A DNA stretch of 50,610 nt from an uncultured Caryophanales bacterium (GTDB lineage Bacteria; Bacillota_I; Bacilli_A; RF39; UBA660). A program made the position numbers and the translations under genes. The DNA lies in the NCBI GenBank assembly GCA_946623125.1, contig CAMOQR010000007.1, forward strand, positions 1 through 50,610. Reading direction: 5' to 3'. Of the stretch, positions 1-50,610 are shown piece after piece (position 1 is the first letter of the stretch; every line of letters begins with the position of its first letter). The notes beneath the pieces are model-generated. The model was not told the DNA's origin, did no database searches, and saw nothing but the letters and a program-made list of their open reading frames with translations.

Positions 1-1065
1 TTTTATGCTTCAGAAGTTAAAATTCAAAATTTTAATGCTATTCTTTTAAGAACTGCTAATTTTAATAATTATGATTATCCATCTTTCTTTTATTTTTCTG
101 TTTCCCGTCTAACTCTTGATAATTTTCATTTAACTTATGCTGGAGAAGAGTATTCTTGTATTACAGATCCTTCTCGAGCATTAGTAGGGGTTAGGATTCA
201 GCATCATTCTTATTCTGGGGAATATAGACGACAATTTCGTGTTTCCTTTTACGATTCTACCATTACTAATTCTTCTATTACTAACTTTGATATTGCGGTT
301 GTAGGTGTTGATTATTCTGGAGTTCCTAATAGAATTTCAACAGATAATTCGTCTGAGTCTATTCCTAATGATGGTGTAGGTGGACGAAGTGCTGTTTTAA
401 CGGTTGATAATTGTGATTTTTATGATAACTTTTTATCTTTCTATTTTGAATATATGTATTCTTTAATTTCTAATTCTAAACTTAGTTCTATTGTTGGAAG
501 AGACTCTAATGTTAAATTATTAGAAGGTAATTCTTTTGGAGAGGCTAAAGTTATTAAAGTTCATTCTTATACGGATCAAGAGACCATGTATAGTGATGAA
601 TATTATAATTCTTTAATGGATGATTTAGTTCAAATTTGTGCCATGACGAAGAATAAAAAGAATGTATATATTATGGGTTCTGATAATAACTATACAACGT
701 CTGTTGTAGAAATTCATCTTGAGAAAACAAAAGAAGTGGATTCAGCAACAAATCAGTTATCTATGCTTGATCAATTTATTAATACAAAAGAAGTTGATAC
801 ATCTACTTTTGTCTATAGTAGTAGTGATGAAAGTGTTGCGAAGATTGAAAATGGAAAAGTAGTATTCCTTAAGAATCAAGATGTAGATATAACAGCAATT
901 AGTCGAGAGACATATGAGACTTATGTACTTCATTTAAAAGTAAATCATTCTTTAATTCAAAACCCAGTTACGGGAACTTTATTTGTTTTTATTCTTTTTG
1001 GTATTCTATTTGGAAATTCTTATATTTTATTCCGATATATTAAAAAAAGAGTACTTACGAAATGA
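1..1065 (+). CDS. Secreted beta-helix/Big-like surface protein, 5'-truncated by window edge (paralog 1 of tandem array)
   Basis: Frame 1 is open from base 1 through the listed ORF at 454; upstream translation (FYASEVKIQNFNAILL...DNCDFYDNFLSFYFEYMYSLISNSKL) aligns with the three downstream paralogs. C-terminus NPVTG + hydrophobic stretch + basic tail. Confidence 0.85.
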   Translation, partial: FYASEVKIQNFNAILLRTANFNNYDYPSFFYFSVSRLTLDNFHLTYAGEEYSCITDPSRALVGVRIQHHSYSGEYRRQFRVSFYDSTITNSSITNFDIAVVGVDYSGVPNRISTDNSSESIPNDGVGGRSAVLTVDNCDFYDNFLSFYFEYMYSLISNSKLSSIVGRDSNVKLLEGNSFGEAKVIKVHSYTDQETMYSDEYYNSLMDDLVQICAMTKNKKNVYIMGSDNNYTTSVVEIHLEKTKEVDSATNQLSMLDQFINTKEVDTSTFVYSSSDESVAKIENGKVVFLKNQDVDITAISRETYETYVLHLKVNHSLIQNPVTGTLFVFILFGILFGNSYILFRYIKKRVLTK

Positions 1066-1077
1066 TGGAGGGATTTT

Positions 1078-2508
1078 ATGAAAAAAATTAAAAAATACTT
1101 ATTAATTATTCTCTTTCTTTCTATTTTTTTTCATATAGATGTACTTGCGGAAGAGATTTATGTTTGTGATTCTACTGAAGAACATGAGTGTAATTATCAT
1201 AGTCTTGATCAGGCTTTTTCTTATATTGAAACACTTCATTATAATGCAAATGATGATAATACAGTAGTTGTTTATTTAGAAAAAAATGATGAACAGGTTA
1301 TTTCAAATCATACATTTGATATTCCTGTTGTTGTTGTGAGTGCTTATGGGCACCCCATTCTACAGGGGGAGGCTCGTTCTATTAATTCTATTGTGATTAA
1401 TGGGGAAGACTCTACTTTAAATACTAATTATTCGATTCGTTTTTCTGCAGAAGAGGTCTATCTTCAAAACTGGAATATTATTTATCATGATAAAAGAAAA
1501 TCTTATCCAAATGAGGCTATTTTATCTGGAGTTGTAAATATTAATACTGCTAAAGCATATTTTGATCAGTTTCATTTAACAAATAGTGGTAAAAGTTATT
1601 CTTGTACATCTATTCAATCCAATCCTTTGGTTGGTATATCTTTTAATAATTCAGATTATCTTCCAGTTCCTTTAGTTGAGGGTCCTGCTAATGATTATTA
1701 TCTTACTCGTTCTTTTATGCTAGATGTTACATTTCAAAATTCATCAGTTTCTTACTTTGATATTGGAATTGTTAATTATTCTTTTTTGTTTGAAGATCTT
1801 GCTTCTAATGAAGCAAATAGACAAGTACAAGGTAGAATTCAGACAAATTCTATTTTCTCTATTCAAAATGCTGATTTATATGATAATTTCTTATCCTTTT
1901 ATTTATATAGTACTTATGTAATGATTGCAAATTCTAAATTAACTTCTCTTTTCTCATCTAATTCTGTTGTTAAATTTTTAGAAGGAAATTCTTTTGGTGA
2001 TTCTAAAGTTATACGAGAAAATGTTATGTATTATGGAGAAGAAGATTATCAAGTATTTATTTTAAAAGTATGTAGTCTTTCTAAGGATAAGAAAAATGCC
2101 TATATTGTTAGTTTAGATGATAATCCTACATATACTACTTCTGAGATTGAAATTCGTTTAGAAAAAACGGAAAATGTATCTGACCAGAAAATTCAAATTC
2201 CTGTTTTGGAACGTTTTATTAATACAAAAGAGGTAGATACTTCATTATTCCAGTATACAGTAAGTGATGAGAATATTGCGAAAATGGAAAATGGAAGTGT
2301 TGTTTTACTTAAGAATGAAGATGTTGATGTTATTGCAACGAATCCTTCTACGAATGAGACTTATATTCTTCACTTAAGAATGAATCGTTCTCTTTTTCAA
2401 AATCCTGTAACTGGTACTTTCTTAGTATTATGTGTTTTCTTAAGTTTATTTTTACTTAGTTTCTTATTTTTACGTATTACTCGTAAAAAAATTCTTAAAA
2501 AAAAATAG
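1078..2508 (+). CDS. Secreted beta-helix/Big-like surface protein (paralog 2), NPVTG C-terminal anchor
   Basis: Signal peptide MKKIKKYLLIILFLSIFFHIDVLAEE; SNSKLTSLFSSNSVVKFLEGNSFGDSK and SDENIAKMENGSVVLLKNEDVDV shared with neighbours; C-term NPVTGTFLVLCVFLSLFLLSFLFLRITRKKILKKK. Confidence 0.85.
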   Translation: MKKIKKYLLIILFLSIFFHIDVLAEEIYVCDSTEEHECNYHSLDQAFSYIETLHYNANDDNTVVVYLEKNDEQVISNHTFDIPVVVVSAYGHPILQGEARSINSIVINGEDSTLNTNYSIRFSAEEVYLQNWNIIYHDKRKSYPNEAILSGVVNINTAKAYFDQFHLTNSGKSYSCTSIQSNPLVGISFNNSDYLPVPLVEGPANDYYLTRSFMLDVTFQNSSVSYFDIGIVNYSFLFEDLASNEANRQVQGRIQTNSIFSIQNADLYDNFLSFYLYSTYVMIANSKLTSLFSSNSVVKFLEGNSFGDSKVIRENVMYYGEEDYQVFILKVCSLSKDKKNAYIVSLDDNPTYTTSEIEIRLEKTENVSDQKIQIPVLERFINTKEVDTSLFQYTVSDENIAKMENGSVVLLKNEDVDVIATNPSTNETYILHLRMNRSLFQNPVTGTFLVLCVFLSLFLLSFLFLRITRKKILKKK

Positions 2509-2523
2509 TTTAGGTGGTGTTTT

Positions 2524-4038
2524 ATGGTTCGATATTTTAAATCTATTTTCTTCTTTCTCATAATCTTTTCGTTTTTTTCTTTTTCTGTTTATGCAGAAGA
2601 GGCGATTCCTAATGATGGGGATGAATATAGGCCTTATGATTTTACTGTATGCGGGACTCGTTATGGAGATTGTGATTTTACAACTTTAGATAAGGCATTA
2701 ACTTATCTAGAACGATTTCATTTTGATGCAAACAAAAAGATTTATTCTATTGATTTAGATGATAATCAGGTTCAGACTCTGACAAATCATACTTTAGATG
2801 TACCTGTTGTGGTTACTGTTGGTTTGGAAAAAAATGCTGTTAGTTATGAGGATTCACCTGTTTTAGCTCCTACCATTACAATAGATGGAGGGAATTCTAC
2901 TTTTAAGACGAGTTATGGTATTTTCTTTGAATCAATTGAGGCTTATATTTCTAATTGGAATATTGTTTATAATTCTTCATCTTTTGATAGATATATTGGT
3001 TTTGCGGTAGGGATTAATTCAAATAGGTTAGATCTTGATAATGTTCATATTAAGAATCTTAGTGGAAGTCATATGTGTGATGAGCCTTTAAGTGATAATT
3101 CACGTGAAACTATTGGGCTTTTTGCTTTTTCAGTAAAGTCTTCTTCTATGGGAGAGTTTAGTTTTACTAATTCTTCTATTTCAGGATTTGATATTGGGCT
3201 TACATTGTCTGGTATTAAGGGGACTCCTATTCAAGAACTTCAACCACCTAACCAAGCTGAATACTATCATAGGAATATTTTACAGAGATTGGATGATGTT
3301 GGTTCTCTTTTTGAAGAGTCTATTTTGGATGATGGATATCCTTCTTATGATGGAAGCCAGATGATTACGATAGATAAATCTGATTTATATGATAATCTTT
3401 TGTCTTTTGGTATTTCTCCTATTTCTAAAACTTACATGATGATTTCTAATTCGAAACTTACTTCTTTTTTAGCACTTGGATCAACTATTAAATTTTTAGA
3501 AGGAAATTCCTTTGGGGATTCTAAATTAATGAATATGAGTTTGCCTGATTTTTCTCAAATTGAAGATGCTGATGCTGAACGTCAAAAATTTGTTAATTAT
3601 TTCTGTCAGAATGTGAAGGATAAAAAGAAAGCAATTATTTTGAAATATAATGATACGGAAAAATATCCTACTGTTATTGAGATTAATTTGGAAAAGACAG
3701 AACATGTAAATGATACGGGGACTAAAATATCTGTTTTAGATCGCTTTATTGATACGACAAGTACTGATATTTCTCTTTTTGAATATAAAGTTAGTGATGA
3801 TAGTGTTGCGAAAATGGAGAATGGAAATGTTGTTTTACTTAAAAATCAAGATGTTGATGTTGTCGCAAGAAATCGTAGTACAAATGAAGTTTATACTCTT
3901 CACTTAAGAATGAATCGTTCTCTTTTTCAAAATCCTGTAACAGGTACATTTATTGTACTTATCATATTTGGAATTTTATTTGTTATTAGTTTTCTGTTTC
4001 TTCATTTTAGTAGAAAAAAATTAATATCAAAAAAATAG
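2524..4038 (+). CDS. Secreted beta-helix/Big-like surface protein (paralog 3), NPVTG C-terminal anchor
   Basis: Signal peptide, VCGTRYGDCDFTTLDKAL motif, C-terminal half nearly identical to the next ORF, NPVTG + TM + basic tail. Confidence 0.87.
   Translation: MVRYFKSIFFFLIIFSFFSFSVYAEEAIPNDGDEYRPYDFTVCGTRYGDCDFTTLDKALTYLERFHFDANKKIYSIDLDDNQVQTLTNHTLDVPVVVTVGLEKNAVSYEDSPVLAPTITIDGGNSTFKTSYGIFFESIEAYISNWNIVYNSSSFDRYIGFAVGINSNRLDLDNVHIKNLSGSHMCDEPLSDNSRETIGLFAFSVKSSSMGEFSFTNSSISGFDIGLTLSGIKGTPIQELQPPNQAEYYHRNILQRLDDVGSLFEESILDDGYPSYDGSQMITIDKSDLYDNLLSFGISPISKTYMMISNSKLTSFLALGSTIKFLEGNSFGDSKLMNMSLPDFSQIEDADAERQKFVNYFCQNVKDKKKAIILKYNDTEKYPTVIEINLEKTEHVNDTGTKISVLDRFIDTTSTDISLFEYKVSDDSVAKMENGNVVLLKNQDVDVVARNRSTNEVYTLHLRMNRSLFQNPVTGTFIVLIIFGILFVISFLFLHFSRKKLISKK
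3565..3935 (+). repeat. Direct repeat copy A, identical by eye to 5072-5442
   Basis: Both begin gatgctgatgctgaacgtcaaaaatttg and end ctctttttcaaaatcc; offset 1507 bp; divergence resumes on both sides. Confidence 0.85.
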
Positions 4039-4048
4039 GGGTGTTATT

Positions 4049-5539
4049 ATGCGTAAAACTTTTAAATTTTTAATCTTATTTTTCCTTTTGTTATATAGTA
4101 TTTCTTTTTCCGTATCTGCAGAAGAGACTATTCCTAATGATGGGCGTGATGGAAAAATGACTTATGATTTTAGTGTATGTGGGACTCGTTATGGAGATTG
4201 TGATTTTACAACTTTAGATAAGGCTTTGTCTTATCTAGAACAACTTCATTTCCGTGATATGGAATCAAATAAAAAATTTTATGTGATTGTTTTATTTGAT
4301 GAACAAGAACAAGTTCTTACCAATCATACTTTAGATGTTCCTATCTTTATTGTTGGAGATTCTATTAATAAAGGGGGGGAGAATTTTGAGCCTTCCCGTG
4401 TTATTATTGATGGTAAAAATTCAACTATTCATTTTAATTATGTTTTAAGATTTATAGGTAGTTCTGTATCTATTTCTAATTTGAATTATGTTTATCATGC
4501 GAATATTCAATCTGAATATGAAGATTTGGCAATTGATGTTCGGGCTCAAGAGAGTGATTTTAATAATGTTCATATTACCAATACCAATGGAGAACATTTC
4601 TGTGAGACTATGTTTTCACAACCACCTTTCTATGGTATATCTTTTGGTCCTTTAGGTCCTTTAGGTCCTATTGGGTCTTCTCGTAGTTATGTTTCTGAAT
4701 ATAATTTTTTAAATTCTTCTATTTCAGGATTTGACCTTGGTATTGTATATTATTCTGGCTATAATGATCGCGTTACGGATTCTGGTATGGATACGGCTTA
4801 TCGTTATTCCATTCCTGATGTTGGGCTTGCATCTGATGGTGTTCCAATGTTTAACGATAAAATAAGTGCAATGATTAACATTGATCAATCAGATTTATAT
4901 GATAATTTGCTTTCTTTTTATTTCATTTCTTCAAATTCATATATGACGATTTCTAATTCAAAACTTACTTCTTTTTTAGCACTTGGATCTACTGTTAAAT
5001 TTTTAGAAGGAAATTCCTTTGGGGATTCTAAATTAATGAATGTTAGTTTGCCTGATTTATCTCAAATTGCAGATGCTGATGCTGAACGTCAAAAATTTGT
5101 TAATTATTTCTGTCAGAATGTGAAGGATAAAAAGAAAGCAATTATTTTGAAATATAATGATACGGAAAAATATCCTACTGTTATTGAGATTAATTTGGAA
5201 AAGACAGAACATGTAAATGATACGGGGACTAAAATATCTGTTTTAGATCGCTTTATTGATACGACAAGTACTGATATTTCTCTTTTTGAATATAAAGTTA
5301 GTGATGATAGTGTTGCGAAAATGGAGAATGGAAATGTTGTTTTACTTAAAAATCAAGATGTTGATGTTGTCGCAAGAAATCGTAGTACAAATGAAGTTTA
5401 TACTCTTCACTTAAGAATGAATCGTTCTCTTTTTCAAAATCCAGTAACGGGTACATTTATTGTACTTATCATATTTGGAATTTTATTTGTTATTAGTTTG
5501 TTTTTTATACAGACTATTCATAAAAAATCTCATAAATAG
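4049..5539 (+). CDS. Secreted beta-helix/Big-like surface protein (paralog 4), NPVTG C-terminal anchor
   Basis: Same architecture as the preceding ORF; C-terminal ~200 aa nearly identical to paralog 3. Confidence 0.87.
   Translation: MRKTFKFLILFFLLLYSISFSVSAEETIPNDGRDGKMTYDFSVCGTRYGDCDFTTLDKALSYLEQLHFRDMESNKKFYVIVLFDEQEQVLTNHTLDVPIFIVGDSINKGGENFEPSRVIIDGKNSTIHFNYVLRFIGSSVSISNLNYVYHANIQSEYEDLAIDVRAQESDFNNVHITNTNGEHFCETMFSQPPFYGISFGPLGPLGPIGSSRSYVSEYNFLNSSISGFDLGIVYYSGYNDRVTDSGMDTAYRYSIPDVGLASDGVPMFNDKISAMINIDQSDLYDNLLSFYFISSNSYMTISNSKLTSFLALGSTVKFLEGNSFGDSKLMNVSLPDLSQIADADAERQKFVNYFCQNVKDKKKAIILKYNDTEKYPTVIEINLEKTEHVNDTGTKISVLDRFIDTTSTDISLFEYKVSDDSVAKMENGNVVLLKNQDVDVVARNRSTNEVYTLHLRMNRSLFQNPVTGTFIVLIIFGILFVISLFFIQTIHKKSHK
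5072..5442 (+). repeat. Direct repeat copy B, identical by eye to 3565-3935
   Basis: See copy A. Confidence 0.85.
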
Positions 5540-5550
5540 AGATTTTTTTC
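5522..5550 (+). terminator. Rho-independent terminator overlapping the stop codon of paralog 4
   Basis: AAAAATCTC ATAAATA GAGATTTTTTT stem-loop plus T-run. Confidence 0.7.
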
Positions 5551-5574
5551 TTTTGTTTTCATATATATTAATAG

Positions 5575-6675
5575 GTGAGTTTGATGAAGAAGATGGATTA
5601 TTTTTTGGAAATGGTTGTTTTAATATTATCTTTATTTGGTCTTCTTATGATTTATTCTTCTTCTAATATTTGGGCTGATTATAAGTTCCATGATTCTTTT
5701 CATTATTTAAAATATCAGGGATTTTTCTTTTTGATTGGTGTCTTTTTATTGCTTATTGTTTCTAGAATTGATTATCGTATTTATTATCGATATTGTAATC
5801 ATTTTTTATTATGTAGTTTTCTTTTATTAATTCTTGTTTTAATTCCTGGGATAGGTAGTATTCGTAATGGTAGTAGAAGTTGGTTTGGAATTGGTTCTTT
5901 TGGAATACAACCTAGTGAGGCTGCTAAAATATCTATGATTTTATTTACGAGTAAATATTTGTCTTTAAATGAAAAGTATTTAACATCTTTTTGGAAAGGG
6001 TATTTTCCAATTCTTGTTTTGGTTTTATTTTTCTTTGGACTTATTATGCTTCAACCTGATTTTGGTACTGGTTTTATTCTTTTTATGAGTATTATTGCGC
6101 TTTTATTTATTGCAGGGTGTTCTATGAAGTTTTTTATTGGGGGAGGAGTACTTGGTGTTATTGGGGTAGTTTTCTTAATCCTTGTTGCCCCTTATCGAAT
6201 GGATAGAATAACGTCTTTTTTAAATCCTTGGAAAGATCCTTTAGGAACTGGTTTTCAAATGATACAAAGCCTATATGCTATTGGACCGGGAGGATTACTT
6301 GGAATGGGTTTGGGGAATTCTATTCAAAAGCATTTTTATTTACCGGAACCTCAAACTGATTTTATTTTTTCTATTATTGCGGAAGAGTTTGGAGTCATGG
6401 GAGCAGTTATTGTGGTGGGATTATTTTTTCTTTTATTTTATCGAGGAATTCGTATTAGCCTACATAGTGAAGATAGTTTTGCAAAATACTTATCCTTTGG
6501 TATTACTTTTCAAGTTCTTTTTCAAGCAGTTTTAAATCTTATGGTAGTAGTAGGGTTAATTCCTGTCACAGGAGTTACTCTTCCATTTTTATCTTATGGA
6601 GGAAGTAGTTTGCTTGTTAGTATGTTTAGTATGGGAATATTACTGAATATTTCTAGGAGTTGTGAATATCAATAA
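5575..6675 (+). CDS. FtsW/RodA/SpoVE-family peptidoglycan polymerase (start probably ATG 5584 or the TTG/GTG just upstream)
   Basis: GSRSWFGIGSFGIQPSEAAKISMILF, QPDFGTG, GLLGMGLGNSIQKHFYLPEPQTDFIFSIIAEEFG, PVTGVTLPFLSYGGSSLL: SEDS signature motifs, ~10 TM helices. Confidence 0.93.
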   Translation: MSLMKKMDYFLEMVVLILSLFGLLMIYSSSNIWADYKFHDSFHYLKYQGFFFLIGVFLLLIVSRIDYRIYYRYCNHFLLCSFLLLILVLIPGIGSIRNGSRSWFGIGSFGIQPSEAAKISMILFTSKYLSLNEKYLTSFWKGYFPILVLVLFFFGLIMLQPDFGTGFILFMSIIALLFIAGCSMKFFIGGGVLGVIGVVFLILVAPYRMDRITSFLNPWKDPLGTGFQMIQSLYAIGPGGLLGMGLGNSIQKHFYLPEPQTDFIFSIIAEEFGVMGAVIVVGLFFLLFYRGIRISLHSEDSFAKYLSFGITFQVLFQAVLNLMVVVGLIPVTGVTLPFLSYGGSSLLVSMFSMGILLNISRSCEYQ

Positions 6676-6703
6676 AAAAAGATAAATTTTCATTTATCTT
6701 TTT
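6676..6703. terminator. Bidirectional terminator between convergent genes
   Basis: AAAAAGATAAAT TTTC ATTTATCTTTTT between the + strand ftsW-like gene and the - strand deacetylase. Confidence 0.75.
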
Positions 6704-8390
6704 AACTTACCATATTGATAAATCCATTTAATGATATGTCATCTAAGACTGGATATCTTGGTATTAAATAATTATTATTTGATCTTCTTGCTTTTACGTT
6801 TCCTCCTATAAAGGAAATTCTAAATCCTAAATCTTTTACTGCTTGAAGAGATTCATTATCATAACTATAGAATGGGAAACAGAAAGATGTTTTATCTCTA
6901 ATTACATCAAGAGATTGTTGTAGGTCTGCTTTTACTTCATCATAATTGGAACAAGCAACTTTTCCTCGTCCATCGCTGCAGCTTGCTTCATAGTGTAAGT
7001 TATAAGTATGTGATTGAATATCTAAGTATGGTGATTGATAATTTGATATATCCCACCATCCTGCAATTAAGAATAGGGTAGCATGCATTTTGTATTCTTC
7101 TAGTAATGGAATTAAAATATTTCCATTGTGTGCTCCAGTACCTTTTGCTCCATCATCAATTGTTAATAATACTGATTTATCTGGTATTTCAATGATACCA
7201 TCTTTCCAATCTGCAAATTCTTGAATGGTTAAGGTTTTATAACCATTATCTTGTAACCATTGTAATTGTTCTTTAAATTTTGCTTTTTCTAAACAAATTG
7301 ATTCATTACATTCTTCTCCAATACTAGAATCAAAGAAGAAATGATAATTTAATACGGCAATGGATTGATTTCCACTGTTTTCTCTACCATTATCAGGAAC
7401 TTCTTCTCCTTTAGCCATTCTTGAATAATTGTCTATAATTGTATAGTTTTTAGCAAGATATGCATTAATACTTTCTTTTTGATCTGCTCTTGTTGCTGGT
7501 TTATTCGTATTTTGAATTTTAATTCCATCATTTTCTGTAATACTTGATAAATCTACTTGCATTTCATTTTTAATTTGTTCAGTTGCTTCATTTTGACTAT
7601 CACTTAGGAGTAATACCGCATTTTCTTTTACATTTTGGTAATTGTTATAATACTTTATAAAATCATCTTTGGTAATGAAATAGAATCCATCATTTTTTAA
7701 TCTTTGAATATGGGCTTTTACGCTTGCTGCTTTCAGACAATTGTCTTCTCCGCAATCTGCTTCAATTCTTTCATAGTGAATGATACTTATATGATTTGCT
7801 ATTCCTTCTATCTTGTCTTTTAATTCTTTTTCTTTGATATTTTTTTGTTTTTTAATAGATAATAATTGATTTTGAAATCTTACATAATAGTTCTTATCAT
7901 CCATAGACTCTATTTTTGTTTTTATTCCATTATTTAATGTAATGATATCTTTTCCTTCCTCTTTTAATGTTACTTTATTCTTTGTTTGTATTTCTTTATT
8001 TAATGGTAGAAGGTATGTTTCTTCTTTCTTTTGATCTGTTGTTTTATTCTTTTTTATATCTTTATAACTAATATAATAGTCTGTTCCTTCTATGTTTAAA
8101 TATTTATTTTTAATGGTAATTTTTTTTATTTTTTCTAGTTGTAGAGGAATATTTTTTGTAATTGTTCCTATTTTTTTACCATTTTTATTATATAGAGAAG
8201 TATTTTTTGTTGTGATTACATATTCATTATATATTTTTTTTAATTGTTTTAATGTGTTTTTTTGTAATTGATTATATCCTATTAATGATAGGGTAGTTAT
8301 TCCTATTATTCCAATGATTAATATTAGAAACCACTTTTTTTTCATTTTTATTTTTTTCTTTTTCTTTTCTTTTTTCATATTCACACTCAC
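6702..8390 (-). CDS. Polysaccharide deacetylase family protein (NodB-like) with degenerate N-terminal copy; membrane-anchored
   Basis: N-terminal TM; C-terminal SVLLTIDDGAKGTGAHNGNILIPLLEEYKMHATLFLIAGWWD...IQSHTYNLH...FCFPFYSYDNESLQAVKDLGFR. Preceded by a divergent copy of the same N-terminal segment. Confidence 0.85.
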   Translation of the reverse strand: MSVNMKKEKKKKKIKMKKKWFLILIIGIIGITTLSLIGYNQLQKNTLKQLKKIYNEYVITTKNTSLYNKNGKKIGTITKNIPLQLEKIKKITIKNKYLNIEGTDYYISYKDIKKNKTTDQKKEETYLLPLNKEIQTKNKVTLKEEGKDIITLNNGIKTKIESMDDKNYYVRFQNQLLSIKKQKNIKEKELKDKIEGIANHISIIHYERIEADCGEDNCLKAASVKAHIQRLKNDGFYFITKDDFIKYYNNYQNVKENAVLLLSDSQNEATEQIKNEMQVDLSSITENDGIKIQNTNKPATRADQKESINAYLAKNYTIIDNYSRMAKGEEVPDNGRENSGNQSIAVLNYHFFFDSSIGEECNESICLEKAKFKEQLQWLQDNGYKTLTIQEFADWKDGIIEIPDKSVLLTIDDGAKGTGAHNGNILIPLLEEYKMHATLFLIAGWWDISNYQSPYLDIQSHTYNLHYEASCSDGRGKVACSNYDEVKADLQQSLDVIRDKTSFCFPFYSYDNESLQAVKDLGFRISFIGGNVKARRSNNNYLIPRYPVLDDISLNGFINMVS

Positions 8391-8525
8391 CTTATTCCTT
8401 TGTCATTTCTATTATAATATTTGTTATTTATTTCTTCAATAAAAAATGTGTAAATTCTTATTTTCATAGTTTTATTTTTTTTTAGAATAGGTTATAATAG
8501 TATATATAATAGGAGTGTGGTATCC

Positions 8526-11500
8526 TTGAAAAAGAAAATTCCTTTTATTTTTCTATTTTTATGTGTTATTTGTTTATTATTTGGTAGTATTTTTAAGTCT
8601 TTTTCAAGTCCTTTAAAAAGGGCTTTAAAAGATAGTTCTTATTCTTATTTACCTAGTGAGGCTATTGAATATATTGAGAAGGTTTATTATGAGACTGGTA
8701 ATCTTATTTTAACGGAGAAGAATAAGGTTGAGAATACTCCTTATTTAAATCCTGCTTATGTTGATTATCTTGTTATGGATTCTTCTAAAAAAGAGCAAAT
8801 GGAAGAAGTACCGCTTCCTTTAACGATTGATTATGTTAGTACTGGTGAGAGTGCTGGAGATCTTCCTTCTACTTATGATTTAAGAAATGTTGATGGTAAG
8901 AATTATATTACGCCTTTAAAAAATCAAGGTAATTTAGATATTTGTTGGGCTTTTTCTGCTTTAGAACAGGCTGAGAGTTATTTGATGGTTCAAAATCAAC
9001 AAAGTTATTCTTCCTCATCTTATGTTTTTTCAACAAGACAATTAGATTATGCTTTAAGTAATAATGGTATTCGTAATTATACCAATGATTATGCACCTCC
9101 AAAAAGAGAGGTTGGAAAAGGTGGGAACTTTTTAGGTGCTACTTTGGCTCTTGCTAATGGTATTTCAATGGTTTCTGATGATGTTATGCCTTTTGATTTG
9201 GATGTTTCCCAAAAAGAATTACAAGATGTTCTAAATTATGATAATTCTTTATTTGAATTAAATTCTTCTATTGTATTTAGAAGAGCAACTTATCCTTATG
9301 GATCTAGTGAAGCAACAGAGTATTTGAATAAAATCAAATCTTATATTATGCAATATGGTGGTGCATATGTAAGTAGTCAAGGTCCTAATTATTCTTGTGC
9401 TTCTAGAAATTCTAATGGTACTTATTTTGTTAGAGAAGATGATAATTGTACACAAGATGCAGGTCATGCTATGCAAATCATTGGATGGGATGATAATTAC
9501 TCTTATTCTTATTGTAAAGCACAATGTACAGATAGTAGTGGAAATACTATTGCATGTCATAGTTCTAATACTAGTAGTTGTAGCAGTAGTAATTTAGTAT
9601 CTGGTCGTGGTGCTTGGCTTGTACGTAATTCTTGGGGAGAAGGTACTTATGCTTATATTTATTTAACATATGATTCTTATCTTGCGGCTAATTCCTCTTT
9701 CTATTTTTCAACTGATTTAACTCCAATGAGTGAGAGAGTTTGGGATAATAATTATCATACTGCTGTTGATCCTTCTAGTTTCCATATTCATTATTCGAAA
9801 CTTACGGAGTATACAAAACCTATTGATACTGTAGAAAAAGTTGAGAAAGTTAAGTTTTTCTCTTATGGTCAAGATGGTACTTTCCGTGTTTCTATTTATA
9901 CGGATAGTCAATCTTATGAATATGTTGATACGATTCAAGTAGATTATATGGGAATTGCTACTTTTGATTTAAGTGATTATGATATTATTTTGACAGATCC
10001 AACTTTTAAAGTTTATGTTGAATCTACTAATTCTGTTGCCTTTATTGGAGATTCTATTTCTGTTTATACTTCTAATTATGATTCTGTTCCTTCTATGAAA
10101 TATCCATCGACTACTTCATTAAGTTCATTTTATCGGGATTATTCTACTACAGGTTATGAATTTGATTTATATTCTATTACCAAAAATATTCCTTCTAATG
10201 AAGAGATTTTATATGAACTATATGATGAAGAAGGAAATGATGTTTCTTCTCATTTAACGTATGATTATAATAAGATTGCTAGTAATAATATGAATTCTAT
10301 TATTACTGTAGATGGTACTTTACCAAAAGGAATTTATACGTTACGTGCTGTTCATGGGGATGATTATTTCTTATCTTATCTTATTTTAGGTGTTAGTTAT
10401 ACATTAAGTGGAGAAGGAACAACTGCTAATCCTTATTTGATTCATAATGAGAGTGAATTAAGGTTAATGAAGTTATATTTAAATTCTCATTTTGAACTTG
10501 AGAGTGATATTGTTCTTACTAAGAAATGGGTTCCTATTGGAACTTATTATGAACCATTTACGGGATCTATTAATGGAAATCATCATATAATTTCTAATTT
10601 AAATATTGAGGGTATTTTTTCTGATAGTGCATTTTTAGGATACGTTAAAGGATTAAAAGATGGTACTACTTCTTTTCAAAATATTCGTTTTGATAATTCT
10701 TTTGTTCGTGGTAATGGAAATTCTGCTGTTTTTATTGGTACATTAACTGGAGAAGAAGGGTATGATTGGAATCAACCTTATACTTCTATTAGTTTGGATA
10801 ATATTTCTATTATTGGAGGTTCTGTTTATTCTTATTATGGAAATGCAGGAAGTTTAGTGGCATCTATTGTTTCTACAAATCCTTTATATCATGGAACTCA
10901 TCGATATAATATCAATCGAATCTTTACTTCAGCAACTGTTGGTGGTAGTTCATCATCTGGTATGATTGGTTCTATTGCTGGAGCAGTTGATAGTACTTAT
11001 CGTACTTCTCTTTCTATGAAGAATATTGAAAATATTGGTTCTATTGATTTAACACCATTACTTGATTCTTATACTTGTACGATTAATAGACATTCTTCTG
11101 TTATTGGAAGTCTTTCTAATTCTGTAAATGCTGTTATGCATTATTATATCCTTTCTCCATTATTTAGAGGATTTACTTATTCTGGTAATGGTATTGTTGG
11201 TGAAGTTGGAACTGGAGCAACTACTAATATTAGTATTGGTTATAATACTTTGGATTCTACTACTACAGTTCTTGATTTAAAGAATTCCTCTAATTATTCT
11301 TCTTGGCCAAGTTTTTCTTCTAATTGGAAGATGGAAAATATAGATTCTGTTGGTAGAATTCCTCTTCTTATGAAAGGAAGTATTATTTATAATAGTTTAG
11401 GGGATGTTACAATTGGAAAAGGAGAAGAAGTTTTATTATCTAGTTTGATGGAGACAGATTCCCTTATACATTTTTCTTATAATTCTATTAGTGATGATGA

Positions 11501-12356
11501 GGTTGTATCAGTTGAACCTGTTGTTGATTCTATTAGCGGTCGTGGATATGATCTTAAAATTAAAGGTTTAAAGGGTGGAACTAGCACAATTCATGTTTAT
11601 AGTAATTATGATGGATATGAAAAAGATCTTGTTGTTCAAGTTTCTTCTGCCATTACTGGTTTTGAAAGTGATGTAGATGAAGTTCAAATTGGTGTTGGTG
11701 ATACTTATTTATTTCAACCAACGATTTTACCTAGTGATACAACTGATGATACTACTATTACATGGACAAGTAGTGATTCTTCTATTGCAACAGTTGATAC
11801 TACTGGTTTAATTCAAGGAGTATCTCTTGGTACGGCAACAATTACTGGAACTTTATCTAATGGAATGAGCGTTTCTTTAACAGTTACAATTATTCAACAT
11901 AAATCTATTACTTCTGCTGTTCCAAGTCGAAATCATGTTTTATTAAAACCAAATGAAAATATTAATTTGAATTTCTTCTTTGCACCTGTTGATGCAACAG
12001 AAAATAAAAACTTTACTTGGGTAAGTGAAGATTCTAATGTTGCGACTATTGAAAATAATACTGTTTCTGCTCATGGTGTTGGTTCTACTACTATAGTTGG
12101 AACTTTACCGGATGGATTAAGTGTTACTATTCAAGTAGATGTTGGGGAAGAGACTACTTTGAAGCATGGAGATTTTGATTCAAGTGGGCAAGTTGATATT
12201 CAAGATGTTATTGTTGCCTTACGTAAGGTATTTAAATATTGTCCAGTTGATGATGTTGATTTAGAAGTAGGAGATTTAAATTCTAGTAATTCTATTGGAG
12301 TAGATGATGTTATTATTCTTTTGAGGTATGTATTTAAATATATTTCTGAAATATAA
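8526..12356 (+). CDS. Papain-like (C1) cysteine protease with beta-rich/GLUG-like region, two Big2 domains and C-terminal dockerin-like module
   Basis: Catalytic segments NQGNLDICWAFSALEQAESYL, DAGHAMQIIGWDD, WLVRNSWGEGTYAY; Big2 motifs TWTSSDSSIATVDTTGLIQGVSLGTATITGTL and TWVSEDSNVATIENNTVSAHGVGSTTIVGTL; C-term GDFDSSGQVDIQDVIVALRKVF...GDLNSSNSIGVDDVIILLRYVF. The ORF track starts at GTG 8517, which sits on the AGGAG; TTG 8526 is better spaced. Confidence 0.9.
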   Translation: MKKKIPFIFLFLCVICLLFGSIFKSFSSPLKRALKDSSYSYLPSEAIEYIEKVYYETGNLILTEKNKVENTPYLNPAYVDYLVMDSSKKEQMEEVPLPLTIDYVSTGESAGDLPSTYDLRNVDGKNYITPLKNQGNLDICWAFSALEQAESYLMVQNQQSYSSSSYVFSTRQLDYALSNNGIRNYTNDYAPPKREVGKGGNFLGATLALANGISMVSDDVMPFDLDVSQKELQDVLNYDNSLFELNSSIVFRRATYPYGSSEATEYLNKIKSYIMQYGGAYVSSQGPNYSCASRNSNGTYFVREDDNCTQDAGHAMQIIGWDDNYSYSYCKAQCTDSSGNTIACHSSNTSSCSSSNLVSGRGAWLVRNSWGEGTYAYIYLTYDSYLAANSSFYFSTDLTPMSERVWDNNYHTAVDPSSFHIHYSKLTEYTKPIDTVEKVEKVKFFSYGQDGTFRVSIYTDSQSYEYVDTIQVDYMGIATFDLSDYDIILTDPTFKVYVESTNSVAFIGDSISVYTSNYDSVPSMKYPSTTSLSSFYRDYSTTGYEFDLYSITKNIPSNEEILYELYDEEGNDVSSHLTYDYNKIASNNMNSIITVDGTLPKGIYTLRAVHGDDYFLSYLILGVSYTLSGEGTTANPYLIHNESELRLMKLYLNSHFELESDIVLTKKWVPIGTYYEPFTGSINGNHHIISNLNIEGIFSDSAFLGYVKGLKDGTTSFQNIRFDNSFVRGNGNSAVFIGTLTGEEGYDWNQPYTSISLDNISIIGGSVYSYYGNAGSLVASIVSTNPLYHGTHRYNINRIFTSATVGGSSSSGMIGSIAGAVDSTYRTSLSMKNIENIGSIDLTPLLDSYTCTINRHSSVIGSLSNSVNAVMHYYILSPLFRGFTYSGNGIVGEVGTGATTNISIGYNTLDSTTTVLDLKNSSNYSSWPSFSSNWKMENIDSVGRIPLLMKGSIIYNSLGDVTIGKGEEVLLSSLMETDSLIHFSYNSISDDEVVSVEPVVDSISGRGYDLKIKGLKGGTSTIHVYSNYDGYEKDLVVQVSSAITGFESDVDEVQIGVGDTYLFQPTILPSDTTDDTTITWTSSDSSIATVDTTGLIQGVSLGTATITGTLSNGMSVSLTVTIIQHKSITSAVPSRNHVLLKPNENINLNFFFAPVDATENKNFTWVSEDSNVATIENNTVSAHGVGSTTIVGTLPDGLSVTIQVDVGEETTLKHGDFDSSGQVDIQDVIVALRKVFKYCPVDDVDLEVGDLNSSNSIGVDDVIILLRYVFKYISEI

Positions 12357-12380
12357 AAAAGTAAGTTTTCTTACTTTTTT
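12355..12380 (+). terminator. Rho-independent terminator
   Basis: AAAAAAGTAAG TTTT CTTACTTTTTT after the protease stop codon. Confidence 0.75.
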
Positions 12381-12433
12381 GTTTTTTTAATTTTTTATGA
12401 TATAATGATTAGGAAGTAAGAAAGAGGTGGCTT

Positions 12434-13660
12434 ATGCGTATTATCGTAATTGGTGGTGGTGCCAGTGGGGTTGTTTGTGCAATTCATGCAAAGAATGTTA
12501 ATAATGAAGTTATTATTTTAGAGAAAAATGATAAATTATTAAAAAAGCTTTTAGTTACGGGTAATGGTAGATGTAATTATTTTAATGATGATTTTGATTT
12601 ATCTCATTATTATAGTTTTGATACTACTAAGATAGAGGAATTAATCCAAGAAAAAAATATATGGGATGTGAAATCATTCTTTGATTCTTTAGGTATTATT
12701 CCTAGAATTAAAGATGGTTGGTATTATCCTTTTACAAATCAGGCAAGCACTGTTCGAGATGCTCTTATTCGTGAAGTTCATCAAAAAGAAATATCTGTTT
12801 TTTATAATACTAATGTCCTTGATTTAGAAAAAAAAGATGATAAATTCTTAATTCATACTAAAGAGAGAGATTATTATTGTGATAAAGTTGTTCTTGCTAG
12901 TGGTAGTTTTGCTTATCCTAATACTGGAAGTGATGGTGTAGGTTATTCTTTCTTAAAAAAATTTGGACATACTATTATTCCACCAGTTCCAGCCTTAGTA
13001 CAATTAGTTAGTAATTTTCCATATTGTAAAGAATGGGATGGAGTACGAAGTGAAGTAGAATTAGAACTTGTACAAGATGGAGAGGTTATTGCTAAAGAAA
13101 AAGGAGAAATTCAACTTACTGATTATGGTGTAAGTGGAATTTGTATTTTTAATTTAAGTCATCTTGTAAGTCGTGGATTACATGATAATAAAAAGGAAGA
13201 AATTAGAATTAATTTTGTTCCATTTATTGAAACCTTAATTACTCCTTGGATGGATCGTTATTCGAGACGGAATTCTACTAAAAATATTGGAGAATTATTA
13301 GAAGGATTTTTAAATAAAAAATTAGTTCCTATTGTTTTAAAATGTTCTAATTTAACAAAAGAAATGTTTTATGATGAGTTAACTACAGAAGAAAAGATTA
13401 ATTTCTGTAAATATTTAAATCAATTTACTATTGAAATTACTTCTACTAAGGGTTATGATCAATGTCAGATTTGTAATGGTGGATTAAGACTAAAAGAAGT
13501 TGATTTAGAGACAATGGAGTCTCATTTAGTAGATGGACTTTATATTACAGGTGAATTATTAGATTTAAATGGTGAATGTGGGGGATATAATTTAACAGAA
13601 TGTTGGATTACTGGTCTTCTTGCAGGTAAAAGTATAGGTGAGGGTAATGATTCGAATTAG
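12434..13660 (+). CDS. HI0933/BaiN-family NAD(P)/FAD-dependent oxidoreductase
   Basis: MRIIVIGGGASGVVCAIHAKNV...LLVTGNGRCNYFN...ASGSFAYPNTGSDGVGYSF...GLYITGELLDLNGECGGYNLTECWITGLLAG. Confidence 0.9.
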   Translation: MRIIVIGGGASGVVCAIHAKNVNNEVIILEKNDKLLKKLLVTGNGRCNYFNDDFDLSHYYSFDTTKIEELIQEKNIWDVKSFFDSLGIIPRIKDGWYYPFTNQASTVRDALIREVHQKEISVFYNTNVLDLEKKDDKFLIHTKERDYYCDKVVLASGSFAYPNTGSDGVGYSFLKKFGHTIIPPVPALVQLVSNFPYCKEWDGVRSEVELELVQDGEVIAKEKGEIQLTDYGVSGICIFNLSHLVSRGLHDNKKEEIRINFVPFIETLITPWMDRYSRRNSTKNIGELLEGFLNKKLVPIVLKCSNLTKEMFYDELTTEEKINFCKYLNQFTIEITSTKGYDQCQICNGGLRLKEVDLETMESHLVDGLYITGELLDLNGECGGYNLTECWITGLLAGKSIGEGNDSN

Positions 13661-15227
13661 ACAATTAAAAGTACCTGTTGGGGAAGATGATTTATTACTT
13701 GATAAGATTTGTCATAAATTAAAAATTTCTAAAGATCAATTAATAAATTATTCTATTTCTCGTAAGAGTATTGATGCAAGAGATAAGAAGAATATATTTA
13801 CTGTATTTGAAGTAGATGTTGAATGTAGAGGGGAAGAGACTATATTAAGAAGAGTCTCTTCTTCTGATATTTTTTTATTGGAAGAAGTACCATATTCTTT
13901 TCCAAAAACAGGTACTGTTTTGTTAAAAGAGAGACCTATTATTATAGGTAGTGGTCCTTGTGGTTTATTTTGTGCTTATTTTTTGTCTAAGAATGGTTTT
14001 TCTCCTATTATATTAGAACGTGGGGAAAAAATAGAGGATCGTGTTAAGACTGTACAAGATTTATTTGATAAAAATATTTTTAATGAAGAGTCTAATATTC
14101 AGTTTGGTGAAGGTGGTGCTGGAACTTTTAGTGATGGGAAGCTTCATACGATGATTAAGGATTCTTTTGGAAGAGGGAAAAAGGTTTTAGAAATATTTGT
14201 TGAGAATGGGGCCCCTTCTGAGATTTTATATGAACAACATCCTCATATTGGAACAGATATTTTAAGAAATGTTATTATTAATATGAGAAATCGTATTATT
14301 TCTTGGGGAGGAGAATTTCATTATTCTTCTTGTGTTACTGATTTTTTGTTTCAAGGTGATTCTATTGTTGGAGTAGAGGTAAATCATCATGATATTTATT
14401 TCTCTTCTGTTGTTGTTTTAGCAATAGGACATTCTGCAAGAGATACTTTTTATTGTCTTCATAATCATTCTGTTTCTATGAAACCAAAGAATTTTGCTGT
14501 TGGTTTTCGAATAGAACATCCTAGAAAGATGATAGATGAGTCTCAATATGGAGAGTTTTCTAAGGTTTTAGGAAGTGCTCCTTATAAGTTGACTTATCAA
14601 ACAAAGAGTGGAAGAGGAGTTTATTCTTTTTGTATGTGTCCTGGAGGTTATATTGTTAATTCTTCTTCTGAGAAGGGAAGAATTTGTTGCAATGGAATGA
14701 GTTATTACAATCGTGATGGAAATGGTTCTAATAGTGCAATTGTTGTGAGTGTTACTCCAAAAGATTTTGGAGATGGTTTGTTTGCAGGAGTTGAATTTCA
14801 AAGAAAGATAGAAGAGGCTGCATATCAGGAAGGAAAAGGTATGTTACCTGTTCAATTATATCAAGACTTTGTAGAAAATCAGATTAGTACTTCTTTTGGA
14901 GAATTTACTCCTAATATTAAAGGTTCTTATTCTTTTGGAAATTTAAATCATGTTTTACCATCTTTTTTATGTGATTCGATAAAAGAGGCTATTCCTGTTT
15001 TTGGAAAAAGAATTAAAGGTTTTGATAGATGGGATGCTGTATTAGTTGGAGTAGAGGCACGTACCAGTAGTCCTGTTGTTATTCTTCGTGATGAAAAATA
15101 TCAATCCACTTACCATGGACTTTATCCATGTGGAGAGGGAGCAGGTTATGCTGGAGGTATTACAACTGCTGCTATAGATGGAATAAAAGTTGCAGAAGAA
15201 ATTGCAAAAACCTATTATGTAAAATAA
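13647..15227 (+). CDS. FAD-dependent dehydrogenase-like protein (COG2509-type)
   Basis: MIRIRQLKVPVGEDDLLLDKICHKLKI...IIIGSGPCGLFCAYFLSKNGFSPIILERGEKIEDRVKTV...NIQFGEGGAGTFSDGKL...GEGAGYAGGITTAAIDGIKVAEEI. ATG 13647 preferred over ORF-track start 13638. Confidence 0.87.
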   Translation: MIRIRQLKVPVGEDDLLLDKICHKLKISKDQLINYSISRKSIDARDKKNIFTVFEVDVECRGEETILRRVSSSDIFLLEEVPYSFPKTGTVLLKERPIIIGSGPCGLFCAYFLSKNGFSPIILERGEKIEDRVKTVQDLFDKNIFNEESNIQFGEGGAGTFSDGKLHTMIKDSFGRGKKVLEIFVENGAPSEILYEQHPHIGTDILRNVIINMRNRIISWGGEFHYSSCVTDFLFQGDSIVGVEVNHHDIYFSSVVVLAIGHSARDTFYCLHNHSVSMKPKNFAVGFRIEHPRKMIDESQYGEFSKVLGSAPYKLTYQTKSGRGVYSFCMCPGGYIVNSSSEKGRICCNGMSYYNRDGNGSNSAIVVSVTPKDFGDGLFAGVEFQRKIEEAAYQEGKGMLPVQLYQDFVENQISTSFGEFTPNIKGSYSFGNLNHVLPSFLCDSIKEAIPVFGKRIKGFDRWDAVLVGVEARTSSPVVILRDEKYQSTYHGLYPCGEGAGYAGGITTAAIDGIKVAEEIAKTYYVK

Positions 15228-15238
15228 GTAAAAATAAA

Positions 15239-15271
15239 AGAGCATTATTATTGATAATGCTCTATATTTTT
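15239..15271 (+). terminator. Rho-independent terminator
   Basis: AGAGCATTAT TATTG ATAATGCTCT followed by atattttt. Confidence 0.75.
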
Positions 15272-15301
15272 GTTAAAATTTATTGTAGAAAGTAGGTTTT
15301 T

Positions 15302-17611
15302 ATGAAAAAAATTGTTCGTTTTCTTTTCTTTTCTTTTTTATGTTTTACTAGTTGTTTTTCTGTTTTTGCAAAAAATGATGATGTTGTAATTAAAAAAATA
15401 GAATTATTAGAAAAGACTGATTCTACAATTATATTAGAAGATGCAACATATTCTGGATTAAAGGTTCATTTTGGATTAAAATTTACAAAAGTTAATGATT
15501 ATGCAAAGTATCGATTAACGATTCAAAATAATGGAGAGAGAGAATATGAATTTACAAATGATAGTATTGATTTTGAAAATAGTGATTTTATCGATTATAC
15601 TTCTCAAATTGAAAATAATAATCAAAATAAAGTATTACCTGGAGAGATAGTAACTACTATTGTTATGGTTTCTTATTCTAATCCGGTTGATAATTCTTTA
15701 TTTCAAGAAAATGTTTACAAGGAAGATAATCTTCTAAGATATTCTATGGTTCCTCATTTTGATATTTTATCTAATCCTCTTACTTCTCGTCATTCTTTTA
15801 TTTTTCTTATCGTTTTATTTCTTTTTGTTTTTTTATTTCTTCTAAATAAAAAGATTAATTTTATTCGAAAAATTCATTTTATCTTCTTTCTATTTCTTTT
15901 GATTCTATTACCTTTTATGATATCTTCTGTTTTTGCAAGTAATACGATTATCATTGTAATTGAGTCTCATATAGAAATTGAAAAGAATGATAAATATTCT
16001 ATTCTAAAACCAGGTCCTGATATTAATTCTCTTATTCATGGGGAAGTTGATCGTTTTGAGGATTATGGTAGTGGATGGGAAGATACCTATAACCATCTAA
16101 TTTCTTTTAAAAGAGCAACTACAATGAGTGATGAGGAAAGAGCAAATGCTCAAATTATTTCAATTGAAGAGGATGATTCTTCTTTTGTTCCTGTATATAT
16201 ATGGTTTGTTGAGGGAGAAGAAACCTTTTATGAACAAGAAATATGTGCAGGATATGTATGTTATGATTATCTTTTTGATGATGATGCTGCTGAAAGAGTA
16301 CCAATTACCATGGATGTTGTTAGAGCATATTGGTGGAGTGATGCAGATACAATCTATTATAATCCCGATTCTTCTAATTTCTTTTCAGGTTTAAATTATT
16401 TACATGATTATAAAGATATCAATAATTTTGATTCTAGTAAAGTAGTAAATATGAATGCTATGTTTTATGGGTTAGGTTTGCATTATCCTGTTGAATCCTT
16501 TGAACTAGGGTCTAATTTTAATACTTCTAATGTTACTGATATGGGCAGTATGTTTTCTGGTATTTCTACTAAATCACTTGATGTTAGTAAATTAGATACA
16601 AGTAATGTAACCAATATGAGAACAATGTTTTCGGAAGTAAGTCATATAGAATCGCTTGATGTTAGTCATTTTGATACAAGTAAAGTTACGGATATGGAAG
16701 GTATGTTTGGATTAATGTTTTCTCTAAAATCATTGGATGTAAGTCATTTTGATACATCAAAGGTTACAAATATGGAGGGAATGTTTAGAGATTGTGAAAG
16801 TATTAAAAGTCTAGATATCTCTAATTTTAATACCAGTAATGTTACAGAAATGAGCAATCTATTTCATAATATGAGTTCACTAACTCAATTAAATTTAGGA
16901 AATATTAATACTAGTAAAGTTAAGAACTTTTCTTCTATGTTTTCCCAATTATCCAGTTTAAAACAAATTGATTTAAGTCATATAGATACAAGTAATGCAG
17001 TGAGTATGAATTGTACTTTTTGTGGAAGTGGTTTCACTCATCTTGATGTAAGTTCTTTTGATACGAGTAAGGTTTCTACTTTTGAGGGTGCTTTTGCTAG
17101 ATTAAAAGATTTAGAAAGTATTACTTTTGGTGATTTTAATACGAGTAGTGCAACATATATGAGAGATATGTTTAATGGGTCTTCTAAATTAAAAAATTTG
17201 GATTTAAGTTTTTTTGATACAAGTCATGTTACAAATATGGAAGGTATGTTTGCTTCTATGGATTCTTTAGAGACGGTTAATCTTTCTAGTTTTAATACTG
17301 TTAATGTTACGGATATGTCTTCTATGTTTAAAAATTCTAAAAAGATCAAGACTTTGGATTTAAGCAATTTTAAATTAAATTCGTCTTGTGATATGAATTC
17401 TATGTTTAAAAATACCGGAAGTGACTCTTCTAACTTTAATCTAATATTAGGAAGTAATTTTAATATGAAATCTCTTACGCGTTATTCTTTATATCAATCC
17501 TTTTGTAATACTGGTAAAAATAGTACTATATGGAATCTAACAAATTTAAGTGCTTATAATGATTTAGATTCTACACAAAAGAATAGTGCAACTACCTGTT
17601 CGTCTTATTAA
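15302..17611 (+). CDS. BspA-like surface protein with DUF285 repeats, preceded by an extracellular domain and internal membrane hairpin
   Basis: Signal peptide; repeated FNTSNVTDMGSMFSG, LDTSNVTNMRTMFSE, FDTSKVTDMEGMFG, FDTSHVTNMEGMFAS motifs; hydrophobic pair at aa ~165-212. Confidence 0.9.
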   Translation: MKKIVRFLFFSFLCFTSCFSVFAKNDDVVIKKIELLEKTDSTIILEDATYSGLKVHFGLKFTKVNDYAKYRLTIQNNGEREYEFTNDSIDFENSDFIDYTSQIENNNQNKVLPGEIVTTIVMVSYSNPVDNSLFQENVYKEDNLLRYSMVPHFDILSNPLTSRHSFIFLIVLFLFVFLFLLNKKINFIRKIHFIFFLFLLILLPFMISSVFASNTIIIVIESHIEIEKNDKYSILKPGPDINSLIHGEVDRFEDYGSGWEDTYNHLISFKRATTMSDEERANAQIISIEEDDSSFVPVYIWFVEGEETFYEQEICAGYVCYDYLFDDDAAERVPITMDVVRAYWWSDADTIYYNPDSSNFFSGLNYLHDYKDINNFDSSKVVNMNAMFYGLGLHYPVESFELGSNFNTSNVTDMGSMFSGISTKSLDVSKLDTSNVTNMRTMFSEVSHIESLDVSHFDTSKVTDMEGMFGLMFSLKSLDVSHFDTSKVTNMEGMFRDCESIKSLDISNFNTSNVTEMSNLFHNMSSLTQLNLGNINTSKVKNFSSMFSQLSSLKQIDLSHIDTSNAVSMNCTFCGSGFTHLDVSSFDTSKVSTFEGAFARLKDLESITFGDFNTSSATYMRDMFNGSSKLKNLDLSFFDTSHVTNMEGMFASMDSLETVNLSSFNTVNVTDMSSMFKNSKKIKTLDLSNFKLNSSCDMNSMFKNTGSDSSNFNLILGSNFNMKSLTRYSLYQSFCNTGKNSTIWNLTNLSAYNDLDSTQKNSATTCSSY

Positions 17612-17623
17612 TATATGATAAAA

Positions 17624-17657
17624 GAAGGAACATTTTTGATTGAAAATGTTCTTTTTC
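17624..17657 (+). terminator. Rho-independent terminator
   Basis: GAACATTTT TGATTG AAAATGTTC followed by TTTTTCTTT. Confidence 0.75.
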
Positions 17658-17727
17658 TTTGTTAAAATTCTATTTAGAAGATAGGTTTTATAAGAAGATT
17701 TTTTCTTTTGAAGTAAGGAGTTTCTTT

Positions 17728-19716
17728 ATGAAAAAATATTTATTTCATTCTTTTTGGTTTCATGAACTATTTTTTCTAATTTATTTTTTCTCTCTTGAAT
17801 TAATAACGAGAATTATGATTGGTTTTTCTATCTTTTCTCTTTCTAATATAGAGATATTTTTTGGTACCATTTTTCTTTCTTTTTTTTGTTCTTTTTTCTT
17901 ATCTTTTTTTGAACAAAAGATAAGAAAGATTTTATCAATTATCTTTCTAATTGTTATATTTCTTTATTACTTTTTAGAACTTGGACTATATCATTACTTG
18001 GGATTTTTTATGGGATTTCATAATTCTTCTCAAGGTATGAAAGTTGTTTCTTTCTTCTCGGATTTTATTCATTCTTTAGGCCTTTTTCATCTACTTTTAG
18101 TATTCCTTTGTATTCTATTTATTATTAGTTATCTATTCTTATCGAAAAAAGTAATGGATTCATCTATTACATGGATTAAAAGAGTTATAATTTTTTTTGG
18201 TGTTATCATAATATATTATGTTTCTATTCGTTTTTCTTTTTTTCAAGACTCTTTACAAACACGTACAAATTATAGTTTATGGCTAAATCCCGATAATGCA
18301 AATTTAGTTGTTTCTAATTATGGAGTTGCAATGTATGGAATATTTGATTTTAAAAGTATTTTTATCTCTCCTAAAAAAGAAGATTATCCTATTCAAAAAA
18401 GAAATATTGTAGAAACTGAAAATATGATGGTTACTGATTCTATGTGGGAGAAGTTAAATCAGTCTACAGAGAATTCTGATTATTTATACTTAAATCAGTT
18501 TTTTCAAAATAGATCTGTTTCTACTAGTAATGAAATGACTGGTATTTTTAAAGATAATAATTTAATTATTGTATTAATGGAATCTGTAAATGAGATTGGA
18601 ATTATAAATGAAAAAGATTTTCCAACTCTTTATAAGTTATATCATGAGGGGATTTCTTTTCATAACCATTATTCTCCAAGAAGTAATTGTTCTACTGGTA
18701 ATAGTGAATTTAGTGTTTTAACTTCACTATATCCTGTAAATGGCTCTTGTAATGCGAATCAGTATGGTACGATGTATCGTTATCCAGAATCTTTATATGA
18801 AGTATTTAAAAAGAATGGTTATACTACGAGTGCATTTCATAATTATTATGATCGTTATTATGATCGTACTATTATTCATAATCAGTTAGGTGTTGATCAT
18901 TATTATGGTGCTGATGAACTCGGAATATCTTATACAACAGAATATGGAGAATGGCCAAATGATATGGAATTATTTCAAAAAGCCAAAGATTACTATATGC
19001 ATGATGATAAATTTGTTGCTTATTTTGCGACGATTTCTACTCATCATCCTTATATTAATTCTACTATTTTAGGAGATCAATATATGTCTTTATGGGATAA
19101 TACTTCTTATTCTGATTCTTTAAAACGATATTTAAGTAAAATGAAAGTTTTAGATGAGGCTCTTTATGAATTATTAAATGAATTAGAAGAAGAAAAGAAA
19201 TTAGATGATACTGTTATTGTTTTATTTGGAGATCATTACCCATATGGATTAACAGACAAAGATATTAATATGTATTTGAAATTAAATGGAGCAGATTATT
19301 ATGTGAATCGAGATAGTATTATTCAAAAAAATATTGATCGTGTTCCAATGGTTATTTATCATAATAATATGGATGCAATTTCTGTTTCAAAATATACTAC
19401 TCCTGTTATTTTGGTACCTACTATTTTTAATTTATTTGGATTGGCATATGACTCTAGATTATATTTTGGTGAAGATGTTTTTTCAAAAAATTATACTAAT
19501 ATAGCATATTTTGGAGATGGTTCTTGGCAAAATAATAGGGGATATTATTCAAATATGAATCATCATATGAATTATATTGATAAGAATTATAAATATACAA
19601 AAGATCAATTATTAAAGATAAATCAGATGAGTGAAGAATTATTGGATGGAAATTCTAAGGCGATTCAAAGTGGGTATTTTGAATATTTCTATTCTAATAT
19701 CGATTTATTTGAATAG
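17728..19716 (+). CDS. LTA synthase-like sulfatase-family membrane phosphotransferase
   Basis: N-terminal TM bundle, then LIIVLMESVNEIGI, NCSTGNSEFSVLTSLYPVNG, TIVLFGDHYPYGL: alkaline-phosphatase superfamily/LtaS motifs. ATG 17728 has AAGGAG upstream; ORF-track start 17659 has none. Confidence 0.87.
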   Translation: MKKYLFHSFWFHELFFLIYFFSLELITRIMIGFSIFSLSNIEIFFGTIFLSFFCSFFLSFFEQKIRKILSIIFLIVIFLYYFLELGLYHYLGFFMGFHNSSQGMKVVSFFSDFIHSLGLFHLLLVFLCILFIISYLFLSKKVMDSSITWIKRVIIFFGVIIIYYVSIRFSFFQDSLQTRTNYSLWLNPDNANLVVSNYGVAMYGIFDFKSIFISPKKEDYPIQKRNIVETENMMVTDSMWEKLNQSTENSDYLYLNQFFQNRSVSTSNEMTGIFKDNNLIIVLMESVNEIGIINEKDFPTLYKLYHEGISFHNHYSPRSNCSTGNSEFSVLTSLYPVNGSCNANQYGTMYRYPESLYEVFKKNGYTTSAFHNYYDRYYDRTIIHNQLGVDHYYGADELGISYTTEYGEWPNDMELFQKAKDYYMHDDKFVAYFATISTHHPYINSTILGDQYMSLWDNTSYSDSLKRYLSKMKVLDEALYELLNELEEEKKLDDTVIVLFGDHYPYGLTDKDINMYLKLNGADYYVNRDSIIQKNIDRVPMVIYHNNMDAISVSKYTTPVILVPTIFNLFGLAYDSRLYFGEDVFSKNYTNIAYFGDGSWQNNRGYYSNMNHHMNYIDKNYKYTKDQLLKINQMSEELLDGNSKAIQSGYFEYFYSNIDLFE

Positions 19717-19780
19717 TTAATTACTTTGATTTTTACTTGTTTCATGTTATAATATTGAAGAATTGTTAGGAGATGAATAA

Positions 19781-20470
19781 ATGGAATATAGTGTTGGGTT
19801 AGATTGGTTGATTATTATTGCTACTTTTGTGATTACTTTAGGTTCTCAATTTTTTATTAAACATTCTTATCATAAAACGATTCGTATTTCTTCCAGTAAA
19901 GGGGTTAATGGATATGATGTTGCTAGAAAAATATTAGATTCTAATGGATTAAGTCATGTAAAGATAGAAGAGACTCCTACAGAACTTGGAGATCATTATG
20001 ATCCGAGATGTAAAGTAGTTCGTTTATCTACTGATGTATATCGAAAATCTACGATTGCTTCTATTAGTGTTGCTGCTCATGAATGTGGACATGCAATTCA
20101 AGATAAAGATGGATATTTCTTTTTAAGATTACGTAGTATGATTGTTCCTGTTGTTAATTTAGCATCTTCTCTTGGATATATTGCTATTATGATAGGATTA
20201 TTTGCTGGAGCATTTGGTTTTTTATGGATTGGTATTTTCTTAGAAGTAATTATTTTGTTCTTTCAACTTATTACTTTACCAGTTGAATTTAATGCATCTT
20301 CTCGTGGTTTAAAACAATTAAAGAGTCTTAATTTACTTACAAGTTCAGAAGAAAGTAATAGTAGAGGAATGCTTGTTGCAGCAGCACTTACATATGTTGC
20401 ATCTGTTGCTACTTCTTTACTAGAAATTTTCCGATTAATTTTAATTGCTAATTCTAGAAGGGATGATTAA
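19781..20470 (+). CDS. YugP-type zinc metallopeptidase (neutral zinc metallopeptidase family)
   Basis: SVAAHECGHAIQDKDGYFFLRLRSMIVPVVNLASSLGY, HExxH motif, LPVEFNASSRGLKQL. Confidence 0.9.
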   Translation: MEYSVGLDWLIIIATFVITLGSQFFIKHSYHKTIRISSSKGVNGYDVARKILDSNGLSHVKIEETPTELGDHYDPRCKVVRLSTDVYRKSTIASISVAAHECGHAIQDKDGYFFLRLRSMIVPVVNLASSLGYIAIMIGLFAGAFGFLWIGIFLEVIILFFQLITLPVEFNASSRGLKQLKSLNLLTSSEESNSRGMLVAAALTYVASVATSLLEIFRLILIANSRRDD

Positions 20471-20471
20471 G

Positions 20472-21374
20472 ATGATTAAAGTAGTATCAAAAATAGATGA
20501 GGCTAATTGTGTTACTCATAGTGGGACCATGCATGCAGATGAGGTGTTTGCAACTGCTTTTTTAGATTTATATTTAGGAGATGTGCGTGTTTTTCGTACT
20601 AATAATGTTGATTTTTCTCGTGTTACAGATGATATGCTTGTATATGATGTTGGTCGTGGAAAGTATGATCATCATCAAAGTGATGCATTAAAAAGAGAGA
20701 ATGGAATTCCTTATTGTTCTTTGGGATTATTATGGAAGGAATTTGGAAAAGACTTTTTAAAAAAATATGGAATTGAATTAATTGATAAAGTTTTTTTGGG
20801 AATTGATAAAGACTTTATTGAAGGAATTGATGCAGATGATAATGGAGTATTTCCTAAGATTGAGGCATCTTACCGTGTAAAAACTCTTCCTGGTATTATT
20901 AAAATATTTAATCCTAGTTATGATTCTGGAGAAATAGAATCAGAACAATTTGAAAAAGCATGTCGTATCGCAGAAGAAATATTAGAAGAAGAAATTTTTT
21001 ATATTAATGGTAAAGTTTTAGCAGAAGAAGAAATTCTGACTCTTTTAGATACTGTTGGTTCTGATGATTCTTACTTAATATTAGATCGCTTTTTACCATA
21101 TGAAGAAGTACTATTGGGTAATGAAAAGGCAAATTCTATTTTATATGTTGCTTATCCATCTAATAGAGGGGGATATGCGATTAAAGTAGTTCCTAAAAGT
21201 ATGGATGATCATAGTGCTAGAAAACCATTTCCACTTGAGTGGGCAGGTTTAGAAGGAGAAGAATTGGAAAGAGTATCTGGAATAGAGGGGCTTACATTCT
21301 GTCATACTGGTCGTTTTATTGTTAGTTGTAAATCTTTAGATACTGTTTATCAAGTATTAAATAATATTTGTTAG
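20472..21374 (+). CDS. MYG1/UPF0160-family predicted metal-dependent phosphoesterase
   Basis: THSGTMHADEVFATAFLDLYLGDVRVFRTN, VYDVGRGKYDHHQSDALKRENGIPYCSLGLLWKEFG, GIDADDNG. ATG 20472 preferred over 20445. Confidence 0.85.
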   Translation: MIKVVSKIDEANCVTHSGTMHADEVFATAFLDLYLGDVRVFRTNNVDFSRVTDDMLVYDVGRGKYDHHQSDALKRENGIPYCSLGLLWKEFGKDFLKKYGIELIDKVFLGIDKDFIEGIDADDNGVFPKIEASYRVKTLPGIIKIFNPSYDSGEIESEQFEKACRIAEEILEEEIFYINGKVLAEEEILTLLDTVGSDDSYLILDRFLPYEEVLLGNEKANSILYVAYPSNRGGYAIKVVPKSMDDHSARKPFPLEWAGLEGEELERVSGIEGLTFCHTGRFIVSCKSLDTVYQVLNNIC

Positions 21375-21456
21375 TTTACTGTTAAGTTTTAAATCTTTTC
21401 TTTTTCAACTTGAAAAAATACAAAGATTTGTTATATTTATTTAGAGGTGTATTGGA

Positions 21457-22035
21457 TTGAAAAAAGAACTTATTAAAAATTTCGTTTATATATTTTTCAT
21501 TTTATTAGTTGCAGTTTTTTCAACTTATTATATCTATTATAAATTTCAAAATGATCGTAGTGTTGATTATAATTCAGATTCTTTAAATGTTATTTATCAT
21601 GATACAAATGGGGATCATGTTGAAATTACGAAGATTACTCCTGTTACAGATTCTGTTGGATTATCTTCTAATTCTTATAATTTTACGATTCAAAATAATA
21701 TGACGATTCCTGTTCCTTATACGATTAAAATTGAAGATGATTTGGATAAAATATTAGAAGATGAATGTGGTAATAGTTTAGTTTCTAAGGATAATATTCG
21801 TATTTCTATTAAAATTGGAAAAGGTTCTAATAAGATTTATAATTTAGATGAATTAAGGGAAGGTGTTTTATATACAGATTCTTTAGAGGCACTTCAAAAA
21901 GTAGATGTGGTAATTCGTGTTTGGATTAAAAAAGATAGTATATTAGTTAGTGGTATGAATTTGCATTATCATGGTATAATTCGTGTTTTAGAAGAAGAAT
22001 ATATTTATCCTTTAGATGAGGTGGAAAATCAATGA
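21457..22035 (+). CDS. Single-TM extracellular protein of unknown function
   Basis: TTG start after AGAGGTG; N-terminal TM (NFVYIFFILLVAVFSTYYIYY); beta-rich ectodomain (SYNFTIQNNMTIPVPYTIKIEDD). Confidence 0.75.
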   Translation: MKKELIKNFVYIFFILLVAVFSTYYIYYKFQNDRSVDYNSDSLNVIYHDTNGDHVEITKITPVTDSVGLSSNSYNFTIQNNMTIPVPYTIKIEDDLDKILEDECGNSLVSKDNIRISIKIGKGSNKIYNLDELREGVLYTDSLEALQKVDVVIRVWIKKDSILVSGMNLHYHGIIRVLEEEYIYPLDEVENQ

Positions 22036-22496
22036 TGATTGATCTATCTTTATTACATAGTCAGAATTTATCTGAAATCGTTTTAAAAGAAGAATATCAA
22101 ATACCAAAATCTTATTACGAGCAGAGTGATATTTTATCTCTTTCTAAAGTTTCTGTTGATGGAATCATAGAATTTGATGGAGTAGATGATTTTTTTCGAG
22201 GGGTTATTTCAGGAAAAATGATTCTACAAGATTCTATTTCTTTAGAAGAGGTAGATTATCCTTTTCAAATAGAATATGATGATAAAATAGAAGAAAATTG
22301 TAAAAATGGTGAAAATACACTTGATATTTTCCAGTTTTTGTGGGAAAATATTGTACTAGAGGTCCCCTTACGGTTTACTAGGGTTCGTGATCTCAGTAAA
22401 TTTCATGGGGATGGATGGAAATTAATAAGTGAAGAAGATTTCAAAAAAAGTAATAATCCATTTCTTGATTTATTAAATAATTATGATAAGGAGTGA
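22032..22496 (+). CDS. yceD: DUF177/YceD family protein
   Basis: Position directly upstream of rpmF; VSVDGIIEFDGVDDFFRGVISGKMILQDSISLEEVDYPFQIEY resembles YceD. Confidence 0.8.
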   Translation: MMIDLSLLHSQNLSEIVLKEEYQIPKSYYEQSDILSLSKVSVDGIIEFDGVDDFFRGVISGKMILQDSISLEEVDYPFQIEYDDKIEENCKNGENTLDIFQFLWENIVLEVPLRFTRVRDLSKFHGDGWKLISEEDFKKSNNPFLDLLNNYDKE

Positions 22497-22502
22497 GATA
22501 CT

Positions 22503-22712
22503 ATGATGAAGTTAAATATTCAATTGTTTGCTGTTCCTTTCCGTAAAGTATCTAAGACTAGAAAAAGATTAAGAAGAAGTCATAATGCTATGGAAATTCC
22601 AGGTATGACGAAATGTTCTAATTGTGGGGAAATGATTAAGCCTCATAGAGTTTGTCCTAATTGTGGTACTTATAAAGGAAAAGTAGAAGTAAAGAAAAAT
22701 GAAGCAGAATAA
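22503..22712 (+). CDS. rpmF: 50S ribosomal protein L32 with N-terminal extension
   Basis: [54 protein letters not shown]: canonical L32 with Cys4 zinc ribbon, preceded by MMKLNIQLF. Confidence 0.96.
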
Positions 22713-22728
22713 TTATTCTGTTTTTTTT
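22705..22728 (+). terminator. Rho-independent terminator overlapping the rpmF stop codon
   Basis: CAGAAT AATT ATTCTG followed by eight T. Confidence 0.75.
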
Positions 22729-22810
22729 GTCTTTTAACTGGCTTTTTTTATGATGTTAAGGTATAATGATTTATAGTAGGTTATATAAAAAAAGATATGG
22801 AGTTGAGAGT

Positions 22811-25800
22811 ATGTTTCATAGGACAAATTCTAAAAAAGGATTTACTTTAATTGAGTTAATGGCAGTTATTATTATTGTAGGTATTTTATCTATTTTATCG
22901 ATTGGTGCTATTACTCGTTTTATTGCGAAATCTAGACAACAAAAAGTTGTTCAAAATAAGAAAAATATTGTGATGGCTGCTGAGATGTATCTTCAATCTA
23001 ATCGTGACTTAATGCCTAAAATGATAGGAGATCATGCATCTGTTAAAATGTTAGATTTACGTAATGCTAATTATTTAAAAGAAGATGTATCTAATGAAAA
23101 AGGGGAAGACTGTATGAAAGAGTCTTTCGTTTATGTCTTTAAGTTATCTGATTCAGATTATTCTTATACTCCACATTTATATTGTGGGGATGAAAAGGCT
23201 CCAGCAGAATATGTTCCTGCATCTCCTTATCTTGTTGATCATTCCGTAACAAATGACGGAGAAACAAAAAAAGTTAAAGTTTTATTTTCTGGTTCTAATG
23301 ATGTTAAAAAAGCAAATTTTTCATTTGTTTTAAAAGGTGATCAGTCTGGGGAACTTGGAATTTATAGTTACAGTTATTCTATTTTGGCAAAAATTGGAGG
23401 AGAAAGTACTTTTACAGAGGTTTATAACTCTGGTACGTTAGAAGCAAATTTAGTTCCTTCTGTTGAATTTCAGTCTCGTCCAATTTCATCTTACTTGGAT
23501 TTAAGTGGTACGACTAATATTGAAGTACGTGTTACAGCACTTAATGAAGAAGGTGGATTCTTATCTTATGAAACTCAAGGTTTGGCTGCATTTGGAGGAT
23601 CTAGCTATGTAGATACGGTTAATCCATTATGTCCAGCATTAGATGATTATGCAGGTCGTATTGGTGAGCCAAGAGATTTTGATGACTGGATTAATAAGAG
23701 CGATATTGGAACAAATCGTTATCCAAGATTAATTACTCTACGTTGTGATGATGGAGATGGTTCTGGATGTAAACGTGATACATTCTCTCAATCATGGCCT
23801 GATACATCAGAAGAATATAAGTTTGGTGTTATGTTTGGCAAAATTGTAATGGAAGATAATGCGGTAACTGATGAGAATGGTAATCGAAAAGATGCAAATT
23901 CTATTGTTTGTCCTATTAATGTATTTGTAGATGTTAAGTCACCATCTATTGAAATTACTCCAAGAAACCCTAAAAACAATTCTTTAGCAGGAGATGGTCC
24001 TTTATTTAGTACAAATGAGGGTAAACTTGTTTTAGAGGATGGCCCTGAACCTGTTGCGGATCCTTTAGAGAAAACAATCACTGCCAAGGATTATAAGAAG
24101 ATATTCTTAGGATTTGATATTGATCCTGAAGATGCTCAAAAATATGGTATTGCAGAAGATGATTTGGATTCTGCTGGATGGATGAATAAAGAAAATTATC
24201 CTGATGGAATTGAATATGAAGTTATGATTTCTGATAATATTTACTTAACTGGTTATACATGGGAAGTTAATGCTCCATATCAGGGAGTGGAAACTGCTAA
24301 TTATGAGACATTATATTCTGATCAGTATGAAGGAAGCTCTTGGTGGAGAAATGAACATGATGAGACAAAAGTAGATGAAGATGCAGTGCTTGAGTCTAAG
24401 ACTCCGCTTGATCCGGTTACCAATCAATATGTGTTTAAAATAGCCTTTAAAGAAGAGGGTGCAAGATACGGAGTACTTACTGTATACGATAGAGCAGGAA
24501 ATGCTTCTAAAGTCTACATTTATGCTAATCTAGATCGTACACCACCTCCACTTGATTATCCTGCTCAAGATGATTTAGAAACTAAATTTTATAAAGTTCC
24601 AAATCCTCATGTAAATGCTGGTGTTAGCCCTTCTGCTATTCAAAAAAGAATGAGTATTAGAGGAGATGGTGCTTGCGAGAACGATAATCCTGATAAATAT
24701 ACTCCATTAGTTTCTAATAATGTTTTTTCTCTTGATGCACAAAAACCACAATATAATATGAATGAATTACTTGTTCCACCCCAAAATGTTACACAGGAAA
24801 TGTATGATAATGCTTGTGCTGATTATATTCCTGCTGATCAGGCTGATTCTGCTGATCCTTGGTTTCAAGGATATAATGTTTGTTGTGAACCTGATTTTAA
24901 AGAGGATGCAATTACTTCTTGCTATTTCTTTAATGTAAATGGAAGTGGAATGCCTTTAAAACCTTGTGAAAGTAATCTTCCATTAAATGGAAAAGGAACT
25001 GTTTATGGAATAAAAAAAGGACAAGCCTTAGAAAATTTAACTAAAGGAACTGATAAAAGTACTTTATTTAAAAATATGGATGGTTCTTATCAAGATCATG
25101 AGGTTCAAGATGAATATAATACTCCTACTACTTCTCAGAGTACAGAAGAGGATTTACTAAATGCACGTCGTGTAGGATGCTATAAGATTGGTTCACTTGA
25201 AGGAAACAATGGAATAGAGCCAAAAGACCCTAATGATCCTAATTTGGAAGAATATCAAGCAGGTACTTGGTCAAACGAATCATTAATATGTGGGCCACTT
25301 GATAATATGGCAAAAGATAATTTTGTCACAAGTGATGAAGGTAATGAGGTTGAAATTGATAATGAAATATCTGGTTGGTTTGCAGTAGAGGTTAACGTTT
25401 ATAAACAGGATGGACAGCAAATTATACCAAAATATAGTTATTATAGTAATGATTCAAACAGGCCTACAGAGTTTAGTACTATTCCAACTTATAATTATAC
25501 AGATCCTGAGCATTTTGATTCTCATCTAATCTATGTTAATGATCGTTCTTCTTGGATAACTTTAAAAGAGCAGGGTACTCATAAATTAGTTTGGACTACA
25601 TGTGATAAGGCTGGAAACTGTTATGATGATTCTGATGAGGATTTAATTGAGGAAAAGGGTAATAATACTGTTATTGTAAAAATTGATACTGTTAATCCAT
25701 TATGCCAAAATTCAATTAAATATACAAAGTATGTTAACAGAAAAGGCGCAGTAAAAATTGGAACAACATATAATAGTGAAAGTGGTATTGGACCAAACTC

Positions 25801-28555
25801 TAATGGTTGGTTGTATGATAAGCAAGTTGCGACGGTTTTCCATTCTTGTGTTGATGTCGGTGATGCTAATATAACTGAATATGATGATGGATGGGATAAT
25901 TCTGATACTTATGGAAGTGGATGTGCTGGAGGAATGGATTCTTCAACGAATGATTATTTTGATTATGCTTTTGATGTGTTTACGTCGGCTGCTGGTACAG
26001 ATGGAGTTGGTAAATTTGGATATGTTGAAGATATTGCTGGTAATAAGGGTGAATGTAAGAATGGTGTCAATGTCTGGAAAGACTCTGTTTCTCCACAGTG
26101 TTATTTGAATGAAATTTGGACTGGTGAAAATTTTCTAAAAGAAAATGGAGGTCATAATGTTCCTAGTAAACATTTCTGGGCGGTTGAGGGAATGAATTAT
26201 CGTGCTCAGTGGGGTGGTTGTAGAGATAATGTATATGCAAAACTTTCTGTATATAATCAACAGCCTGCCTATAGTACTTGTTATAATCAGTCTGATTTAA
26301 CAGATAAAGTTGTTAGAAAATCTAGTCTTTATGAAGGAACTTTTGGTTATTATGATTATGATAAATTTATGGATGATAATATGTTACGTGAAATAGATGA
26401 TGAATATGAGATTGATATGGGAGATGGTTATTATTATGACTTTCAACCTTCTATTACTGTTCCTAGACCTGATATTCAATATGTTGATATTTCAGAACCA
26501 TTTTATGGTCAAGTTGGTTTGATGGGAATTCGTGCTCAACTTCGACATCGTTTACATCGTAATATGGATGATAGCGGTGCCGTTAGTTATTCTTTTAAGT
26601 GGGAAGAAAAAAGAGCACCTTATAATGGGTTTACAGTTGATGAGGCTGGAAATATTTCTTATGATGCCTGTGAGTCTATAGAATCTGGGTTAGATACGAA
26701 AACTCCTACTTGTAATTCTCAAGTTGAAATTCAAAATAGAGCATATGGAGATGAGGAGTATATAAATAGCCGTGGTGATTCTTGGGCTGGTTCTACTGGT
26801 GCTGATGGTACTCCTGAATATTCTCTTGTATTTAGAGGATGTATTGATGCACATGAGGATAATTATTTATATTATAATGTTGATAAATATTTCTATAGTG
26901 AAGATGCTAGTAGTGGTTGTGACAAAAAAGACCAGATAAATAAAATTTTTTGGATTTATGGAAATCCTGCTGTTGTTCCTGAAGGTGCTGAAGGACGTAT
27001 TACATATGGTGAATACTATGGTGAAGCATCATTTAATGGTCCATATGCAATGCCTCAAAGCAATGATTATGTTATAGATATGGCTGGATATAAAGGCTAT
27101 GGTAGTTGTGGAAGAACTCATGTTGCTATTGATTATACTGCTCCAACATGTAAGGCTTCTTATATTTATAAAGATGGCAAAAATTTTTCTGCAGAGTATA
27201 AAGGTAATCTTACTAATCAAATAATATATTCTAAAGGTGAATGTGATAGTGATAATGGTGCTATTCAAAGTGGATGTGATGCTGCTGGCGATTATAAATA
27301 TTATGCTGATGATCTTTTTGCAAATCCATTTTTTGAATATAAAGGTAAAAATAGTGAAAAAACTTCTAAAATTATGTGTACAGATGTCGCTGGAAATTAT
27401 GCATTTGTTACTGATACTCAATTGATTAAGCAAGATACTGTTCATCCTACTGTTAAATGTGAATATTCTGGTTATTATAAGAAAGATGGTTCTTCAGAGG
27501 TTAAAGTTAAGATTAATAGTATTGCGGATCCTCCTGGTAATCCAGATAATTTTGCAAGTGGTATTGATTATAGTAAATCTTACATTAGTTTTAGTGGTGG
27601 CTTAAGTAAACAAACTTTAAAATCTGGACAGATGGAATATATTATTAAACCAACTTGTGCATCTAGTGAATCTAGTATTAAGGCTTATATAACAGTATTT
27701 GATAAGGCTGATAATTCTATAAAGAATGTTGCTTGTACTGGTACTCCGATTGTCGTTCCTGGCTGCTGTACTAAAATGACAAATACCCCTGATAAATGTA
27801 GTGATTATAAGACAAGTTCTTGTACTAAAAAGTGTGGTGGTGGTACTCAGTATGAATATCGTGATTGTACGAATACTTCTTACTATAATGGAGCAACTTG
27901 TAAATTTAAGGATGTAGATGATGGTTCTGTTCGTGCATGCAATACACAGGCTTGTTGTAGTCAAACCACAGATTCATGTAATAAATGTAAAAATACTTAT
28001 GAAGATGATAATCCTTGTTCTTACGGATTCCAAAAATGTAATGTAGTATCTAAATATGATTCATCTATTATTTGTGGGTCTCGATTTACTCGTATTTGTA
28101 AAGTTGATCAAGCAGCTTGTGAAAAAGGAATGGATCCAATACCTGGACAACCTTCTTCTAATACTTGTGATGTTTATCTTTATGGTAATACTGCTTCAGA
28201 TGTTGTTGAAGTTCGCCCAACTGATTTTAATTGTGATTTTAAGAATGTTCAAAGTGGTTCTGTTGATAATCCGGTTGAAGGATGTTTTGCAAGAAGGACA
28301 TCTGGTGGAGATGTTTTAAAGGTAACTGTAACTCCTTTCGCTACGCCAGGAGAAAACCTTTATAAAAATTTGTGTTTATTTAATGTTACTTGGATGAGTA
28401 ATCGTTATAATTTCGATGATTCTATATATCGTCATTATTCTTTCGGTGTTGTTCAATGTAAAAGAGAAGATGGTACTTTCCATTATTGCTTAAATTCTTG
28501 TGATAATGTTGATTCTTGTGTTCCAAAATTATATGAGAGTAATCCAACAGAATAG
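22811..28555 (+). CDS. Giant type IV prepilin-like surface protein with cysteine-rich Ig-like modules and a TSP1-like domain
   Basis: MFHRTNSKKG|FTLIELMAVIIIVGILSILSIGAITRFIAKSR class III signal; repeated D-x-x-x-P-x-C starts (DTVNPLC, DTVNPLC, DSVSPQC, DTKTPTC, DYTAPTC); C-terminal SSCTKKCGGGTQYEYRDC. ATG 22811 preferred over 22766. Confidence 0.88.
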   Translation: MFHRTNSKKGFTLIELMAVIIIVGILSILSIGAITRFIAKSRQQKVVQNKKNIVMAAEMYLQSNRDLMPKMIGDHASVKMLDLRNANYLKEDVSNEKGEDCMKESFVYVFKLSDSDYSYTPHLYCGDEKAPAEYVPASPYLVDHSVTNDGETKKVKVLFSGSNDVKKANFSFVLKGDQSGELGIYSYSYSILAKIGGESTFTEVYNSGTLEANLVPSVEFQSRPISSYLDLSGTTNIEVRVTALNEEGGFLSYETQGLAAFGGSSYVDTVNPLCPALDDYAGRIGEPRDFDDWINKSDIGTNRYPRLITLRCDDGDGSGCKRDTFSQSWPDTSEEYKFGVMFGKIVMEDNAVTDENGNRKDANSIVCPINVFVDVKSPSIEITPRNPKNNSLAGDGPLFSTNEGKLVLEDGPEPVADPLEKTITAKDYKKIFLGFDIDPEDAQKYGIAEDDLDSAGWMNKENYPDGIEYEVMISDNIYLTGYTWEVNAPYQGVETANYETLYSDQYEGSSWWRNEHDETKVDEDAVLESKTPLDPVTNQYVFKIAFKEEGARYGVLTVYDRAGNASKVYIYANLDRTPPPLDYPAQDDLETKFYKVPNPHVNAGVSPSAIQKRMSIRGDGACENDNPDKYTPLVSNNVFSLDAQKPQYNMNELLVPPQNVTQEMYDNACADYIPADQADSADPWFQGYNVCCEPDFKEDAITSCYFFNVNGSGMPLKPCESNLPLNGKGTVYGIKKGQALENLTKGTDKSTLFKNMDGSYQDHEVQDEYNTPTTSQSTEEDLLNARRVGCYKIGSLEGNNGIEPKDPNDPNLEEYQAGTWSNESLICGPLDNMAKDNFVTSDEGNEVEIDNEISGWFAVEVNVYKQDGQQIIPKYSYYSNDSNRPTEFSTIPTYNYTDPEHFDSHLIYVNDRSSWITLKEQGTHKLVWTTCDKAGNCYDDSDEDLIEEKGNNTVIVKIDTVNPLCQNSIKYTKYVNRKGAVKIGTTYNSESGIGPNSNGWLYDKQVATVFHSCVDVGDANITEYDDGWDNSDTYGSGCAGGMDSSTNDYFDYAFDVFTSAAGTDGVGKFGYVEDIAGNKGECKNGVNVWKDSVSPQCYLNEIWTGENFLKENGGHNVPSKHFWAVEGMNYRAQWGGCRDNVYAKLSVYNQQPAYSTCYNQSDLTDKVVRKSSLYEGTFGYYDYDKFMDDNMLREIDDEYEIDMGDGYYYDFQPSITVPRPDIQYVDISEPFYGQVGLMGIRAQLRHRLHRNMDDSGAVSYSFKWEEKRAPYNGFTVDEAGNISYDACESIESGLDTKTPTCNSQVEIQNRAYGDEEYINSRGDSWAGSTGADGTPEYSLVFRGCIDAHEDNYLYYNVDKYFYSEDASSGCDKKDQINKIFWIYGNPAVVPEGAEGRITYGEYYGEASFNGPYAMPQSNDYVIDMAGYKGYGSCGRTHVAIDYTAPTCKASYIYKDGKNFSAEYKGNLTNQIIYSKGECDSDNGAIQSGCDAAGDYKYYADDLFANPFFEYKGKNSEKTSKIMCTDVAGNYAFVTDTQLIKQDTVHPTVKCEYSGYYKKDGSSEVKVKINSIADPPGNPDNFASGIDYSKSYISFSGGLSKQTLKSGQMEYIIKPTCASSESSIKAYITVFDKADNSIKNVACTGTPIVVPGCCTKMTNTPDKCSDYKTSSCTKKCGGGTQYEYRDCTNTSYYNGATCKFKDVDDGSVRACNTQACCSQTTDSCNKCKNTYEDDNPCSYGFQKCNVVSKYDSSIICGSRFTRICKVDQAACEKGMDPIPGQPSSNTCDVYLYGNTASDVVEVRPTDFNCDFKNVQSGSVDNPVEGCFARRTSGGDVLKVTVTPFATPGENLYKNLCLFNVTWMSNRYNFDDSIYRHYSFGVVQCKREDGTFHYCLNSCDNVDSCVPKLYESNPTE
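27815..27957 (+). other. Thrombospondin type-1-like domain coding segment within the giant protein
   Basis: SSCTKKCGGGTQYEYRDCTNTSYYNGATCKFKDVDDGSVRACNTQACC matches CSxTCGGGxxxRxRxC...GxxC...xxCNxxxC spacing. Confidence 0.7.
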
Positions 28556-28569
28556 AAAGGTAGGAGATT

Positions 28570-29493
28570 ATGATGGATAAACAGAAAAAAATAATTGGTA
28601 ATATTCGTAAATGTTTAATTGTTCTTATCATAATTCTCCTTATCTTTACGTTTGGTTATATAATTTTTTCTGGAGTTTTAATTAATTATGATAATCAAGA
28701 ATACATTTATTCAGATTCTTCTAGAAGTGTTTCTTTTTATCCTTGTTTAAAAAAAGGTAGTGTATGTAGTCGAGATGATATATATCATTCTATAAAAGTT
28801 TCGTTTTTAGTAAATAATTCTCAAACTTATGAATTTTATTTATTATCAAATGATTCTGATACAGCAACCTTTATTATGTCTGAGAATTTAGTAGATGATG
28901 TGAATTGGCATAATGAAAGAATTAATATGAAAGGACCTACTAATGTTTTTAGAGTTCTTTCTGATTCTACAAGTACTTGGTCATCTATTCCTGTTATTTC
29001 TTCTTATGAATATTCTGATTATGGACAAGTAATCTATGAGAATCATTGTAGTGATGAAAATTATATCAATCATGAAGATTATGATTGTAGTCGAGGAGAC
29101 TTTCCATCAAGAGGATATAAAGGTTTAAAAATAGAGAATGGTGCTCTTTTTATTCAGGCTAATCTTTATAGTAGTGAAGGTGTTTCTATGATGAACGGAA
29201 CTCTTCTTAATGATCCACTTCTTCGGGCAAGAATTCCTACTTATGAAGAAATATATGACTTAGAAGAAGATGGTGTTCTTCCTGATTGGTTGATGGATCA
29301 CTTGTATGAGAAGGAAGGTTTTTGGACCATGAGTTCTTCAACCCTACCTTCTACAGGTTATATACAAGGAGTATTTGCCGTGGAAAGAGTGAATCGTAAA
29401 GCAACTTTAATGGATGTTTATTCTATGAATAATGCGAATGATTATTATACTCATACAGGAATTAGACCTGTTATTACAATTGAAAAAGTATAA
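28570..29493 (+). CDS. Single-TM extracellular protein, C-terminal region reminiscent of DUF6273-type domains
   Basis: N-terminal TM; PTYEEIYDLEEDGVLPDWL...GFWTMSSSTLPSTGYIQGVFAVERVNRKATLMDVYSMNNANDYYTHTGIRPVITIEKV. Confidence 0.75.
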   Translation: MMDKQKKIIGNIRKCLIVLIIILLIFTFGYIIFSGVLINYDNQEYIYSDSSRSVSFYPCLKKGSVCSRDDIYHSIKVSFLVNNSQTYEFYLLSNDSDTATFIMSENLVDDVNWHNERINMKGPTNVFRVLSDSTSTWSSIPVISSYEYSDYGQVIYENHCSDENYINHEDYDCSRGDFPSRGYKGLKIENGALFIQANLYSSEGVSMMNGTLLNDPLLRARIPTYEEIYDLEEDGVLPDWLMDHLYEKEGFWTMSSSTLPSTGYIQGVFAVERVNRKATLMDVYSMNNANDYYTHTGIRPVITIEKV

Positions 29494-29528
29494 ATTAAAA
29501 GGTTATAACTATGTTATAGCCTTTTAAT
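29494..29528. terminator. Long hairpin, probable terminator
   Basis: ATTAAAAGGTTATAAC TAT GTTATAGCCTTTTAAT; weak downstream T-run. Confidence 0.5.
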
Positions 29529-29553
29529 TTGATATAATAGTATTGGTGATGTT

Positions 29554-31842
29554 ATGACAACAAAAATAGTAGTATGTTCTAATGAATATAAAAATAAACA
29601 ATTATTAGATTATTCTCTAAATCCATCTTTTAGTTCCATTCGTTATATGTCAAAAGATGAATTTTTTAATCATTACTATTATGAGTATGATGAAAGAAGT
29701 TATGTTTATTTAATGAAGAAGTATCATTTTCATTTAGATGTATGTAAAGTATATTTAAACAATATGGTATTTATTGATTTAGAAAAAAAATATAAAAGTA
29801 AAAAACTTTTATTTTTACAATCATTAAAAAAAGAATTAATAGATAATCATTTATTTACTTATCACTCTTATTTCAAAGATTCTATTCAAGAGATAGAAGT
29901 TCATTCTATTTATGATTTAGATTACTATCAAGAAAAAGTACTTGATTATTCTTTTCAAATTCCTGATTTTTCTTTTTCTCCCACTGTGTATGAATTTTCT
30001 AGTATGGAGGATGAGGTTAATGCAGTATGTCAAAAGATTTGTTCTTTAATAAAAGAAGGAGTATCACTATCTCATATTTTTTTAGTTAATGTAAGAGAAG
30101 ATTATTATTATACGTTATGGAAGATGTTTTCTTATTATCATATTCCTATTTCTATTCCTTTTCAAAATTCTATTTATTCCACGAAGATTGTACAAGATTA
30201 TTTAAATGACGGAACTCTTACTTTAGATAATGATATGATTACTACTAAATTAGTATCTGTTATTAATAAGTTATCTATTTTAGAAGAAGATGAATATAAA
30301 AAAGTAATTTTAATAGATCAATTAAAACATACCATGATTCCTTCTAAAAAATATGATAATGCCGTTGAAATAAAAGATTTAAAAAGTAGTACTTTTCAAG
30401 AAGATGATTATGTCTTTTTATTAGGATTTAATCTAGATTATGCTCCTCAAATGAAGAAAGATATTGAATATATTTCTGATAAAGAAAAGGAAGAAGTAGA
30501 TTTATATACAACAACTTATATGAATCAAAGAGAAAGAAAATTAATTCCTTATTTAATTAGTCAAATTAAAAATATATTTATTAGTTATCCATTATCTAGT
30601 CCATTTCAAAAATATTATCCATCTATTCTTATAGGAGATTATTCATTAAACGTTATTAAAAATTATTCTTTTACGAATCAATATTCTAATTCTTATAACC
30701 AAATTCGTTATGAAGAAATGTTAGATCAATTCTATATATATGGAGAAAAACATCCTGATTTAGAATTATTTCATTCCAATTATCCAAATCTTTATGATAC
30801 ATATTCTAATAAATTTAATGGGATTGATAAAGATTTTTATTTAGAACAATTACCAGTACCTTTAACATTATCTTATTCCTCTCTTAATAGTTATAATGAA
30901 TGTAAGTTTAAATACTATATTAAAAATGTATTAAAAATAGATCCTTATGAAGATACCTTTTCTGCTTTTATTGGATCTTTATATCATAAAATATTATCTT
31001 TATATCAAAATAATAATTTTAATTTAGAAGAGGAGTGGAATCGATATTTAGAAAGAAGAGAATTAACAATTAAAGATATGACTTTACTTGTTAGAATAAA
31101 GAAAGATTTAGTAGAATTATTAGATGAATTAAAAAAACAAGAATTAATATGTGGATATAATGATGGATTATTTGAAAAAGAAGTAAGAATTAAAATTAAG
31201 AATGATATTTCTGTAGAGTTTGTTGGATATATTGATAAGATTTTATATTATAAGAAAATAGATGATACTTATTTTTCTATTATAGATTATAAGAGTGGGT
31301 TTATTGATACTCATATAGAACCTATGAAATATGGATTACATATGCAATTACCAATTTATTTATATTTAATTCATTATTCTAAATTATTTGATAATCCTAT
31401 TTTTACGGGAATCTATTATCAAAATATATTATTTTCTTATCCTACTTGGACTCCTACTTTAGAAGAGGATAATAAAAAGAAATATTATTTACAAGGATAT
31501 AGTACAGATAAGATAGAATTACTATCTAGATTTGATTCTACTTATGAAGATAGTGAACTTATTAAAAGTATGAAATATAATGAAGAAAAGGGATTTGGTT
31601 CTTATACTAAGATTATGGATGATAATCTTTTATATCAGATGCTTACCTTTACTAAAAAACATATAGAAGATAGGGTAGATGATATCTTAAATGGAGACTT
31701 TACAATTAATCCTAAAATAGTTGGAAAAGATAATGTATCTTGTGAATTTTGTCATTTTAAAGATTTATGTTATATGACAAATGAAGATATTATAAGACTT
31801 CCAAAAGTTGAGGATTTATCTTTTTTAGGAGGTGAGGAGTAA
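29554..31842 (+). CDS. addB: AddB-like PD-(D/E)XK nuclease/inactive helicase subunit
   Basis: Adjacent to addA; LPVPLTLSYSSLNSYNECKFKYYIKNVL, VEFVGYIDKILYY...FSIIDYKSG nuclease motif, C-terminal CEFCHFKDLC; Cys pattern fits the AddB Fe-S site. Confidence 0.8.
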   Translation: MTTKIVVCSNEYKNKQLLDYSLNPSFSSIRYMSKDEFFNHYYYEYDERSYVYLMKKYHFHLDVCKVYLNNMVFIDLEKKYKSKKLLFLQSLKKELIDNHLFTYHSYFKDSIQEIEVHSIYDLDYYQEKVLDYSFQIPDFSFSPTVYEFSSMEDEVNAVCQKICSLIKEGVSLSHIFLVNVREDYYYTLWKMFSYYHIPISIPFQNSIYSTKIVQDYLNDGTLTLDNDMITTKLVSVINKLSILEEDEYKKVILIDQLKHTMIPSKKYDNAVEIKDLKSSTFQEDDYVFLLGFNLDYAPQMKKDIEYISDKEKEEVDLYTTTYMNQRERKLIPYLISQIKNIFISYPLSSPFQKYYPSILIGDYSLNVIKNYSFTNQYSNSYNQIRYEEMLDQFYIYGEKHPDLELFHSNYPNLYDTYSNKFNGIDKDFYLEQLPVPLTLSYSSLNSYNECKFKYYIKNVLKIDPYEDTFSAFIGSLYHKILSLYQNNNFNLEEEWNRYLERRELTIKDMTLLVRIKKDLVELLDELKKQELICGYNDGLFEKEVRIKIKNDISVEFVGYIDKILYYKKIDDTYFSIIDYKSGFIDTHIEPMKYGLHMQLPIYLYLIHYSKLFDNPIFTGIYYQNILFSYPTWTPTLEEDNKKKYYLQGYSTDKIELLSRFDSTYEDSELIKSMKYNEEKGFGSYTKIMDDNLLYQMLTFTKKHIEDRVDDILNGDFTINPKIVGKDNVSCEFCHFKDLCYMTNEDIIRLPKVEDLSFLGGEE

Positions 31843-34800
31843 TGGCTTGGACAAAAGAACAAGATAGAGCAATTCATTTAGAGGGAACAAATATTATTGT
31901 TTCTGCTGGTGCTGGAAGTGGTAAAACTGCTGTATTAACAGAGAGAGCAAAAAGAAAAGTATTAGGAGGAGTTCATGTAAATGAACTATTAGTACTTACT
32001 TTTACGAATGCTGCTGCTGCTGAGATGAAAGATAGAATAAGAGAGGCTATTAAAGATACTCCTGGGTTAGAAGAAGAATTAGATTATATTGATGGAGCAT
32101 ATATTACAACATTTGATGCTTTTTCTTTAGCAATGGTTAAAAAATATCATGATCGATTAAATGTATCTAATTCTATTACGATTACTGATGATGTATTAAT
32201 TGATTTAAATAAAAAAAGAATATTAGATGAAATCTTTGATGAGAAATATATTACACAAGAGAAAAGATTTTTAAAATTAATTGATGATTTTTGTTTAAAA
32301 GATGATAAAGAATTAAAAGAGTCTATTCTAAATTTATATCGAAAAATAGAATTAAAATATAATAAAACAGAATTCTTAAAAAATTATTTAAATGAATTTA
32401 ATCAAGAAAAATACAATTCTTTTGGAAGGGAATATGAAGAGTTTTTAAGAAGCAAACAAAGTATGATAAAAGATATGATTTCTTCTTTAAATGAATACTT
32501 TGATGGAGATTTTGTGGGATGCGTTGAAGATAGTTTAGAGAAGTTCTTAAAAGCCCGTAGTTACGATGAATTTTATCAAGCAATGGATTATGGTAGTGTA
32601 AGAGTACCAAGAGGTTCTAGTGAGGAAGGAAAGACCTTAAAAAGTACGATTTATGATGAATTAAAAGATATTAAGAATCATTATATGATTTATTCTTCCT
32701 ATCAAGAATTAATGGATGAATTATGTTCTACTTTAGATGATATATCTGAAATAATTGATATTTTAATATTACTAGATCAAAGACTTGATCAATTTAAATT
32801 CAAACATGATTATTATAATTTTACAGATATTGCTCGTATGGCAATACAAGTAGTAGAAAATAATCCAGAAGTAAGAGATGAATTAAAAAATCAATTTAGA
32901 GAAATCATGATAGATGAATATCAGGATACTTCTGATACTCAAGAAAAATTCATATCTTTAATTTCTAATCATAATGTATATATGGTAGGAGATATTAAAC
33001 AATCTATTTATCGATTTCGAAATGCAAATCCTTATTTATTTAAAGAAAAATATAATACCTATCGAGATACTGATTTAGGAGAAAAGATTGATTTATTACA
33101 TAATTTTAGATCAAGAGATGAAGTATTAAAAGATATTAATGTATTATTTGATTATGTTATGGATGATGATATAGGAGGAGCAGAGTATCAAGAAAGTCAT
33201 CGTATGGTATTTGGAAATGAAAGTTATAATCTAGAAGGAAAAACGAATCAGAACTATCATATGGATATCATAACTTATAATAAAGATGAATTAGGAAATA
33301 TTACGAAAAGTGAAGAAGAAGCCTTTATTATAGGAAATGATATTATTAATAAAGTAAATAGTCATTTTCAAGTATTTGATAAAAAGAAAAAAATATTAAG
33401 AGATTGTACTTATCAAGACTTTGTTATTCTATTAGATAAAAGTCGTGACTTTGATTTATATAAAAAAGTATTTGAGTACTTACAAATACCTCTTACGATA
33501 TTAAAAGATGAATCCTTAAGAAAAGATATTGATGTAAGTGTATTCAAAAACTTATTACAATTTATTTGTTTGGTAAAAGATCAAAAATTTGATAAAGAAT
33601 TTGAATATTCATTTGTATCCTTATCTAGAAGTTTCTTATATCGAATCGATGATAAAGATATTTATGAAATCATTCAAAAAAAGAATTATCAAGATACAAA
33701 ACTCTATCAAGATGCTTTAGAATTATCTTTAAAAGTTGATTGTTACAATCCTAGTCAATTCTTTCGAGAAGCTCTTGAAAAGGTGGAATATGATTCTAAA
33801 ATATTAACAATTCATAATATTCATTCTTATCGTGTACGTTGTGAGTTCTTTTATCGATTATTATGTGATTATGAAAAGAATGGGGGAACGATAAGAGATT
33901 TTATTCAATATTTAGATCAGATATTTGAAGAAGATTATGATTTAAAATTTAAAGTATTGGGAGATACTTTAAATAGTTGTATGATTATGACCATTCATGC
34001 ATCAAAAGGATTAGAGTATCCAGTATGTTATTTTGCAGGATTAACTTCTAAATTTAATTTATCAGAATTAAGAGAGAGAATTTTATTTGATAATGAATAT
34101 GGAATCGTACTTCCTAAAATAGATCATTATTATAAAGATACGATATTAAAAGTATTATTAAAAAATAGAGTAAGAAAAGAAGAAGTAGGAGAAAAAATTA
34201 GACTTTTTTATGTAGCAGTTACTAGAGCTAAAGAAAAAATGATATTTGTAATGCCAGAGGCAGAAGAAGAAAAAGAAGTATTTGATATTATTCCTTCTTA
34301 TGAAAGAGAAGGGTATTCTTCCTTTTATTCTATTATGAAGAGTATTTATTCTCTATTATTACCATATATTAAAAAAACAGATATCAAAGCAACAAAAGAC
34401 TATTTATTATCTACTAGTAAAAGTGAAATACAAAAAAGTAAAGATTCTTTATTAGTAGAAGAAATTAATATAGAATCTAATGAAATAGTAGAGAAACATT
34501 TCTCTAAAAGTAATTTAAGTCTTATTACAATAGAAGAAAAAGAAGTAATGGATTTTGGTACTAAAGTACATGAAGTATTAGAAGAGATTAACTTCTTTGA
34601 TGAGAAATCTATTTTGAATATTAAAAATCCTATGATATTAAAGAAAGTAAAATCTTTTATAGAAAGTGATATGATACAAAAACATAAAGATTGTAATATG
34701 TATAAAGAATTTGAATTCTTATATGAAGAGGATTCTATTATGAATCATGGTATTATAGATTTATTAATAGAAGATAAAGATCAGTTTATTATTATTGATT

Positions 34801-34940
34801 ATAAATTAAAAAATATAGATGATGATGCTTATGATTTACAATTAAATGGATATCGTAATTATATTATAAAACGTAGTGGTAAGAAGTGTAGTTGTTTTTT
34901 ATATTCTATTATGGATGAAGAATATAGGGAGGTACTATGA
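31842..34940 (+). CDS. addA: AddA-like UvrD-family helicase/nuclease
   Basis: WTKEQDRAIHLEGTNIIVSAGAGSGKTAVLTERAKRKV, LTFTNAAAAEMKDRIREAI, MIDEYQDTSDTQEKFI, VGDIKQSIYRFRNANP, MTIHASKGLEYPV, LFYVAVTRAKEKMIFV, nuclease IIDYKLK. Confidence 0.94.
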   Translation: MAWTKEQDRAIHLEGTNIIVSAGAGSGKTAVLTERAKRKVLGGVHVNELLVLTFTNAAAAEMKDRIREAIKDTPGLEEELDYIDGAYITTFDAFSLAMVKKYHDRLNVSNSITITDDVLIDLNKKRILDEIFDEKYITQEKRFLKLIDDFCLKDDKELKESILNLYRKIELKYNKTEFLKNYLNEFNQEKYNSFGREYEEFLRSKQSMIKDMISSLNEYFDGDFVGCVEDSLEKFLKARSYDEFYQAMDYGSVRVPRGSSEEGKTLKSTIYDELKDIKNHYMIYSSYQELMDELCSTLDDISEIIDILILLDQRLDQFKFKHDYYNFTDIARMAIQVVENNPEVRDELKNQFREIMIDEYQDTSDTQEKFISLISNHNVYMVGDIKQSIYRFRNANPYLFKEKYNTYRDTDLGEKIDLLHNFRSRDEVLKDINVLFDYVMDDDIGGAEYQESHRMVFGNESYNLEGKTNQNYHMDIITYNKDELGNITKSEEEAFIIGNDIINKVNSHFQVFDKKKKILRDCTYQDFVILLDKSRDFDLYKKVFEYLQIPLTILKDESLRKDIDVSVFKNLLQFICLVKDQKFDKEFEYSFVSLSRSFLYRIDDKDIYEIIQKKNYQDTKLYQDALELSLKVDCYNPSQFFREALEKVEYDSKILTIHNIHSYRVRCEFFYRLLCDYEKNGGTIRDFIQYLDQIFEEDYDLKFKVLGDTLNSCMIMTIHASKGLEYPVCYFAGLTSKFNLSELRERILFDNEYGIVLPKIDHYYKDTILKVLLKNRVRKEEVGEKIRLFYVAVTRAKEKMIFVMPEAEEEKEVFDIIPSYEREGYSSFYSIMKSIYSLLLPYIKKTDIKATKDYLLSTSKSEIQKSKDSLLVEEINIESNEIVEKHFSKSNLSLITIEEKEVMDFGTKVHEVLEEINFFDEKSILNIKNPMILKKVKSFIESDMIQKHKDCNMYKEFEFLYEEDSIMNHGIIDLLIEDKDQFIIIDYKLKNIDDDAYDLQLNGYRNYIIKRSGKKCSCFLYSIMDEEYREVL

Positions 34941-35437
34941 AGATTCAGACAAAAGATTTAAATATTGTTGTAGTAGAAAAAGAAGCAATTGATATTTATA
35001 TTGATTTTATAAGACTAATTAAAAGTACTTTACAAAAACCTTATTTTTTTCAGGATTATTCAAGAGATGAACTAATATCTTTCTTAGATCATAATAGTTA
35101 TATTTATTTATTTCGTTATCATAATGTTTATATTTCTTCTTGTATGATTATTCCAACAAATAAAAAATATTCTTTTCAAAAAGAAAATGAAAAAGTAGTA
35201 GAATTTGGTCCTCAAACAGTGTTTGAGGATGTAAGAGGAAATGGAATACAATCTTATATGATAGAAAGATTATTTCAGATTAGTAAAGATTTAGGATATG
35301 ATTATGCTGTTATCAATATTGATCAAAAAGATACTTATTCTTATCATAATGTATTAGATTGTGGGTTTCTAAAAATAGGAGAAATAAAAGAAGAAAATGG
35401 TATAAAAAATACTTATTACAAAGATATCAGAAAATGA
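34937..35437 (+). CDS. GNAT-family N-acetyltransferase-like protein
   Basis: VVEFGPQTVFEDVRGNGIQSYMIERLFQISKDLGYDYAVINIDQKDTYSYHNVLDCGFLKIGE; 4-bp overlap with addA. Confidence 0.72.
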   Translation: MKIQTKDLNIVVVEKEAIDIYIDFIRLIKSTLQKPYFFQDYSRDELISFLDHNSYIYLFRYHNVYISSCMIIPTNKKYSFQKENEKVVEFGPQTVFEDVRGNGIQSYMIERLFQISKDLGYDYAVINIDQKDTYSYHNVLDCGFLKIGEIKEENGIKNTYYKDIRK

Positions 35438-35450
35438 TATCTTTTTTTTT
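35421..35450 (+). terminator. Rho-independent terminator
   Basis: AAGATATCA GAAAA TGATATCTTTTTTTTT. Confidence 0.8.
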
Positions 35451-35540
35451 ATGAAAAGAGTATAATGAAAAAAGTACTGCGTTTTTTAAGAGTAAAACCA
35501 TGTTTTTATTCATAGAAAAATGCATTTTATAATATTTTTC

Positions 35541-35569
35541 TTGATAAAAACAACAAATTATGTTATAAT
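35541..35569 (+). promoter_or_regulatory. Sigma-A-type promoter of the glycan cluster
   Basis: TTGATA (35541-35546), 17-bp spacer, TATAAT (35564-35569). Confidence 0.75.
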
Positions 35570-35612
35570 GGGGGCACTAGTTGTCGATAGGTCTTGTTAG
35601 GGGGAAGGATAT

Positions 35613-36290
35613 ATGGACTATAACGTTTTAGAAAATATTGAGAAAGTTTCAGTATTTTATCAAATTAAAAGATTTTTATATTTATTTATTAAAAGAGGAT
35701 TTGATATTGTTGTAAGTATCATTGGTTTAATCTTTTTAATACCAGTTACTGTAGTTATTAAGATTGCATCTATGTTATCTGGAGACTTTCATTCCATTTT
35801 CTTTGTACAAAATAGAATTGGAAAGAATGGACGTGAATTTAAATTTTTTAAATTCCGTAGTATGGTTCCTAATGCAGATGAGATTTTATTTCGTACATTA
35901 GAACTTGATGCAATTATGGCAGAAGAATATGAAAAGAATAAAAAATTAAAAAATGATCCTAGAATTACAAAAGTAGGTAGAATTATTCGTAAATTATCTA
36001 TTGATGAACTACCTCAATTTATTAATGTTTTCTTAGGTGATATGTCTATGATAGGTAATCGTCCTTATCTACCTCGTGAGAAAAAAGATATGGGAAAATA
36101 CTTCGATGATATTGTAAAAACAAAACCTGGTCTTACAGGATACTGGCAAGTAAATGGTAGAAGTGATACTACATTTAAAAAGAGATGTGAATTAGAACAA
36201 TACTATTCTAATAACGCAGGTCTTAGAATGGATATTAAAATATTTTTTAAGACATTTAAAGTAGTATTAGGTTGTAAAGATGCTAGATAA
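35613..36290 (+). CDS. Undecaprenyl-phosphate sugar-phosphotransferase (bacterial sugar transferase, priming glycosyltransferase)
   Basis: KRGFDIVVSIIGLIFLIPVTVVIKIA, FKFFKFRSMVPNADEIL, VGRIIRKLSIDELPQFINVFLGDMSMIGNRPYLPREK, KPGLTGYWQVNGRSDTTFKKRCELEQYY. Confidence 0.95.
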   Translation: MDYNVLENIEKVSVFYQIKRFLYLFIKRGFDIVVSIIGLIFLIPVTVVIKIASMLSGDFHSIFFVQNRIGKNGREFKFFKFRSMVPNADEILFRTLELDAIMAEEYEKNKKLKNDPRITKVGRIIRKLSIDELPQFINVFLGDMSMIGNRPYLPREKKDMGKYFDDIVKTKPGLTGYWQVNGRSDTTFKKRCELEQYYSNNAGLRMDIKIFFKTFKVVLGCKDAR

Positions 36291-36319
36291 ATCACTATGA
36301 AAACATAGTGATTTTTTTT
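36289..36319 (+). terminator. Rho-independent terminator
   Basis: AAATCACTATG AAAA CATAGTGATTTTTTTT. Confidence 0.8.
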
Positions 36320-36400
36320 AACACTTATTAAAAAAATACATAAATATTATGAATAATACTTTTCTTTTTTATAAAAATATGTTATAATATGGGTGCTTTT

Positions 36401-36456
36401 AGGGGTAATGCATTATTAGTGTGATAATTATATTTTTACCCCTCATTGTTTGGGGG
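36401..36456 (+). promoter_or_regulatory. Structured 5' leader with mutually exclusive pairings that could sequester the ribosome-binding site
   Basis: AGGGGTAA (36401-36408) is the reverse complement of TTACCCCT (36436-36443); CCCC (36439-36442) can alternatively pair with GGGGG (36452-36456), the likely SD. TATAAT at 36383-36388 upstream. Confidence 0.45.
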
Positions 36457-36465
36457 ATGTTGAAG

Positions 36466-37587
36466 TTGGATAAGAATGGAGAAAAACAGACTTTAAGAAT
36501 TGGAATGATTGTCGGTAAATGGGTTGGCGGTGGAGTAGAGGCTGTCATTATGAATTACTATCGTCACATTGATCGCAATAAAATTCAATTTGATTTCATT
36601 TGCGATAATGATTCTACTAACATTCCATATGAAGAAATTAAAGAATTAGGTGGTAGGGTAATTCTTGTACCACCGTATCAAAAATTATTTCGTTATATAA
36701 AAGAATTAAAAAGAATATTTAAAGAAAATAATTATAAGATTGTACATTCAAATATTAATGCTTTATCTGTATTTCCTTTATATGCAGCAAAATGTGCAGG
36801 AGTTCCTATTAGAATTGCACATTCTCACTCGACTACAAATAAAGCAGAATGGAAAAAGAATTTACTAAAACAAGCATTAAAACCATTTAGTAAGGTGTAT
36901 GCAAACACTTATTTTGCATGTACAGAACATGCAGGTCGTTGGTTATTTGGAAATAAAACATTTGATGAAGGAAAAGTTTTAGTGGTAAATAACGGTATTG
37001 ATGTTGATTCTTATTCATTCAATGAAAAAATAAGAAAAGAAAAAAGAAAAGAATTAAACTTAAAAGATACTGATATTGTTATAGGACATATTGGTAGATT
37101 TATGAAACAAAAGAATCATGAATTCTTAATTGATATATTTAATGAATTATATAAAGAAAATAATAATTATAAATTAATGTTAATTGGACAAGGTCCATTA
37201 CAAGATGAAATGAAACAAAAAGTAATAGACTTAGGTATTGAAGATGTAGTAATGTTTTTAGGACAAAAAACTGATGCTAATAAATATTATCAAGCGATGG
37301 ATTTATTTTTATTCCCATCTTTATATGAAGGATTAGGAATGGTATTTGTAGAAGCACAGTCTGCAGCACTTCCATCAATTGCCTCAACTGAAGTACCAGA
37401 AATTGCTAAAGTATCAGATAGAGCATACTTCATTGGTTTAGATGAACCAATTAAAGTATGGACTAAAAAAATTAAAGAAGTAATTAATCAAGAAAGAAAA
37501 GTAGATACAAAAAGAATAAAAGAAGCAGGTTACGATATTGTAACAGAGGCTAAGAGATTAGAAGAGAGATATAATACAATAAAGTAA
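36466..37587 (+). CDS. GT4-family (GT-B) glycosyltransferase
   Basis: RIGMIVGKWVGGGVEAVIMNYYRHIDR, VHSNINALSVFPLYAAKCAGVPIRIAHSHST, VIGHIGRFMKQKNHEFLIDIF, DLFLFPSLYEGLGMVFVEAQSAALPSIAS. TTG 36466 (or ATG 36457) fits the GGGGG SD better than GTG 36421. Confidence 0.93.
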   Translation: MDKNGEKQTLRIGMIVGKWVGGGVEAVIMNYYRHIDRNKIQFDFICDNDSTNIPYEEIKELGGRVILVPPYQKLFRYIKELKRIFKENNYKIVHSNINALSVFPLYAAKCAGVPIRIAHSHSTTNKAEWKKNLLKQALKPFSKVYANTYFACTEHAGRWLFGNKTFDEGKVLVVNNGIDVDSYSFNEKIRKEKRKELNLKDTDIVIGHIGRFMKQKNHEFLIDIFNELYKENNNYKLMLIGQGPLQDEMKQKVIDLGIEDVVMFLGQKTDANKYYQAMDLFLFPSLYEGLGMVFVEAQSAALPSIASTEVPEIAKVSDRAYFIGLDEPIKVWTKKIKEVINQERKVDTKRIKEAGYDIVTEAKRLEERYNTIK

Positions 37588-37610
37588 CTAATGAGAAAGG
37601 AAAATTGCAT

Positions 37611-38744
37611 ATGAATCTTAAGTATGGAGATAAAAAAATCATTATCGATAAAAAAATTATTTTGCTTTTATATGTAATCATTGTAATCATATCTAAAATT
37701 GTAAGGTATACTGTTATGAAACAAACATTAGTAGATACTGCAAGAGGATTTCAAATGCTAAGTGATATTTTATATAATAAATCTTTACATTTAAAGATTT
37801 CAGATATTGGTTCGTCATTGGCGTTTAATAATGCAGCAGTAATATTTAAATCAATTAATATTTTTAAATTGTCGACGTACGTGCAATTTGAGATATACAT
37901 CACAATTTTGTGGAATTTAATTGTAATGTATATGATTTTAAGATTAAAAAACTTTCAAAATAATACTATAAGTTTGTTTATTATGGCAACTATTTCTGTA
38001 TTAAATATTTTTAATTTTACTCTTTCTAAAGAGCCGATTCAGTTATTATATTTTTTATGGATATATATGGTTTTAACATCAAATCTTAAAAATGATAGAT
38101 TAAAATATTTATTATGTATATTTGTGATTTTTATTTCCGTTTTCTCTTACAGAAATTATTATATACTATTTGCTTTTTTTTCATGTGTGATTTACATACT
38201 TTTTTTAGTTTTAAATAATAAGAAAAAGATTGGTTTGAAAGATATTATCTTTATCATTTTACTTATTTATATTGTTTATGTTGTATTTTTATTTGCATCA
38301 AGTATATTGTTTCCTTCATCTTTTAAAGAATTATTATGGTTAAAATCTCATAAAGAATTATATCCTGCTGCAACACAGATATACAATGTTTTAAATAATC
38401 CAACTTCTAATATTTTTAAATTATCATTGGAGTATGTTCTTTTGATGATTAGATTATTAATTCCATATGAATTGATTTTAAAAGGTCCAAAATATCTATT
38501 ATTCGTTATATATCAGATATTGATTACTGGATATTTAATTAAAGCGATTAAGAATTATAAAAATAATGATATGATTTCTAATTATTCATTATATTTATTT
38601 ATTAGTTTTTTACTTGCATCTGTCACATTTGAACCAGATTATGGTTCATGGGTAAGACATGAATCTGTTGCTTTTCCACTAATGTTTTTAATTATGGGAT
38701 TACGTCCTAAAAGTTGGAAAAATAAAAACAATAATAAGGAGTGA
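37611..38744 (+). CDS. Polytopic membrane protein, putative EpsG/Wzy-like polysaccharide polymerase
   Basis: ~10 hydrophobic helices, position inside the glycan cluster; no diagnostic motif. Confidence 0.6.
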   Translation: MNLKYGDKKIIIDKKIILLLYVIIVIISKIVRYTVMKQTLVDTARGFQMLSDILYNKSLHLKISDIGSSLAFNNAAVIFKSINIFKLSTYVQFEIYITILWNLIVMYMILRLKNFQNNTISLFIMATISVLNIFNFTLSKEPIQLLYFLWIYMVLTSNLKNDRLKYLLCIFVIFISVFSYRNYYILFAFFSCVIYILFLVLNNKKKIGLKDIIFIILLIYIVYVVFLFASSILFPSSFKELLWLKSHKELYPAATQIYNVLNNPTSNIFKLSLEYVLLMIRLLIPYELILKGPKYLLFVIYQILITGYLIKAIKNYKNNDMISNYSLYLFISFLLASVTFEPDYGSWVRHESVAFPLMFLIMGLRPKSWKNKNNNKE

Positions 38745-38748
38745 TACT

Positions 38749-41115
38749 GTGAAAATTATAGGTATTGTATCATGTTATTTTAAAAATAATTATGGTAGTA
38801 TGCTTCAGGCTTATGCTAGTCAGAAAATACTTGATGATATTGGAATCCCTAATGAAACTATTAATATTTCGGAGCTTAAAGATTTTTCAAAAGGAAAGAA
38901 AAAATATTATATATCGCAACTAACTAATCTAAATTTTATAAAAACGAAACTTGGAATGATTAAATTAAAAATCTATGCAAAATTAAATAAAAATTTAAAA
39001 AGAAATTTTGCAATTAGAAATAAAAAGTTTGAAGAATTTAAAAGAAACTTTAATTTAACTAAATCATTTAGTACATATAAAGAATTAAATGTGTATTCAG
39101 AAAAAAGATATTCTGATGTAATAGTAGGTAGTGATCAATTATGGTTACCAGTAAATGTAGTATCAGATTATTACACGTTAAACTGGGTACCAGAAGAAGT
39201 CAATAAAATTAGTTATGCAACAAGTTTTGGAATTTCATCTATTCCAGATAAATATAAAGAACAATATAAAACATTCTTAAATAGAATTGAACACATAAGT
39301 GTAAGAGAAAGTAATGCTGTAAAACTTGTTAAAGATGTATCTGGTATAGATGCAACTTTAGTATGTGATCCAACTTTACTTCTTACTAAAGAAGAGTGGA
39401 TGGATGTACAACAAGAAGAACCAATTTTAAATGAAAAATATATTTTCTGTTACTTTTTAGGTAATAATATTGAACATAGAAAATTTGTAGAAAGATTAAA
39501 AGAAAAAACTGGATATAAAATTGTATCAATTAACCATTGTGATGAATATGTTAAATATTCAGATCAATTTGCTGATATTATCCCATATGATGTTGGGCCT
39601 AGTGAGTTTGTTAACTATATAAGAAATGCTGAATATGTTTGTACTGATTCATTCCATGGAACGGTATTTAGTTTAATTAATAATGTTAACTTTTTTACTT
39701 TTAGAAGATTTAACAATAAATCTAAAATGTCTACTAATTCAAGAATACATTCATTACTTGAAATAGTAGATTTAAAGAATAGATTAATTACGGGAAATGA
39801 AGATGTAGAAGATTTAATCAAAGAAATAATAGATTTCAAAAGAGTTAATAAAAAATTAGAGGAATTCAGAAATGGTTCTAAAGAGTGGTTATTAAAATCA
39901 ATTAAATGGAAATCAGATAACATTAAACATATTAATATTGAGGAAAAAAGTGATTGTTGTGGATGTACAGCATGTAAAAGCATATGCCCTAAAGATGCTA
40001 TCGAAATGGTAGAAGATAGCGAAGGATTTAAATATCCAAAAATTAATAAAGAAAAATGCATTAATTGTGGTTTGTGTAAAAAAGTATGTCCTATTTTAAA
40101 TAAACAACAATTCAATGAATTTAATCAAAAAGCATATTTATTTCAAAATAAAAAAGAAGATGTTAGAAGTGATTCAACATCAGGTGGGTTTTATAGTTCA
40201 GTAGGTGAGTATGTAATTAATAATGGTGGAGTTGTATATGGGGCATCATTTGATAAAGATTTTAAAGTTGAACATACTAAGGCTGAAATGGTAGAAGAAC
40301 TTTCAAAATTTAGGAAAAGTAAATATGTACAAAGTGATCTAAATAATGCTTTTAAAGAAATAAAGGAATACTTAGATGATAATAGAATGGTTGCATTTAG
40401 TGGGACACCTTGTCAAGTTGCAGGATTAAACAATTATTTGAAGAAGAGTTATGATAATTTAATTCTTATTGATATTATGTGTCATTCAGTACCATCACCT
40501 TTATATTATGAAAAATATAAAGAATATATCTTAAAGAAAATGAACGCTAAAAAGATATTAAATGTTAATTTCAGGGATAAAAGAAAATATGGATATAAAT
40601 ATTCAATGATGACAGTAGAAACAGATAATGGAATATATAGCGAAGGAATTGATACTGATCCATACTTAAGAGCATTCTTTGGTGATTATTCTGTAAGACC
40701 ATCTTGTTATAATTGTAAATTTAAAACTCAAAAAAGAGTTAGTGATATTACAATTTGGGATTGTTTTAATATTAATGAAATAGATAAATCATTTGATGAT
40801 GATAAGGGTACAACGAGATTACTTGTACAATCTGAAAAAGGTTTGGATATATTAAATAAATTATCAGATATTAGATTAAAAGAAATTGATTTAAAAGTTG
40901 CCGTTGGTAGAGTACACGAGATGACACATAGTGTTAAATCAAAACAAGGAAGAGATGAATTCTTCAAAACAATAAATTTAGATGAAAATGCAATAGATAA
41001 ATACTTTCCAGTTACTATAAAAACAAGATTAAATAGTTTTGTTAGAAAAACACTTAGTGTGACAGGATTATATTCGAGTATTAAAAGTATTGCAAAAAAA
41101 GTATTACGAAAATAA
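38749..41115 (+). CDS. Fusion: polysaccharide pyruvyl transferase + 2x[4Fe-4S] ferredoxin + F420 hydrogenase/dehydrogenase beta-subunit-like domain
   Basis: N-term GIVSCYFKNNYGSMLQAYASQKIL...VIVGSDQLWLP...YATSFGISSIP...ECVCTDSFHGTVFSLI-type PPT motifs; middle CCGCTACKSICPKDAIEM...CINCGLCKKVCP; C-term VAFSGTPCQVAGLNNYL...CHSVPSPLYYEKY...CYNCKFKTQKRVSDITIWDCF. Confidence 0.9.
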   Translation: MKIIGIVSCYFKNNYGSMLQAYASQKILDDIGIPNETINISELKDFSKGKKKYYISQLTNLNFIKTKLGMIKLKIYAKLNKNLKRNFAIRNKKFEEFKRNFNLTKSFSTYKELNVYSEKRYSDVIVGSDQLWLPVNVVSDYYTLNWVPEEVNKISYATSFGISSIPDKYKEQYKTFLNRIEHISVRESNAVKLVKDVSGIDATLVCDPTLLLTKEEWMDVQQEEPILNEKYIFCYFLGNNIEHRKFVERLKEKTGYKIVSINHCDEYVKYSDQFADIIPYDVGPSEFVNYIRNAEYVCTDSFHGTVFSLINNVNFFTFRRFNNKSKMSTNSRIHSLLEIVDLKNRLITGNEDVEDLIKEIIDFKRVNKKLEEFRNGSKEWLLKSIKWKSDNIKHINIEEKSDCCGCTACKSICPKDAIEMVEDSEGFKYPKINKEKCINCGLCKKVCPILNKQQFNEFNQKAYLFQNKKEDVRSDSTSGGFYSSVGEYVINNGGVVYGASFDKDFKVEHTKAEMVEELSKFRKSKYVQSDLNNAFKEIKEYLDDNRMVAFSGTPCQVAGLNNYLKKSYDNLILIDIMCHSVPSPLYYEKYKEYILKKMNAKKILNVNFRDKRKYGYKYSMMTVETDNGIYSEGIDTDPYLRAFFGDYSVRPSCYNCKFKTQKRVSDITIWDCFNINEIDKSFDDDKGTTRLLVQSEKGLDILNKLSDIRLKEIDLKVAVGRVHEMTHSVKSKQGRDEFFKTINLDENAIDKYFPVTIKTRLNSFVRKTLSVTGLYSSIKSIAKKVLRK

Positions 41116-41131
41116 ACAGGGGAGAAGTGCT

Positions 41132-42298
41132 ATGAAAAAACTAAAGAAGATTAAACTTAAAGAAATTTTAAAAATATTTTTATTTATAATTTTAGTTATT
41201 CCAGCATTTATTAGAAAACATATATTAAAAAAAGAATTATGGTTAATATCTGAGTATAAAACAGCAAGAGATAATGGCTATTTCTTCTTCAAATATATGA
41301 GAGAGAAACATCCTGAGATTGATTGTTATTACGCAATGGATTTAAAACATAATGATTATGAAAAAGTTAAATCATTAGGAAATGTAATTAAATGGGGAAG
41401 TTTTAAACATTATTACTATTATATGAGTGCAACATGGAATTTATCTTCACATAAAAATGGTACACCTAATCATATATTGTTTTTATTATTAAGATTGAAA
41501 CTTAATTTATATGATAATTTTGTGTTTTTACAACATGGAATTACATGCAATAATTTAGAAATGTTTCATAAAAAAAATGCAAAATTTAAAATATTTATTT
41601 CTGGTGCAAAACCAGAAGCAAATTATTTAATAAAAGAATTTGGTTATGATGATAGTGAAGTAAGATATACAGGATTTTCTAGATTTGATAATTTACATAA
41701 TATTCAAGTTGATAATAATACTATTTTATTTATGCCAACATGGAGAAGATGGCTTACTAAAGAAAAGGCACTTGTTGAATCTGAGTATTTTAAGCGAATT
41801 ACTTCCTTTTTAACAAATAAGAAATTAGAGAAACTATTAGAAAAATATGATAAAAAAATCATATTTTGCGCACATGGCGGATTGAAAGATGTGTGTAATA
41901 GTTTTAAAACAAATAATAAATGTATACAAGTATTAGATGTAAATTCAACTGATATTCAAAGTCTATTAATTAAAGGTGCAGTTTTAATAACCGATTATTC
42001 ATCCATTCATTTTGATTTTGCATATATGAAAAAACCAATAATTTATTATCAATTTGATGTTGACGATTTTTTAAAAAAGCATATAGGAAAAGACTATGAG
42101 AAAACATACTTCAATTATGAAAGAGACTGTTTTGGGCCAATTGTTTATGATGAAACGGAATTACTGATAGTACTAGAGAGTATAATAAAATCTGGTAATC
42201 AAGTTCAAAAAGATTATATTTCTAAGATAGAAAAATTTTTTCCATTATGTGACGCCAATAATAGTGAAAGAATATTTAATGTTTTGACGAAACATTAG
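41132..42298 (+). CDS. CDP-glycerol glycerophosphotransferase-family protein
   Basis: LWLISEYKTARDNGYFFFKYMREKHPEIDCYYAMD, FLQHGITCNN, ILFMPTWRRWLTKEK, LLIKGAVLITDYSSIHFDFAYMKKPIIYYQFD. ATG 41132 has GGGGAG upstream. Confidence 0.9.
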   Translation: MKKLKKIKLKEILKIFLFIILVIPAFIRKHILKKELWLISEYKTARDNGYFFFKYMREKHPEIDCYYAMDLKHNDYEKVKSLGNVIKWGSFKHYYYYMSATWNLSSHKNGTPNHILFLLLRLKLNLYDNFVFLQHGITCNNLEMFHKKNAKFKIFISGAKPEANYLIKEFGYDDSEVRYTGFSRFDNLHNIQVDNNTILFMPTWRRWLTKEKALVESEYFKRITSFLTNKKLEKLLEKYDKKIIFCAHGGLKDVCNSFKTNNKCIQVLDVNSTDIQSLLIKGAVLITDYSSIHFDFAYMKKPIIYYQFDVDDFLKKHIGKDYEKTYFNYERDCFGPIVYDETELLIVLESIIKSGNQVQKDYISKIEKFFPLCDANNSERIFNVLTKH

Positions 42299-42325
42299 TT
42301 TTTTTATAAAAATGGAGGTAATTAA

Positions 42326-43336
42326 GTGAAAAATACTATTTCGATAATAATTCCTGTTTATAAAGTCGATTTGAAATATTTTGGAGAATGCCTATTAAGT
42401 GTAAAAAATCAAACTTTTCGTGATTTTGAAGTCTATGTTATTTTTGATGGTGCAGAAAAGTATATTGTAGATTATTATAATAAAATCATTGGAAATGATA
42501 AAAGATTCAAATCGATTGTTAGAGATAATAAAGGTGTTTCTTATACCAGAAATCAAGGAATAGATCTTGTAAATACAAAATGGATTTCTTTTGTTGATGC
42601 TGATGATTGGTTGGAACTAGATGCTTTAGATTTTTTTTATAAAAAAATTGAAAATATAGAAGATGTTGATTTCGTTATTATGAAAAATTATAGAAACTAC
42701 AAGGATAAACAAGTAGTGATTGAAACGGGAATAGCCTGTGATTGTTTTTTTAGGAAAAAAGAAATTATTGATTTATTCCAGTCTTCTTATGGTTCTAAAA
42801 GAGGAAAAATTAAATATTGTAATTCAGTTTGGAAAAATTTTTATAAAACAAGTTTTTTGAAAAATAATCATATACGTTTTGATACTGATCTGCAACTTGC
42901 GGAGGATATGCTTTTCAATTTTGATGTTTGGCGTTTTTCAAAGCAAGGATATTATATCAATCATCCTATTTATCATTATCGATATAATGATGATTCTATA
43001 ATGAATTCTAAAATAGAATTGTTAATAGAAAAGTATAATGATGTTTATCCTAGGTTTTATAAAAAAATAGAGTTACTTGATTTTGAATGCTCTAAAAATC
43101 ATCAATTGTTTATTATTAGACAAATTGAAAGATATGCTATAGCAATAAGAAAAGATAATTTCAAATGCTTTAAGAAGAAAATATCTAATTTATTAAAAAA
43201 CAATTTTTATTATGATGCTATAAAGAAATCTAATCTTTTTGAATTGAGCACTAAGCATATGATTTTTCTATTGTTTTTGAAAATCAACTTTATTTTTGGT
43301 TTATACTATATTGTGAAAATTAGAAAGATGAAATAA
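42326..43336 (+). CDS. GT2-family (GT-A) glycosyltransferase
   Basis: ISIIIPVYKVDLKYFGECLLSVKNQTFRDFEVYVIFDGA, RNQGIDLVNTKWISFVDADDWLELDAL. Confidence 0.94.
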   Translation: MKNTISIIIPVYKVDLKYFGECLLSVKNQTFRDFEVYVIFDGAEKYIVDYYNKIIGNDKRFKSIVRDNKGVSYTRNQGIDLVNTKWISFVDADDWLELDALDFFYKKIENIEDVDFVIMKNYRNYKDKQVVIETGIACDCFFRKKEIIDLFQSSYGSKRGKIKYCNSVWKNFYKTSFLKNNHIRFDTDLQLAEDMLFNFDVWRFSKQGYYINHPIYHYRYNDDSIMNSKIELLIEKYNDVYPRFYKKIELLDFECSKNHQLFIIRQIERYAIAIRKDNFKCFKKKISNLLKNNFYYDAIKKSNLFELSTKHMIFLLFLKINFIFGLYYIVKIRKMK

Positions 43337-43463
43337 TCTATTTCATTTATTTAATTATATTTGATGCTTTTTATTATTAATATAAAGATAGTTGAATTAT
43401 TTTATTGATATTTACGATGAACTAGAAGTTTTTTAAACTTTAATTATTTATATGGAGGGAACT

Positions 43464-44507
43464 ATGAAAAAAATTGGTATTGTTACTCTTAATAGTAATG
43501 ATAATTATGGAAATAAACTACAAAATTATGCGTTAAAAACTGTATGCTGTAGATATGGTTTTCAAGTTGATACGTTATGGTTTGATGATGAATATAATTC
43601 TATTAAATTTTTTGTAAAAAGGTTATTGTTTTTTGTAAAAAAGTATAGAAGAGAAATGAAATTTGAAAACTTTACTAGAATGTACTTGAATAGATGCGTT
43701 TTTGATGGTAATCATAATAATTATGATTATTTTATAGCAGGAAGTGACCAAATTTGGAATTATAAATTCAAAGGTGTGCAAAAGAGGTTTAATAATTATT
43801 TTTTAATGTTTTCTCCAAAGAAAAAAAATATTTCATATGCTGCTAGTATTGGTGTTGATACTATTTCTGAGAGTTATATTGAGAAGTTTAAAGATGGTAT
43901 TAATAACATCAATTGCGTCTCAGTAAGAGAAAACGAAGCAAAAGAAGTACTTAAGAATATAACTGATAGAGATGATATTCAAGTTGTTCTAGATCCCACT
44001 ATGCTATTGCCCAAAACTGAGTGGGAGAAGATTATGAAAAAACCTAAAAAACTTAAAAACAAAAAATTTATCCTTAATTACTTTTTAGGGGAATTATCTA
44101 ATGAGAAAAGAAATGGTATAGATGAGTTTGCTCATAGTCATGATTGTATTGTTATTAATATACTTAGTAAAAATGATCCATATTATCTTAGTGATCCTTC
44201 TGAATTCTTATACTTAGAAAAAAATGCATTTTTAATATGTACTGACTCATTTCATGCCAGTGTATTTGCAATTTTGTTTAATACACCATTTGTTGTTTTT
44301 GACAGAGCACAAATAGGCGTATCCTCTATGAATTCGAGAATTAACACGTTGTTGTCTACTTTCCATTTAGAACACAAAAAATGCGATGAAAATGAAATTT
44401 CTTCAAAATATTTAGATAATAATTATGATTTAGCCTATGATATTCTCAAAAATAGAATAGAAGATTCTATTCAATTTATAAAAAAATCTTTAAATATTGA
44501 TGAGTAA
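43464..44507 (+). CDS. Polysaccharide pyruvyl transferase-family protein (stand-alone)
   Basis: IGIVTLNSNDNYGNKLQNYALKTVC, FIAGSDQIWNYKF, ISYAASIGVDTI, FLICTDSFHASVFAILFNTPFVVFDR. Confidence 0.88.
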   Translation: MKKIGIVTLNSNDNYGNKLQNYALKTVCCRYGFQVDTLWFDDEYNSIKFFVKRLLFFVKKYRREMKFENFTRMYLNRCVFDGNHNNYDYFIAGSDQIWNYKFKGVQKRFNNYFLMFSPKKKNISYAASIGVDTISESYIEKFKDGINNINCVSVRENEAKEVLKNITDRDDIQVVLDPTMLLPKTEWEKIMKKPKKLKNKKFILNYFLGELSNEKRNGIDEFAHSHDCIVINILSKNDPYYLSDPSEFLYLEKNAFLICTDSFHASVFAILFNTPFVVFDRAQIGVSSMNSRINTLLSTFHLEHKKCDENEISSKYLDNNYDLAYDILKNRIEDSIQFIKKSLNIDE

Positions 44508-44556
44508 TTTTTGCTTCGCAATAATTATTTTGATTATTTTATTAGGAGGTGTAGAG

Positions 44557-46080
44557 ATGAAAAAATCTCAAAGAAAAATTGGAGCAATTCTTTCTTATAT
44601 TTCAATTATTTCTAGTACTCTAGTCCAGTTATTATATACACCATTGTTAATATCAAAATTAGGTCAAAGTGAGTATGGATTATATTCTCTTGTTAATAGT
44701 ATTATTGGATATTTAACTGTTCTTGATTTAGGATTTGGTAATGCAATAATAGTGTACACTGCTAAATATAGAGCAAAAGGACAGTTTCTTGAAGAAAAAA
44801 AATTGCATGGGATGTTTAATTTGATATTTAAAATTATAGGAATTATAGCTGCTATTTTAAGTTTAATTTTGTATTTTAATGTTGGTACAATATTTGGTAA
44901 AACAATGACAAGGATTGAATTGCATAAAATAAGTATAATGATGTTAATACTATCGTTCAATTTATTTATTACATTTTCTTTTGCTATGTACAATTCAATT
45001 ATCACAGCATATGAAAGATTTACTTTCCAAAAGATTGTTGCGATAATTCATACATTATTAAAACCATTATTGATGATTCCATTATTATTTCTAGGCTATA
45101 AATCGATATCACTTTGTATTATTATTACTGTTACCAACATTATTACAGTATTATCAAACTATATTTACTGCAAAAAAATACTAAATATTAGTACAAGGTT
45201 TATGGGATTCGATAAAAAACTGTTTAGTACTATATTTGGATATTCCATATGGGTTTTTATAGGTATAATTGTGAATAAAATTAATTGGTCAGTAGATAAT
45301 TTTGTATTAGGAGCTGTATCTGGTACAATTGCAGTTTCTGTATATTCTATTGCAGCAACATTAAATCAATTATTCTTAAATCTTTCTAATGCAATTAGTG
45401 GGATTTTGTTACCAAAAATGTCAAAATTGATAGCCAAAAATGTTTCTTCTGAAGAATTAACAAATGAAATGATTAAGGTTGGTAGAATTCAAAACTATAT
45501 GATCTTTCTTATGGGTAGTGGTTTAGTATTATTTGGTAAAAACTTTATAATTATGTGGGCTGGAAAGAATTTTACTGATTCATATTATGTAGCATTATTG
45601 TTAATAATACCTGTATGTTTTCCACTTATTCAAAATTTGGGTTTAAGTATAATGCAGGCTATGAATAAGTATAGATTTAAATCTCTTTCTACTGCTGCTA
45701 TGTCAATCGTTAATGTGATTATTAGTATATATTTTGCTAAAAAGTGGGGTGCAATTGGTGCAGCTCTAGGAACTTGTATTGCTTTAATAGTATGCAATAT
45801 TATTATAATTAATATTTATTACTATAAAGTAATAAAATTAGATATCATAAAATTTTGGAAAAGTATTATTGGACAAGTTTTACCGTTTTCAATTCCTATT
45901 TTAATTATTGTTTTAATTATGCATTTTACAAATTTGACAGGTATTGTTAATTTTATAGTATATGGCGGAAGTTACACTTTTATGTACTGTTTAATAGCTT
46001 ATTATTTAACTATGAACGATTATGAAAAAAATATAGTAAATAGCTTATTAATAAAACTACATTTAAAGAAGGTGAAATAG
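44557..46080 (+). CDS. Polysaccharide flippase (Wzx/RfbX, MOP superfamily)
   Basis: KIGAILSYISIISSTLVQLLYTPLLISKLGQSEYGLYSLVNSIIGYLTVLDLGFGNAIIVYTAKYRA; ~12-14 TM. ATG 44557 with AGGAGGTG upstream preferred over 44497. Confidence 0.92.
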   Translation: MKKSQRKIGAILSYISIISSTLVQLLYTPLLISKLGQSEYGLYSLVNSIIGYLTVLDLGFGNAIIVYTAKYRAKGQFLEEKKLHGMFNLIFKIIGIIAAILSLILYFNVGTIFGKTMTRIELHKISIMMLILSFNLFITFSFAMYNSIITAYERFTFQKIVAIIHTLLKPLLMIPLLFLGYKSISLCIIITVTNIITVLSNYIYCKKILNISTRFMGFDKKLFSTIFGYSIWVFIGIIVNKINWSVDNFVLGAVSGTIAVSVYSIAATLNQLFLNLSNAISGILLPKMSKLIAKNVSSEELTNEMIKVGRIQNYMIFLMGSGLVLFGKNFIIMWAGKNFTDSYYVALLLIIPVCFPLIQNLGLSIMQAMNKYRFKSLSTAAMSIVNVIISIYFAKKWGAIGAALGTCIALIVCNIIIINIYYYKVIKLDIIKFWKSIIGQVLPFSIPILIIVLIMHFTNLTGIVNFIVYGGSYTFMYCLIAYYLTMNDYEKNIVNSLLIKLHLKKVK

Positions 46081-47235
46081 ATGGATATTATATGTGATAG
46101 AACCAAATGTTGCGGTTGCCATGCTTGTTATAATATATGCCCTAAGAATGCTGTTGAAATGATAACTGATGAAAAGGGATTTAAATATCCGGTTATTAAT
46201 CAAAAAAAATGTATCAATTGTGGATTATGTGTAAAAGTATGTCCTATCCTAAAAAATAACGTAAATAAATATCAAAAAAAGGTTTACGCAATTTACAATA
46301 AAAATGAAGAAGAAAGATTGAATAGTTCTTCAGGTGGTCTTTTTATTCTTTTGGCAAAAGCGATTTTAAATATGAATGGTGTTGTTTTTGGAGCATCATT
46401 TGATAAAGATTTTTGCGTATTTCATTCTTATGTAGAAGATGAAAATGAAATCATAAGACTTCAAGGTTCTAAATATGTACAAAGCACTATAGGTGATACT
46501 TATAAAAAGGTTAAAGAGTTTTTGGAAAAAGATATATATGTATTATTTACTGGAACATCATGTCAAATCGAAGGATTAAAATCATTTTTAATTAAAGATT
46601 ATGATAAATTATATACTCAAGATTTAATCTGTCATGGTGTTCCTTCACCAAAGGTTTGGCAGAAGTATTTAGATTATCAAAAAAAGATTTATAAGAATAA
46701 TGATATTAAAAACATATCTTTTAGAAATAAGGCTCATTCTTGGTCATTATTCTCTACTAGAATTGATTTTAATGGTAAAGTCTATAGTAAGACTCACGAT
46801 AAGGATTTATTTATGCAGGCTTTTCTGAGTAATACTTGTTTAAGAGAGTCTTGTTATAATTGCCATTTTAAGAATGATTATAGGAATTCTGATATTACGT
46901 TGGCCGACTTCTGGGGTGTATCCAAAGTTCATCCTAATATGAATGATGAAAAAGGAACTTCTTTAGTTATTATTAATTCTAGAAAGGGCCAAGAATTATT
47001 TGATTTAATAAAGACAGAATGCAAATATGAAGTATCATATGAAGATATTATTTATTTATATAATCCAGCATATATTAGAAGTGCTATTAAGGATAAAAAA
47101 TATGATGCTTTTTATGAAAATATCGATAAAATGGAATTTGATATTTTGGTTAAAAAATATGTAAGTCATATAAGTATTTTTAAAAAGTTAATTAGGAAAA
47201 CTAGAAATATAATAAAGAAAGTATTAGATAAATAG
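46081..47235 (+). CDS. Coenzyme F420 hydrogenase/dehydrogenase beta-subunit-like iron-sulfur protein (stand-alone)
   Basis: CCGCHACYNICPKNAVEM, CINCGLCVKVCPIL, SSGGLFILLAKAIL, FTGTSCQIEGLKSFL, CHGVPSPKVWQKYLDY, CYNCHFKNDYRNSDITLADFWG. Confidence 0.9.
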   Translation: MDIICDRTKCCGCHACYNICPKNAVEMITDEKGFKYPVINQKKCINCGLCVKVCPILKNNVNKYQKKVYAIYNKNEEERLNSSSGGLFILLAKAILNMNGVVFGASFDKDFCVFHSYVEDENEIIRLQGSKYVQSTIGDTYKKVKEFLEKDIYVLFTGTSCQIEGLKSFLIKDYDKLYTQDLICHGVPSPKVWQKYLDYQKKIYKNNDIKNISFRNKAHSWSLFSTRIDFNGKVYSKTHDKDLFMQAFLSNTCLRESCYNCHFKNDYRNSDITLADFWGVSKVHPNMNDEKGTSLVIINSRKGQELFDLIKTECKYEVSYEDIIYLYNPAYIRSAIKDKKYDAFYENIDKMEFDILVKKYVSHISIFKKLIRKTRNIIKKVLDK

Positions 47236-47281
47236 ATATTGCGTTTTAAATACTCATTATTATTTGATTTTTTGAATAAAG

Positions 47282-47316
47282 AAAAAAGTCAATGCTATAT
47301 GCATCGACTTTTTTAA
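47282..47316. terminator. Bidirectional terminator between convergent genes
   Basis: AAAAAAGTCAATGC TATAT GCATCGACTTTTTT. Confidence 0.75.
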
Positions 47317-47328
47317 TTTTCATTTTTT

Positions 47329-50229
47329 TTATAATTTGCATACTCCTGATTTGAATTGATATATATTATTATTGTAATAATATGGTCCATTAAATTGAAC
47401 ATCTTTTTGACCATCTTTGAAATAAACTACATATTTATCTACGATATCAACACCGTTAAAGTTTGTATTAATAATTCCATCGTTTAATACATAACTAGTT
47501 CCTAGTGATTTAATATACTTTGCACCAGTATAGTATGAAACTCCTTTTTCGAATATTCTTTGTTCTTCATTATCATTTTTGATTCCATTAACTGTAGTAT
47601 CTTTTTCACCATTTGTGAAATATACTGTATATTTACCAACTTTTTTCATACCAGTGAATGTAGTATCTACAACGCCATTTTTAAATACGTAACTTGTTTG
47701 TGCTGTACTAACATATTTTGCACCAGTATAGTTAGATGCGATACCTTTGTTAAATAAGTATGTATTATTTTTATATTCATTAACTCCATTATAATTTATA
47801 TCTTTTTCTCCATTAGTGAAGTAAACCGTATATTTATCAACTTTATCTATACCAGTAAAATCTGTATTTATAATTCCATTATTTAATACAAAACTAGTTC
47901 CTATTTTTTTCATGTATTTTGCACCAGTATAGTAAGCAACTCCATCCTCAAAAGCATATTTATTATTATTATGAGTAATTATTTCATTTTTGCTTGTATC
48001 TTTTTCACCATTTGTGAAGTAAACATTACGTCCATCAACTATAGCAATACCATTAAAATTAGTATCTACTATACCATTTTCAAATACATAACTTGTTTTA
48101 TCATCTTTTACATATTTTGCACCAGTATAGTTAGATAAAACACCTTTATTAAATAGATATTTATTTCCATCTATTTCTTTCGTACCATTAATAGTTACAT
48201 CCTTTTCACCATTTGTGAAATATACTGTATATTTATCAACTTTATCAGTACCTGTAAATTCTTTATTAACAATACCATTTTTAAATTCATAACTTGTTCC
48301 AGCTGATTTTACATATAGAGCACCAGTATATCCTACAGGAGCACCATTTTCATAAAGGTAAGTGTTTCCTTCTTCTTCAACAACTGTAAGGTTTGTTTTA
48401 TCAAGTTTTCTTACTTCATATAAGTTATTAATAGTTGCAACTGCATATCCATTTTCTAGATAATCTGCATCCATCTTAGTAGTATATAATCCACCAGTAA
48501 TATTAAGTTCATCTGCTAATCCTTCTTCAATTGCAAATGTTCCAATATGTTTAATATTTTGAATGTCTAATGATGAGTTGACATCACCAGTTTTTGCATA
48601 ACCACTTGGAACCCACCAGTCTAATTCAATTTTTCCTGATATTGTTCCAGTTGTATCTACTTCAATTTGAGTTCCATCTGCATAGTATGCTGGAGCCCAG
48701 CACATATCGAATGCAGTATTTCCTTCTGTTACATACATGCTTGTTGATCCATTAATAAGTACATGACCATTATTAGAACTTAATGCGTATGAAACATTGC
48801 TGTTTTCTCTACCATCTAAAACCATATCTGTTAAAGTTAGGTTAGAGTAGTTTTGAATGATCATAAGTCCACCAGTATTTTTAATTGTACCATTTTTCAT
48901 TACAATTGTTGAATCTTTTAATAATTGGAAAGATTGATTCTTTGTACCAGTAGATCCAGCATAATTTCCAGTAACATTATAAGTGTGTCCACCAAAATCA
49001 ATAGTGATATTTCTTCCAGATGGAATAATAATACCACTTGCATTTAAATCATCAGATAATACTTCAATAGTAGTTTGAGTACCATCAGTTATACTATTAA
49101 CAGCATCACTTAATGTTGCATAATAAGTATCACCAATTTTTGCTTTTCCTTCTACAATTGTATAGGTATCTGTACCTGTAACAACATATCCTTCTGGTAA
49201 ATTTGATATATTAGGCATAGAAGAAAATTCTCCACCAGTGATATTAAGCTCATCTGCTAAACCTTCTTCAATTGCAAATGTTCCAATATGTTTAATATTT
49301 TGAATGTTTAATGATGAGTTAACATCACCAGTTTTTACATAACCACTTGGAACCCACCAGTCTAATTCAATTTTTCCTGAAATAGTTCCGGTTGTATCTA
49401 CAACGATTTGAGTTCCATTTGCATAGTATGCTGGAGCCCAGCACATATCGAATGCAGTATTTCCTTCTGTTACATACATGCTTGTTGATCCATTAATAAG
49501 TACATGACCATTATTAGAACTTAATGCGTATGAAACATTGCTGTTTTCTCTACCATCTAAAACCATATCTGTTAAAGTTAGGTTAGAGTAGTTTTGAATG
49601 ATCATAAGTCCACCAGTATTTTTAATTGTACCATTTTTCATTACAATTGTTGAATCTTTTAATAATTGGAAAGATTGATTCTTTGTACCAGTAGATCCAG
49701 CATAATTTCCAGTAACATTATAAGTGTGTCCACCAAAATCAATAGTGATATTTCTTCCAGATGGAATAATAATACCACTTGCGTTTAAATCATCAGATAA
49801 TACCTCAATAGTAGTTTGAGTACCATCAGTTATACTATTAACTGCATCACTTAATGTAGCATAATATGTATCACCAATTTTTGCTTTTCCTTCATTTACA
49901 GTAGGTGTACTTTCGTTCCTATCTGTTGTTTCTTCTTCATTAGATGTTGTATTTTCTTCAGGAGTAGCTGGGGTTGTTACTTCTGGAGTTTGATTTTCTT
50001 CAGTTTGTTTTTCTTCATCATTTTCATCTGTTTGAGTTTCCTCTGAATCTTTATTTTGACTATTATCATTTTGAATTTCTTCTACTTCATTAGCAGGAGT
50101 TTCAACTATTGTTTCATCATTTGTATTATTTTCTGCATTAACATTTGGTATGTATACTGAAAAAACCATAATTGCTAATGATAAAAACATCAAAACATTA
50201 GATAATTTTGAAATTTTTGTTTTTTTCAT
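47329..50229 (-). CDS. Large secreted repetitive surface protein: acidic linker, two near-identical beta-helix-like repeats, five C-terminal ~65-aa YTGAKY repeats
   Basis: Signal peptide MKKTKISKLSNVLMFLSLAIMVFSVYIPNVNAE; E/T/N-rich linker; duplicated EGKAKIGDTYYATLSDAVNSITDG...ELNITGG; repeated YTGAKYVKxxxTSYVFxNGIVDTxFxGxxxVxxYTVYFTNGEKD. Confidence 0.9.
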   Translation of the reverse strand: MKKTKISKLSNVLMFLSLAIMVFSVYIPNVNAENNTNDETIVETPANEVEEIQNDNSQNKDSEETQTDENDEEKQTEENQTPEVTTPATPEENTTSNEEETTDRNESTPTVNEGKAKIGDTYYATLSDAVNSITDGTQTTIEVLSDDLNASGIIIPSGRNITIDFGGHTYNVTGNYAGSTGTKNQSFQLLKDSTIVMKNGTIKNTGGLMIIQNYSNLTLTDMVLDGRENSNVSYALSSNNGHVLINGSTSMYVTEGNTAFDMCWAPAYYANGTQIVVDTTGTISGKIELDWWVPSGYVKTGDVNSSLNIQNIKHIGTFAIEEGLADELNITGGEFSSMPNISNLPEGYVVTGTDTYTIVEGKAKIGDTYYATLSDAVNSITDGTQTTIEVLSDDLNASGIIIPSGRNITIDFGGHTYNVTGNYAGSTGTKNQSFQLLKDSTIVMKNGTIKNTGGLMIIQNYSNLTLTDMVLDGRENSNVSYALSSNNGHVLINGSTSMYVTEGNTAFDMCWAPAYYADGTQIEVDTTGTISGKIELDWWVPSGYAKTGDVNSSLDIQNIKHIGTFAIEEGLADELNITGGLYTTKMDADYLENGYAVATINNLYEVRKLDKTNLTVVEEEGNTYLYENGAPVGYTGALYVKSAGTSYEFKNGIVNKEFTGTDKVDKYTVYFTNGEKDVTINGTKEIDGNKYLFNKGVLSNYTGAKYVKDDKTSYVFENGIVDTNFNGIAIVDGRNVYFTNGEKDTSKNEIITHNNNKYAFEDGVAYYTGAKYMKKIGTSFVLNNGIINTDFTGIDKVDKYTVYFTNGEKDINYNGVNEYKNNTYLFNKGIASNYTGAKYVSTAQTSYVFKNGVVDTTFTGMKKVGKYTVYFTNGEKDTTVNGIKNDNEEQRIFEKGVSYYTGAKYIKSLGTSYVLNDGIINTNFNGVDIVDKYVVYFKDGQKDVQFNGPYYYNNNIYQFKSGVCKL
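47344..48340 (-). repeat. Five tandem ~65-aa C-terminal repeats (YTGA[KL]Y...YFTNGEKD)
   Basis: YTGALYVKSAGTSYEF, YTGAKYVKDDKTSYVF, YTGAKYMKKIGTSFVL, YTGAKYVSTAQTSYVF, YTGAKYIKSLGTSYVL. Confidence 0.85.
48491..49152 (-). repeat. Long direct repeat copy B (period 741 bp with copy A)
   Basis: Near-identical to 49232-49893; same start/stop words (ccaccagt.atattaag ... ttgcttttccttc) offset by 741 bp. Confidence 0.88.
49232..49893 (-). repeat. Long direct repeat copy A
   Basis: See copy B. Confidence 0.88.
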
Positions 50230-50414
50230 ATTTTTTTCCTTTCTTTAAATAATATTTATAAATTTTTATTAGTTATCTTTTTTTTCATCACCTTCTTTTC
50301 CCTATTTGTAAATTATAATAGCAAAGATATTTTCAATTATCAAGTAATTTTTCTTGGGTAATAATTATAAAGTAGATGTATTAATTATAAAAAAAGGTAG
50401 TAGAAGGTGATTAA

Positions 50415-50610
50415 TTGACTAATATTAATATAAAAGATAGGAAGAGTGTAAAGATATTATTTATAGATGATGGTGGTTTTGATATTGAACCTTTAAAACA
50501 ACTTGGATATATTGATAATGCTGTTAAATATGCTCCTACGAAATCAGAAATTGTCTTTTATTATAAAAATTGGAATGATAAATTAATTGTTTATGTTGAA
50601 AATATTGGCC
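50415..50610 (+). CDS. 3'-truncated CDS of unknown function
   Basis: TTG start after AAGGTG; open to window end: MTNINIKDRKSVKILFIDDGGFDIEPLKQLGYIDNAVKYAPTKSEIVFYYKNWNDKLIVYVENIG. Confidence 0.55.
   Translation, partial: MTNINIKDRKSVKILFIDDGGFDIEPLKQLGYIDNAVKYAPTKSEIVFYYKNWNDKLIVYVENIG

Follow-up and report, generated by a model that had tools for sequence, protein, structure and literature searches.

A giant modular prepilin with an Ig-like array and a thrombospondin type-1 repeat as a candidate filament adhesin of uncultured gut Bacilli

The window analysed here, a stretch of 50,610 nucleotides on contig C7 of a 1.14-Mb draft metagenome-assembled genome (MAG; 71% complete), contains a gene that we interpret, on the balance of the evidence, as encoding a modular minor pilin of giant size, an adhesin whose place is probably the tip of a Com-like type 4 filament. 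The gene (22811-28555, forward strand) is an uninterrupted frame of 1,914 aa, also open from position 22766, and its mature product would have a mass of ~212 kDa and a predicted pI of 4.55. The protein contains 60 cysteines (3.1%), well above most proteins of the window, the median for giant ectodomains being 2.5%. Modular pilins are a known kind of protein; as far as we have checked, what is new is the size, the presence of a thrombospondin type-1 (TSP1) module that in this lineage is apparently confined to prepilins, the membrane partner and the insertion hotspot. The locus comprises the following features:

22503..22712 (+): rpmF (ribosomal protein L32), left border of a conserved insertion site, from sequence and its position upstream of the relatives' prepilin genes
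22762..22767 (+): TATAAT, which probably serves the prepilin operon as -10 element and overlaps the discarded ATG at 22766 (by eye; -35 weak)
22799..22802 (+): GGAG, probable Shine-Dalgarno sequence, 8 nt 5' of the ATG at 22811 (sequence)
22811..28555 (+): giant modular prepilin, 1914 aa (frame analysis, Pfam, orthologue)
22811..22840 (+): class III leader MFHRTNSKKG, with predicted prepilin-peptidase cleavage between G10 and F11 (sequence, Pfam, NCBIfam)
22811..23215 (+): pilin module, with helix alpha1 (aa 13-63) containing E5, a beta part and conserved Cys101 and Cys125 (alignments, AlphaFold2, PDB profile matches to type IV pilins)
23216..24565 (+): conserved stalk, aa 136-585, with three beta-sandwich (Ig-like) domains common to the relatives' giants at rpmF-addB (alignments, AlphaFold2 pLDDT 75.6, Foldseek)
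24566..27760 (+): variable region, aa 586-1650, containing additional D-x-T-x-P and DxAGN motifs of the kind typical for Ig-like repeats (sequence)
27815..27955 (+): TSP1 repeat, aa 1669-1715 (PF00090 above cut-off, PDB profile match)
27959..28552 (+): predicted distal Cys-rich C-terminal head, AlphaFold2 pLDDT 40 (sequence)
28570..29493 (+): companion, a single-TM protein of 307 aa whose C-terminal domain family is also fused to prepilins (sequence, relatives)
29497..29525 (+): inverted repeat and T-rich stretch behind the companion, terminator-like (by eye)
29554..31842 (+): addB, bounding the insertion site on the right (PDDEXK_1, 1.3e-19; synteny)

Two start codons are available to the prepilin frame, and the class III signal is retained from both. 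The ATG at 22811 is the likelier, since it is preceded by the GGAG, whereas the ATG at 22766 lacks such a sequence and falls inside a perfect TATAAT, a hexamer that was spotted by eye only and that a consensus promoter scan did not report. The N-terminus reads MFHRTNSKKG up to the predicted cleavage point and FTLIELMAVIIIVGIL beyond it, an intact class III signal of the form G|FTLIE, and it is matched above cut-off both by N_methyl in Pfam (PF07963; 25.9 bits against a cut-off of 21.2, E 6.6e-6) and by IV_pilin_GFxxxE in NCBIfam (26.0 bits against 16.3, E 5.7e-6). The class III signal with E5 that the initial annotation had recognized is hence borne out, and the protein of ~1,900 aa that it had put at about ten times the size of a normal pilin corresponds to a real frame with a 2,125-aa orthologue. 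At the opposite end (...SCVPKLYESNPTE), the protein has neither a hydrophobic tail nor an LPxTG-type sorting signal, and a Pfam scan extended up to E 10 found no match to the PilC/PilY1 beta-propeller domain anywhere in it.

The ectodomain is predicted to consist of tandem beta-sandwiches in an adhesin-type Ig-like array. Structure prediction, which the initial annotation had proposed for this part, returned for residues 1-600 an AlphaFold2 model (18 relatives; pLDDT 75.6) with a 51-residue helix (residues 13-63), short strands as far as residue ~125 and then approximately three beta-sandwich domains; the model of the distal residues 1440-1914 (pLDDT 40) was unusable. The best PDB matches to the model of residues 1-600 in Foldseek include the giant-adhesin repeats 5irb, 6xi3 and 2yn3, with TM-scores that are low, as expected of a flexible multi-domain chain, and pilins are absent among the top 50 matches because the Ig-like part dominates the model. 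The pilin module is instead recognized by profile, with 13 relatives yielding a match to PilE1 of Streptococcus sanguinis (8pfb, E 2.4e-11) that spans alpha1 only; between alpha1 and the modules, the pilin part is represented by the short predicted strands and the conserved cysteine pair. Residues 1-585 are common to the giants at rpmF-addB (E down to 1e-111), and the comparison of domain architecture across related genomes advocated in the initial annotation identified a shared proximal part, while the variable region can be aligned over its full length with a single relative, L064. VKOR, considered as a source of disulfides, was found in none of 58 family genomes, and the 60 cysteines then count against the preferred interpretation.

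The TSP1 repeat in the distal part of the protein is matched by PF00090 at 23.7 bits in the genome search (cut-off 21.6) and at 16.4 bits (E 0.011), under the cut-off, in an hmmscan of the whole protein. A profile built from four giant-prepilin TSP1 segments matches human thrombospondin-1 in the PDB (7yyk, E 3.5e-9) and, more weakly, properdin and ADAMTS13. A relationship between the TSP1 repeat and the stalk was considered and rejected, as an hhalign comparison of the TSP1 profile with the stalk shows no relation. In two partly overlapping samples of the lineage, PF00090 exceeded its cut-off in 8 of 145 and 21 of 385 genomes, and it did so in none of 14 control genomes. Each TSP1 ORF being counted once despite the overlap, and ORFs cut by contig ends being set aside, all 23 of the 23 with an intact 5' end encode prepilins (14/14, 7/7, the window gene and L057; one of the 7/7 bears G|YIMTE), and a non-prepilin carrier was not seen among the intact-5' ORFs of the order-wide sample. 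Because the TSP1 repeats of these relatives were found only on prepilins, the pattern suggests that animal-like adhesion modules are, in this lineage, borne by type IV pili. A search of open-access PMC papers yielded nothing on a link between thrombospondin and prepilins.

Relatives of the giant belong to an order of uncultured gut Bacilli with NCBI names such as Candidatus Onthousia, which we take to be GTDB RF39. To avoid circularity, they were gathered by residues 60-600 and their N-termini were read afterwards; all of the more than 20 giants collected in this way, after removal of duplicates, retain the residues G or A (-1), F (+1) and E5, whereas the residue at -1 is lost in 4 of 6 shortened, ~250-aa relatives at rpmF-addB. 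The ~250-aa prepilin-like genes at L070, L079, L082 and L118 keep E5 and have lost the -1 residue, so that their products are probably uncuttable. The contrast between giants and shortened relatives seems to indicate, as far as sequence comparison can tell, that selection maintains a processable and assemblable pilin wherever the ectodomain is present. These residues bear directly on the foremost alternative, a rather unlikely one in our estimate, according to which the pilin helix is a membrane anchor only, the protein, whether processed or left uncut, never enters a filament and the Ig-like array crosses the wall as a fixed surface adhesin. The length of the array, as judged from the number of domains, would alone be enough to clear a monoderm wall, the loss of G-1 among the shortened relatives indicates that uncut forms exist, and a similar Ig-like ectodomain is borne on a plain TM helix at L095. 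E5, however, is an assembly residue for which an anchor would have no need, and yet it is kept by every giant together with the residues at -1 and +1; moreover, the NPxT(G)-TM-basic tails on some surface proteins of the genome mean that another anchoring route seems available. Given the filament machinery in the genome, the retention of -1, +1 and E5 in the giants and the Ig-like array with its TSP1 repeat, a minor-pilin giant or tip adhesin is better supported than an anchoring helix. The initial annotation had offered both, and it is the former part of its interpretation that has gained ground, the surface anchor being less supported.

The initial annotation had also remarked, correctly, that no PilB, PilC or PilD homologue lies in the window, and had suggested searching the genome for them and for other prepilins. 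All three were found elsewhere in the genome, along with several further prepilins. A PilB-like ATPase is encoded on contig C18 (T2SSE, E 1e-118), with two prepilins divergent from the pilB-like gene, and on contig C15 a PilC-like platform protein adjoins a prepilin peptidase (Peptidase_A24, E 2.6e-15) in which a four-Cys region and a GGGD motif are visible directly in the sequence. Further prepilins of normal size (139-221 aa) reside on contigs C15, C8 and C41. With the peptidase present, pilin-type processing, against which its absence was to have argued, stands unrefuted. The PilB (L014:8078-10003) and PilC (L013:2647-4335) proteins feature, respectively, a long Pro/Asn-rich C-terminal tail and a ~160-aa low-complexity N-terminal extension. 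Across the family, PilB is present in 144 of 145 genomes, and the sole genome without it, G038, is also devoid of any N_methyl match and of any match to the giant prepilin. PilM was not found in the giant's own genome and gave weak matches only elsewhere, and PilT exceeded the TIGR01420 cut-off in none of 30 genomes, with matches that coincide with PilB and with the giant's own genome being 71% complete. Because PilT is not seen above cut-off in these 30 genomes, the type 4 filament machine has a Com-like appearance, with no retraction ATPase that can be recognised. The PilB and PilC proteins score best against the GspE and GspF models, yet under the cut-offs, and this would fit a type II secretion-like pseudopilus to which the giants contribute the ectodomain as a substrate-loading tip. 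We hold such an assignment to be very improbable: in a monoderm lineage an outer membrane is presumably not to be expected, the ectodomain is adhesin-like and no dedicated secreted substrate adjoins the gene.

Giant prepilins are a recurrent feature of the family. Searching it with the giant protein revealed prepilin frames as long as ~1,300 aa in numerous genera. Family-wide, prepilins in the range of 700-2,125 aa recur, and more than 40 giants are known from it. When named genomes were searched with the complete giant, no close relative emerged, and plasmid and phage collections yielded no match to it; 80 named loci were retrieved via the neighbouring MYG1 gene. The nearest of these, L064 (JAFRAK010000028.1), comes from a goat-duodenum MAG, 'Bacilli bacterium RGIG2316', with which the window groups in the MYG1 neighbour tree (98/88). 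Its prepilin, of 2,125 aa, is colinear with window residues 7-1890 at 34% identity and occupies the same rpmF-addB site, and the existence of this full-length orthologue indicates that the length of the giant does not reflect a chance open frame. That a small prepilin was joined to an unrelated surface protein by frame fusion, misassembly or a chance frame, as the draft state of the MAG and a frameshift that seems to split a similar gene at L091 might intimate, is refuted by the colinear orthologue, is also at odds with the number of giants in the family, and deserves practically no credence. A prepilin frame of 24,037 aa in G030 (C11, ~104000-176000) was rejected, since it consists of 72 kb of masked N. 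At the 43 loci where rpmF is visible, the rpmF-addB interval holds giants in 15 cases (16 with L095), short prepilins in six and degenerate prepilin-like genes in five, and is empty in eight; at the other loci, it holds other genes or is cut off. The MYG1 tree requires at least six changes for the character 'giant', and together with the contents of the interval this identifies rpmF-addB as a hotspot of gain, loss or resizing. At L095, a 515-aa protein (7391-8938) without a prepilin signal, in which a plain single TM bears an Ig-like ectodomain containing cysteines, stands directly before a giant prepilin of 1,120 aa.

The single-TM protein that the initial annotation had placed behind the giant is present and begins 14 nt past it, the terminator-like repeat closing the pair, and it is conserved along with the giant, the orthologue in L064 having 305 aa and 39% identity. 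Among giants that end a run of prepilin genes (n=38), 21 are followed within 150 bp by a protein of 90-330 aa with a single N-terminal TM, the corresponding figures being 56 of 963 for other genes (odds ratio 20, p 2.7e-15, a value that overstates independence given the relatedness of the genomes compared) and 2 of 26 for short prepilins. Roughly half of the giants lack a single-TM partner immediately downstream, which is counted against the preferred interpretation. The companions belong to several sequence families, and the pairing is therefore positional. The family of the window's companion lies beside giants in G141 (E 1e-50); in G131 (E 1e-28), it accompanies a prepilin of 576 aa at a different site in the genome, and in L170 and L171 its C-terminal domain is fused directly onto prepilins. 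The companion of the window has no family match in Pfam or NCBIfam and no PDB match by profile search; remoter relatives reach DUF6273 at their C-terminus (14.9-19.0 bits, below the cut-off of 23.5). DUF6273, a domain of variable receptor-binding proteins of phages, resembles C-type lectins in AlphaFold models (PMC10743442).

The window and related contigs also encode other surface proteins. Four tandem paralogues of ~480-500 aa (1-5539) end in NPVTG, a TM segment and a basic tail, in a look-alike of a sortase-type signal, and NPKT tails resembling these ends occur on contig C8 (L015). The gene at 8517-12356 encodes a papain-like cysteine protease (NQGNLDICWAFSA) that also has Ig-like repeats and, at its C-terminus, a pair resembling dockerin repeats (GDFDSSGQVDIQDV...GDLNSSNSIGVDDV), and a similar gene may be present at L069 (1048-4983). 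A surface protein in which numerous DTSKVTNMEGMF repeats occur (by eye, BspA/DUF285-like) is encoded at 15302-17611, and a further one of 966 aa (47329-50229) contains a near-exact internal duplication of ~240 aa, its repeats resembling cell-wall repeats of the choline-binding type.

Modular pilins have been catalogued by Raynaud et al. as more than 1,200 proteins in 264 architectures, with an extreme multi-domain case of 860 aa (PMC8179133). In S. sanguinis, PilB (vWA) and PilC (Ig-like and lectin) are modular minor pilins that have been modelled at the tip and that bind host ligands (PMC8179133, PMC9934059). Like them, the giant is found in a monoderm and has a class III signal and an E5 pilin module followed by non-pilus modules, including, as in PilC, Ig-like ones besides its putative binding module. 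Unlike them (50.5 and 52.8 kDa), it is about four times larger, at 212 kDa mature, and has a long Ig-like array, a TSP1 repeat and a single-TM partner that is not a pilin. By profile, the giant's alpha1 helix matches that of major pilins of the type IV class (PilE1 of S. sanguinis, geopilin, PilA), but these are chains of 60-210 aa without extra modules. The PilC/PilY1 tip adhesins resemble the giant in large size and in its presumed place at the pilus tip, although PilY1 is not a pilin and its beta-propeller has no counterpart among the giant's matches. The CxxxCGGG...ACNTQAC pattern of the giant's TSP1 repeat recalls thrombospondin-1, properdin and TRAP of Apicomplexa, in contrast to which the repeat is here bacterial and borne by a prepilin. 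DUF6273 and C-type-lectin-like domains are related to the system through the weak C-terminal matches of some companion relatives, the companion itself having no significant match. In its tandem beta-sandwich stalk, as judged by Foldseek, the giant is comparable to giant Ig-repeat adhesins, such as the 1.5-MDa ice-binding adhesin and SiiE. Those adhesins are exported by type I secretion, whereas the giant would be exported by the prepilin route.

In the filament adhesin interpretation, the prepilin peptidase of the genome would cut after G10 and N-methylate F1, and the pilin module, with alpha1 and E5, would enter a Com-like filament by way of its PilB-PilC machine. The outer part, of ~1,780 residues, would be placed at or near the filament tip, since it is too bulky for the shaft; no precedent for filament assembly of a 1.9-kaa subunit was found in the literature searched. 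The Ig-like array would then act as a stalk, and ligands would be bound at the end formed by the TSP1 repeat and the Cys-rich head. The co-transcribed single-TM protein may be a stabilising partner or a second receptor, and it probably belongs to the giant's complex, as its domain family is fused onto prepilins in other species. Cleavage, assembly, tip position, ligand binding and the role of the partner are all proposed here from sequence. A wider reading, which we put forward tentatively and as possible rather than probable, is that the prepilins are the only TSP1 carriers of the order and that the giants (to 2.1 kaa), together with a lectin-like partner in the membrane, constitute a host-binding system of two components that diversifies rapidly and is displayed on a type 4 filament, with genes exchanged or expanded at fixed sites such as rpmF-addB.

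If correct, the filament adhesin interpretation would extend the size range known for type IV pilins several-fold, and would mean that gut bacteria as yet uncultured may make long adhesins that depend on neither sortase nor type I export. The association of TSP1 with prepilins can be phrased as a testable claim, namely that type 4 filaments display animal-like adhesion modules in this lineage, and the cassette of prepilin and partner would offer a handle on the assembly of a monoderm tip complex.
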